38,693 bases of DNA, taken from NCBI GenBank assembly GCA_947644195.1, contig CANRZB010000038.1, positions 1-38,693 on the forward strand, read 5' to 3'. The stretch is from an uncultured Clostridium sp. Lineage in GTDB: Bacteria > Bacillota > Clostridia > Lachnospirales > Lachnospiraceae. Every line of letters starts with the position of its first letter. The stretch's first letter is position 1. The notes below the pieces were generated by a model. The model was given only the letters and a program-made list of their open reading frames with translations. It was not told the DNA's origin and ran no database searches. This document shows positions 1-38,693 of this stretch, one piece after another. The translations under genes were made by a program, and so were the position numbers.

Positions 1-355
1 CTACGATTTCATCAGGGGTTAGTTTGGGCTTCTGCTTCGATTCCACTGCAACCTGTGTCATGGCTTGCTCCATTTCGTGAAAGCGATCAATATACTTGAC
101 GGTAAACTCCGTCCCCTTGATTCCTGTCATTTTGTGGGCAATGAACTCGCAGCCTTTCTTCGTAATGTTGTAAGATTTTCTTTCCTCGCCTTTCCCGTCT
201 ATGTACGATGTTTGTTGGAAAAATTCAACCAAATCAATTTTGAGTTGGTTGAAATGCTGCTCATATGTACGGATACTTCTCAATAAGTTAGCATGTGGTT
301 TGCCAACCATCTCCGCTACCTCCAGAGATGTGATCGTCTGTTCAATTTTCTGCAT
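1..355 (-). CDS. Rha-family phage regulatory protein (antirepressor type), 3' end outside window
   Basis: The minus strand from the ATG at 355 is open to the window edge (118 codons). It starts MQKIEQTITSLEVAEMVGKP and continues with a pattern typical of the Rha family: an N-terminal DNA-binding-like part (HANLLRSIRTY), then SYNITKKGCEFIAHKMTG and VKYIDRFHEME. Rha-type proteins are phage regulators often classed with antirepressors. The start is fixed by AAAGGAG 8 bases upstream. It is the last gene of an RHH / antisense RNA / antirepressor module: the RHH gene lies at 474-662, and the leader between them carries a convergent promoter and a hairpin. Family assignment is from pattern recognition; the role as antirepressor is inferred from the context. 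The C-terminal part is not visible. Confidence 0.75.
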   Translation of the reverse strand, partial: MQKIEQTITSLEVAEMVGKPHANLLRSIRTYEQHFNQLKIDLVEFFQQTSYIDGKGEERKSYNITKKGCEFIAHKMTGIKGTEFTVKYIDRFHEMEQAMTQVAVESKQKPKLTPDEIV

Positions 356-439
356 AATAAAAAACTCCTTTCCAAAATTTGTTCTTGAAAGAAGTCTCGC
401 CATCTGATATGATAGATTTATCAGATGGGAAACCTCTGA
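353..439. repeat. 87-bp leader repeat, copy 1 (other copy 21424-21510)
   Basis: This block covers the antirepressor start codon, its ribosome-binding site and the leader hairpin. It matches 21424-21510 over 87 bases with only two differences (t/c at position 396 against 21467, g/t at 415 against 21486). The hairpin has CCATCTGATA at 400-409 and TATCAGATGG at 419-428, with an outer stem at 391-398 and 429-436 that includes wobble pairs. The same bases hold a plus-strand promoter. The genes on either side are not homologous to those flanking copy 2, so the leader is conserved or exchanged as its own unit. Confidence 0.9.
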
Positions 440-492
440 CAGCAACTAAGAATGGCTGGAACCGTCCAAAGTATCAGTCATTCTTATTTTTT
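420..492 (+). ncRNA. Predicted antisense RNA of RHH/antirepressor module A
   Basis: A plus-strand promoter is visible: TTGAAA at 385-390, a 17-base spacer and TATGAT at 408-413, giving a start near 420. A stem (448-458 with 475-485, one G-U pair) followed by six T at 487-492 forms an intrinsic terminator that overlaps the 3' end of the RHH gene. The resulting RNA of about 73 nt is fully complementary to the RHH-to-Rha intergenic mRNA. The arrangement is that of sar RNA between arc and ant in phage P22. Unlike sar, the predicted RNA does not reach the antirepressor Shine-Dalgarno (about 365), so a leader-folding or transcriptional interference mechanism is as likely as direct blocking. Prediction by eye only. 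Confidence 0.6.
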
Positions 493-662
493 AATTCCTC
501 ATAAACCTTTCTAATGCCTATTCGAATAATCTCCGCCTTTTTCTTTCCAGTTTCTTTGCAACAATACTCCAACATTTCAATATCTTTGTCCGACATTCTA
601 ATCTTCGTATCGTGTATTTTAGGATCTTTTGAAGGCGGTCTACCATGTGCTGGCGACACCAT
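474..662 (-). CDS. Ribbon-helix-helix (Arc/CopG-like) repressor, module A
   Basis: A 62-residue protein starting MVSPAHGRPPSKD, with a short beta strand (TKIRMS) and two helices (DKDIEMLEYCCKETG and KKAEIIRIGIRKVYEEL). This is the RHH pattern of Arc, Mnt and CopG, which bind DNA as dimers through the beta strand. The start at 662 is preferred over an upstream ATG at 695 because GGAAGGAG sits just before it and the upstream ATG lies within the operator region. Its promoter is covered by two 18-bp direct repeats (681-698 and 702-719), so autorepression is likely. The protein resembles the module B repressor (889-1080) in its MSP..GRP start and its SDKD helix. Downstream gene: Rha. Confidence 0.85.
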   Translation of the reverse strand: MVSPAHGRPPSKDPKIHDTKIRMSDKDIEMLEYCCKETGKKKAEIIRIGIRKVYEELKNKND

Positions 663-680
663 ATCATCTCCTTCCCATCT

Positions 681-726
681 TAATTGGTTGCACATTTATT
701 ATAATTGGTTGCACATTTAATGTCAA
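681..726 (-). promoter_or_regulatory. Promoter and operator pair of RHH module A
   Basis: On the minus strand, TTGACA (726-721), 17 bases, TATAAT (703-698) form a perfect consensus promoter. Two identical 18-bp copies of TAATTGGTTGCACATTTA (plus-strand reading, 681-698 and 702-719) sit 21 bp apart over the spacer and the start region. That is the expected place for the binding sites of the RHH protein encoded just downstream. The promoter is strong by sequence, so the module should be tightly dependent on its repressor. Confidence 0.8.
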
Positions 727-768
727 TAGCATATTTCCAAAATATTTAAATTTTTATAATATCCAATC

Positions 769-792
769 TCATTGGAAGGAAATTTTCTGCAT
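769..792 (-). pseudogene. 7-codon stub of a lost Rha-type antirepressor (module B)
   Basis: The minus strand reads ATG CAG AAA ATT TCC TTC CAA TGA from 792. The first four codons (MQKI) equal the start of the Rha gene at 355, and a GAGAGGAG ribosome-binding site precedes it. The frame ends after seven codons and module A's promoter starts about 43 bases further on. It is best read as an antirepressor gene deleted just after its start while the RHH gene, leader and antisense RNA promoter of the same module were kept. It could alternatively be a short leader peptide. Confidence 0.6.
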
Positions 793-848
793 AATAAAAA
801 CTCCTCTCAGTGTTTGACAACAACACCAAAGGGAGATATAATTGCTAT

Positions 849-920
849 ATCAACAGCCTTTGGTGTGTTGAGTGTTTAAGAGTAACCGCTACTTGTCCAG
901 AGCGTTGGTTGCTCTTATTT
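849..920 (+). ncRNA. Predicted antisense RNA of module B
   Basis: The plus strand carries a perfect promoter: TTGACA at 814-819, 17-base spacer, TATAAT at 837-842. A stem of AAGAGTAACC (878-887) with GGTTGCTCTT (907-916), followed by ATTT, gives a terminator whose loop contains the RHH stop codon. The predicted RNA is about 72 nt. The leader also forms a long hairpin (ACACCAAAGG 823-832 with CCTTTGGTGT 857-866, inner GATATA 835-840 with TATATC 846-851). Layout equals that of the three other modules, although the antirepressor here is reduced to a stub. Confidence 0.6.
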
Positions 921-1080
921 CATTATAGACCAATTCAATGCCTTTTCGGATAACAGCGACTTTTGTCATGCCTGTTTTTTCAATGCAAAACTTTAACTTT
1001 TCCATATCCTTATCAGACAATCGAAAACTTTCTCTATTTCCCTTAGGTTCCGCTGTTGGCCTGCCTGTTCTAGGCGACAA
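889..1080 (-). CDS. Ribbon-helix-helix repressor, module B
   Basis: A 63-residue RHH protein (MSPRTGRPTAEPKG start, RESFRLSDKDMEKLKFCIEKTG, MTKVAVIRKGIELVYNEI). The start codon is TTG at 1080, placed after GAAAGGAG; no ATG in frame fits. The N-terminal MSP.TGRP..EPKG pattern and the helices match the module A repressor, so they are paralogues with different operators. The promoter upstream holds two GTCATGAC palindromes. The downstream antirepressor is reduced to a stub, so this repressor may now only control itself or act on another target in trans. Confidence 0.85.
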   Translation of the reverse strand: MSPRTGRPTAEPKGNRESFRLSDKDMEKLKFCIEKTGMTKVAVIRKGIELVYNEIRATNALDK

Positions 1081-1098
1081 TTCATCATCTCCTTTCTT

Positions 1099-1140
1099 TT
1101 GTCATGACATAAGTATAAATTATGTCATGACAAAAGTCAA
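1099..1140 (-). promoter_or_regulatory. Promoter and palindromic operators of RHH module B
   Basis: On the minus strand, TTGACT (1140-1135), 17 bases, TATACT (1117-1112). Two palindromic cores GTCATGAC lie at 1101-1108 and 1124-1131, 23 bp apart, extended as TTGTCATGACATAA and its mirror. One overlaps the spacer and the other the start region. The operator sequence is unrelated to those of modules A, C and D. Confidence 0.8.
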
Positions 1141-1251
1141 GCGTTAATTAGAATATTTAGCCAAAAAAGAAGAGTGTTTGCTGCCCCTCTTTCATACCTA
1201 GTTTCTTATCATTCATCAAGGGAATTTCTAAAACTTAATTTTATCTAAAAT

Positions 1252-2169
1252 TTATCCCAAATATTCAAACCTTGTACTATCAGGTATTTCATAACCCCTT
1301 GAACCTTTGTTGTCTCTTAACCAACCCTCTATTCCTTTTTTAATTTCCTCCACTGCCTCTTCCACCTCTTGCGTTCCTGTCTTTAGCGTATCCAAATCAC
1401 TACCATAATCACATTTCAAGGAAATGCATTGTTCTTCATCAGATTCTTTTTTTATATTCCTATCATCAAACGAAAAAAACTCTTCCTTTTCCTCTCCCAT
1501 ATAATCAGTGTAATGGATACTAGCAATATTTTTGTGCGTACATTTTATATCTGAAAAATGCTTCGAAACATTCTTCGCAATGACCATCCATTCACTCATA
1601 CCTTTATCTTCAAATATATACTCAGTAAACATATAATCCTTATCTTTTTCAATAGTTCCTATACTTCTTCCGCCATCAGTCCAAAAATCATTTGAACAAA
1701 ATTTGAATATGTAATATTCTCGTTCTATATTTGTAGGCATATAAAAAAATATATATGAATCCGGACTTATCGAAACATCTGTAATATCTTCCCCTTTATT
1801 AACTATATTATAATGACATTTAGGTATTTTCCCATCAACTCCTATTTTTGTAGTATCAACTGAAAGATAATCACATTTAATATAAAAATGTGGTTTTTTA
1901 TCGTTCTCCGTAATCTCCAACTGCCTTTGGTTTATATCTACTATTGTTTTATTGAATTTCAAACCAACAAAAGATATTACGATACCCGCACCCCCAACAA
2001 AAACAAAAGAAAAAATCTCAAAGAAAATCTTGTTTTTTTCTAACAATGCTCTAATCCCTTTTGGTCTTTTCTTTGTATCTCCTTTCTCTGTTTTTTCATG
2101 ATCTTCTATCCCCTCTTTTTCTATAACATCTATTTCTTTTGTATCCTCGTTATATACTATTTTTTTCAT
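1252..2169 (-). CDS. Hypothetical single-pass membrane protein, 305 aa
   Basis: I do not recognise the family. The first about 45 residues are charged (many Glu and Lys), followed by one strong hydrophobic segment at about 49-72 (IFFEIFSFVFVGGAGIVISF), then a soluble part rich in Tyr, Asp and Lys that probably folds as beta structure, and an acidic C-terminal tail with a short coiled-coil-like stretch (QEVEEAVEEIKKGIEGW). ATG at 2169 follows AAGGAGGG. It is AT-rich, like the whole block up to 6.6 kb, and stands alone between a terminator-like hairpin and the RHH modules. Position in a prophage cargo region makes a lysogenic conversion or exclusion role possible, but nothing in the sequence proves it. 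Confidence 0.7.
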   Translation of the reverse strand: MKKIVYNEDTKEIDVIEKEGIEDHEKTEKGDTKKRPKGIRALLEKNKIFFEIFSFVFVGGAGIVISFVGLKFNKTIVDINQRQLEITENDKKPHFYIKCDYLSVDTTKIGVDGKIPKCHYNIVNKGEDITDVSISPDSYIFFYMPTNIEREYYIFKFCSNDFWTDGGRSIGTIEKDKDYMFTEYIFEDKGMSEWMVIAKNVSKHFSDIKCTHKNIASIHYTDYMGEEKEEFFSFDDRNIKKESDEEQCISLKCDYGSDLDTLKTGTQEVEEAVEEIKKGIEGWLRDNKGSRGYEIPDSTRFEYLG

Positions 2170-2232
2170 AAAACCCTCCTTGGCAACATGCTAATACTTT
2201 ACCACCCAAAGCGGAAGTATAATTAAAATCAA

Positions 2233-2253
2233 AGGGCGGTCTATGGCCGCCCT
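2233..2253 (-). terminator. Hairpin terminator after the 49-aa zinc-ribbon gene
   Basis: AGGGCGG (2233-2239) pairs with CCGCCCT (2247-2253) around a 7-base loop. On the minus strand it is followed by TTGATTTTAATT, a modest T-rich tail. It lies between the genes at 2303-2452 and 1252-2169. Confidence 0.6.
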
Positions 2254-2302
2254 CATACTATCTCATCACACATTATGAAAAATGGTATGATCCTATCATA
2301 TA

Positions 2303-2452
2303 TCACTTTTTAAATGTTCTGCCACACTTCCGACACTGATATTTTGTTGAAAACAGCCCCTTATCTATAATTTGTATATCTGCACTTCTACAAGTGAACG
2401 CAGGACATTTTATCCTTCCAGTGACCTTATCAATAGTTCTTGTTTTTCTCAT
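2303..2452 (-). CDS. Small zinc-ribbon protein, 49 aa
   Basis: A short gene from ATG at 2452 (after GGGAGGAG) to TGA at 2303. It encodes MRKTRTIDKVTGRIKCPAFT, then CRSADIQIIDKGLFSTKYQ and CRKCGRTFKK. Four cysteines in C-x4-C and C-x2-C spacing form a zinc ribbon, and the protein is basic, so nucleic acid binding is plausible. Proteins of this general shape are common in Firmicute phages. Function unknown. Followed by the hairpin at 2233-2253. Confidence 0.6.
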   Translation of the reverse strand: MRKTRTIDKVTGRIKCPAFTCRSADIQIIDKGLFSTKYQCRKCGRTFKK

Positions 2453-2501
2453 GTAACTCCTCCCAAAATCATATCAATATACCAGAAGATAGAAACATAG
2501 T

Positions 2502-2996
2502 TTACCTCTTCCCTTTTTCGATATACTTAGCCACAACAGACACTGAATTATACCCAGTCCAAGTATTTGTTGAAAAAGACGCAATTTTACCATACACGGT
2601 TATATATTTTCCGGCTCGATACTTGCTTGCTTTAAATTTTTTGGGAAGATATACCGATATCGTCCCATTGCTCACATACGATTTGTTTCCTTTCCGCTTA
2701 ACGTAACACTTATAAAAAGATCTTTGTATATTGTTCTTTTTCACAAAATCCTGCGTAGCTGAATCTAAATATGTATCGAAATGTGCATTTTCTCCAATCA
2801 AAAGCCTTAACTTAACTCTTTTCCCCTTCAAGTTCTTTTTTGTAAAAAATACTGCATCATGATATTTCATCTTACACTTTTTCTTGTAAGCATCTTTAGA
2901 CATCGCACTTACCGTTTGGGCAGGAAAAAAACCAATTGACACGACAGAACACATCAAAACAACAGTGATAATAAATAAAAATAATTTTTTGCTCAT
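2502..2996 (-). CDS. Secreted basic protein with signal peptide, 164 aa
   Basis: Starts MSKKLFLFIITVVLMCSVVS with a Lys-Lys n-region, a long hydrophobic core and a likely signal peptidase site near AQTVSA-M (about residue 31). The mature part is Lys/Tyr rich and apparently all-beta (KGKRVKLRLLIGENA, GTISVYLPKKF, GKYITVYGKIASFS, YNSVSVVAKYIEK). This alternation resembles an OB-fold-like secreted domain, but I cannot name a family with confidence. A weak AGAGAGG ribosome-binding site precedes the ATG. Likely exported cargo of the prophage or of a neighbouring island. Confidence 0.7.
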   Translation of the reverse strand: MSKKLFLFIITVVLMCSVVSIGFFPAQTVSAMSKDAYKKKCKMKYHDAVFFTKKNLKGKRVKLRLLIGENAHFDTYLDSATQDFVKKNNIQRSFYKCYVKRKGNKSYVSNGTISVYLPKKFKASKYRAGKYITVYGKIASFSTNTWTGYNSVSVVAKYIEKGKR

Positions 2997-3206
2997 AAAA
3001 AACCTCTCTTCTGTAAATTTAACATTTATATTGTCAAATCATATCACACCATCCAAAATACAAACAGATTTTATTGATATATGTACTATTAAAATACCAT
3101 AATGCCCATCGCCAAAAATGTTCTGATTCTTGTATGGTAAACACTAACCACAGATTCTATGACTATTTGCAGAAAATATAATTTAATTGCTAACGCAAAA
3201 AACTTG

Positions 3207-3854
3207 TTACTCCTCTAAATAAAATCCATTGGTTAAAACACTAACATCATTGAAAAAAAATGAACCTGTCGCAACAATCCTTAAATCTTTAACTCCTTTG
3301 ACACTAATTTCAAAATCAAACGGCCTCTCCCCTGCTTTTAAATGTTTTGTTTTTCCAATCTTCTTTTCTCCTTCGTAAAATTCAAACCATACCCCGTCAT
3401 CAATATCGTTATCAGTTTCTGATAACGCAATTCTCCCTTTTAATGTCTTATACTTTTTATCAAGCGGATAGATAATATCTTTGCGTCTTGATTCATCTCC
3501 ACAGTATACCAAAAGCTCATAATCATCTTTTCCTAAATTATCTTTTTCACCCGCTGCATCTACCCAAAATTTTTCATCTCTACCAACTAACGGTATTAAA
3601 TCTCTAATATTTATTTCCTTCGGCGGAGCATCCGTAACCGGCGCACTAGTTTCTTCTACAAATGCGTTTTCATCTCCTACCACTACGCTTTCATTTTCTA
3701 CTGCATCAGAAACTACCTTTGTTGCCGCAGGAGTTGTTAGCGAAGTAGTTGACGATGATGGAAATATTCGCCCTTCTGTTATACATGCTGCAATAACAGC
3801 GAAAAAACCTGTTATTAAAGCTCCCACAATTGCACCTTTAACTTCTTTGCTCAT
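3207..3854 (-). CDS. Membrane-anchored protein with NPCBM-like C-terminal domain, 215 aa
   Basis: An N-terminal membrane segment (residues about 7-26, GAIVGALITGFFAVIAACIT) is followed by a low-complexity Ser/Thr/Val linker (to about 80) and a C-terminal beta domain. The C-terminus has the features of NPCBM/NEW2-type carbohydrate-associated domains: LKGRIALSETDN, VWFEFYEGEKKIG, FDFEISVKGVKDLRIVATG. Such domains often sit on surface proteins. ATG at 3854 follows GGGAG. It probably displays a sugar-binding domain outside the cell; the membrane orientation and ligand are inferred. No enzyme domain is attached. Confidence 0.7.
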   Translation of the reverse strand: MSKEVKGAIVGALITGFFAVIAACITEGRIFPSSSTTSLTTPAATKVVSDAVENESVVVGDENAFVEETSAPVTDAPPKEINIRDLIPLVGRDEKFWVDAAGEKDNLGKDDYELLVYCGDESRRKDIIYPLDKKYKTLKGRIALSETDNDIDDGVWFEFYEGEKKIGKTKHLKAGERPFDFEISVKGVKDLRIVATGSFFFNDVSVLTNGFYLEE

Positions 3855-4036
3855 ATTTTCGTATCTCCCATCAATTTATATAATCCTTCTCCAAATTCTT
3901 AAATTTTCCTTCTCTTTGCTTATATTTATAATTCATACTATATTTCCCAATGTATATAACCCATGCCACCTCTTATATTATCTAACTAAACATTGCGATA
4001 AACGGACGATATTGTTTATAAATTCCCAAAAAGGCT

Positions 4037-4540
4037 TCACATAGCGTTTTCAGCTTTATTTTTCTTTGTTTTTATTGCGCAAATAAGAAAAAACAGCCCG
4101 AATATAAACGAAACCGTTCCCCATATAGCAATATCTCCATAAGTTTTACTTTGTCCTAATGAACAAGATGCAGAAATCCAATAAAATACAGTTGCTATAA
4201 TTGCTCCTGCTTTTCCTCTAGAGTTTCTTGTACAAATTCCTACTATTCCTGCAATCAGCATAAAGACAGCAAGGAAAAATCCATAAGAACCAGAACTTGC
4301 TCCGTTTTCTTCAATCGCATTGCTTATTCCTGCTGCACAAGATTGAAAAGCAATAAGAACAAACAATACTATCGATATTATACCTATAGTTAATCTTCCG
4401 GCAGAGCAAAATCCCTTACATTTCTCTTTGATCTCCACAACAGTTTCCTTTGCATTTGGGTTAGGACATCCACAATTAGGACATTTATCTGCCTTATCAG
4501 AAAATTCCTTTCCACATTCGCTACACGTAATTAATGCCAT
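4037..4540 (-). CDS. Zinc-ribbon membrane protein, 167 aa
   Basis: The first 27 residues form a zinc ribbon of the common membrane-protein type (ITCSECGKEF, then DKCPNCGCPNP). After a short charged linker come four hydrophobic segments (about 51-70, 87-104, 111-128 and 137-157), ending in a basic KTKKNKAENAM tail. Proteins combining an N-terminal zinc ribbon with several membrane helices are widespread in Firmicutes and mostly uncharacterised. ATG at 4540 follows TAGGAGG. No functional prediction beyond membrane localisation. Confidence 0.75.
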   Translation of the reverse strand: MALITCSECGKEFSDKADKCPNCGCPNPNAKETVVEIKEKCKGFCSAGRLTIGIISIVLFVLIAFQSCAAGISNAIEENGASSGSYGFFLAVFMLIAGIVGICTRNSRGKAGAIIATVFYWISASCSLGQSKTYGDIAIWGTVSFIFGLFFLICAIKTKKNKAENAM

Positions 4541-4692
4541 TTTATATTCCTCCTAAACATTTTTTGACATAATATTACCAAAAATTGGAAAATTTGTCAA
4601 ATTATTGTATGTTTTTAGTTTAATACAAAATTAAACACTTTCTTTAATAAATCTCAACTACTTATTGCATTAAAGAACATTGGTAACAGTAT

Positions 4693-5367
4693 TTAATTGT
4701 TTTTACTCTTCTTCTTTTTGCATCTCTTTTTATTTTTCTTCTTATTCTTCTTTTTGCATCTTTTTTTATTTTTCTTCTTATTCTTCTTTTTGCATCTCTT
4801 TTTGCTTTTCTTCTTATTCTTCTTTTTGTCCTTCTCGTTTCTTATTTTCTTCATTCTTTTTCCAACTCTTTTTGAAAAATATGGAGTAAACAAGCCAGAA
4901 ATATATGTAATACTTCTTTTTAAGATTCCTTTGATTTTTCCTATTGACTCACTTTTTTCTTTCGCTTTACTGTCTTTTTCTAAAGCATTATTTTCTATAC
5001 TAACTTTCTTATCAGCATTTTCTATAAGATTATCATTCGTAGGCGCAGGCTCTATAGAGACTGATTCTGTAGGCTTAGGTATTTTTAGTAATGGCAAAGG
5101 TCCTGGAGTTACAACAACATAATCCGACGGACGAATACTCTCTGTGGGAATAGGATTCGTAGAGGTAGGATTTGCGGGAGCATATGATAAATCATTGTTC
5201 CCGATTATTGGATAAAATTCAAATACAAAACAAAAAATGGCAAATAGTACCCCAAGACCTATTATGATTCTCTTGCTATTTGCGAAATTACTATGATTTT
5301 CAAGGAAAATTAAAAATCCATGCAGCAGCCCAAGCACAAAAAACACAACCAATGATAAATGTCGCAA
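4693..5367 (-). CDS. Two-TM protein with Pro/Thr-rich linker and Lys-rich tandem-repeat tail, 224 aa
   Basis: Begins at a TTG (5367) after GGGGGGAAG. Two hydrophobic segments (about 5-21 and 33-52) are followed by a Pro/Thr/Ser stretch (PANPTSTNPIPTESIRPSD) and then a strongly basic tail. From about residue 180 the tail is a repeat of 12 residues with unit KKRCKKKNKKKN, about three copies, so it contains only Lys, Asn, Arg and regularly spaced Cys. The tail comes from a 36-bp DNA repeat. Such a tail could bind nucleic acid, phospholipid or teichoic acid. No family is recognised. The low-complexity tail is likely to vary in length between strains. Confidence 0.65.
   Translation of the reverse strand: MRHLSLVVFFVLGLLHGFLIFLENHSNFANSKRIIIGLGVLFAIFCFVFEFYPIIGNNDLSYAPANPTSTNPIPTESIRPSDYVVVTPGPLPLLKIPKPTESVSIEPAPTNDNLIENADKKVSIENNALEKDSKAKEKSESIGKIKGILKRSITYISGLFTPYFSKRVGKRMKKIRNEKDKKKNKKKSKKRCKKKNKKKNKKRCKKKNKKKNKKRCKKKKSKNN
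4707..4830. repeat. 36-bp tandem repeat, about three copies
   Basis: Plus-strand unit includes TTCTTCTTTTTGCATCTC and recurs every 36 bp; the TTTTTGCATC core begins at about 4716, 4752 and 4788. It is in frame in the 224-aa gene, each unit adding 12 residues (KKRCKKKNKKKN). A few point differences separate the copies. Confidence 0.85.
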
Positions 5368-5626
5368 CTTTCTTCCCCCCTTTCTTGCATTTTTTCTTAA
5401 ATATTCAAAAATGTTATATTAATCATAAGTTTAATTAATATTCGCTCAAGAATTTTTAATATTTTTGCAATATGACTATATTTTTTTACTTTGTCAATAC
5501 TAATTTTTCCTTCATCATTTGATAAAGAAATTATACCATACTGTCGAACAATTTTCAATTTTTTAAAAATAAAAAGGCAGCCAAAGCCACCTTTTCGTCA
5601 ATCTATAAATTCTCTACTCTCCTGAA
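5368..5626. other. AT-rich intergenic stretch
   Basis: No gene is visible. It holds only the terminator of the next gene upstream on the minus strand (5561-5593) and very AT-rich DNA. Confidence 0.6.
5561..5593 (-). terminator. Intrinsic terminator after the 305-residue membrane protein gene
   Basis: On the minus strand AAGGTGGC pairs with GCTGCCTT (5574-5593, loop TTTG, two wobble pairs), followed by TTTTTATTTTT. It ends the gene at 5627-6544. Confidence 0.75.
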
Positions 5627-6544
5627 CTATTCTTCCTCCTTCTCCTCAATGAGTTTTGTAATATTGTCTGGCAGTATCACGGTATCTTTTTCTAACGGGA
5701 ACAATACCTTAACCTCCTTCGGCGTTTCGATGGATGAGTAAATTTCCACACCCTTATCCATCAAAACAACCATATCCTCTAGTGTTTTCTTCACTTTATC
5801 CCGTTCTTCTCCATCTCGCAGCTTTCCTATGTCCCCTTCTAATTCGGCAACGCTATCATCCAGCAAGGTTTGTTTGAACCTCTTAAATGTCTCCACTGTT
5901 TCATCTAAGACTTCATTTTTTAACTGCATTTCCTTTAACTGTTCTTCCTGCTGCCGATATACAAGAATGTTTGATTTAATCGAAATTGCCTTTTGCACCA
6001 ATTTTGCAAGATTGTTAAGTATGTAAAAACTCCCAGTTATCCCAGTAACAGCAAAAGCAAGCCACTGTGAGCCGACATCCACGTTATTGAACTTAATTTC
6101 CTCTTCCTCATGCAACAGATATGGACACTGCGTAAACATAAAGTCGATTTCTTTCAAGTACCCCATATATTCTTTCAAGGAATCGCACTTCGGAATCTTT
6201 ACATCAATTCCACTTCCGGCTTCCCCTATTTCCAGCATATCGCAGAGATTTACCAATATCTCTACTGATCCAAGCACCTTCATAAGTGCCTTTTCAAAGT
6301 CTTGTTTTTGAGAACTTGGCAAACGCACTTTATCAATGTTTAACTGCCAATCTAATAACTTATATAATTTATTTATATCCTTGTCAAAGCACTCAATACT
6401 TTTTAACGCATCCAGGGCTTCCTTACAAGCCAACCAGTTATTTACAAAAACAACGTTTGAATCTTTTATTGAATCTGCCACAGATACCGCCTTAATACTC
6501 GGCAGACATAGCTTACAAGCATAGAAAACATTATATAATCTCAT
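5627..6544 (-). CDS. Hypothetical membrane-associated coiled-coil protein, 305 aa
   Basis: I do not recognise the family. The N-terminal half is helical with many Lys/Leu; a hydrophobic segment (WLAFAVTGITGSFYILNNLA) lies at about residues 162-181, followed by a coiled coil (RQQEEQLKEMQLKNEVLDET onward to about 250) and an acidic end (EEKEEE). The start at ATG 6544 is chosen because AGAAGGAG lies just upstream and a promoter ends before it; the longer frame from 6607 begins at the promoter -35 box itself. The gene stands directly after the tape measure gene, where distal tail genes are expected, but has its own promoter and terminator, so it is independent cargo rather than a tail gene. Confidence 0.65.
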   Translation of the reverse strand: MRLYNVFYACKLCLPSIKAVSVADSIKDSNVVFVNNWLACKEALDALKSIECFDKDINKLYKLLDWQLNIDKVRLPSSQKQDFEKALMKVLGSVEILVNLCDMLEIGEAGSGIDVKIPKCDSLKEYMGYLKEIDFMFTQCPYLLHEEEEIKFNNVDVGSQWLAFAVTGITGSFYILNNLAKLVQKAISIKSNILVYRQQEEQLKEMQLKNEVLDETVETFKRFKQTLLDDSVAELEGDIGKLRDGEERDKVKKTLEDMVVLMDKGVEIYSSIETPKEVKVLFPLEKDTVILPDNITKLIEEKEEE

Positions 6545-6578
6545 AATACCGCTCCTTCTCTTTTGACTATTTGCCACA

Positions 6579-6607
6579 ATTATACACTTCCTTTCATTTT
6601 TAAGCAA
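6579..6607 (-). promoter_or_regulatory. Promoter of the gene at 5627-6544
   Basis: Minus strand TTGCTT (6607-6602), 17-base spacer, TATAAT (6584-6579). Transcription should start about 28 bases before the ATG at 6544. Confidence 0.6.
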
Positions 6608-6655
6608 TAATATCTGATAAATAAACTCAACTTAACGCAGACGGATGAAAAAACA

Positions 6656-9600
6656 TCAGATATACAAAGGCTTCCCGAAGCGCTTCTTGTAATCCGAGTT
6701 TGCCCTGGTGGTTATTCTAACAATATCTCCGTCAGAGACACCCTCTACATACAAAGGCTGGCCGCCCTGTGAATTTGCCTGTAACCCATTTACCGCATTA
6801 ACCACCTGTGTTAGCACCGGAGCCAGTGCGTTAAAAACACCATCGGACACGGACTGGACGATCTGTGGGTTGTTGACAACGGCACTCTTGCCGCCAATCG
6901 TACCTACAAGCTCTGGTCCACTCTCACGTGCCAGGAAATATTGCCCTTGCTGCGGGAAGCCACCGGATGCGAAAGCTGCAGGCAATTTAATCTCCTTAAG
7001 ATCAAAACCAAATGTCTTACCGCCCATTTTAGGCACCCAATTAGGAATTTTTACGCTAATCTTATTAATTGCACCTATTATATACTTATTAATCCAATTA
7101 ATTATAGTCTTTATTGCTGACTTTATTGCATCAACATTTAAATAACCAAAAATAGTCTTACTCTTAATTGCATCCCAGGTATCCCGAATTCCTTCAATAG
7201 TCTTTTTTCCTTTTTGCTTTAGTGTTTTAGTCACTGTACCATCTTTAATTTTTCCCCAAACTTCTGCCGCAGCTTTGATTGTATTTTTTCCACTTTGTTT
7301 TAAAGTCTTTGTTACCTTACCGCTCTTAATAGCATCCCATGACTTTTTCACAGAATCAATGATATTCTTCCCTTTTTGCTCTAAGGTTTTAACTACTGTA
7401 CTGCTCTTAATATCATTCCATGCACCTTTTAATTTATCGAGAGCACCAGCAGCCTTTTCCTTGGCTTCCGCAATTAATGAGGAAGTTTTATCCTTTACTT
7501 TTTCCCAACCCTCATGGATCGTTGCTAAGGCGCCTTGCACTTTTCCTTTGGCAGATGCGACTAATTCTGCTGTTTTGCTCTTGATGGAATCCCATTTTTC
7601 TTTAACCTTATCAACAGTTTCATCAATTTTTCCTTTTATAGTCAATACAAGTTTATCTTTTTTATTCTCCCACCAATCTTTTACGCCCCCCCACCAATCT
7701 TCTACATCTACCCACCAGTCAGCCATACCCTGCGCCCATTCTTCAGGGCTATATGAAAATAGATCAGTAAATTTAAATTCATACCTATATTCTTTCATAT
7801 CCTCTGGCGATATCTGATCTTGAATCCATTCCCCTATTTTTTTGCCCAAAGTGAAGCCTCCAGCAAGCGCAATAGTTACCGCTGCTATTTTCAGGGATAA
7901 TTTAGTATTTCCCGTAAAGGTTTTTGCTGCCATAAACGCAGTAATAGCTGCCAATATTGAATCCGTCCAGTCTCCTTTATTTGCCAACTTTAAAGTTGCG
8001 GCACCTAGGCCTACGCCGATAGCAACTTTTCCCAGGGTAAGATTTTTTCCTGCAAGGGCTAACGTTATTGCATCTGTGATCTTTCCCAATACCCCAGTTA
8101 ATGCTAAACCAGCAAATAAATCTACAATAGCAGTTTCTAAAGGGGCTTTTTCATGGATCTTGGCTATCGCATCACAAACCGCACCAAAAGCCTCGTCTGC
8201 CATTTCTACAAAATCCCAGGCAACTTCGCCCCATTTAATGCCTGCGATTAAATCTCCTATTGCATTTCCAACCTCAATCCACTCTACTGTTTCTAACGCC
8301 GTTGTAATTGTTCCTGTTATTCCCTTGATCGTATTGCTTATGCTTTCTCCGAGGGTTTCCCAGCCAGTTAATCCGGTCTTCTTATCAACAGTGTTCATGC
8401 TCTTAAAAAATTTGTTAATACCATCCCCGATCTTAGTTCCCAAAGAAGCCCATGTTTCTTGATCGGATACTAGGGTATAAAAGGCTGTTGCAAGAGATTT
8501 CGCCAACTTCCCTAGCTTCCATCCAATATCTCCCGTATTAATTTCTCCGATAAAATCGGCAATCGCCTGCCCTACATCTTCCCACTCTACCGTTTCTAAC
8601 GCCACAGCCAATGATTCAGTAATGCCCGAAATTCCATCCGACAGGGTCTTCCCTAATTCCTGCCAGCCATTTAACCCGGTCTGCTTATTGACCTTCCCCA
8701 TGGTTTTAAAAAAATCATTAATACCCTGTCCTAAGGCGCTGCCCAGTTTATCAAACTTAAAAGTGGTAACCGCTCCAAACGCCGTTTCAATTGCGGCTCT
8801 TAACTTAGACGCAATTGACTTGAAATAGCTCTGGAGCACCCCGGTATCTATCGCAGAATTGAGGGAGGTAGCTAACGATTTCCCTAGATTTACCCAATTT
8901 ACCTTATCAAAAAAATGTGTTTCTGCGTCGAAAAAGGCTTTCAGCGACTTTCCGATCGCTGTACCCAGGCCAGCCCAATTTAGCTTTTCCACAAATCCAT
9001 TTACCCCGGTCGCCAGCATATTAGCGATTTTTTTCAATCCGGCAGCGAATTTATCCACATTCTTATTAACCCAAGAGATCCCTTTATTGAGCCATCCGGC
9101 AATCGCAGACCCTATGTCAGAACCATCCCCACTTGTCCAGGCGTTCTTAAAGAGCTTGGTTAGCTTGTCAGCGAACTTTTCAGCATCATTCTGCATTTCT
9201 TTGAATTTTTTGTTCCAAACCTTTTGATAATCTGACATAACATCATCTAAGGCATCCGTTAATGCGCTAGTAATATTTGCTCCAGAGTCTTCGTCTTCTT
9301 TGTCCTTTTTCTTAGAATCGTTAGTCGTGATAACGTTAAGTTCATCAAAACCCATAAGCTGCTTTGATAACTTTTTGACGGAATCTGTAGTATCATCTAC
9401 TGCTGTGGAAGCGCTCTCTGCATCATCCATTAAATCAGAAAGGCCACTATTGTCGCCCCCTGTATTTTTAAATAACTCTGTATTTACACCGAGAAGACTA
9501 CCTACGTATTCAACTAATCTCCGCACAGCTATAGCAAATGCATTTAAGTACGGAAGAGTTTTTGCTACAATTGGCAAAAATATATTTCCTATTTGACGAG

Positions 9601-11032
9601 AAATACTGCTAAAATTATTTTTTAACAACCTTAACTGATTTGCTGGCTGATTAATCGTACTGGACATGTCGCCCCAGGCATATTTCGTACTTTCCAGTAA
9701 AACAATCGTCCTTAAAAGCGCCTTATCGTTCTGCCCCAATGCATTTATATTAGCCTTGATTCCCAATTCATGTAGTTTCTGTTTCAGATTTGCATTTCGG
9801 ATATTAACACCATACTTATCCCAAGTTCTACTCATACCTGTAAGCCCACTTGCCATATCTTCCCACGCACTTTTGAAATCAATATTTTTAACAGAAGCAA
9901 GATCAGCTCCTATTTCCGTCAAAACCCTTGATAGATCCGTAGCTGTGCCACTAGCTACCCCCATGGAACTGGACATTTGAGCAAACATTGCTTGATAATT
10001 CATCAATTTATCCGGGTCCATACCCAGGTTAGGAAGCCCAGTAGAAATCAATTCTCCATTATCCTGCACCTCGAAACCCGTCATTTTAGCTGTCAATTTC
10101 TCTGCTTCATTTTGAAAAGATTCCGCATACTGCCTAGCTGATCGGAAGCCGAGTTCTTTCCACTGACTTAGATCAGCATTTGAAGCCACCTGTCCAAAAC
10201 CTGCTTGAAAGTAGTTATATGTTTCAATGTAGTCCATTGCAGATCCTATTGATTTACCAAACACGTCACAAATACGTTTAATGGACCATATTTTTGCATA
10301 GAGCATGCCCAGCTTAGAAATAAATGACGCTGTACTCTTAGAAGCATTTTTGGATTGTAAAGCAAAGCCTTTTAATCTAAAAATTGCATCTCTAGCACCA
10401 TTCCCAAAATGCGACATTCCTCCAGCAAGCCTGGATAATGCACCTTGACACTTAAACATATCGCCCACTGCTTTTGACATTCCGTTCGAAAGATTTCTAA
10501 GCCCACCGGCATGCTTTGCCAAATTTGCCATGGCATTAGTCATATTAATTAAATTATTGGATACAGACGGGGCCCTAGACAACTCTGCCATCATATCCCG
10601 TATTACCGTAGTTAGCTTCGGGATATTATCAATAGCTTGTGTCGAACTCTTATATCCTAATTTGGATATGCCACTCGCCAACTGCCCGATCTTGTCCGCT
10701 CCTTCACTGACATTCCCCATGCTCGAAAGTGCCTTTGAAATATTCGTAATTGCTGTAGCTGCCCGGTTTAATTCTCCTTTACGGATATTAGACAGTTTTT
10801 CAATTCCTTTTGCCATTCTCGTAAAATCGGCAGTTTTAACCTCTCCTAATCCCTTGGCGGCCTTGGAGAAATTCTGAATACTAAGAGACAGGTTATTAAG
10901 ATTGCCGACACTGATCCCATCAACAGTAGACCGCAGTTTTATCATCTTCTCGACCAGAATATCCAACTGTTTGCTGGCACTTCTGGCAGACGCATCCACT
11001 TTTATACTTAAACTATCAACAGTAGCTGACAT
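6656..11032 (-). CDS. Phage tail tape measure protein, 1458 aa
   Basis: The length, helical and repetitive make-up, and place after the tail chaperones identify a tape measure protein, which sets tail length and helps genome delivery through the membrane. The N-terminus (to about 240) has repeated KLSxxxxxxIxxLS-type helices. At about 760-940 a 101-residue segment (GxGINxFFKxM, KTGLxGWxxLG, ALETVEW) occurs twice in tandem. Residues about 970-1075 are hydrophobic and probably membrane-active. Then come W-K repeats of 27-29 residues (WDAIKSGKVTKTLKQSGK type). The C-terminus (GGFPQQGQYFLARESGPELV) is the usual conserved end of Firmicute tape measures. ATG at 11032 follows AGAGGTGG. It is complete, yet no distal tail gene follows. 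Confidence 0.95.
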   Translation of the reverse strand: MSATVDSLSIKVDASARSASKQLDILVEKMIKLRSTVDGISVGNLNNLSLSIQNFSKAAKGLGEVKTADFTRMAKGIEKLSNIRKGELNRAATAITNISKALSSMGNVSEGADKIGQLASGISKLGYKSSTQAIDNIPKLTTVIRDMMAELSRAPSVSNNLINMTNAMANLAKHAGGLRNLSNGMSKAVGDMFKCQGALSRLAGGMSHFGNGARDAIFRLKGFALQSKNASKSTASFISKLGMLYAKIWSIKRICDVFGKSIGSAMDYIETYNYFQAGFGQVASNADLSQWKELGFRSARQYAESFQNEAEKLTAKMTGFEVQDNGELISTGLPNLGMDPDKLMNYQAMFAQMSSSMGVASGTATDLSRVLTEIGADLASVKNIDFKSAWEDMASGLTGMSRTWDKYGVNIRNANLKQKLHELGIKANINALGQNDKALLRTIVLLESTKYAWGDMSSTINQPANQLRLLKNNFSSISRQIGNIFLPIVAKTLPYLNAFAIAVRRLVEYVGSLLGVNTELFKNTGGDNSGLSDLMDDAESASTAVDDTTDSVKKLSKQLMGFDELNVITTNDSKKKDKEDEDSGANITSALTDALDDVMSDYQKVWNKKFKEMQNDAEKFADKLTKLFKNAWTSGDGSDIGSAIAGWLNKGISWVNKNVDKFAAGLKKIANMLATGVNGFVEKLNWAGLGTAIGKSLKAFFDAETHFFDKVNWVNLGKSLATSLNSAIDTGVLQSYFKSIASKLRAAIETAFGAVTTFKFDKLGSALGQGINDFFKTMGKVNKQTGLNGWQELGKTLSDGISGITESLAVALETVEWEDVGQAIADFIGEINTGDIGWKLGKLAKSLATAFYTLVSDQETWASLGTKIGDGINKFFKSMNTVDKKTGLTGWETLGESISNTIKGITGTITTALETVEWIEVGNAIGDLIAGIKWGEVAWDFVEMADEAFGAVCDAIAKIHEKAPLETAIVDLFAGLALTGVLGKITDAITLALAGKNLTLGKVAIGVGLGAATLKLANKGDWTDSILAAITAFMAAKTFTGNTKLSLKIAAVTIALAGGFTLGKKIGEWIQDQISPEDMKEYRYEFKFTDLFSYSPEEWAQGMADWWVDVEDWWGGVKDWWENKKDKLVLTIKGKIDETVDKVKEKWDSIKSKTAELVASAKGKVQGALATIHEGWEKVKDKTSSLIAEAKEKAAGALDKLKGAWNDIKSSTVVKTLEQKGKNIIDSVKKSWDAIKSGKVTKTLKQSGKNTIKAAAEVWGKIKDGTVTKTLKQKGKKTIEGIRDTWDAIKSKTIFGYLNVDAIKSAIKTIINWINKYIIGAINKISVKIPNWVPKMGGKTFGFDLKEIKLPAAFASGGFPQQGQYFLARESGPELVGTIGGKSAVVNNPQIVQSVSDGVFNALAPVLTQVVNAVNGLQANSQGGQPLYVEGVSDGDIVRITTRANSDYKKRFGKPLYI
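8215..8745. repeat. 303-bp in-frame tandem duplication inside the tape measure gene
   Basis: The segment around CCACTCTAC(T/C)GTTTCTAACGCC occurs at 8279 and 8582, exactly 303 bp apart (101 codons). Protein-level identity extends over most of the unit, while the DNA has drifted, so the duplication is not recent. Such duplications change tail length. Confidence 0.75.
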
Positions 11033-11073
11033 TGTACCACCTCTTTCTGGACAACAAAAAGAGAGTGACCCCT

Positions 11074-11436
11074 TTAAGAATCACTCCCCTGCTGTTCCTG
11101 TTCTCGCAGCCTTTGACGTTCCATCTGCGCTTTAGCCCGCTTGTTTCTGCCCTCCATAATCGACAGGCTTACAACCAAGGCTTCCCTTGCACGCATAATT
11201 TCTTCTTCCGTATAATTTTCTTCTTCCTCTGTATCATCCAAATATCCGCCATTTTCCTGCTCTTCTCTAAATGGCTGTTCTGGATACTTCCCACCGAAAC
11301 ATGCGCCTACTGCATGCATGACGTACAATCCATTCCTCCACCTTGCACATTCCTCTACCTCAAGCCGCTTCTGATAAGCCAGCTTAAAAGGCTTTAGCTT
11401 GCTTGGATTCAGGTGCCAGAACAAATCATAAGGCAC
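11074..11436 (-). CDS. Tail assembly chaperone gpT-like part (read by -1 frameshift)
   Basis: The C-terminal reading frame of a gpG/gpGT pair. It contains PYDLFWHLNPSKLKPFKLAY and a Glu/Arg-rich helical end. There is no good independent start: the GTG at 11436 lacks a ribosome-binding site. The same frame is open far upstream, through LPYALLYG and into the preceding gene, up to the AAAAAA run at 11577-11582. This is the signature of a programmed -1 frameshift that yields a long chaperone in low amount, used to load the tape measure protein, as in lambda G/GT. It lies between gpG and the tape measure, the classic position. Confidence 0.75.
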   Translation of the reverse strand: MPYDLFWHLNPSKLKPFKLAYQKRLEVEECARWRNGLYVMHAVGACFGGKYPEQPFREEQENGGYLDDTEEEENYTEEEIMRAREALVVSLSIMEGRNKRAKAQMERQRLREQEQQGSDS

Positions 11437-11471
11437 GCCGTAGAGCAGGGCATATGGAAGGAATTCGGATC

Positions 11472-12011
11472 TTACTCGGACGTAGAAGGGCTGACTTCCG
11501 TCGCCGCTTTCTCCATTGCTTCCTTCTGTTTCTTGGTCGGCTGTTTTCTCTTGCGATCTTGTGGCTGTTTCTTTGGTTTTTTGACCTTTTCTGTCATGCT
11601 GTCCAGAATGTCCTCCATCCCGGTCCGTTTGAAAAAACCGTCTTCCTCCATCTGCGTTGCTATGGCCGTTACCACCCCATAATATGACACTGCCGTCGCA
11701 TCGTCAGGATTCTCTTTACAGAACTGCTTATACAGCCTCTTAGCGTCTAAGCGGCTGGTAATAGTACCATCCCCGTCTTCGCCGTGATGCTCCAGCAAAC
11801 CAGCGTAAAACATATCCATCGCCATACGTGGCAGATCAGAAATTGTCATCAAAAAGTCTCGGATCTGCAATGCCTCTGATTTCGTTTCATCAATTTTCGT
11901 CATCATGGCGCCGCCGAAAATATCTGTCATGGCATCTACGCACTTCTGATTCTCTGCCGCCTCGAATGTATATTCCAATATGTATTCCTTGCCATCAACT
12001 GTAAACTTCAA
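11472..12011 (-). CDS. Tail assembly chaperone gpG-like, 179 aa
   Basis: Starts MKFTVDGKEYILEYTFEAAE, as expected for Firmicute gpG-type tail chaperones. The middle is helical (DMFYAGLLEHHGEDGDGTI). The end is a Lys/Gln-rich unstructured tail (KVKKPKKQPQDRKRKQPTKK), typical of the linker where frameshifting occurs. It lies between the tail tube gene and the gpT part. The frame at -1 stays open through the whole tail and joins the gpT reading frame. Molecular role: keep the tape measure protein soluble and help tube assembly. Confidence 0.8.
   Translation of the reverse strand: MKFTVDGKEYILEYTFEAAENQKCVDAMTDIFGGAMMTKIDETKSEALQIRDFLMTISDLPRMAMDMFYAGLLEHHGEDGDGTITSRLDAKRLYKQFCKENPDDATAVSYYGVVTAIATQMEEDGFFKRTGMEDILDSMTEKVKKPKKQPQDRKRKQPTKKQKEAMEKAATEVSPSTSE
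11576..11583 (-). promoter_or_regulatory. Candidate -1 slippery site of the gpG/gpGT pair
   Basis: The minus strand reads GTC AAA AAA CCA in the gpG frame at 11585-11574, with six A at 11582-11577. Slipping by -1 on the two AAA codons gives an open frame running without stop into the gpT part. It is not a perfect X-XXY-YYZ heptamer (first base C), so another A-rich codon pair nearby could be the real site. Confidence 0.5.
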
Positions 12012-12100
12012 AACTCACACACTCCTTTCGTGCTACCGGGAAAATCCACTCTCCCCGGTAGCATCCTCATGATCTTCTGCATTTTCACTTAATGGCTCAT

Positions 12101-12595
12101 TCAAGCCCCAGCGCCAGTAGCATCCTCTTTCGGCTCAAGCTCTTCGCCTAGCCCCATGTACTCGTTGACTACATTTGAAATCTGCAGATCCAATTTACCG
12201 GCAACCTCTAAGTCCGGCATAGGGATTTCTCCCGGTTCAAACTTTACAAAGTAAGATCCAAAGCCAGGAACGTAAATATTTCCCCATGTGGCCAAACCGT
12301 TTGCTGCTGCCGACTGAGAAGCATCCAGTAAATGATTCCACGCTCGCACGATATCCGTTGAAGAACCTTTTTTCGTACCGTTGAAATTCAATGTCCAGTC
12401 CCCACCAGTATCTCCGACACCAGCAATATACTTCTTGATTTCATCCTCGAAGCAGGTTACGTCAATCTTCTCTTTTGTCACAGCAATACCAGCGATCTTA
12501 CTACATCTTTTGATCCAGGTAAATACTGCCGGCTTCTGCCCTGCAGTTGTCTCCACCGCCCAGCCAAATTTTACGCCAATTGTTGATAAATCCAT
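12101..12595 (-). CDS. Major tail tube protein, 164 aa
   Basis: Begins MDLSTIGVKFGWAVETTAGQ, includes TCFEDEIKKYIAGVGDTGGDWTL with a beta-rich middle, and ends in an acidic EPKEDATGAGA tail. Size, content and location directly before the tail chaperone genes fit the major tail tube protein of long-tailed Firmicute phages. The start at 12595 follows AAGGAGGAAAT; the longer frame to 12634 lacks a ribosome-binding site. The absence of a sheath gene beside it points to a non-contractile (siphovirus) tail. Confidence 0.85.
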   Translation of the reverse strand: MDLSTIGVKFGWAVETTAGQKPAVFTWIKRCSKIAGIAVTKEKIDVTCFEDEIKKYIAGVGDTGGDWTLNFNGTKKGSSTDIVRAWNHLLDASQSAAANGLATWGNIYVPGFGSYFVKFEPGEIPMPDLEVAGKLDLQISNVVNEYMGLGEELEPKEDATGAGA

Positions 12596-12700
12596 TAGAA
12601 TTTCCTCCTTTTTAGAAAACAAAAAGAATCTCACAGAATAACGAAATTCTTCTATTCTACTGTTGCTATATAAAAATGCTTATTGCACTTTTATCATTTT

Positions 12701-13099
12701 TCATAGCTCGTCCCCACTGCCTACCGGCCTTCTAAACCGGGCAATCGTTCGAAAATACCCTCTGTTATCCTGGAAAGGCCCGGCAATCGGTTGATATCCC
12801 ATTGATACCATCACATCGCCTGCGGCATCCATGATCTGTCGTGCTTCCGTCTGCGAACCGGTAGGAGATTCTGCCGAAAATGTCTGTAATTCTATTGTAG
12901 AAACAATGTAACATTGATTGCTCTGAAAATCGCTTCCGTCCGTGGGTTCTCCCAGGGAATTAATAAACAGGCAAGGGAAGCCCGGCGGACCATCCGAAAC
13001 ATCCTTTGAAGTCAATACTAATTTAGGATAGGGAGCATCCTCTTTCGTCTTTAATGCCTGCTGCAATTTCCTATTTACTTTATTCCATACACTGAGCAT
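12701..13099 (-). CDS. Tail terminator / tail completion protein, 132 aa
   Basis: Begins MLSVWNKVNRKLQQALKTKE and continues with YPKLVLTSKDVSDGPPGFPC. The fold pattern and location between the gp10-like protein and the tail tube protein fit the tail terminator family, which caps the tube at the head side. The start at 13099 follows GGGAGG and overlaps the 3' end of the upstream gene by 20 bases, so translation is probably coupled. Confidence 0.7.
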   Translation of the reverse strand: MLSVWNKVNRKLQQALKTKEDAPYPKLVLTSKDVSDGPPGFPCLFINSLGEPTDGSDFQSNQCYIVSTIELQTFSAESPTGSQTEARQIMDAAGDVMVSMGYQPIAGPFQDNRGYFRTIARFRRPVGSGDEL

Positions 13100-13598
13100 C
13101 AGCAAAAACCTCCCTTGCCACGGATTCAATTCTTGACCGTAAATCCATCGCTGTCTGATACATAAATGGTCTGCTTGGCATGCCTTTTGTCCAATGCCAT
13201 TCACCATCCTTAAAGTAATACCATCCAAGATCTCCATGATCATGGATGTCATATTTCCATCCGGCAATCCCTGGATCTGGATGAGGACTATTCGCACCAA
13301 CTACTCCCGATCCGAACTCTACATAAAAAGCCCATGGACAGCTTGTTACAACCATCCATGTAGCTCCATCCGGGATATTCCCGTCATATTCTGCTTTAAT
13401 ACTAGAAAGCAGCTCTCCGCTGTAAATCGCATCAAAATCGGCAAGGTTTGCTCTGGCAATCTCTACGCCGATACTTGCCAGGCGTTCCGCCAGGATCTTG
13501 CATTTATACGCAATATCTGATTGATAATTCTGCAATTCCCGGATAGCTAAATCAATGCTTGACACACTGTCATAGGTAAAACGAATCTGTTTTGGCAT
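13080..13598 (-). CDS. HK97 gp10-like neck / tail completion protein, 172 aa
   Basis: A helical N-terminal third (SSIDLAIRELQNYQSDIAYKC), then FYVEFGSGVVGANSPHPDP and GMPSRPFMYQTAMDLRSRI. The VEFGSG and PSRPFM...A motifs are hallmarks of the HK97 gp10 / minor head-tail family. It sits between the head closure and tail terminator genes as in other siphoviruses. The start codon at 13598 is almost contiguous with the preceding stop at 13600. Confidence 0.85.
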   Translation of the reverse strand: MPKQIRFTYDSVSSIDLAIRELQNYQSDIAYKCKILAERLASIGVEIARANLADFDAIYSGELLSSIKAEYDGNIPDGATWMVVTSCPWAFYVEFGSGVVGANSPHPDPGIAGWKYDIHDHGDLGWYYFKDGEWHWTKGMPSRPFMYQTAMDLRSRIESVAREVFADAQCME

Positions 13599-13599
13599 G

Positions 13600-14085
13600 T
13601 TACCAATCCTCTAAATCATCATTTCCAGCCGTCCCGGCTCCCTCTGTCGTATCATTTACGGTGCCGGTATCCTCTTCCTCCTGATCTTTGCTGTCGTCCT
13701 GCGGCACAACCGGCTTAGAAATCTTCTTTATTGCAATTCGGACACCATTCAGGCCATCCAATGGCGGTGCCGCCACTTTATAGTCTGCGCTACTAGCATC
13801 TATCGAGCCATCCGCATGGAATACCGGTTTGGCTTTGTACCATATTAACGAAGTCTCTGTAATAGGTAACGCCTTATTGACTGTAGAAATGATCCTGTCA
13901 TAAGAAACATCCTTTCCGAAAGGAGAGTCCTCCGCATCGGATTTTCCATCACTAAGACTAGCTCGAAACTCCACTGGGGCGGAATATTTTGCTACTGTGT
14001 CCAGCACATCAAAATCATTCCCCTCTGACTGTCTCTCGTATAAGGAATAATGCAGCTTCCTCTGGTTTCTTTTTAAATCTCGCAT
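13600..14085 (-). CDS. Head closure (stopper)-like protein, 161 aa
   Basis: Begins MRDLKRNQRKLHYSLYERQ, then YSAPVEFRASLSDGKSDAE and GKDVSYDRIISTV, with an acidic low-complexity end. It matches the general look of phage head-tail joining proteins located between the gp6-like connector and the gp10-like protein. A conserved small beta-barrel core is likely. The first 13 bases overlap a possible small upstream gene, which suggests coupling. Confidence 0.65.
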   Translation of the reverse strand: MRDLKRNQRKLHYSLYERQSEGNDFDVLDTVAKYSAPVEFRASLSDGKSDAEDSPFGKDVSYDRIISTVNKALPITETSLIWYKAKPVFHADGSIDASSADYKVAAPPLDGLNGVRIAIKKISKPVVPQDDSKDQEEEDTGTVNDTTEGAGTAGNDDLEDW

Positions 14086-14204
14086 TTTACTCTCCCCTTA
14101 TCATTGATATCGCTCCCAACCACCACTGAGATATCGCCCTGCCTGACATAAAGGGAGGGACAAGGAACCGTCAGGCGTACCACTTGATTCCTAAAAAGAT
14201 CCAG
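14073..14204 (-). CDS. Possible small head-tail protein, 43 aa, non-ATG start
   Basis: The 182-base gap between the connector and the stopper gene contains an open frame LDLFRNQVVRLTVPCPSLYV-RQGDISVVVGSDINDKGRVK that ends inside the start of the next gene (13-base overlap). The pattern is protein-like, but the only possible starts are CTG at 14204, the preceding ATT or an internal GTG, with a poor ribosome-binding site. It could be a decayed gene or the end of a frameshifted connector. Confidence 0.35.
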   Translation of the reverse strand: MDLFRNQVVRLTVPCPSLYVRQGDISVVVGSDINDKGRVKCEI

Positions 14205-14267
14205 AATGAAATCTCAATCTGTTCATTTGAGCACCATACGTTTTTACATCATTCTCAAACAAGCAAA

Positions 14268-14633
14268 CTAAAAAGGTGTGTCCACATAAGGCACAATGTC
14301 AGCAAACAAGGAAAGAGAGAGATAAGCGTTCTCATACTGCCGGGCGGTGCCGCTATCTGTATGGCTTGTTTCTCCTTCGCCCCCTGCTTTTGCTGTCAAA
14401 TCTACCACAGCCATTGCAATGGTAGAAATATTGTTCTCCATTACTGCGGAAATTTGCTCCCCAGTAAAGCTATGAGGGAAATTTATTCTGTCCTTAAATT
14501 TTGCTATCGCAAACTCTACCGCCAAGGGAGGTACTCTTTCGTCTTCATCGAGATACATGCTCGCCTTTTCAGCAACACGATATTCGAAAGTTCCTGGCTC
14601 AAATCCGCTGGTATTGGTAATTTCCTCTGGCAT
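14268..14633 (-). CDS. Head-tail connector (gp6-like adaptor), 121 aa
   Basis: A helical protein (EYRVAEKASMYLDEDERVPP, LAVEFAIAKFKDRINFPHSF, ENNISTIAMAVVDLTAKAG) whose size and place between the capsid and stopper genes fit the HK97 gp6 / SPP1 gp15-type adaptor that binds the portal ring. ATG at 14633 follows GGGAAGAGTT. Assigned mainly by position and helical pattern. Confidence 0.6.
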   Translation of the reverse strand: MPEEITNTSGFEPGTFEYRVAEKASMYLDEDERVPPLAVEFAIAKFKDRINFPHSFTGEQISAVMENNISTIAMAVVDLTAKAGGEGETSHTDSGTARQYENAYLSLSLFADIVPYVDTPF

Positions 14634-14644
14634 AACTCTTCCCT

Positions 14645-14842
14645 TTACTTTCCGCTTTTCTTAGATCCTTCTTCTTTCCCTGAGGGAGAAGAATCGCTGT
14701 CGTCCTCAGGGACACTATTGCTTTCCTTTTCAGAAGGATCCTTTGTTTTCTCGTCTGTTTTTCTCCCTTTCCCCTTTACTGGCACGTCGGTACCAGCAGG
14801 ATAAAATATTCCGTTATGTTTTACTGCATGATTATATTTCAT
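14645..14842 (-). CDS. Small phage protein with acidic/basic low-complexity tail, 65 aa
   Basis: Starts MKYNHAVKHNGIFYPAGTDV at 14842 after GCGGAGG, then a charged tail made of Lys, Glu, Asp and Ser (KGKGRKTDEKTKDPSEKESN). Short proteins beginning K(Y)NHAVK..G..Y..G..V are frequent between capsid and connector genes of Firmicute phages; their function is unknown. The longer frame from 14947 overlaps the capsid gene and is not used. Confidence 0.65.
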   Translation of the reverse strand: MKYNHAVKHNGIFYPAGTDVPVKGKGRKTDEKTKDPSEKESNSVPEDDSDSSPSGKEEGSKKSGK

Positions 14843-14855
14843 GTCACACCTCCGC

Positions 14856-15923
14856 TTAATAGCACTTGATCTGATACGTCTCGTCCATTCTCTCGAAAGA
14901 CGGCAGGACGATCTCAGATACAGTAGTCTTTGTCTGCTCCGGGTCATGGGACGTAGTTACCATTACGGTAATGCCAGTATCTCCAACTAAATGTACATCT
15001 GCATCTGCGGACTGCATGCCGGTTCTTTCCTCCGGGGTACATCCATACCAGGTATTTCCCAAAGCTCCGGTCGGAATCAGGGTCGCAAATCCATCCGGGA
15101 AGAATGTAGAAGCTGTACCGCTTTCGTCCTTGTATTTTTTGGTATACACAATGATGCCGATGTTAAGTTCCTCGCTAAACAGTTCTTTAATCTTTTTATC
15201 TGTAACAAAGACCACCGGCGTTTCACTCTTGGAGAGGATGGCATTTTTAATCGCCTTATTTTTCTTCAAAAGGCTCATTGTCTTCTTAGAAATAATCATG
15301 ATAGAAGGCGTTTCCCCGGTTTCTCCCTCCACGGCATCAATGCCTGCAGCAACGTCTTCCATAGGATCAGAATTTTCCGTATCATCCCACTTGCTGGTAC
15401 CAGCCAGTTCCAGGAAATTCTTAGCCTCATAGCTACCGCTTGGATCATAGTTATAAGCGTAAGTAGTATCATTTGCCTGTATGGAGATCTTCGGATGCCC
15501 GTCTCTTGCCGCCAAAAGCTGCATAATCATCCGTTCTGGCACTACTTCTGCTCCAGCGATCAGATTATTTGCATCATCATAAATTCGGTCAATAACCTCT
15601 TTTGCATAGGGATCCGTACTATCCTCTACACGCAGGATCTCCTGTTCGTCTGCCTCTTTCACGATATATGATTCACGGAAAAAAGCCATTTCGGTTTCGT
15701 CCATCTTAAAACCGGATCGACTACGGATCGTAGACCTTGCGTCAAAGTTGGACGGCGCCAGGGAAATCGGCAATCCCTTGGCTGTCTTGATCCATTTCAG
15801 ATCTAACCCCATTTTTTTCTTGGCCGGAAATAATCCCTTTCCAAGATACTGCTGCTTGTTGCTAGCAGCGGTCAAATGCCGAATCGCAATTGCCGCCGCC
15901 GAAAAGATATCTCTAATTTTCAT
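14856..15923 (-). CDS. Major capsid protein, lambda gpE type, 355 aa
   Basis: Contains LGKGLFPAKKKMGLDLKWIK, DARSTIRSRSGFKMDETEMA, FFRESYIVKEADEQEI and, near the end, NTWYGCTPEERTGMQSADAD. These blocks are characteristic of the phage major capsid protein E family (HK97 fold). It follows scaffold and decoration genes and precedes connectors. No prohead protease gene precedes it, consistent with a scaffold-dependent system. ATG at 15923 follows AGGAGGACG. Confidence 0.9.
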   Translation of the reverse strand: MKIRDIFSAAAIAIRHLTAASNKQQYLGKGLFPAKKKMGLDLKWIKTAKGLPISLAPSNFDARSTIRSRSGFKMDETEMAFFRESYIVKEADEQEILRVEDSTDPYAKEVIDRIYDDANNLIAGAEVVPERMIMQLLAARDGHPKISIQANDTTYAYNYDPSGSYEAKNFLELAGTSKWDDTENSDPMEDVAAGIDAVEGETGETPSIMIISKKTMSLLKKNKAIKNAILSKSETPVVFVTDKKIKELFSEELNIGIIVYTKKYKDESGTASTFFPDGFATLIPTGALGNTWYGCTPEERTGMQSADADVHLVGDTGITVMVTTSHDPEQTKTTVSEIVLPSFERMDETYQIKCY

Positions 15924-15935
15924 CTCGTCCTCCTT

Positions 15936-16274
15936 CTACTCAAATACAATCAATGGCAATGCTGTTTTTACCGAAGATGCAATGGTAATTCCAGCGTTTT
16001 TGTTTGCATTTGTTTCATTCACACAGGCAAATGCCCTGACAATCGTTCCGATTGGCCTGTCCTCACTAACATCTGTAAGTAAAATACCGATCGGAGCGCC
16101 ATCTGCTGTCTCGCCATTTACTGCCTTTCCAGACTGATCAATCGGCTGGCCGGCTTTGCATGTACCGTCTGTAAACGCTGTATCATCTAACGTGATTTCC
16201 TCAAATAATTCCCCGCCGAGCTTCCGTTTTAGAATCTCTGGCTGCATAGCAACTTCCGTTGTCTTAAATTTCAT
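15936..16274 (-). CDS. Head decoration-like protein, 112 aa
   Basis: A small beta-rich protein containing LDDTAFTDGTCKAGQPIDQS, GAPIGILLTDVSEDRPIGTI and AGITIASSVKTALPLI. The repeating G..V....P.G.A/V pattern and its place between scaffold and capsid genes fit a decoration/cement protein. Start at 16274 after GGAGGTAACAG. It stabilises expanded heads if the assignment is right. Confidence 0.65.
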   Translation of the reverse strand: MKFKTTEVAMQPEILKRKLGGELFEEITLDDTAFTDGTCKAGQPIDQSGKAVNGETADGAPIGILLTDVSEDRPIGTIVRAFACVNETNANKNAGITIASSVKTALPLIVFE

Positions 16275-16290
16275 ACTCTGTTACCTCCGT

Positions 16291-16887
16291 TTAGCTCAAA
16301 TAACTTTGTGTGATGGCTTCTGCGGCCTTAGATACTTCCCCGGCCTCTTTTCCATAGGCTTCGGCAAATTTCTCTGCTTCGGATTTTTCGTCTTCCTTAC
16401 CTCCGGCATCTCCATCCGGCGTGCCAGTATTGTCTAAATCCTCTTTTTGGCTCTGCTTTACGGCATTTTCCGCATTAGCAGATAATGTTTTAACCAAGGC
16501 TTCTGCCATTGTTTTAGACCGCTCCGTATCATCCGTAACCAGTCCTGGCAGAAAATCTTTATAATCGTCTTCCTTCAAGCCGGCACCCGTAAGAATCGCC
16601 TTGACTTCCGCAGCAACATTGCTTTGCTTCAAACTGGCAATCTCTTTTTGCGCTTCTTCTAGGGCCTTAACAGATTTTTCTGTATCGGTCATCCCCTGCT
16701 GTTCCAATTCATCCACACGCTCCTGCAGTTCATCGGCCTTATCCGCTTTCTCCTTGTACTTTTCCGCCTTTTCCTTTTCTTTTTTTGTCTCGCCATTTAC
16801 CTGATTGAGATAATCACTGACTTGCTCGTCAGTAGGCTCCTTGATACCAAGGGAAATAAGATGCTTTTTCGCCTGTTCTCTGCTCAT
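16291..16887 (-). CDS. Phage scaffold protein (GP20-type), 198 aa
   Basis: Begins MSREQAKKHLISLGIKEPTD, followed by a long coiled coil of Lys/Glu (about 30-90), then the conserved AILTGAGLKEDDYKDFLPGL segment (about 100-125) and an acidic, Gly-rich C-terminus. This is the standard layout of the GP20 scaffold family, which directs capsid assembly and is not retained in the virion. ATG at 16887 follows GGAGGTAAT. The gene normally follows portal and a minor capsid gene; here an HNH gene occupies the latter place. Confidence 0.9.
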   Translation of the reverse strand: MSREQAKKHLISLGIKEPTDEQVSDYLNQVNGETKKEKEKAEKYKEKADKADELQERVDELEQQGMTDTEKSVKALEEAQKEIASLKQSNVAAEVKAILTGAGLKEDDYKDFLPGLVTDDTERSKTMAEALVKTLSANAENAVKQSQKEDLDNTGTPDGDAGGKEDEKSEAEKFAEAYGKEAGEVSKAAEAITQSYLS

Positions 16888-16940
16888 TTATTACCTCCGT
16901 CTCAATACGCTTTTTTACGTTGTTCGCTCAACTCATGAGT

Positions 16941-17701
16941 TCTCCTATTTGACGCATAGGTGCAATATACTTAGACCGTTATTATCCGGTCTGGCTAACA
17001 ACTAAAATAAAAATTTCAAACTTCTCTTAATCTATACTTTATTTCCGCCTGCTTTCTCGCATTAACCGCATCTTCTATCTTGTCATATCTCCCAAGAGCA
17101 ATATTTCTTCCAAACACAGTTATAGTTGCCGCCCATTTACTTCTCGCCTTATCGTAATACACTCCATTATGCCCGCTTTTATTGTTCTTTTTTAGAGAAA
17201 TATTCAATATATTGTCTCTATGTTTTACTAATCTAATGTTTTCTTTCCTATTGTCTAGCTTATTTCTATTTATATGATCTCTTTCCATGCTATCTGGACA
17301 ATCAATAATTAAAGTATGAAACATTAAATGCTTCTTTTTCCTTACAGTATATGCATATCCAGTAGTTGACAAATTCCAACAATATTTCTTTAATTTTTCC
17401 CAGTCATCCAAATCACACAGCATAATTTGCTCAGTATTTCTTATTTTGACATAAACTGTATTTCCAACAATGTTGTATTCATTTTGAAACTTTGCATCGC
17501 TTCTCATACAACCACAAGATTTACTTTTTCCATGAATCAACTTATACTCGGAAACATTTCTTTTTGTTCCACATAAACATTCACATTGCCAGATCCGTTC
17601 TCTGTTCTTCTTACCAGCAAAGGAAATAACTCTCCACCGCGTATACTGTTTTCCTGACAAATCTATCATATAAATTTCCGTCCTTCTAATCTCCTATTTG
17701 A
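16941..17701. mobile_element. HNH endonuclease insertion bounded by 12-bp direct repeats
   Basis: TCTCCTATTTGA occurs at 16941-16952 and again at 17690-17701, 749 bp apart, and the space between is filled by an HNH endonuclease gene. A stem (AGACCG 16973-16978 with CGGTCT 16987-16992) lies at the inner left end. The repeats look like the ends of a homing-type insertion or of a recombination join. Excising one repeat and the insert leaves an open minus-strand reading of about 30 codons ending THELSEQRKKAY-stop at 16902. There is too little sequence around the gene for a group I intron core. Confidence 0.6.
17016..17669 (-). CDS. HNH homing endonuclease with AP2-like C-terminus, 217 aa
   Basis: N-terminal part with a Cys cluster (WQCECLCGTKRNVS and KSCGCMRS, about 28-58), as in NUMOD-type modules. 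The central HNH motif is visible as MERDHINRNKLDNRKENIRL (about 129-148; D-H pair and N residues). The C-terminus SGHNGVYYDKARSKWAATIT, then GRYDKIEDAVNARKQAEIKY, is an AP2-like DNA-binding domain. This combination is typical of free-standing phage homing endonucleases. It lies where a minor capsid (MuF) gene normally follows the portal gene. ATG at 17669 follows AGAAGGA. Probably mobile by homing; 12-bp repeats flank it. Confidence 0.9.
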   Translation of the reverse strand: MIDLSGKQYTRWRVISFAGKKNRERIWQCECLCGTKRNVSEYKLIHGKSKSCGCMRSDAKFQNEYNIVGNTVYVKIRNTEQIMLCDLDDWEKLKKYCWNLSTTGYAYTVRKKKHLMFHTLIIDCPDSMERDHINRNKLDNRKENIRLVKHRDNILNISLKKNNKSGHNGVYYDKARSKWAATITVFGRNIALGRYDKIEDAVNARKQAEIKYRLREV

Positions 17702-17754
17702 ATTTTCATAAGCGCTATATAAATTTAGAACACCAGAAACCAATCAGTCACAAA

Positions 17755-19164
17755 TCAAACTATATTTTCCTTAACTTTATTTACATTCTGCTTATTTGTG
17801 TTCACATAACTTTCTTTGCTATCAATGGCAATCTGTTGCGGATCGCTCCACAAATCACACGTTTTAATCGCATCACCCAGTTCAATCCCGCACAATAACA
17901 AAATTTGTAACACCTGTGCTTTAACCAACATATTATCTGTCTTTGATCTGGTAATTTTTATTTCAATATCTGAAAGTTTCAAATTGGCAATATCTTTTAT
18001 TCTTAAAATAGAAAGTGCCACTCTAAGAAATTGTCTTTCTGATTTTTTAAATGTTGGCTCATTAACCATTGCTCTTTGTTGTGCAAAATCCCAACCGTTC
18101 CGCAAATACACAGCCTGCCCGGTATCGCCCCCGGTATTCTGTTCCCGGCTTGGCATCCCCTCCACGGTCAATATGTTATCGTATACGTCATCCTTGGCAA
18201 TCTGCGTTTGCTCCTGGTTCAGCTCCGATGTCATATTTTCCACATCTGCCTTCACTCCCTGCTGGGTACATTTCACATTGATTGCTCCAAGATCCAGCAT
18301 TTCCAGAAAAGTATCCTCATCAATTTTGCAATTGACAAATTTCATCAACGCTTGCACAAACTGCTCAATTCCATTCATCCGATCGGATTGAATTTTATTA
18401 AGCTGGTCGAGCATAGTAATAACAATCTCCAAATCCGAAAGCCTACGCTCGTTGTTGGGATATTCAATGACCGGAATCATCCTGATTCCATTCTTGCCGC
18501 TATCAACAATCTTTCCATTCTTGATTTCAAACCACTCTCTATCCGTATAAATAAAGTAAAAGGTCTGACCCTCTTCATCCTTGCGAATCTGGCAGGAAAA
18601 CATTGCTCTATGCCCGGAATTAGAGGAATAAACTACAAAGGTATCCCGGGGATCTTCACAACTCATACCGAAAGGTGCTTCATCCAGATATAAGTTTGCA
18701 TCTGCATCATTCCAGACAAAGCGATATGCTGTGCCGCTGATGCTTCGCCACCTGCCAATCTCAATATCGCAGGCTCCCTTATCCTCAGAATCCATCATGG
18801 CATTAAGCTGATTGACAGAATCCCCAACGGAATCTACAGCCCGCTTCTGTACATACTGGATCGGCTCTGCAAACATCTCCGCCGTCTTATGTTCGACGAT
18901 TTCAAAAGCGTGGTTCTCCACCGTCTTGTTATTGATATCCTTACGGACTTTCTTCACACGGTAAAGAATCGGCTGATCGCCCCGGTAGTACCGATCCAGA
19001 TAGTCGATTTCCCGACGGTTCTGCCAGTGCTTCGATAAAGCCTTACCAAGTTCCTGTACCACGTTGGAAGCATCAATCTTCTTAGCATTGGTGTAGATTA
19101 CCTTGCGTCCAAATTCCTTGTGACAAACGTCTACAAACGATTTTCTGTTTTTGATCCCTAACAT
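17755..19164 (-). CDS. Phage portal protein (SPP1 gp6-like), 469 aa
   Basis: Recognisable blocks include RREIDYLDRYYRGDQPILYR, FEIVEHKTAEMFAEPIQYVQ, WNDADANLYLDEAPFGMSCE, EYPNNERRLSDLEIVITMLD and QNTGGDTGQAVYLRNGWDFA, which together are typical of the SPP1 gp6-like portal family. The portal forms the ring through which the terminase packages DNA. ATG at 19164 follows AAAGGAGTTG. It is separated from terminase by about 3.5 kb of regulatory genes, an unusual arrangement, and has its own upstream terminator and repeat array. Confidence 0.9.
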   Translation of the reverse strand: MLGIKNRKSFVDVCHKEFGRKVIYTNAKKIDASNVVQELGKALSKHWQNRREIDYLDRYYRGDQPILYRVKKVRKDINNKTVENHAFEIVEHKTAEMFAEPIQYVQKRAVDSVGDSVNQLNAMMDSEDKGACDIEIGRWRSISGTAYRFVWNDADANLYLDEAPFGMSCEDPRDTFVVYSSNSGHRAMFSCQIRKDEEGQTFYFIYTDREWFEIKNGKIVDSGKNGIRMIPVIEYPNNERRLSDLEIVITMLDQLNKIQSDRMNGIEQFVQALMKFVNCKIDEDTFLEMLDLGAINVKCTQQGVKADVENMTSELNQEQTQIAKDDVYDNILTVEGMPSREQNTGGDTGQAVYLRNGWDFAQQRAMVNEPTFKKSERQFLRVALSILRIKDIANLKLSDIEIKITRSKTDNMLVKAQVLQILLLCGIELGDAIKTCDLWSDPQQIAIDSKESYVNTNKQNVNKVKENIV

Positions 19165-19186
19165 TTGTCACAACTCCTTTCACACG

Positions 19187-19230
19187 AAAAAAAGAACCAT
19201 GCGGATCCTTTAGGAAACCGCTTGGCTCTT
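19187..19230 (-). terminator. Strong terminator/attenuator just upstream of portal
   Basis: On the minus strand AGAGCCAAGCGG...TTTCC pairs with GGATCCGCATGGTTCT around TAAA, followed by seven T (19193-19187). It lies only 22 bases before the portal start codon and downstream of the 11-bp repeat array, so late transcription must pass it; it may act as an attenuator or shield portal from upstream transcription. Confidence 0.75.
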
Positions 19231-19320
19231 TCGATGGTTTTTCTATGATACTAATATAACATGGGTAAAGTGTGATTTGTGTGATTGTTTCTGGTTACGC
19301 AATATAACTATTCTATTTAT

Positions 19321-19349
19321 GCGACCATATGGTAACCAATCTGCAACCA
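19321..19349 (-). promoter_or_regulatory. Array of three 11-bp-spaced TGGTT-type repeats upstream of portal
   Basis: Plus-strand cores GCGACCA (19321), GTAACCA (19332) and GCAACCA (19343) are exactly 11 bp apart. The minus-strand form is TGGTTRC once per helical turn. A matching array of four lies upstream of the small terminase gene (26342-26381); 18 of 21 bases agree between the two longest matches. No good -35 box is seen downstream, which fits an activator-dependent late promoter. The HTH protein at 22291-22722 is a candidate binder. Confidence 0.65.
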
Positions 19350-19389
19350 AGCATTGACATAATGATGGAAATTGTTTAATATAATAGAA

Positions 19390-19485
19390 AAGAGCGACCG
19401 CCCACAAGGTGTGGTTTGGCTCCCTTAGAATTGGTATTACCCTATCCTAACTCGGTCAAAGTTACAAGGATAGGGTAATTTTTAT
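19390..19485 (+). ncRNA. Antitoxin RNA of the type I toxin locus (predicted)
   Basis: Promoter on the plus strand: TTGACA (19354-19359), 17 bases, TAATAT (19377-19382). The RNA ends at a very strong terminator, ATTACCCTATCCT (19436-19448) with AGGATAGGGTAAT (19467-19479) followed by TTTTTATT. Its 3' end overlaps the end of the toxin gene on the opposite strand, so it is antisense to the toxin mRNA 3' region. Near its 5' end it has CAAGGTGTGGTT, three bases, then CTCCCTT (19405-19426), the same sense sequence as in the toxin mRNA leader, and its CTCCCT can pair with the toxin Shine-Dalgarno AGGGAGG. Confidence 0.7.
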
Positions 19486-19577
19486 TTCCGCTTGTTCCTA
19501 TTATCTAAATAGGCAAGCAGTGCAACTAAAAACGTACCACCAAGAAATAACAATGTTAAAACTTCGTATGTACTCAT
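19482..19577 (-). CDS. Holin-like type I toxin, 31 aa
   Basis: A 31-residue peptide starting MSTYEVLTLLFLGGTFLVAL with one membrane helix and a basic end (DNRNKRK). The MSTYE start plus a single hydrophobic helix and charged tail is the pattern of Firmicute putative holin-like toxins of type I systems. ATG at 19577 follows GGGAGG at 7 bases. The Shine-Dalgarno can be hidden in the leader hairpin CTCCC...GGGAG (19603-19586). A convergent antitoxin RNA overlaps its 3' end. Such toxins depolarise membranes when not silenced; in a prophage they may stabilise the element. Confidence 0.75.
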   Translation of the reverse strand: MSTYEVLTLLFLGGTFLVALLAYLDNRNKRK

Positions 19578-19637
19578 TACACCACCTCCCTCCGTAAAGG
19601 GAGATTAACCACACCTTGAACACGATCACTCATTAAT

Positions 19638-19666
19638 ATATTAGCATAACTTTTAACGGATTTCAA
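19638..19666 (-). promoter_or_regulatory. Promoter of the holin-like toxin
   Basis: Minus strand TTGAAA (19666-19661), 17-base spacer, TAATAT (19643-19638). Transcription from about 19631 would give a leader of about 54 bases that includes the CAAGGTGTGGTT and CTCCCTT motif shared with the antitoxin RNA. Confidence 0.6.
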
Positions 19667-19690
19667 CACAACCAAACTATCGGAATACCT

Positions 19691-19816
19691 CTATAATCCC
19701 GCTTCGTTCTCTCTTAGAATTTCCAGATGCGTTTTTACAACAGTAAATATCTTCATCAGCACGGTCGGGTTCTTAATTTTCTCCACCATTTCTACGATCA
19801 TCTGCTCATAATTCAT
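19691..19816 (-). CDS. Small helical protein coupled to antirepressor C, 41 aa
   Basis: ATG at 19816 overlaps the stop codon of the antirepressor gene (ATGA), and AAAGGAAG lies upstream inside that gene. It reads MNYEQMIVEMVEKIKNPTVL then MKIFTVVKTHLEILRENEAG, a single predicted amphipathic helix pair. Function unknown; the stop-start overlap indicates translation coupled to the antirepressor, so it may form part of that module. Confidence 0.6.
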   Translation of the reverse strand: MNYEQMIVEMVEKIKNPTVLMKIFTVVKTHLEILRENEAGL

Positions 19817-20613
19817 CGGCACACACTTCCTTTCTCGCTCTCAAAACAATCCAGTACCTGGTCCGCTATGTCCTGCAGTTCCGGGAAGTACTCCACCAGA
19901 TCAATGGCATAGGTCGGCGCAGATCCCTCCCTGTCACGGTAGATCCCCTCTGCTTCGTCCAGGTCGTAGCACTTCTCACACTCTTCCAGGATGATATGGT
20001 ACAGTTCCCGGAGTTCCATGTTCCTGTCACGACGGATGCGCCAGATCCGGTTACGGTTCTTCTGATACCAGGTATTCCTCTTGGGGGTCAGCCGGGTAAG
20101 CAGATGTATCTTGGGCTTGTCGACTTTCTCCAGGGCTTGTACACGTTTGTGGAGGTCGTTGAGTTTCAGATCAATCAACGTAAATTTGTTTTCCTCCAGC
20201 TCCTTTAGTCGCTTATGTAAATCGTTCAGTTTCATATCGACCAGCATACCATCATCTGGCTTCCGTTCCACAACTGGCTGTTGCTGTCTGAAATAGCTGT
20301 TGACGAGTTGCCGCTGGACAGACCATGATAGATCATCTGTAAAGGATTTGACGATCATAAGATATCCAGATTCTGTTATGAGGGTCAAACCATTTGGAGC
20401 AGTGATATTATAGTCATGCTTTGCTTCGTACGAATTTCGTACAATATAATCAATGCCCTCAATAAAATGCTTTTTGTTTGTGTTAAAGTTTCTCCTTGCA
20501 GTGCCTAGCTTGCGCTGATGCACTATGTCAATATCCTTAAAAGTTACCACTCTTTGTCCATTCCACGTTTTAATTTGTGGCATTTGGTTAATCTTTTCCT
20601 CAATATCGTTCAT
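19813..20613 (-). CDS. ORF6N-domain antirepressor, module C, 266 aa
   Basis: The N-terminal about 110 residues form an ORF6N domain (NGQRVVTFKDIDIVHQRKLG, FIEGIDYIV, then TESGYLMIVKSFTDDLSWSV and QRQLVNSYFRQQQ). A linker with two tandem 20-residue heptad repeats follows (MLVDMKLNDLHKRLKELEEN and TLIDLKLNDLHKRVQALEK), then a basic C-terminal domain (TWYQKNRNRIWRIRRDRNME) ending in an acidic helix. ORF6N proteins are phage regulators, often called antirepressors. The start at 20613 follows AGAGGAG. It shares the QRQLVNSYFRQQQ block with the shorter module D protein, but its C-terminal domain is extra. It lies behind RHH gene C and an antisense RNA unit. Confidence 0.8.
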   Translation of the reverse strand: MNDIEEKINQMPQIKTWNGQRVVTFKDIDIVHQRKLGTARRNFNTNKKHFIEGIDYIVRNSYEAKHDYNITAPNGLTLITESGYLMIVKSFTDDLSWSVQRQLVNSYFRQQQPVVERKPDDGMLVDMKLNDLHKRLKELEENKFTLIDLKLNDLHKRVQALEKVDKPKIHLLTRLTPKRNTWYQKNRNRIWRIRRDRNMELRELYHIILEECEKCYDLDEAEGIYRDREGSAPTYAIDLVEYFPELQDIADQVLDCFESEKGSVCR

Positions 20614-20645
20614 AAACAAAAACTCCTCTCATGAAATTTGATTTT

Positions 20646-20687
20646 CCACAAGAGGTATGTTATAGTAGCTATAACAATCCTCTGTGG
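20646..20687 (-). promoter_or_regulatory. Long leader hairpin of module C
   Basis: CCACAAGAGG (20646-20655) pairs with CCTCTGTGG (20679-20687, one bulge) and TGTTATAG (20658-20665) pairs with CTATAACA (20669-20676) around TAG. It lies upstream of the antirepressor ribosome-binding site and overlaps the -10 box of the antisense RNA promoter. Confidence 0.75.
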
Positions 20688-20743
20688 AACGTTGAAAATA
20701 AAGTATCGTTTTGATTGGTAGTCGGGCGGTACTTTATTTTTTT
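20673..20743 (+). ncRNA. Predicted antisense RNA of module C
   Basis: Promoter TTGATT (20638-20643), 17 bases, TATAGT (20661-20666) on the plus strand. Terminator AAAATAAAGTA (20695-20705) with TACTTTATTTT (20730-20740) followed by TTT, overlapping the RHH stop codon. The expected RNA is about 71 nt and antisense to the leader between RHH gene C and antirepressor C. Layout as in modules A, B and D. Confidence 0.55.
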
Positions 20744-20910
20744 GCTTTTCGATATTCACTTTCAATACCACGTCTTACAACCTCTGATTTTTTAATATTT
20801 AAAATCTCGGCTGTTTCTTCCAACTTGTTATACGTTCCTTTGTCAATCCTTGTTCTAAGCATTATATCTTTTGGATTGTCCTTGATTTTTTGCCCTTTTA
20901 AAGGCGACAT
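20734..20910 (-). CDS. Ribbon-helix-helix repressor, module C
   Basis: A 58-residue protein, MSPLKGQKIKDNPKDIMLRT then RIDKGTYNKLEETAEILNIK and KSEVVRRGIESEYRKAKK. It has the RHH layout: beta strand IMLRTRI, helix TYNKLEETAEILN, turn IKKSE and helix VVRRGIESEYRK. The ATG at 20910 lies seven bases after GGAGG; a longer TTG-started frame from 20928 would put the start inside the operator. It should bind the TGTAGCTACA-type operators over its own promoter. The antirepressor at 19813-20613 follows. Confidence 0.85.
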   Translation of the reverse strand: MSPLKGQKIKDNPKDIMLRTRIDKGTYNKLEETAEILNIKKSEVVRRGIESEYRKAKK

Positions 20911-20926
20911 ATTGTTACCTCCTTTC

Positions 20927-20974
20927 AAAATGTAGCTACATTTTAATAATATAATTGTTGCTACATTTTGTCAA
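20927..20974 (-). promoter_or_regulatory. Promoter and operators of RHH module C
   Basis: Minus strand TTGACA (20974-20969), 17 bases, TATTAT (20951-20946). A perfect palindrome AAAATGTAGCTACATTTT lies at 20927-20944 and a related half (GTTGCTACATTTT) at 20957-20969. Operator sequence is specific to this module. Confidence 0.8.
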
Positions 20975-20994
20975 GCCCTAAATCAAAATTAATT

Positions 20995-21426
20995 TTACGC
21001 AACTGCAACGCTTAGCTTCCAGTCTATGATTTCTTCAAGGGTAAGTTGGGAACACTGTTCCACAACTGGTAGCTGTTGCTGTCTGAAATAACTGTTGACG
21101 AGTTGCCTTTGGACTGCCCATGATAGATCGTCTGTAAATACCTTAACAATCATCAGATAACCACTCTCCGTAAAGAGATATGTCTTAATATTGGGATTCC
21201 CAACGATTTTTTCGTTGGGGGAATATCGTTCCCCTAACTCTTTTCTCGTAAGTTCAAAATAATCTGTTCCAAGCACAAAATGCTTCTTATACTTCTGAAA
21301 GGCTTTCTTTGCTGTATCAGTCTTTTTCATATGTACTCTGTCAATATCTTTTAACGTGACAACCCTCTGTCCGTCATACTCCCGTATCTGCATTTCTGTG
21401 TTTTCAATGGTTACAATTTCGCTCAT
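20995..21426 (-). CDS. Short ORF6N-domain antirepressor, module D, 143 aa
   Basis: MSEIVTIENTEMQIREYDGQ then RVVTLKDIDRVHMKKTDTAK, YKKHFVLGTDYFEL, TESGYLMIVKVFTDDLSWAV, QRQLVNSYFRQQQ and a short end (LTLEEIIDWKLSVAVA). The ORF6N domain is complete, but the second domain present in module C is missing, so it may be a natural short form or a truncated gene. ATG at 21426 follows AAAGGAG in the 87-bp leader shared with module A. The protein is not homologous over its full length to the Rha protein that follows the same leader in module A. Confidence 0.8.
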   Translation of the reverse strand: MSEIVTIENTEMQIREYDGQRVVTLKDIDRVHMKKTDTAKKAFQKYKKHFVLGTDYFELTRKELGERYSPNEKIVGNPNIKTYLFTESGYLMIVKVFTDDLSWAVQRQLVNSYFRQQQLPVVEQCSQLTLEEIIDWKLSVAVA

Positions 21427-21510
21427 AATAAAAAACTCCTTTCCAAAATTTGTTCTTGAAAGAAGCCTCGCCATCTGATATGATATATTTATCAGATGGG
21501 AAACCTCTGA
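21424..21510. repeat. 87-bp leader repeat, copy 2 (other copy 353-439)
   Basis: Two differences from copy 1 in 87 bases. Includes the antirepressor ATG, ribosome-binding site, plus-strand promoter (TTGAAA 21456-21461, TATGAT 21479-21484) and hairpin (CCATCTGATA 21471-21480, TATCAGATGG 21490-21499, outer stem 21462-21469 with 21500-21507). Confidence 0.9.
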
Positions 21511-21560
21511 AACAGATTAAGGGTAAGCACACTCTCCAAAGTTACTGCTTACTCTTTTTT
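21491..21560 (+). ncRNA. Predicted antisense RNA of module D
   Basis: Transcribed from TTGAAA (21456-21461), 17 bases, TATGAT (21479-21484). Terminator AAGGGTAAGCA (21519-21529) with TGCTTACTCTT (21546-21556, one wobble pair) and a T-run to 21560, overlapping the RHH stop codon. About 70 nt. The loop holds TCCAAAGT, as does the terminator loop of module A. Confidence 0.6.
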
Positions 21561-21752
21561 GTTGCCATTTTGTAGGATTTCCTTGATTTCGATAATCCCC
21601 TGCAAGATTTTGTCCTGCTTATCTGCCCGGATATCTCCATCAATCAATCTTCGGATGTAATCATTCTTGCTTATTCCGAGTTCTTTTGCCTTTTCGCCGA
21701 TGAAGTCCAATTGTTCTTCCGTCAGCCTTAATGTGAAGGTTTTAATGCTCAA
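21549..21752 (-). CDS. Ribbon-helix-helix repressor, module D
   Basis: A 67-residue protein with RHH layout: strand KTFTLRLT, helix EEQLDFIGEKAKELG, turn ISKNDYI and helix RRLIDGDIRADKQDKI, with a C-terminal helix IIEIKEILQN. The TTG at 21752, placed after AAAGGGGG, is chosen as start because the alternative ATG at 21782 lies in the operator repeats and in modules B and C the start has the same distance from the ribosome-binding site. It is less similar to A-C than A is to B. Confidence 0.8.
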   Translation of the reverse strand: MSIKTFTLRLTEEQLDFIGEKAKELGISKNDYIRRLIDGDIRADKQDKILQGIIEIKEILQNGNKKE

Positions 21753-21774
21753 TTTATCATCCCCCTTTCTACCA

Positions 21775-21833
21775 GAAGTCATATTAAAGTCATTTGACGT
21801 TTTTAATATAACATGAAGTCAAATTAAAGTCAA
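21775..21833 (-). promoter_or_regulatory. Promoter and operators of RHH module D
   Basis: Minus strand TTGACT (21833-21828), 17 bases, TATATT (21810-21805). Two 18-bp direct repeats GAAGTCA(A/T)ATTAAAGTCA lie at 21775-21792 and 21815-21832, 40 bp apart, one over the -35 side and one downstream of the start. Each contains AAGTCA twice. Confidence 0.8.
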
Positions 21834-21904
21834 ACAATATTTAAGCAAAATTTTAGGACAGATTACTCTGCCCTATTTGGTAAACGGTAAATACAAAATC
21901 AACC

Positions 21905-22091
21905 TTAATAGTTCGGAGCACACTCCGAACAATATCCATTTCCAGCATCTCCGTGTTCATAATCATCTTGTTCAAAAACTCTTCCACATCCTGGGCAAGA
22001 AAAATAATGTCCAACGCAAGCTTCACATATATCCCCCATCATAATGAGGATATGATGCCTTATCACTTCCACAACAACTACACTTAGCCAT
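21905..22091 (-). pseudogene. Zinc-ribbon protein gene broken by a frameshift
   Basis: From ATG 22091 (after GGGAGG) the frame reads MAKCSCCGSDKASYPHYDGG then YM-stop at 22023. A second frame starts at the same place and continues ICEACVGHYFSCPGCGRVFE and YCSECAPNY to 21905. Joining them restores regular Cys pairs (CSCC, CEAC, CPGC, CSEC), so the original was a protein of about 62 residues with two zinc ribbons. The sequence ATATGTGAAGC at the join suggests loss of one TG from a TGTG run. A programmed shift or a sequencing error is possible but less likely. Confidence 0.6.
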
Positions 22092-22154
22092 ATAAATACC
22101 TCCCATTCAAACAATCAAATTATATATCTATAATATCACATTAATTAACAAATT

Positions 22155-22277
22155 TCAATCCTGGAATAAAAGGCAGCCTACGCCATTTCTAATATTTTCC
22201 TTATAAATTTCACGCCCTTTTGATACACAAGCGTCTTTATACTGATTCTCGTCTCCGTCCAGTTTTTGCATAACCAT
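22155..22277 (-). CDS. Possible small ORF or gene remnant, 40 aa
   Basis: An open frame MVMQKLDGDENQYKDACVSK then GREIYKENIRNGVGCLLFQD, with protein-like composition, continues upstream without stop into the overlapping 3' end of the HTH gene. No ribosome-binding site precedes the ATG at 22277. It may be the C-terminal remnant of a larger gene. Confidence 0.3.
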   Translation of the reverse strand: MVMQKLDGDENQYKDACVSKGREIYKENIRNGVGCLLFQD

Positions 22278-22290
22278 AGCGAGATTACTT

Positions 22291-22722
22291 CTACACCAAG
22301 CTTTTCTCCAGATACCGATCCACCACTTTTGACACCGTACTCCGATCCATATACAGCTTCTCCGCCACCTCCTGCTGCGTCATGCCGTCACGGTATAAAT
22401 ACTCAAATATTAATCTGTCCCGGCTGTCATAGATTGTGGTAAGGAACATATCAACTTCCATCTTCATCCGTTCCAGCCTTGCACGTTCCTCATGTAACTT
22501 TTTAATCAATTCATACTGCTTCTGTTTCCAAATCTTGCGATCTTTAACCTCGCAGCCACATACTTCAACAGATTTCCGTTGATAAGGAAACTCCCGGTTA
22601 GAAGACTGCACCGTACCCATATAAGCATTGGGAGGGTTCTGCTTATAGTATTTCAATTTTTCTTCGTCCTTGCGGATAATTTCCCCCAAATACCGATATT
22701 GCCTCAACAACTTCTTGGTCAT
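22291..22722 (-). CDS. HTH protein, candidate late transcription regulator (ArpU/sigma-like), 143 aa
   Basis: A basic helical N-terminal part (LRQYRYLGEIIRKDEEKLKY) and a middle coiled coil (KLHEERARLERMKMEVDMFL) lead to a C-terminal sigma-region-4-like helix-turn-helix: YRDGMTQQEVAEKLYMDRST then VSKVVDRYL. This is the form of ArpU/RinA-type phage regulators that turn on packaging and structural genes. ATG at 22722 follows GGAGGAATG, directly after the terminase gene. The repeated TGGTT arrays at both late units are good candidates for its binding sites. Location after terminase large instead of before terminase small is unusual. Confidence 0.7.
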   Translation of the reverse strand: MTKKLLRQYRYLGEIIRKDEEKLKYYKQNPPNAYMGTVQSSNREFPYQRKSVEVCGCEVKDRKIWKQKQYELIKKLHEERARLERMKMEVDMFLTTIYDSRDRLIFEYLYRDGMTQQEVAEKLYMDRSTVSKVVDRYLEKSLV

Positions 22723-22734
22723 GATCCATTCCTC

Positions 22735-24393
22735 CTAATACGGTCGCTCACACGCTTCGCAATCCGCATACAATCCACCCTGCACTTCCATCATCAACTG
22801 AGTTATCCCATCGGCAGCATCATCATGTTCATTCTTTCCAATCTGGACAAACATGGTCAGCTCGTCCATAGCATTGTGATATTCTTCATCTCGCTTATTC
22901 GCCGCCAAAAACTTAAATCTCCGCTTTACATCGGGAGCATATTGAATAATCTTTGCCAGTTTGCTCATGGTGTTGGGAGCCTTGCTAGAAGTAATGCTGC
23001 AGGAATAATTCTGTTCTCTCAACTGTCTGTCTATATCATCCGCATATTCATCTCCGCCATTATTTCCCTCAAAATGCATCGTCTGCGGCTTATGATACAG
23101 CGTCTTTCCAACTACAATAGGCTGCGTCACTGTCTTATCGCCCCGGTTAAAAATCCAGTCAGCAATGTAAATAAACCCATCATCATATTCATATCCCCAT
23201 GGCATGGACAAACTGTCCCCTCCGCCCCAAGCCACATCACAGGCAGTTAATTTTCGAATCAAACCGCTTTCCGGCGGCAGTACGCCATTGTAAGTCTGTA
23301 GTGCATCCTCCGGGAATAGCAAGCCTTCACGGACAAAAGGACGCTGTTGGAACTTCGCCTCCCACTCATTCTTATCGAGACGCTCTTTCATTTTCAAATA
23401 ATGATCCGTGGAAAACCCCAGTCCGTAGTCGTATATAAAATTAGATTCATTCTTCTCGTTCAGTGCCGGAATTTTACGGAACCGATACCGAGGATCGTCC
23501 TTATTCTCCTTCTCTACCCTGCCCAAGGGATCCATCACATTCCATCTGGTGCCTACCATTAATTCCTTGGTGCCATCATTTTTCCGATCGACTAATACGT
23601 TTAGGTAGTCCTGATATCTCCCTTCCAATCGTGAAGGAGAAAGGCTTTCCTTCCGATCACGAACCATATCGTCTACATACAGATAACCGTCCGAAGAAAT
23701 ATCGACTGCACCAGTCCAGGTTCCATCAATACCCCGGCAGGTAAGTGTAGCAAACCGATCCGGGTCATTCAACGTAATTTCTCTTTTCTCCGCTGACTTT
23801 TTTTGCAAGAACGTTTCTGGAAAAATGTCTCGGAAATGATAAATCGTTTTATCCTCTGGCGCATCCAGCTCCATGATATTAAGCGCCTCTGTATAAAATC
23901 CATCTGCCAGATCCCCGGAATGGCCCGACATGGCACTATGGCTGTTTGGCCTGCGCCCCATTATCCATGCTAGAAAGAAGATACAAATTGTCGATTTACC
24001 AGTCCTTGGCGGCATAGACAGTCCGTAAAAATCCAGCTTTCCATCTTCCAAATCCTGCAAATCATCCACTACCACTTTCAGCGTGCGTCTGCGGGGCATA
24101 TAGAATCTTTTCCTAGGATCCCTGTCTTTTTCCATGTAATACAAGAAATCTTCAAAGGAATACGGTGCCAGCATCAAAGTAGCCTTCCAGTACAAATTTG
24201 CAAAATCAACACTGTTTTTTTTACGGCTCTGTTCAGCAGCAATTCTCTGAACTGCCTTCGCCTGCTCCAATGCATAAGGCAAATCGTCAGACTTTTCACT
24301 GATTGCCATATCCAACAACGCACTGGCATACTTGATATTCGTGAGATCTTTCCGGTAAAGTCCCTGGATGATTTTTTTATTCTTTTCCGACAT
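22735..24393 (-). CDS. Terminase large subunit, 552 aa
   Basis: The ATPase that packages DNA into the head, with nuclease activity that cuts the concatemer. Walker A is PPRTGKST (about 128-135), Walker B LYVDDMV (about 237-243), followed by the motor coupling segment GTRWNVMDPLGRVE. The C-terminal nuclease domain begins around TACDVAWGGGDSLSMPWGYE with the first acidic residue, and HDDAADGITQLMMEVQGG near the end gives the later acidic pair. The start at 24393 is chosen over the GTG at 24405, which lies on the ribosome-binding site. It overlaps the upstream gene end by 17 bases. Confidence 0.93.
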   Translation of the reverse strand: MSEKNKKIIQGLYRKDLTNIKYASALLDMAISEKSDDLPYALEQAKAVQRIAAEQSRKKNSVDFANLYWKATLMLAPYSFEDFLYYMEKDRDPRKRFYMPRRRTLKVVVDDLQDLEDGKLDFYGLSMPPRTGKSTICIFFLAWIMGRRPNSHSAMSGHSGDLADGFYTEALNIMELDAPEDKTIYHFRDIFPETFLQKKSAEKREITLNDPDRFATLTCRGIDGTWTGAVDISSDGYLYVDDMVRDRKESLSPSRLEGRYQDYLNVLVDRKNDGTKELMVGTRWNVMDPLGRVEKENKDDPRYRFRKIPALNEKNESNFIYDYGLGFSTDHYLKMKERLDKNEWEAKFQQRPFVREGLLFPEDALQTYNGVLPPESGLIRKLTACDVAWGGGDSLSMPWGYEYDDGFIYIADWIFNRGDKTVTQPIVVGKTLYHKPQTMHFEGNNGGDEYADDIDRQLREQNYSCSITSSKAPNTMSKLAKIIQYAPDVKRRFKFLAANKRDEEYHNAMDELTMFVQIGKNEHDDAADGITQLMMEVQGGLYADCEACERPY

Positions 24394-24682
24394 GAATACA
24401 GTCACCCTTTCTTTTCACAAACTGCACCAGATTATGAGGAATCTGCACAACCGTAATCAGATTCTGGTTATGAAATATGTACGCCTTATCCCCATACAAC
24501 CGTATCTGATTCGCTGTCTGGTTATAAAAATACAAACTATCTACCCACTTTTTTAGATTTCCAGAAGTCTCACTATGCGTCATGCCAAAATCATAGACCT
24601 TCTTAGCCATGCGCTTCACTGAATTTTTACCAATACCGCACCGCTGCCTCATTCTCCGCTGTGCATGTTTTGTTACCACCAT
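24377..24682 (-). CDS. Conserved phage protein upstream of terminase, 101 aa
   Basis: Begins MVVTKHAQRRMRQRCGIGKN and has KKWVDSLYFYNQTANQIRLY and GDKAYIFHNQNLITVVQIPH. Proteins with H-A-.-R-R-M-R-.-R near the start and a YGDKAYIF block are common in Firmicute prophages beside terminase or replication genes. The mix of a His/Arg start and beta-rich end recalls small RNase-toxin folds (DUF4258-like), but the function is not established. AAGGAGG precedes the ATG at 24682, immediately behind a tRNA-like sequence. Confidence 0.7.
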   Translation of the reverse strand: MVVTKHAQRRMRQRCGIGKNSVKRMAKKVYDFGMTHSETSGNLKKWVDSLYFYNQTANQIRLYGDKAYIFHNQNLITVVQIPHNLVQFVKRKGDCIHVGKE

Positions 24683-24702
24683 AGAAAAATCGCCTCCTTG
24701 AA

Positions 24703-24787
24703 TCGGAGAGGATGGATTCGAACCATCAACCTGCTCTCATTGTTCTTAGGGTGTACACCGCTACTTTGCCAATTAAGCTACTCTCCG
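24703..24787 (-). tRNA. tRNA-like sequence with intact acceptor, D and T arms but no normal anticodon arm
   Basis: On the minus strand 7-bp acceptor halves CGGAGAG (24787-24781) and CTCTCCG (24710-24704) are perfect. They are followed by a canonical D-arm (GCTTAATTGGCAAAGTA) and a T-arm (GATGG-TTCGAAT-CCATC), with discriminator A. Total length is 85 nt, as in class II tRNAs. The central part (GCGGTGTACACCCTAAG and 17 more bases) does not form a five-pair anticodon stem; a T33 followed by ACA is formally possible. CCA is not encoded. It may be a decayed tRNA, an unusual phage tRNA, or a tRNA-like leader, since it ends about 20 bases before the start of the next gene. Confidence 0.4.
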
Positions 24788-24802
24788 CCATTTAATACCC
24801 CG

Positions 24803-24961
24803 TCAATTCATAATGATGTATGCCAGTGCTCCCGCTTGCAAGATAGAAAGCACCTTGGCTCCGAAGCTCTCACTCGGATCCCTTGCATCCCTGACATTCG
24901 AAACAAGAACCAACAAGATCACAATCATGTAGATAATCGAAATCACTTTCAGGATGAACAT
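24803..24961 (-). CDS. Small membrane protein, 52 aa
   Basis: ATG at 24961 after AAGAGG. It reads MFILKVISIIYMIVILLVLV then SNVRDARDPSESFGAKVLSI and ends LQAGALAYIIMN. A strong membrane helix at 3-21 is followed by a charged turn and a second hydrophobic stretch, so it is likely a two-helix hairpin membrane protein. Function unknown; size and topology would be possible for a holin-like protein, but its place among early-late genes argues for caution. Confidence 0.6.
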   Translation of the reverse strand: MFILKVISIIYMIVILLVLVSNVRDARDPSESFGAKVLSILQAGALAYIIMN

Positions 24962-25002
24962 TTCTAAACCTCTTTTTTTTCTTTTTAATATTTTTTGAAG
25001 GC

Positions 25003-25227
25003 CTACACCGATACTTTTTCGATACTCGCCACATCTGTATATCTAATTTCACGGCAAGATGCATGTAGCTCTGTTGATGTATCAACGATAAAAGATCGGT
25101 TTGCAATCTCGTGGATCCGGCCCTTAATTAAAGCAGGTACGTCAACCCTTTTTACTTTCACGATATTTCCAACCTCAAAAACATTATCCTTAAAAACAAT
25201 GATCTGTTTACACTTAGGATGTTCCAT
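25003..25227 (-). CDS. Small phage protein, 74 aa
   Basis: Starts MEHPKCKQIIVFKDNVFEVG at 25227 after GGAGG, followed by NIVKVKRVDVPALIKGRIHE and a C-terminus CREIRYTDVASIEKVSV. The repeated short beta strands with G-N-I-V-K-V and K-G-R-I suggest an SH3-like barrel. Family and role unknown. The longer frame to 25338 runs through a GC-rich non-coding patch and has no better start. Confidence 0.6.
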   Translation of the reverse strand: MEHPKCKQIIVFKDNVFEVGNIVKVKRVDVPALIKGRIHEIANRSFIVDTSTELHASCREIRYTDVASIEKVSV

Positions 25228-25492
25228 AATGTCCTTACCTCCATGCAGAGCCTTTTTTGTTTTTTTGAATAGTTTGGGGGCTGAGTAGGAAGCCAGGGAC
25301 CCGCTGTCAGACCCCCACCCCCTAGCAGGCCATAGCATTGTTTATTTCAACTATTCGTTAAATACGGATTTTCAGAATAGTTACTTTTCGTTACGTAAGT
25401 TCTTCAAATTGCCTATTTATAGGAAAATTTCAGACTAATGTAACAATATATACCATTTTTTTCATTGTGCAATTTGACGAATAAATTTAATT
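25228..25492. other. Non-coding stretch with GC-rich patch next to terminase small
   Basis: No gene is supported. 25275-25335 is clearly richer in G and C than the surroundings and has opposed G and C runs (GGGGG at 25276-25280, CCCCC at 25312-25316 and 25318-25322). The rest is AT-rich. A packaging (cos or pac) site is possible here because terminase genes lie on both sides. Confidence 0.4.
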
Positions 25493-26041
25493 TTACCCAC
25501 CACTAATGTCTATAGGAATATCATCTTCTATCATTTGTTGCACCTGTTCTGGTGTTTGATCCGCTTCGATCTGTTTTTTCGGCTCCAAGATAACCTCTTG
25601 CTGATCTTTTAGGCCGTCCCAATTCTTTTGCCAAAAAATCCCCGTTACAGGATTTATTTTACCGTCGGACATCAATTGCTCCCGAATTTGAGACATTATT
25701 TGACAGCTTTTTTTAATGACGGCACAGCGCAATGAGTTGGGCTCTCTGTGTCTTACATTACTAACCTCCTCCTTTGTCATACCCCAAGCATTATACAGGC
25801 CTAGATTTCCAGGCTTGATATTACTGTCAATGCAATACTTGAGATACTTAAGCGTCCTGTCTCTAAGCTGTTCTGGATTTTTTGTATCAATCTCATCCCA
25901 CAGGGCAATCTCTAAAGCATGGGCAGTAATCTTACCAATTTCTTCCCTTGTGGCCGTAATACCATTGTCCCCGATCACAGGAGATTTCTTCCATGCTTGA
26001 TTTTTGGCAACCATCTTATTCCCCGAACCTTTGCCGCCCAT
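25493..26041 (-). CDS. Terminase small subunit, 182 aa
   Basis: Starts MGGKGSGNKMVAKNQAWKKS; helical middle with ITAHALEIALWDEIDTKNPE, RTLKYLKYCIDSNIKPGNLG and LYNAWGMTKEEVSNVRHREP, an HTH-like DNA recognition part, and an acidic C-terminus (EADQTPEQVQQMIEDDIPID) expected to contact the large subunit. Position as the first late gene and size fit a small terminase. The start at 26041 follows GGTGGTGGA; the longer frame to 26113 lies in leader sequence. Confidence 0.75.
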   Translation of the reverse strand: MGGKGSGNKMVAKNQAWKKSPVIGDNGITATREEIGKITAHALEIALWDEIDTKNPEQLRDRTLKYLKYCIDSNIKPGNLGLYNAWGMTKEEVSNVRHREPNSLRCAVIKKSCQIMSQIREQLMSDGKINPVTGIFWQKNWDGLKDQQEVILEPKKQIEADQTPEQVQQMIEDDIPIDISGG

Positions 26042-26513
26042 AGCATCCACCACCTTACCAAAAAATTTTCCGCAAAACAAAAAATGAGCCAGAAATACGC
26101 CGGATATATCCAACCGGATATAACACGTATATCTAACTCACCGAGTTTCCGACCAACAATATTCGCTGGAAGTAATTTTACAATAACAGATCTATTTTCA
26201 AAAATCAACCCATTTAATAAATTTTTTTTAATCTTAACTTTTCCATCTTATTTTTTCTTTTTATATTTTCTTTTTTCCTTGTCTATACTCCCCTCTACTA
26301 AACTAACCTAATCTACTCTATACTTATTATGCACAAAACCTGTAACCACAGAGTAACCAATTGACAACCAAGCGGCAACCATAGTCATTTTGAACAAATT
26401 GTTTTCCCAATTTTCGTGAAATTGTCACAAATTGTTTTATTCTTGAATAATAAAAAAGTTGCCACTATATCGCTACAATGACAACTGCTAAATTTTTGTT
26501 TACACTTTAACTG
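26042..26513. other. 472-bp regulatory intergenic region upstream of terminase small
   Basis: No gene. It contains the array of four 11-bp repeats (26342-26381), inverted GGATATA/TATATCC-type sequences at 26101-26122, and long AT-rich tracts. It separates the RelE-type locus from the late operon and probably carries the late promoter (a CATAAT-type -10 box near 26325-26330 on the minus strand). Confidence 0.6.
26342..26381 (-). promoter_or_regulatory. Array of four 11-bp-spaced TGGTT-type repeats upstream of terminase small
   Basis: Plus-strand cores GTAACCA (26342), GTAACCA (26353), ACAACCA (26364) and GCAACCA (26375) are exactly 11 bp apart, so all face the same side of the helix. The minus strand gives TGGTTNC repeats pointing toward the terminase operon. 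The same type of array lies upstream of portal (19321-19349). Likely activator sites for late transcription. Confidence 0.7.
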
Positions 26514-26699
26514 TCAATCCCAGTTAATAGCCTCATGTGGTACAGTTGGCGACGTGTCCGCTTTTGCTTCTGCTATCGCCTGCAACTCGTCCGGTGTCGG
26601 TTCATCTTCGGGAACAAACCGAATTAAAACTTTATATATTGTTTCGATGTCCTGTTCCGGTATCATATCAATCAAATATTTTATAGTTTCTCTGCTCAT
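26514..26699 (-). CDS. Antitoxin-like protein paired with RelE-type toxin, 61 aa
   Basis: MSRETIKYLIDMIPEQDIET then IYKVLIRFVPEDEPTPDELQ and AIAEAKADTSPTVPHEAINW. Short acidic proteins of this type with IxxIPExDxxxIYxxL and PTPDEL-AIAEA occur often next to RelE/ParE-type toxins in clostridia. It follows the toxin gene by 10 bases and has GGAGG-type sequence before ATG 26699. Role as antitoxin is inferred from composition and context. Confidence 0.7.
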   Translation of the reverse strand: MSRETIKYLIDMIPEQDIETIYKVLIRFVPEDEPTPDELQAIAEAKADTSPTVPHEAINWD

Positions 26700-26709
26700 T
26701 TTCTACCTC

Positions 26710-26949
26710 CTATAATCTTTTATATACTTGTCCTCTTGGTTTGATTTCATTTACCGTTACTATATCATTTTCAATAGTAAGTAACACTCTCAAATCTCCA
26801 ACCCTCAAACGATACTCGTTTTCAAAACCAGTTAATTTTTTTATGTCTCCGAATGGAATTTTTTCAATCGCTTCTTGCAATCTTTTCTTTGTTGTCCTAT
26901 CTGCTGAATTGATATATTTAACAGCCTTCTTTTTGTATTCTATCTGCAA
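26710..26949 (-). CDS. RelE/ParE-family toxin, 79 aa
   Basis: QIEYKKKAVKYINSADRTTK, then KRLQEAIEKIPFGDIKKLTG and YRLRVGDLRVLLTIENDIVT, ending NEIKPRGQVYKRL. The YRLRVGDLRVL block and the final beta strand with I-x-P-R-G-x-V-Y are clear hallmarks of the RelE superfamily of mRNA interferases. The TTG at 26949 after AAAGGAG is chosen because it gives the family's usual length; frames up to 27042 would include the promoter. It has its own promoter with an operator of the RHH protein encoded upstream. Confidence 0.85.
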   Translation of the reverse strand: MQIEYKKKAVKYINSADRTTKKRLQEAIEKIPFGDIKKLTGFENEYRLRVGDLRVLLTIENDIVTVNEIKPRGQVYKRL

Positions 26950-27009
26950 ACGCCTTGCTCTCCTTTCTCCCTTTCGGGTTATTAGCCCTTTATCTCTTGG
27001 ACTAATTAT

Positions 27010-27063
27010 ATTATAGTATATGTGCGTAATAACATCAAGCACTTTTCGCCAAAATGTGCGTTA
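27010..27063 (-). promoter_or_regulatory. Promoter of the RelE locus with ATGTGCGTAA operators
   Basis: Minus strand TTGATG (27038-27033), 17 bases, TATAAT (27015-27010). ATGTGCGTAA (27020-27029) lies inside the spacer and ATGTGCGTTA (27054-27063) just upstream. The same 10-mer occurs twice in the promoter of the RHH gene at 27061-27267. Confidence 0.75.
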
Positions 27064-27267
27064 TTTTAAAATTTTTTCCAGTTCATCCAATTTAGATAAT
27101 ACCGTATCACGCACAAATGCACTTGTCGTCTTATTCAATCCCAAACTTTCTATGCGTTCTTTTGTTCCGTTCGGGAAAACAATATTTAGCCGATAGTTAC
27201 GGTTTTCATATTCTCTAACCGCCTTTTGCCTTGCAGCTCTTTGCTCTGGTGTATATTCTTTTGCCAT
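27061..27267 (-). CDS. Ribbon-helix-helix-like regulator of the RelE locus, 68 aa
   Basis: MAKEYTPEQRAARQKAVREY then ENRNYRLNIVFPNGTKERIE and SLGLNKTTSAFVRDTVLSKL, ending DELEKILK. The beta strand NYRLNIVFP, then helices KERIESLG and TTSAFVRDTVLSKLDELEKI, fit an RHH DNA-binding protein with an N-terminal extension. ATG at 27267 follows ATGGAGG. ATGTGCGTAA operators stand in its own promoter and in that of the toxin gene downstream, which points to joint control of both units. Confidence 0.8.
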   Translation of the reverse strand: MAKEYTPEQRAARQKAVREYENRNYRLNIVFPNGTKERIESLGLNKTTSAFVRDTVLSKLDELEKILK

Positions 27268-27293
27268 GTGCCACACCTCCATATTTTTTATAC

Positions 27294-27337
27294 ATTATAT
27301 CATATGTGCGTAAACTTTCCAAGTTATATGTGCGTAA
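27294..27337 (-). promoter_or_regulatory. Promoter and operators of the RHH regulator
   Basis: Minus strand TTGGAA (27322-27317), 17 bases, TATAAT (27299-27294). ATGTGCGTAA at 27304-27313 (in the spacer) and at 27328-27337 (upstream), 24 bp apart. Confidence 0.75.
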
Positions 27338-27370
27338 CATATAACCATAGCGAGGAAACAATACCAAACA

Positions 27371-27403
27371 GTAGTTCCCCTCATGAGGAGTGCGGATTAA
27401 AAC
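27371..27403. repeat. Solitary sequence resembling a type I-C CRISPR repeat
   Basis: The 33 bases have the usual I-C anatomy: start GT, a C-rich run (TTCCCC), a small loop, a G-rich run (GAGGAG), and the end GTGCGGATTAAAAC, close to the common ending GTGTGGATTGAAAY. A short stem GTTCC with GGAGT can form. There is one copy only and no spacers or cas genes are visible, so it is not an array. The comparison is with remembered I-C consensus sequences. Confidence 0.4.
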
Positions 27404-27438
27404 ATACTGTATTAAGACTCCTTACTGCATCATATTTA

Positions 27439-27471
27439 CTACACCATTACTACACCATTGCTACACCAATT
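27439..27471. repeat. Three tandem 11-bp repeats near the prophage border
   Basis: CTACACCATTA (27439), CTACACCATTG (27450) and CTACACCAATT (27461); minus-strand reading TGGTGTAGTAA. Head-to-tail repeats of this kind next to an integration border often are integrase arm-type sites. The following 27480-27600 is very AT-rich and no gene is seen before def. Confidence 0.75.
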
Positions 27472-27637
27472 TGACATCTGATTATATAATATTATATAGA
27501 ATTATATAATCATAGATATATGCACAAACCTTGGTTTTACAACGTTTTATAGACATATAAACCATTATAATGAATTATATAAATTCCTAAAAAATCCCAT
27601 AAATACAATTCTCATGCCCCATGTCTCCTCATCTAAA

Positions 27638-28114
27638 CTATTCTTCCGGTTCCACGTTTAACAGATCTCCCTCTACTTTCGATACATACAAAACACCCGC
27701 CAAATGATCCACCTCATGCTGGATTGCCCTGGCTAACAATTCTTCGCCCTCTACGATGATTTCTTCCATCTTTTCATTGTATGCCTTTACTTTACAGTAA
27801 TTTGCCCTGGTTACGACCCCGGATTTCCCCGGCACACTCAAACATCCTTCCTGTCCGGTCTGTTCCCCGGACAACTCTAGGATTTCAGGATTGATAAGAA
27901 CCAGTGGGCTGTCCCCTTCTTCACTGACATCTATGACTACAATCTGTTTCAGCACACCGACCTGCGGCGCTGCCAGTCCTACCCCCTGCGCATGATACAT
28001 CGTTTCCAGCATATCCTCGATTAAGGTAGAAATTCTGGGAGTAATTTCTTTGACCTCCCGACATCCTTTTAACAGTATTTCATCTCCCATAATTCGTATT
28101 GTACGCAATGCCAT
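27638..28114 (-). CDS. def: Peptide deformylase
   Basis: Removes the formyl group from the N-terminal methionine of new proteins using a metal ion. The three motifs are present: GVGLAAPQVG (about 44-53, family GxGLAAxQ), EGCLSVPG (about 88-95; the Cys ligates the metal) and QHEVDHLAGVL (about 131-141; the two His are ligands and Glu is catalytic). At 158 residues the length is normal. The start at 28114 follows GGAGGG. It lies directly after priA on the same strand, a frequent gene order in Firmicutes, and is the last core gene before the prophage. Confidence 0.95.
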   Translation of the reverse strand: MALRTIRIMGDEILLKGCREVKEITPRISTLIEDMLETMYHAQGVGLAAPQVGVLKQIVVIDVSEEGDSPLVLINPEILELSGEQTGQEGCLSVPGKSGVVTRANYCKVKAYNEKMEEIIVEGEELLARAIQHEVDHLAGVLYVSKVEGDLLNVEPEE

Positions 28115-28207
28115 GTTATTTCCCTCCATTTTCTATGTAATATCTATTCCGACCAGCCATCCGGGAATCTCCCATGTCTCGATTTTCCCTTTCCACACCA
28201 GTCGAAA

Positions 28208-30448
28208 CTAATTATTAAAGTCGAACAGAATACGACATCCGCTCCACCGCTCGCTGCGCATTAGATATGCCTCAATTTCATCTTTGATCCTGCAAAGCCT
28301 GCCATAGTCCGCTGACTTGACATAAACCATCCGGCGGTACACATCGCGCAGCTTCCCGATCGGCGCTTCCACTGGTCCCAGAACCGTAATATCCTCCGCC
28401 TCACGCATCTGTCCCGCCAGATAAGCAGCCAAAGCCTCTGTTCGCTCCTGTTGCTCCGATAAAACCAACACTCCCAGTATATTGGAAACCGGGGGATATT
28501 GCAACACCTGACGCATCAAAAGCTCTTCCTCATAAAAAGAACGATATTCCTGCTTTGCCGCACATACGATACTGTAATGCGACGGCTGGTAGGTCTGCAG
28601 AATCACTCTGCCAGGTTTTTCTGCCCTGCCCGCACGTCCGGCTGCCTGTGCCAGCAGTTGATATGTCCGCTCGGCAGCGCGATAATCTCCCACATTGAGA
28701 GATAAATCCGCGGCCAAGATTCCCACCAACGTAACGTTCGGAAAATCATGTCCCTTGACAATCATCTGGGTTCCCACCAGGATATCTGCCTTTCCATCCG
28801 CAAAGACTTTGAGCAGTTTATCATGCCCCTCTTTTCCCGTGGTCGTATCCGCATCCATACGGACGACACCTGCTTCGGGAAAACGCTTACGAACCATCTC
28901 TTCCACCTGCTCCGTTCCCATGCCAAACGTACCGATATAATGTGACCCACATTCGGGACAGGTCTGCGGCATTTCTATCTGGTATCCACAATAATGACAG
29001 GTCAGACGTTGGATCTGGCCCTGCCACTGATGCGGTTTCAATGCGACAGAACAATGCGGACAGCCAATGACTTTGCCACACTGTCTACAAGATACAAATC
29101 CGGCGTAGCCACGACGGTTCAGAAACAGAATTACCTGTTCCCGTTTCGCCAAACATTCTTGTATCTCTTGCTGTAACCGACGACTAAAGATCGAATAATT
29201 TTTTTCCTCCAATTCCTGCCGCAGATCCACAACCTCGACCGCGGGAAGTACAGCCCCCCCTGCCCGCTGCTTCATTTCCAACAGCTGGTATTCCCCGTGG
29301 GAAGCCCGGTAATATGCTTCCAGGGATGGGGTTGCGGATCCCAGGATTACCGAAGCGCCCAGCATGTCCGCCCGCTTTACCGCCACCTCTCTGGCATGGT
29401 ACCGGGGAGGCATCTCACTCTGATAGCTGGTCTCATGCTCTTCATCTACGATAATAAGTCCCAGTTTCGAAAAAGGCGTGAATAATGCCGAACGAGGACC
29501 GATCATAATATCTATTTCCCCATTTTTGGCCCTCGTATACTGATCGTAACGCTCTCCTGCGGAAAGTCTGGAATTCATCACGGAAACCCGGTCTCCAAAC
29601 CAGGCATAGAAACGACTGACCATTTGAAGCGTCAAAGAGATCTCCGGGATCAGCAGGATAACCTGCTTTCCCTGCTGGATGACCGAATGGATGCACTGCA
29701 GGTACACCTCCGTTTTCCCGCTTCCCGTTACACCATGCAACAAATATACCTCTGGTTTGCCATTCTGCAGATCCGTTACCACGCGCTGCACCACTGCTTT
29801 CTGCTCTCCATTCAATTCCAGCTTTCGGACAGGTGCCTCCATCTCCTGATATGGATTTCGGTATATTTGTGTGGAATCAACCTGTATCAGCCCTCGCTCT
29901 GCCAATCCACGCAATACGGGGGCTGTCACCTGATGTTCCCTGGTGAGCCTGTCATAATCCACCCCATCCTGATAACAAGACACATCCAGCGCAAGGAACG
30001 CATCCACTGCCCGCAGTCTGGCTGACTGATGTTTTTTCTCCATCTCATCCCGCAGCCGTAACAATTCGTCCCGCTCTACCACCGGATATACCCTGCGCTT
30101 CCTCTTTTCCTGCACCTCACGGCGCACCGGCATGACCGTGCGGATCGCATCATTCATAGATCCCCCATAGTGTTCTTTGATCCAATAAGCAAGGGAAAGC
30201 AGGTGTGATTCCACGATCACGCCCTGCTTTACGATCCGAAGAATAGGCTTCGTCCTCTGAATATCAAATTTCGGTTCTGTGGAAAGCCCTACCACATATC
30301 CTTGGCGTTCTCTGTCTCCCTTTCCAAAAGGAATCATAACCGGCGAACCAACCGTTACCTCATCCCGCAATTCATCCGGCACCAGATATTGGAACGGACG
30401 GTCCAGGCTTTTGACAGAAATATCTACAATGACATCTGCAAACAACAT
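28208..30448 (-). CDS. priA: Primosomal protein N' (replication restart helicase PriA)
   Basis: A 746-residue superfamily 2 helicase that reloads the replisome at stalled forks. The N-terminal DNA-binding part (ADVIVDISVKSLDRPFQYLV) is followed by Walker A GVTGSGKTEVYL (about 237-248), DEEH box (IIVDEEHETSYQ, about 331-342), GSATPSLEAYY, and the zinc-binding insertion with CRQCGKVIGCPHCS and CHYCGYQ...CPECGSHY (about 452-502). Helicase motifs V and VI (VGTQMIVKGHDFPNV and QAAGRAGRAEKPG) are complete. It is placed between murE and def. Confidence 0.97.
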   Translation of the reverse strand: MLFADVIVDISVKSLDRPFQYLVPDELRDEVTVGSPVMIPFGKGDRERQGYVVGLSTEPKFDIQRTKPILRIVKQGVIVESHLLSLAYWIKEHYGGSMNDAIRTVMPVRREVQEKRKRRVYPVVERDELLRLRDEMEKKHQSARLRAVDAFLALDVSCYQDGVDYDRLTREHQVTAPVLRGLAERGLIQVDSTQIYRNPYQEMEAPVRKLELNGEQKAVVQRVVTDLQNGKPEVYLLHGVTGSGKTEVYLQCIHSVIQQGKQVILLIPEISLTLQMVSRFYAWFGDRVSVMNSRLSAGERYDQYTRAKNGEIDIMIGPRSALFTPFSKLGLIIVDEEHETSYQSEMPPRYHAREVAVKRADMLGASVILGSATPSLEAYYRASHGEYQLLEMKQRAGGAVLPAVEVVDLRQELEEKNYSIFSRRLQQEIQECLAKREQVILFLNRRGYAGFVSCRQCGKVIGCPHCSVALKPHQWQGQIQRLTCHYCGYQIEMPQTCPECGSHYIGTFGMGTEQVEEMVRKRFPEAGVVRMDADTTTGKEGHDKLLKVFADGKADILVGTQMIVKGHDFPNVTLVGILAADLSLNVGDYRAAERTYQLLAQAAGRAGRAEKPGRVILQTYQPSHYSIVCAAKQEYRSFYEEELLMRQVLQYPPVSNILGVLVLSEQQERTEALAAYLAGQMREAEDITVLGPVEAPIGKLRDVYRRMVYVKSADYGRLCRIKDEIEAYLMRSERWSGCRILFDFNN

Positions 30449-30476
30449 AACATCCCTTTCCCGTACCTCTTATCCA

Positions 30477-31946
30477 TCAGGATAAAAAGTTACCATCCCG
30501 CACTACTTCTGCCACCAATTCCCTCTCATCCATCGGATATTTTTTGCCACAGATCTCCTGGTAATCTTCATGTCCTTTTCCTGCCAGCACAATCACATCC
30601 CCCTCCTGTGCCTGTTCAATCGCATAACGGATCGCCTCGGCACGGTTAATGATGGTAATATACTCCCCGTCGGCTTTTTTTACTCCGGTTACAATATCGG
30701 CCATAATATCCTCCGGTTTCTCATTTCGTGGATTATCAGACGTGACAATCGTTAAATCCGCCAATCTGGAGGACACTTCTCCCATCTCAAAACGACGGTC
30801 CCGGGAACGGTTTCCGCCACATCCAAAGAGGCATACCAACCGTTTCGGATGATATTCCTTCAAGGTAGACAGCAGACTTTCCAGACTCATGGCATTATGC
30901 GCATAATCTATCATCAGGGTAAATTTTCGGGATATTGGCAGAATCTCTACCCGTCCCTTTACCCGAATCTGAGAGAGAGAAGATTGGATTCTCTCCTGGC
31001 TGACGCCAAAATGCCGGCAGATTGCAATCGCTGTCATCGAGTTATAGACCGTAAATTTCCCTGGAATATCAATGTCCACCCTCATATTCAGCAATCCGCT
31101 CATATCATAGGAAACCCCCAGCTTTCCTCCTTTATCCGTCAATTGCACGTGATCTGCACGAATGTCTGCCCCTTCGGAAAAACCATACGTCTCTACCTCA
31201 CAGGTATGCCCCTGTAGAATCTGTTCCAGATGCCGGTCATCGGCATTGAAAATGCCATGCTTACACTGCCGAAATAGCAGGCTCTTACAGTGAATGTAAT
31301 CCTCAAGGTCTTTATGCTCATTCGGGCCAATATGATCCGGTTCCAGGTTGGTAAAAATACCATAATCAAACGTAAAACCACTTACCCGGTGCAACATCAA
31401 TCCCTGGGAAGATACCTCCATAACGACACATTTACACCCGGCATCCACCATTTTACGAAAATATTCCTGCACCAGATAAGATTCCGGCGTGGTATTCGCC
31501 GAAGGAATGGTCTCGGACCCAATCACGGCCTCTATCGTGCCGATCAGTCCGGTCTGAAAACCAGAAGCTTCCAAAATGGAACGAACCATGTAGGTAGCCG
31601 TTGTCTTCCCCTTGGTTCCTGTAATGCCAATCGTGAGCAGTTCTTTGGCCGGATGACCAAAGTATGCAGCACTTAGAACGGCCAATGCCAGGCGGGTATC
31701 CGATACCTGCAATACCGTTACATCCGAGGGAACCTCCACCGGATGCTCCACAACCAATACAGACGCCCCCTTCTGTGCTACCTCCGGCGCAAATTCATGT
31801 GCATCCCGAACAGCGCCGCGGATACAGACAAATACCGAACCTTTCTCCGCTTTGCGGGAATCATATACCAAAGACGTAATTTCCCGGTCCAGTTCCCCCT
31901 GCAGGCAGGTATATTCCAGTTCTGCAATCAAATCCTGTAATTTCAT
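30477..31946 (-). CDS. murE: UDP-MurNAc-tripeptide synthetase, meso-DAP type (MurE)
   Basis: Adds the third amino acid to UDP-MurNAc-L-Ala-D-Glu in peptidoglycan synthesis. The ATP-binding GITGTKGKTTATYM lies at about 107-120, the catalytic middle domain has HRVSGFTFDYGIFTNLEPDH, and the C-terminal domain has MIDYAHNAMSLESLL and SDNPRNEKP (about 401-409). DNPR is the signature for meso-diaminopimelate, not lysine, and agrees with dapF next door. 489 residues is normal. The start at 31946 follows ATGAGGG; the frame continues to 32021 but without a ribosome-binding site. Confidence 0.95.
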   Translation of the reverse strand: MKLQDLIAELEYTCLQGELDREITSLVYDSRKAEKGSVFVCIRGAVRDAHEFAPEVAQKGASVLVVEHPVEVPSDVTVLQVSDTRLALAVLSAAYFGHPAKELLTIGITGTKGKTTATYMVRSILEASGFQTGLIGTIEAVIGSETIPSANTTPESYLVQEYFRKMVDAGCKCVVMEVSSQGLMLHRVSGFTFDYGIFTNLEPDHIGPNEHKDLEDYIHCKSLLFRQCKHGIFNADDRHLEQILQGHTCEVETYGFSEGADIRADHVQLTDKGGKLGVSYDMSGLLNMRVDIDIPGKFTVYNSMTAIAICRHFGVSQERIQSSLSQIRVKGRVEILPISRKFTLMIDYAHNAMSLESLLSTLKEYHPKRLVCLFGCGGNRSRDRRFEMGEVSSRLADLTIVTSDNPRNEKPEDIMADIVTGVKKADGEYITIINRAEAIRYAIEQAQEGDVIVLAGKGHEDYQEICGKKYPMDERELVAEVVRDGNFLS

Positions 31947-32022
31947 ACTAACCCTCATTTCTGAGCGACATGTCGCAAAGTGACAATGAAAAATCCTCCT
32001 ATAAAGATTCTCCTCTGTCATA

Positions 32023-32056
32023 CAGCTATTTGTCTTCGCTCAGAAACAAATAGCTG
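32023..32056. other. 11-bp perfect inverted repeat between dapF and murE
   Basis: CAGCTATTTGT (32023-32033) and ACAAATAGCTG (32046-32056) with a 12-base spacer. No T-tract follows on either strand, so it is not a simple terminator; it may be a processing or stability hairpin in the operon mRNA. Confidence 0.6.
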
Positions 32057-32102
32057 ACATTGAACTACGTTTATCCTACATAGGGAACTAGTTTTGTTCC
32101 CG

Positions 32103-32951
32103 TCAGACATCCACTTCACTAATATCAATTGTCCCATCATAGACCACGGCAGCCGGCCCCGTCATCCATACTGTGTTCCCTGCCCTGTCATAATGAATCT
32201 TCAAATCGCCACCCAAAAGATGTACGGTAACCTCCTCCTCGGTCAGTCCATTCAGGACACAGGATACCACAGCAGCACAGGTACCGGTTCCACAGGCCAG
32301 CGTTTCACCAGAGCCGCGCTCCCACACCCTCATATTGATTTCCGAGCGATTCAAGACCTGCACAAATTCCGTATTTACTCCCTCTGGAAAAACCTCATGG
32401 TGTTCAAACCCCGGTCCAATCTGCGCTAATGGCAGGGTTGCGGTATCCTCCACATAGGTAACCACATGCGGATTCCCCATGGATACTGCAGTAACTTCAT
32501 ACTCTTTACCGCCTACTTCCAGCGTTTCCGCTACGCAACGGTCCAATCCCAAATGAATCGGTATCTTGGGAGGATCTAAAATTGGTGCCCCCATATTGAC
32601 TGTTACCTGCTCCACTTTTCCCGCCTGAATCGTCAGATCCAGATACTTGATTCCGGCCAGTGTTTCCACTGCAATACTGGTTTTATCCGTCAATCCATAA
32701 TCGTACACATATTTTGCTACACAACGGATTCCATTCCCACACATTTTCCCCTCAGAACCATCCAAATTATACATTGCCATACGAAAATCGGCGATTTCCG
32801 AAGGATGAATCAGAATTAGTCCATCCGATCCGATCCCAAAATGTCTGTCGCTGACATAGCGCGCCACTTTGTCCGGGTGCCTGATTTCCTCCCGCAGACA
32901 ATTCACATACACATAATCATTTCCACACCCATGCATTTTTGTAAATTCCAT
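32103..32951 (-). CDS. dapF: Diaminopimelate epimerase
   Basis: Converts LL-diaminopimelate to meso-diaminopimelate, the substrate of MurE encoded by the next gene. Both catalytic cysteines are in their usual contexts: MCGNGIRCVAKYV (about 68-80) and LACGTGTCAAVV (about 215-226). The N-terminus FTKMHGCGNDYVYVNC and the GNPHVVTYV block are also typical. It has 282 residues. The start at 32951 follows GAGG; a tandem ATG one codon upstream is possible. The gene lies 13 bases after the EAL gene. Confidence 0.96.
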   Translation of the reverse strand: MEFTKMHGCGNDYVYVNCLREEIRHPDKVARYVSDRHFGIGSDGLILIHPSEIADFRMAMYNLDGSEGKMCGNGIRCVAKYVYDYGLTDKTSIAVETLAGIKYLDLTIQAGKVEQVTVNMGAPILDPPKIPIHLGLDRCVAETLEVGGKEYEVTAVSMGNPHVVTYVEDTATLPLAQIGPGFEHHEVFPEGVNTEFVQVLNRSEINMRVWERGSGETLACGTGTCAAVVSCVLNGLTEEEVTVHLLGGDLKIHYDRAGNTVWMTGPAAVVYDGTIDISEVDV

Positions 32952-32964
32952 CATAACCTCATTT

Positions 32965-34734
32965 CTAATCTCCATCCAAACTACTTGTTTCCGAATCTGC
33001 CGCAAGCAAGGTAAAAAACGCTTCCTCGGGCATTGGTTTTGCATAATAATACCCTTGAACCTGATCACAGCCAATATTCCGCAACAATTCAATCTGCTCC
33101 CTGGTCTCCACTCCCTCTGCCAGCAAACCGAGATCCAGCTTATTCGCCATAGATACCACCTGTTCCAGAATCATTCTTCCCTTGCCAGACACCATCATAT
33201 TCTCCATAAATTTCTTATCCAGTTTAATCACATCAAACGGTGTCTCCAACAATATATTAAGGGAAGAATACCCACTGCCAAAATCATCCATCAACAGTGT
33301 AAACCCTTCCGCTTTTAACAGCATGGCTTTCTGGCTGATCTGCTGGTCATCTGCAGATTCCGTAATCTCCAGCTCCAATAAATTCTTGGGAATCCCATAA
33401 TCCTCAATTAAATGAGAGAGTATCTGAATACATTCCCCATGGTCCCGCAGATGAACGCGGGATACATTCACCGATACCGGACAAGGCTCAATTCCCTGAT
33501 CCAAACATTTCCGAAGAAAGCGACAGGCTTCTTCCCAGATATAGTAATCCACCTTAGTGACAAATCCGTTTTCCTCAATAATCGGAATAAACTGATCCGG
33601 GTAAATCATGCCCCGTTTTGGGTGTACCCAGCGCACCAATGCCTCCGCACCGATAATCTGATTCTGGGTAATACTGTACTTGGGTTGCAAATACATCTGA
33701 AATTGTCTGTCCGTAATTGCGGACTGCATATTCTCCTCAATAAACTTACGATTATATAAAGAATCCTTTAATTGCTCCTGATAGAACAGTATATTCGTCA
33801 GTATATTGTGTTTTGCAGATTTTCTTGCCATCGCTGCCCGATCTTCCATCTGGCGCAACTCCATATTCCTGTCTTCCACCATATAAACGCCAAACGATAG
33901 CTGTAATTTAATATCCTTAAAACAGCGAATCCTCTCATTCAAAGTTTCTATCAGTGAAATCAATTCCTCTTTCCGTTCAAATTCCGTAACCACCATGAAT
34001 ACATCACTTCGCAGATTAATGAAAAACTGATCTTCATGGCAGACTTCCCTGAGCTGTCTGATGATAAAATCCAGCACTTCATCTCCAAATTTTTCTCCAT
34101 AAATATCATTGACTATCTTGAATTTGCGGATATCAAACTGAATAAAGCCAATCTCTTTCCCGGAGGAAAATAAGAGGTTATGGACATTGCGGTTAAACCG
34201 ATTATGCTTGCTCATTCGTTTTAGGACGCTCTGCATATCATTATTTTCTGGAATATCCTCCAAAGCAATTTTGCTCTCTGAAACTTCTTTCAGATGAGCT
34301 GCCAGCATTTCCTCCAGTAATTCAATACTGATCTGCATGACATTCGGACAGTTCTTCAGAATCAACCCCTGCTGTCGGATCTCTGCCATCTCCTCAGGAA
34401 TTGTAATATCTTTTCCCAAAATATCCCGGCAATACACCCGATGATTCATCTTTTCCGTAAAACGACGGATAAATTCTTCCGTCATCTTATTGCCATATCG
34501 TTCCTGCTCCCGGTCCTGGGAATCATAAAAGCCAATGCCCATCCCCAGGATCATTAAGGCTGCGGTAATACAGCCGCAGGTGCCTCCCTGACGCATCCCT
34601 GCCCCAAAACAGGTACTAACCTTAAAAGCCGTCTTCAAATCCAGCCCAAAATCTCCCGCAAATGCCCCAAACAGCGCCTGGGAACAATGATATTGCTGCT
34701 GTAATAATTCCTCTGCCTTCTCCTTATGTGTCAT
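32965..34734 (-). CDS. Fusion: C_GCAxxG_C_C redox domain, degenerate GGDEF, EAL phosphodiesterase, 589 aa
   Basis: Residues 1-140 match the C_GCAxxG_C_C redox-active family: CSQALFGAFAGDFG, then CFGAGMRQGGTCGCITAALM, and later YCRDILG and NCPNVM. Residues about 165-310 form a GGDEF fold, but the active motif reads RSDVF (about 240) instead of GGDEF, so cyclase activity is not expected. Residues about 330-580 form an EAL domain with catalytic residues in place: EALVRW (about 360), VSVNVS, LELEITES, DDFGSGYSSL, KLDKKF and AEGVET. A c-di-GMP phosphodiesterase under redox or metal control is inferred. Start 34734 follows GAGG. Confidence 0.85.
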   Translation of the reverse strand: MTHKEKAEELLQQQYHCSQALFGAFAGDFGLDLKTAFKVSTCFGAGMRQGGTCGCITAALMILGMGIGFYDSQDREQERYGNKMTEEFIRRFTEKMNHRVYCRDILGKDITIPEEMAEIRQQGLILKNCPNVMQISIELLEEMLAAHLKEVSESKIALEDIPENNDMQSVLKRMSKHNRFNRNVHNLLFSSGKEIGFIQFDIRKFKIVNDIYGEKFGDEVLDFIIRQLREVCHEDQFFINLRSDVFMVVTEFERKEELISLIETLNERIRCFKDIKLQLSFGVYMVEDRNMELRQMEDRAAMARKSAKHNILTNILFYQEQLKDSLYNRKFIEENMQSAITDRQFQMYLQPKYSITQNQIIGAEALVRWVHPKRGMIYPDQFIPIIEENGFVTKVDYYIWEEACRFLRKCLDQGIEPCPVSVNVSRVHLRDHGECIQILSHLIEDYGIPKNLLELEITESADDQQISQKAMLLKAEGFTLLMDDFGSGYSSLNILLETPFDVIKLDKKFMENMMVSGKGRMILEQVVSMANKLDLGLLAEGVETREQIELLRNIGCDQVQGYYYAKPMPEEAFFTLLAADSETSSLDGD

Positions 34735-34824
34735 ACTAAACCTCATTTCTGCGAGCGTTCCGCATCGTCTTATTCCATGACACTGGTATCATAAACAGAA
34801 CTCTTCCCATTTTCAATCTCCAAG

Positions 34825-35835
34825 TTATGACGGAGAATCCTGCTGCCGGCTGATCCCAAAATGCCGGTACCCCTCGTCTGAAACCATACGCCCTCTCGGT
34901 GTACGGATGATTAATCCATTCTGTACCAGATATGGTTCATACACATCCTCCAGTGTTCCGGCATCCTCCCCAATGGATACCGCCAGATTATCTAATCCCA
35001 CTGGACCACCGCCAAAATTATGTATCATAGTCATAATAATCTGGCGGTCTGTCTGATCCAGGCCTAATTTGTCCACTTCTAACAAATCCAGGGCAAAATC
35101 CGTAACTTCTTTGGTAATGCGTCCATCATAGCGGATCTGGGCAAAATCCCGGACACGTTTGAGCAGACGATTCGCTAACCTGGGAGTTCCCCGGGATCTT
35201 TGGGCCAATTCCAGGGATCCCTCTTCGTCAATCTCCACACCCAGGATTCCCGCCGAATGAAGAATGATCTTGCGCAGTTCCTGCGTGCTGTAGAAAGAAA
35301 GACGGTTGACTACACCGAAACGGTCACGGAGCGGCGCCGATAACATCCCCGCCCGTGTGGTTGCACCAATCAGGGTAAAATGCGGTAGATCCAGGCGCAC
35401 AGATCTTGCCGAGGCTCCCTTGCCAATCATAATATCAATGACATAATCCTCCATCGCCGGATACAGCACTTCCTCTACCTGGCGGTTCAATCGGTGGATT
35501 TCATCGACAAACAACACATCTCCATCTTGTAAATTATTGAGAATCGCCGCCATCTCCCCCGGCTTTTCAATTGCCGGGCCAGCAGTGATCTTGATATTCG
35601 TCCCCATCTCATTGGCAATGATACAGGCTAACGTTGTCTTTCCCAACCCCGGCGGCCCGTATAGCAACACGTGATCTAACGAATCTCCCCTCTGCTTGGC
35701 CGCTTCTATATATACTTTCAGGTTCTTTTTGACTTTTTCCTGCCCCACATAGTCACAGAGCAGCCTGGGACGCAGACTGCTTTCGATTCCGGCATCCTCT
35801 TCTGTGAATTCTGTGGTAATGCTGCGTTTCGCCAT
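34825..35835 (-). CDS. ruvB: Holliday junction ATP-dependent DNA helicase RuvB
   Basis: Motor of the RuvAB branch migration complex. Walker [12 protein letters not shown] (about 58-68), Walker [11 protein letters not shown] (about 105-114), arginine-finger segment [17 protein letters not shown] and the C-terminal winged helix ([20 protein letters not shown]) are complete; 336 residues. Start at 35835 after GGGGGAAG. Directly downstream of ruvA, as usual. Confidence 0.98.
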
Positions 35836-35887
35836 AACTTCCCCCATTTCTGCTAAACTTTCTTCATTGCTGCCATCCTCGGTTCAA

Positions 35888-36508
35888 TTACATATTTTTC
35901 AAAGTAAGTTTCAATAGTGTCTCAACGGTCATATCCTCCGTCAACGGCACAGCACGAACGGCGCGCATAGCATCGGTGGGAGAATACCCTAACGCTGTCA
36001 ACGCATCCACCGTATCAGCTATGATCTCTTGGTTTGTCTGGCTGTCGGAATTCTCGCCATCCACACTAGCCTCTCCCTCCCGGGAACCAGCATGGAGCGC
36101 AGAATCTAAATCTATCTTATCCTTTAACTCCAAAATAAGTTTCTTGGCCGTCTTTGGACCGATCCCCGGCGACATGGCAATGGTTTTGGCATCCTCCGAC
36201 AGAATTGCCATACGGATATCATCACTGCTCAGCGCACTCATCATTGCCAGGCCACCCTTGGGACCAATCCCGCTGACGGTAATAATCTGCTGAAACAACT
36301 CCTTGTCCTGCCTAGATGGGAAACCATACAGCTTCATCCCATCCTCTTTGACATGAAAATACGTATAAATCATAACATCGGAGCCAACCGCAGGCAGCCC
36401 GTCCAGAACCGTGGCCGGTACCAAAATTTCCAGACCGATCCCCTGATGGTCAACGACAATACTTTTTTCTCCTACGGCAGCTAATTTTCCTGCCACGTAA
36501 TGAATCAT
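35888..36508 (-). CDS. ruvA: Holliday junction branch migration protein RuvA
   Basis: Binds four-way junctions and loads RuvB. The N-terminal OB fold (MIHYVAGKLAAVGEKSIVVD, then LYGFPSRQDKELFQQIITVS), two helix-hairpin-helix units (GIGPKGGLAMMSAL and SPGIGPKTAKKLILELKDKI) and the C-terminal RuvB-binding domain (DALTALGYSPTDAMRAVRAV) are all present; 206 residues. ATG at 36508 follows GGGGGATC. Confidence 0.97.
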   Translation of the reverse strand: MIHYVAGKLAAVGEKSIVVDHQGIGLEILVPATVLDGLPAVGSDVMIYTYFHVKEDGMKLYGFPSRQDKELFQQIITVSGIGPKGGLAMMSALSSDDIRMAILSEDAKTIAMSPGIGPKTAKKLILELKDKIDLDSALHAGSREGEASVDGENSDSQTNQEIIADTVDALTALGYSPTDAMRAVRAVPLTEDMTVETLLKLTLKNM

Positions 36509-36553
36509 AATGATCCCCCATTCCAATCTATTATTTTCTGACAATACCCTGCC

Positions 36554-36808
36554 TTAATCCGGCAGTTTGCTAAAAGTACCATGGGATTGCGTCAGCCACC
36601 CCTCTTCGATAAATTTAAGAATTTCATAGGGATGGATTCCCAGTTCATCGGAGATCTGCAATGCATTACTGTTGGGATACAATGTCAGATACTGCACGAT
36701 ATCATCCAACTGTTCGTCATCCTGCGCCCTGCAGTCTTTGCAGCATAGCGTTCGGATTTTGGAACGAAACACTTTATGACAATGTTTACATACATTGGTA
36801 TATAACAC
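36554..36808 (-). CDS. Small zinc-finger/HTH protein (YvyF/flagellar operon-like), 84 aa
   Basis: N-terminal Cys cluster (CKHCHKVFRS and LCCKDCRAQDD) is followed by a winged-helix-like part (NALQISDELGIHPYEILKFI EEGWL, given in two blocks). This resembles small clostridial proteins related to Bacillus YvyF of the flagellar region, but no flagellar gene is nearby, so the family name is tentative. Start GTG at 36808 lies six bases after AAAGGAGG. It stands between cls and ruvA in the same transcription unit. Confidence 0.65.
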   Translation of the reverse strand: MLYTNVCKHCHKVFRSKIRTLCCKDCRAQDDEQLDDIVQYLTLYPNSNALQISDELGIHPYEILKFIEEGWLTQSHGTFSKLPD

Positions 36809-36857
36809 GGCAAACCTCCTTTCCGCCTCCACCGACTATTTGTTTCGAAACCGGTAA

Positions 36858-38525
36858 TCACACCAGTGTTGAAAATAATTTTAACAACGGCTGAACTATT
36901 TTCCAGAGTCTTGGCCGCCGCATCCATTCCTCATAGGTGATCTCCAAGCTTTCCTCAAAGGTTTTCTGAAAGTCTTCATAAACCGCCTGCTGAATCTGCT
37001 CTCCTGACATCCAAATTCCATTCTCATAGTGCAGATAAAAACTCCGGTAATCCATATTGATCGTTCCCACAATCGCTGCATTTTCTGTCAGAATCTGCTT
37101 CGCATGGATAAATCCCGGCAAATATTCATAGATACGCACACCCTCCTTGAGCAGGGCACCATAATTATAATTTGTCAACAGCTTTACCATCTTCTTATCA
37201 GGAATCGCCGGTGTGACAATGCGGACATCTACGCCCCGTTTCGCCGCTTCAATCAGGGAAACGATCATATATTCCTCAATAATCAGATAAGGCGTCGTAA
37301 TATACAGATACTGATCCGAATAGATCATCATCTGATTATAAATCCCCTCGATCAGATTACGGGTCTGGTTTGCCGGTCCATCCGAAATCACATGGCAGAT
37401 CGTATCCCCCGACCTTTCCATATATTTTTCGGGCATCAAACGGTAGCGCAAATAATCCACATGCGCTCCATCGGTTCCACAGGCATCCCACATCTGCAAA
37501 AATACGACCGTCAGTCCCCATACGGCTTCTCCTCTGACCCGGACACCGGTATCTTTCCATACACCGAAACGCTCTACCAGATTAGCATACTCATCCGCCA
37601 GATTGAATCCCCCGGTGTACCCCTCCTTGCCATCAATCACGATAATCTTCTGATGGGTTCGGTAATTGATATACAAATCCCCGGTATATCTGTGAATCGG
37701 GTTAAAGACCCGTACCTCCATTCCCTCCTCCTGTAAAATATGGCGGAAATATTTGCGGGTACGGATCGCTGTTCCAAAATCATCATAGAGAAATTTAATT
37801 TCTACGCCTTCTTCACATTTCTGCTTAAGGATCTCATGCATCTTATCCCAGAGCACGCCCTCCGCTACAATAAAAAAATCAATCAGGATAAAATCTTTTG
37901 CCTGCTCCATCGCCGCAAAGATATCCTCAAAGGCATCCTCCCCCATAGCATAAAACTTTGTTTCATTTCCAGCAGATAGTGGGAAATTCTCGGTCTCCAT
38001 ATATTTGACCATTCGCCCAGCCACTGGATTTTCTGCCAAAAATTTCTGGTAATTCTCCTCGTCATGCACCAGAAACTGATTCCCATAAGAAATCTGCTGC
38101 CGAATATAACGGTTATTCCTTGCCTTGCTGCCACCGGATCGTCCCCACAGATAATACATGATAAACCCACTGATCGGCAAAAGAAGCGCTACCGAAATCC
38201 AAGCAAGCTGGAAAGAAGGACTCTGATTGCGGTTGACCAGCGTTACCACGGCCAGAACAGAGACCAGCTCCAAAATAAAATAGAAATATACGGTAGAACT
38301 CTGCAGCCAACGCGGTAGTAATATGATTAAAATACATTGCGCCAAAAAAATCAAGGCGGTCAGCCCAATCCGTAAATAACCGCTCAGATTATTCTGTACC
38401 CTGCCTTTCAGCCCCTTGAGATATTTCTTTTCTGATTTTTTATAAAACAGGTCGTCATTTCCTTTTTCTTTCGCTCTTCTTGCCCATTTTTCATAACTGC
38501 TGTCTGAATTAAAGAATTTTTCCAT
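36858..38525 (-). CDS. cls: Cardiolipin synthase (phospholipase D family), 555 aa
   Basis: Two membrane segments (about 55-75 and 82-102) and a third (about 112-130) precede two phospholipase D domains. The first HKD motif is HQKIIVIDGKEGYTGGFN (about 288-305). The second reads HAKQILTENAAIVGTINMDY (about 472), where the usual Asp of HxKxxxxD is Glu. The rest of the motif (GTxNxDYRS) is kept. The enzyme joins phosphatidyl groups to make cardiolipin in the membrane. Start at 38525 after GGAGG. First gene behind the consensus promoter at 38599-38627. Confidence 0.9.
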   Translation of the reverse strand: MEKFFNSDSSYEKWARRAKEKGNDDLFYKKSEKKYLKGLKGRVQNNLSGYLRIGLTALIFLAQCILIILLPRWLQSSTVYFYFILELVSVLAVVTLVNRNQSPSFQLAWISVALLLPISGFIMYYLWGRSGGSKARNNRYIRQQISYGNQFLVHDEENYQKFLAENPVAGRMVKYMETENFPLSAGNETKFYAMGEDAFEDIFAAMEQAKDFILIDFFIVAEGVLWDKMHEILKQKCEEGVEIKFLYDDFGTAIRTRKYFRHILQEEGMEVRVFNPIHRYTGDLYINYRTHQKIIVIDGKEGYTGGFNLADEYANLVERFGVWKDTGVRVRGEAVWGLTVVFLQMWDACGTDGAHVDYLRYRLMPEKYMERSGDTICHVISDGPANQTRNLIEGIYNQMMIYSDQYLYITTPYLIIEEYMIVSLIEAAKRGVDVRIVTPAIPDKKMVKLLTNYNYGALLKEGVRIYEYLPGFIHAKQILTENAAIVGTINMDYRSFYLHYENGIWMSGEQIQQAVYEDFQKTFEESLEITYEEWMRRPRLWKIVQPLLKLFSTLV

Positions 38526-38598
38526 GCAGTACGAACCTCCAACTTTCTGTCTCTTCTCTATCTTATTCCCGTATGTCACTACTGCAACTTAACTATTT

Positions 38599-38627
38599 AT
38601 TATAACGGATGGAGGGGCTGGTGTCAA
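38599..38627 (-). promoter_or_regulatory. Consensus promoter of the cls-def gene array
   Basis: Minus strand TTGACA (38627-38622), exactly 17 bases, TATAAT (38604-38599), about 74 bases before the cls start. No other strong promoter is seen in the core block, so it may serve several downstream genes. Confidence 0.75.
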
Positions 38628-38693
38628 AAACCACAGCGTTTGACTTTCCCCATTTTTTCTGAGAGACGGTTCTAGTCCAAAATAAGAAATGCA

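Follow-up and report, generated by a model that had tools for sequence, protein, structure and literature searches.

RHH repressors, predicted antisense RNAs and an mRNA folding switch appear to keep antirepressor genes silent in a clostridial prophage and many related phages

Introduction

To our knowledge, arc-sar-ant of phage P22 is the textbook one-off for control of an antirepressor by an RHH protein plus an antisense RNA. In its immI region the RHH gene comes first, an antisense RNA of ∼70 nt with a terminator overlapping the RHH stop follows, and the antirepressor gene is next. In the locus of this Salmonella phage that we used for comparison (L255), sar occupies 1522-1591, ant begins at 1592 and Psar lies at 1598-1626; sar is transcribed from a promoter within ant, spans the leader from end to end and stops a single base ahead of the ant start codon. 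Excerpts of PMC2629481 describe immI as a moron in the late region.

Other elements share parts of this arrangement. In the CopG-RNAII-RepB system of plasmid pMV158, an RHH autorepressor is likewise combined with an antisense RNA over the next gene of the operon, but that gene encodes the replication initiator RepB, and RNAII, 48 nt long, has a single hairpin and is transcribed from a promoter at the start of the repB coding sequence (excerpts of PMC5703833 and PMC4485353). In plasmids pT181 and pSK41, the antisense RNAI binds an upstream segment of the leader and lets a downstream stem-loop that holds the ribosome-binding site form; these plasmid RNAs are 83 to 87 nt long with stem-loops, and that of pSK41 sits ∼100 nt ahead of the initiation region (excerpts of PMC5703833). 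Both serve plasmid rep control and have no RHH gene. In phages P1 and P7, the antisense RNA c4 controls the antirepressor ant and is the basis of heteroimmunity, but it binds around the ribosome-binding site, and the excerpt of PMC12197685 that describes it mentions no RHH gene.

Here we analyze a 38,693-nt contig of an uncultured Clostridium sp. (CANRZB010000038.1), the whole of which formed our window. An RHH repressor, a predicted antisense RNA (asRNA) and an mRNA folding switch appear to keep antirepressor genes silent in this DNA and in many related phages.

Results

The window carries four modules, A to D, with the following features.

Module A
2..355, minus strand: cargo gene, Rha-type phage regulator (antirepressor class; Pfam Phage_pRha, E 8e-27)
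365..373, minus strand: Shine-Dalgarno (SD) region, GGAAAGGAG on the mRNA (from the sequence)
387..394, minus strand: anti-SD within arm2, CUUCUUUC on the mRNA (sequence and fold of the asRNA-free stretch)
385..413, plus strand: antisense promoter, TTGAAA (385-390), 17-nt spacer, TATGAT (408-413)
400..428: core inverted repeat CCATCTGATA...TATCAGATGG (sequence and folds)
420..494, plus strand: predicted asRNA, two hairpins and terminator (start and end predicted only)
474..662, minus strand: RHH repressor gene (phrog_876 "transcriptional repressor," E 1.5e-13)
698..726, minus strand: operon promoter TTGACA-17-TATAAT, overlapping direct repeat TAAATGTGCAACCA (two copies)

Module B
769..792, minus strand: cargo remnant of 7 codons, MQKISFQ* (open reading frame)
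814..842, plus strand: antisense promoter, TTGACA (814-819), 17-nt spacer, TATAAT (837-842), 12/12
849..925, plus strand: predicted asRNA (promoter and terminator prediction)
889..1080, minus strand: RHH repressor gene, TTG start (open reading frame and protein profile)
1112..1140, minus strand: operon promoter TTGACT-17-TATACT with inverted repeat CTTTTGTCATGACA

Module C
19813..20613, minus strand: cargo gene, ORF6N-domain antirepressor-type protein (Pfam ORF6N, E 5e-12)
20638..20666, plus strand: antisense promoter, TTGATT (20638-20643), 17-nt spacer, TATAGT (20661-20666)
20673..20749, plus strand: predicted asRNA (promoter and terminator prediction)
20734..20910, minus strand: RHH repressor gene (open reading frame and protein profile)
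20946..20974, minus strand: operon promoter TTGACA-17-TATTAT, followed closely by inverted repeat AAAATGTAGCTACATTTT

Module D
20995..21426, minus strand: cargo gene, ORF6N-domain antirepressor-type protein (Pfam ORF6N, E 3e-17)
21456..21484, plus strand: antisense promoter, TTGAAA (21456-21461), 17-nt spacer, TATGAT (21479-21484)
21491..21564, plus strand: predicted asRNA (promoter and terminator prediction)
21549..21782, minus strand: RHH gene of a different RHH subfamily (Pfam NikA-like, E 1e-7; HicB, 3e-4; RHH_1, 0.002)
21805..21833, minus strand: operon promoter TTGACT-17-TATATT with direct repeats TGACTTTAAT

The first-pass annotation of this DNA had proposed plus-strand sigma-70 promoters in all four leaders, and all four are present with 17-nt spacers. 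It had also proposed a terminated plus-strand RNA near the end of each RHH gene; we predict such RNAs of ∼74 to 77 nt, starting near 420, 849, 20673 and 21491, and the 3' stem of each predicted terminator overlaps the RHH gene end. The T-tracts that it gave to A, C and D are there, but B, which it left out, has a U-rich tail too (6/9). Its four different operators are likewise present as candidates, and the RHH operon promoters are strong (A 12, B 10, C 11 and D 10 of 12), all with 17-nt spacers. The order that it assigned to every module, with the RHH gene and leader directly upstream of a Rha or ORF6N gene, applies to A, C and D but not to B, where a 7-codon remnant stands in place of an antirepressor. 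Because the leaders of A and D are 98% identical over 87 bases, the four modules are not independent of one another; with 20 nt of perfect complementarity, the asRNAs of A and D may cross-react. The label of a Firmicute prophage fits, since structural phage genes are present and the sampled family includes Hominisplanchenecus faecis (Lachnospiraceae); the module A Rha gene is cut by the contig end.

In single-sequence Pfam searches, the RHH protein of module A gave no RHH match and that of module C no Pfam match, but the family profile does match CopG. Judged by sequence profiles only, phrog_876 matches 67 of 67 RHH proteins of the family and Pfam RHH_1 matches 21 of 67; against structures, CopG is the best natural match of the family profile (E 0.0027), with two designed proteins scoring stronger. 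The direct repeat at the module A operon promoter is likely an RHH operator, and the arrangement of the operator repeats, together with the CopG/Arc class, suggests that the RHH proteins bind these repeats and repress their own operon promoters. We read the cargo of the module as a moron gene from the late region of a phage that usually encodes an antirepressor: among 71 first genes, the domains were Bro-N (11), Rha (8), ORF6N (7) and AntA (3), and the second genes after RHH carry further antirepressor domains. These domains suggest antirepressor activity for the cargo proteins.

Relatives surfaced only through protein and covariance model searches. Module A DNA had no match in the phage collection, and its exact inverted repeat had none in viral contigs; a leader DNA search returned weak matches, most of which were ribosome-binding-site or chance matches, and a scan of genome contigs with a poor pattern gave 2 loci. 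Among 80 viral loci picked by the RHH protein alone, an antisense promoter and terminator were predicted in 66, of which 63 have a 17-nt spacer, and the predicted asRNAs have a median length of 71 nt. Among 66 nonredundant viral leaders, also picked by the RHH protein alone, 55 have an antisense promoter with a 17-nt spacer scoring at least 9/12, 40 (61%) one scoring at least 10/12 and 22 one scoring at least 11/12; dinucleotide shuffles reach the same scores in 14.4%, 2.2% and 0% of cases. In 45 of the 55 leaders, the antisense −10 sits 61 to 76 nt past the RHH stop.

A covariance search for the layout elsewhere, the check named by the first-pass annotation, gave a match where the RHH gene ends (3' end) in 57 of the 80 loci at an E value of ≤1e-3 and in 67 at ≤0.05. 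Over 93 aligned modules, pairing was 84.9% versus 52.2% in shuffled alignments and the covariation score 0.711 versus 0.177, with slid controls at ≤0.17, in an alignment that had been fitted to the model structure. We inspected 19 covariance hits and judged 11 true, 5 false (L129, a gap-pgk leader, L133, L134, L136 and L137) and 3 unclear (L099, L107 and L153). Of these last eight, only L107 is in the 93-row set (E 0.017); it has no start and was left out of the SD test described below. The family appears in phages of Lachnospiraceae, Clostridioides, Streptococcus (with satellites among them) and Fusobacterium. From the family search we took 20 of the weaker places, the strong ORF6N matches (E below about 1e-28) lying mostly outside this set. 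In the GenBank phage records inspected, the promoter and terminator were found in 14 of 14 and a covariance model match in 11 of 14; the control unit carries no annotation in the records looked at. At gathering cutoffs, Rfam had nothing matching over a module in the window and 20 relative loci, and the skipping-rope and GP20-b RNAs of L182 and L237 were rejected as the module, their positions being elsewhere in those loci. The Rfam sar model gave no match to positions 300-1150 of the window even at E 10, and our covariance model (R1) none at arc-ant of P22.

We think it likely that these modules are a double lock, in which an RHH repressor and an antisense-selected leader fold silence the cargo, usually an antirepressor. 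In the first lock, the RHH protein would shut down its operon at the strong promoter, which operator repeats overlap or adjoin. In the second, the opposite-strand promoter within the leader would yield a short, terminated asRNA of about 70 to 75 nt that base-pairs both with arm1 of the leader and with the last part of the RHH message. In the absence of asRNA, arm1 would pair with arm2 and the SD could be free; with the asRNA on arm1, arm2 would be released and fold onto the SD, blocking translation and perhaps also ending transcription. In many modules a U-run follows this hairpin. Cargo would be made only when mRNA outruns asRNA, for example, when induction or infection relieves RHH repression. 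The promoters, terminators, covarying stems, strand bias and alternative pairings that enter this model are seen in the sequence, whereas we infer that the RNAs are made, that RHH proteins bind the operators, which way the switch works and that the cargo proteins are antirepressors.

The leader has competing predicted pairings, arm1 with arm2 or arm2 with the SD, and in 70 of the 75 modules whose SD has an upstream partner, arm1 also pairs with half or more of the anti-SD bases. In module A, the inverted repeat forms arm2 and arm1 of the mRNA hairpin and surrounds the antisense −10, and the anti-SD overlaps the complement of the antisense −35. We compared SD accessibility in 78 modules, 8 of 86 having been dropped beforehand. 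The predicted unpaired probability of the SD was 0.11 in the asRNA-bound state versus 0.38 in free mRNA and 0.38 in shuffles; it was 0.50 in 135 ordinary genes. Module A fell from 0.62 to 0.01 on binding, module B modestly, from 0.62 to 0.20, and module C only from 0.33 to 0.23, ranking no better than its own shuffles. The SD remained open in the bound state in 7 of the 78 modules. In free mRNA it was predicted open (over 0.5) in only 32, and in 35 it was closed in both states, so the ON state is poorly predicted by equilibrium folding. In these models the OFF fold, with arm2 on the SD and asRNA bound, is well supported, and the ON fold, with the SD free, less clearly so. In a 10-sequence alignment, no pair of the SD helix changed on both sides in fixed columns, and RNAalifold gave only −0.42 kcal/mol.

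The same hairpin could instead be a terminator at which asRNA binding halts mRNA synthesis ahead of the cargo, in the manner of pT181 and pIP501. At least 5 U residues in the 9 nt after the SD are found in 50 of 78 modules, a count that lacks an ordinary-gene control, and stem-loop IV of pT181, which holds the ribosome-binding site, mainly terminates; yet 28 of 78 modules have no such U-run, and a similar stem-loop in pSK41 affects translation only (both plasmids according to excerpts of PMC5703833). We regard attenuation in place of a translation block as unlikely, although the two could coexist.

We give somewhat less credit to direct pairing, as for P22 sar or pMV158 RNAII, in which the asRNA itself would hinder the ribosome or bring about RNase III decay, with the arm and SD pairings secondary. 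The layout and RNA length match sar, RHH-antisense pairs are known from pMV158 (excerpts of PMC4485353 and PMC5703833), and the mRNA-asRNA duplex would be perfect over 74 to 77 bp. However, where sar reaches to one base from the ant ATG, the predicted asRNA leaves a gap of 44 nt or more to the cargo start in 78 of 78 modules, with the SD uncovered; its promoter, unlike that of sar, does not lie inside the antirepressor gene. Moreover, SD sequestration in the uncovered stretch exceeds that in shuffles and ordinary genes. Since the asRNA stops short of the SD, it probably acts by refolding the leader rather than by masking the SD.

The leader switch presupposes that the asRNA is made, which the strand asymmetry of the terminator argues for. 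Wobble cells of the terminator stem number 62 on the antisense strand versus 7 on the mRNA strand, the region folds better as antisense in 77 of 78 modules, and a U-run follows the stem in 67 of 78 modules on the antisense strand versus 0 of 78 on the mRNA. These observations place the terminator hairpin on the predicted asRNA strand. The arm region showed no strand preference in folding energy (40 versus 37) and a mild wobble bias (67:38 and 31:15). That no antisense RNA exists, and that DNA operators or mRNA-strand structures gave rise to the plus-strand promoter and hairpin as by-products, is very improbable: the −10 does lie inside the inverted repeat and the arms do fold equally on both strands, but the fixed 17-nt spacer and position, the U-run orientation and the wobble bias toward antisense would all be left unexplained if no antisense transcript were made.

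On one strand, UUGG/UGUGG occurs in the terminator loops of 46 of 78 modules, against 14.3 expected. YUNR motifs occur in 66 of 78 loops, a figure counted without a control and not used as evidence.

Discussion

The resemblance to arc-sar-ant put forward by the first-pass annotation is borne out in gene order, in a predicted asRNA of ∼70 nt ending at the RHH 3' end, and in many relatives; it breaks down in the geometry and in module B, which has no antirepressor. Here the antisense promoter lies within the leader and the predicted asRNA leaves the SD uncovered, and the modules, unlike P22, occur in tandem repeats and in other phyla. The cargo (Rha, ORF6N, Bro-N or AntA) and the two hairpins of the predicted RNAs set them apart from pMV158. 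The candidate leader switch recalls those of pT181 and pSK41, and arm1 would correspond to the pre-emptor of pT181 described in excerpts of PMC5703833. We found no paper that matches the unit of RHH gene, antisense RNA and leader switch. Four modules in one prophage had seemed the striking point; they prove to belong to a large family, often in tandem, in phages, satellites and prophages. The logic of arc-sar-ant would be a widespread phage cassette, in which the leader has another geometry and probably works as an attenuation switch of the plasmid type.

If this is correct, the antisense RNAs of these phage modules make up a large family not yet catalogued, with many natural loop variants for studying the specificity of antisense recognition, and they would provide a testable rule to tell prophages that cross-induce from those that stay silent. 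The control unit could help explain the quiet state of such prophages.

A more speculative reading, which we think less likely than not, is that the RHH gene and asRNA form an exchangeable immunity unit in their own right. Cargo-less cassettes, such as module B and the remnants in the G107 array, might be kept because their RHH protein and asRNA silence, in trans, matching antirepressors of incoming or coresident phages; tandem arrays, spread over phages and their satellites, would then serve as a genetic memory for types of antirepressor. The 7-codon open reading frame of module B (792-769) begins like the Rha protein of module A (MQKIEQ), and module A comes next.

Four repressor modules in the prophage

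The phage genes of the window, which is the whole contig of 38,693 bases, lie on the minus strand and run from a probable terminase via portal, head and tape measure towards position 1; the stretch from ~30 to 38.6 kb carries host-like genes, among them one (32968-34746) for a C_GCAxxG_C_C domain fused to GGDEF and EAL domains.

22735-24393, minus strand, probable terminase (weak Terminase_6C match, slightly below the family cut-off)
17755-19164, minus strand, SPP1-type portal
14856-15923, minus strand, major head protein
6656-11032, minus strand, tape measure

Modules D and C are flanked by the probable terminase and portal genes; B and A are located at the far end of the late genes. Immediately upstream of the probable terminase gene is a tRNA-Arg (anticodon CCT, 24703-24787), possibly an attachment site or a phage-borne tRNA.

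The ribbon-helix-helix (RHH) repressor genes of modules A to D have their own strong promoters (12, 10, 11, and 10 of 12, respectively), and the repeats over or beside these promoters differ among modules, in agreement with the four operators proposed in the first-pass annotation. Also as described there, each leader holds an opposite-strand promoter whose spacer is 17 nt. In every module, B included, a hairpin followed by a U-run places the predicted RNA end at the 3' end of the RHH gene. The order RHH gene, leader, antirepressor had been assigned to every module and fails in module B, which has no cargo gene (the gene downstream of the leader). Leaders A and D duplicate each other.

A predicted antisense RNA

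Several features of the leaders make it very likely that an antisense RNA (asRNA) is made from these promoters. Antisense promoters that score 10/12 or better and have a 17-nt spacer occur in 40 of 66 non-redundant viral leaders (61%), compared to 2.2% of shuffles; with any spacer of 16 to 18, promoters of that score are found in 62% on the antisense strand versus 13.6% on the sense strand. Covariation is present at every pair of the terminator stem. A G-U pair becomes an A-C mismatch when the opposite strand is read, and wobble counts can therefore indicate which strand uses a stem. Across 86 non-redundant modules, the terminator stem has 62 wobble cells on the antisense strand and 7 on the mRNA, and the stems of the leader hairpin arms favor the mRNA at 67:38 and 31:15. 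The mRNA strand was the basis for both the alignment and R1, a covariance model from ten modules; the terminator result therefore goes against this bias, which may have helped the arm result.

Folding energies of 78 modules favored the antisense strand at the terminator (77/78) and the mRNA at the cargo Shine-Dalgarno (SD) region (67/78), with no strand preference in the arms (40 versus 37). A U-run follows the terminator stem in 67/78 modules on the antisense strand and 0/78 on the mRNA. UUGG or UGUGG loops were found on the antisense strand in 38/78 modules and solely on the mRNA strand in 8, 46 in all compared to 14.3 expected. U-turn loops of the YUNR type are known to speed antisense pairing.

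Distribution of the cassette

Judged by sequence comparison, the cassette is real, conserved, and widespread. In an independent set, drawn from viral contigs with no query but three RHH proteins and reduced to the best 80 of 155 relatives, an antisense promoter (≥9/12) and terminator were present at 66 loci, 63 of these with the exact 17-nt spacer. R1 matched at the RHH 3' end in 57 loci at E≤1e-3, 67 at E≤0.05, and 74 at E≤1; four others matched elsewhere and two had no match. The covariance search suggested in the first-pass annotation recovers modules in other genomes. Eight of the 80 loci hold 2 to 3 modules inside their 2-kb flanks (R1, E≤0.05).

We also searched 397 genomes of the window's family by leader DNA, Pfam ORF6N and Rha, and R1. 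Accepted modules were present in at least 14 (G000, G016, G027, G054, G107, G188, G242, G262, G268, G273, G302, G306, G337, and G381; in G306 the RHH gene is truncated by the contig end), a lower bound because only eight candidates per genome were scored, under strict filters. Weak R1 matches in 150 genomes (E≤1) are mostly chance. The alignment's 93 rows come from 83 sources chosen among retrieved loci, with near-copies and matches judged false excluded. One related locus, L160 (JAMPFJ010000009.1, 81834 bases), is titled a Bacteroidales MAG and is as long as contig G188:C51 of the family set; it is probably a mislabelled or mixed bin.

A tblastn search with one RHH returned 43 phage and 4 plasmid records. 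In the 14 phage records inspected, a scan run without shuffle control found antisense promoters (9-12 of 12) in all 14, the 17-nt spacer in 13, and terminators in all 14, giving predicted RNAs of 67-80 nt. R1 matched 11 at E≤1 (E below 0.004 for ten) and missed the satellite phages Javan751, Javan337, and Javan747. The gene after the module is annotated Rha in Funu2 and phiPaco and KilAC antirepressor in phiCDIF1296T; in phiJH1301-1, Javan119, Javan362, and Javan190 an antirepressor is annotated one or two small genes further on. RNA annotation at the module is absent from all 12 annotated records (two of the 14 are unannotated). Javan53 and Javan527 (L246, L248) carry an extra inverted repeat between antisense promoter and next gene, ~130-170 nt past the RHH stop, the next gene beginning at 171-172 nt; the gap is comparably long in the satellites of L249, L252, and L253.

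A candidate switch in the leader

The predicted asRNA ends a median of 59 nt, and at least 44 nt, ahead of the cargo start (78 modules; 8 of 86 non-redundant modules were dropped for want of a promoter or start), and therefore leaves the SD uncovered. Within the stretch left free, mean SD unpaired probability was 0.11, compared to 0.38 in shuffled stretches and 0.38 in whole leaders without asRNA (Wilcoxon p ~1e-12 for both), and 0.50 in 135 ordinary genes from the same loci. For the 60 viral modules alone, the values were 0.09 (bound) and 0.37 (free). In 75/78 modules the SD is paired to bases that lie upstream of it, and in 70 of those 75 at least half of the SD-pairing bases also pair with arm1, the other half of a competing hairpin. 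Binding of the asRNA would free these bases from arm1 to pair with the SD, following pT181/pSK41 logic.

In free mRNA, the SD was predicted open (>0.5) in 32/78 modules; it was closed with and without asRNA in 35 and still open when bound in 7. From free to bound, SD unpaired probability fell from 0.62 to 0.01 in A, 0.57 to 0.01 in D, and 0.62 to 0.20 in B; in C it moved from 0.33 to 0.23, a result that shuffles equal. A fixed-column count on ten sequences found zero double-sided changes in the SD helix. Given the 32/78 and the behavior of module C, the OFF state (SD paired) is the well-supported half of the switch; the ON state (SD free) may depend on folding during transcription or on ribosomes occupying the RHH gene. 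Because ON is weakly predicted, we regard the full antisense switch as likely and place it below the asRNA itself. The mechanism is probably attenuation-like.

Comparison with known systems

By its predicted layout, the cassette is P22-like in logic but of different geometry. The proposed likeness to P22 arc-sar-ant holds for gene order and antisense RNA length; it does not extend to promoter place, SD cover, or the antirepressor in module B. The P22 sar RNA starts from a promoter inside ant and ends one base before the ant ATG, whereas here the SD stays uncovered. R1 had no match at P22 arc-ant, and no Rfam family fell over any examined module. Rfam GP20-b and skipping-rope RNAs occur near modules, outside them (L237:3985-4041 and L182:306-402).

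In pT181 a pre-emptor withholds the 5' arm of stem-loop IV, and in pSK41 an induced stem-loop hides the ribosome-binding site (PMC5703833); the competing arm1 and SD pairings follow this logic. In pMV158 an RHH repressor is likewise paired with an antisense RNA, there for a replication gene (PMC4485353, PMC5703833). The best natural structure match of our RHH profile was CopG of pMV158 (E 0.0027), ranked after two designed proteins. RHH-antisense control as such is already known (P22, pMV158), and the cassette is a variant with another leader geometry. Available portions of a 2025 phage small RNA review cover sar, c4, OOP, and others without mention of Firmicutes or Clostridi- (PMC12197685), and the accessible parts of the open-licence full-text literature yielded no account of the cassette.

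Cargo genes and neighbors

The first cargo is at least 40 aa in 71/78 modules (Pfam: Bro-N 11, Rha 8, ORF6N 7, AntA 3) and shorter in seven, module B included. Second genes were found in 34 cases and 28 were scanned: KilAC 10, Bro-N 9, AntA 5, Rha 3, ORF6N 1, P22_AR_N 1, and HNH_3 3, counted per family, with two families possible in one protein.

Proteins with an RFGRLTV/W-C-C-CG-type start recur beside or inside modules, at window 17016-17669 (start MIDLSGKQYTRWRV...WQCECLCG) and as cargo or second genes in L176, L224, L237, and L238. A small protein of ~65-75 aa with a MARIKDVLKK-like start often lies between leader and antirepressor or HNH gene (L067:9242-9439, L237:2296-2505, L238:2289-2501, L222:2291-2494, L195:2306-2500, L230:2307-2504), and truncated copies of it mark a tandem array in G107.
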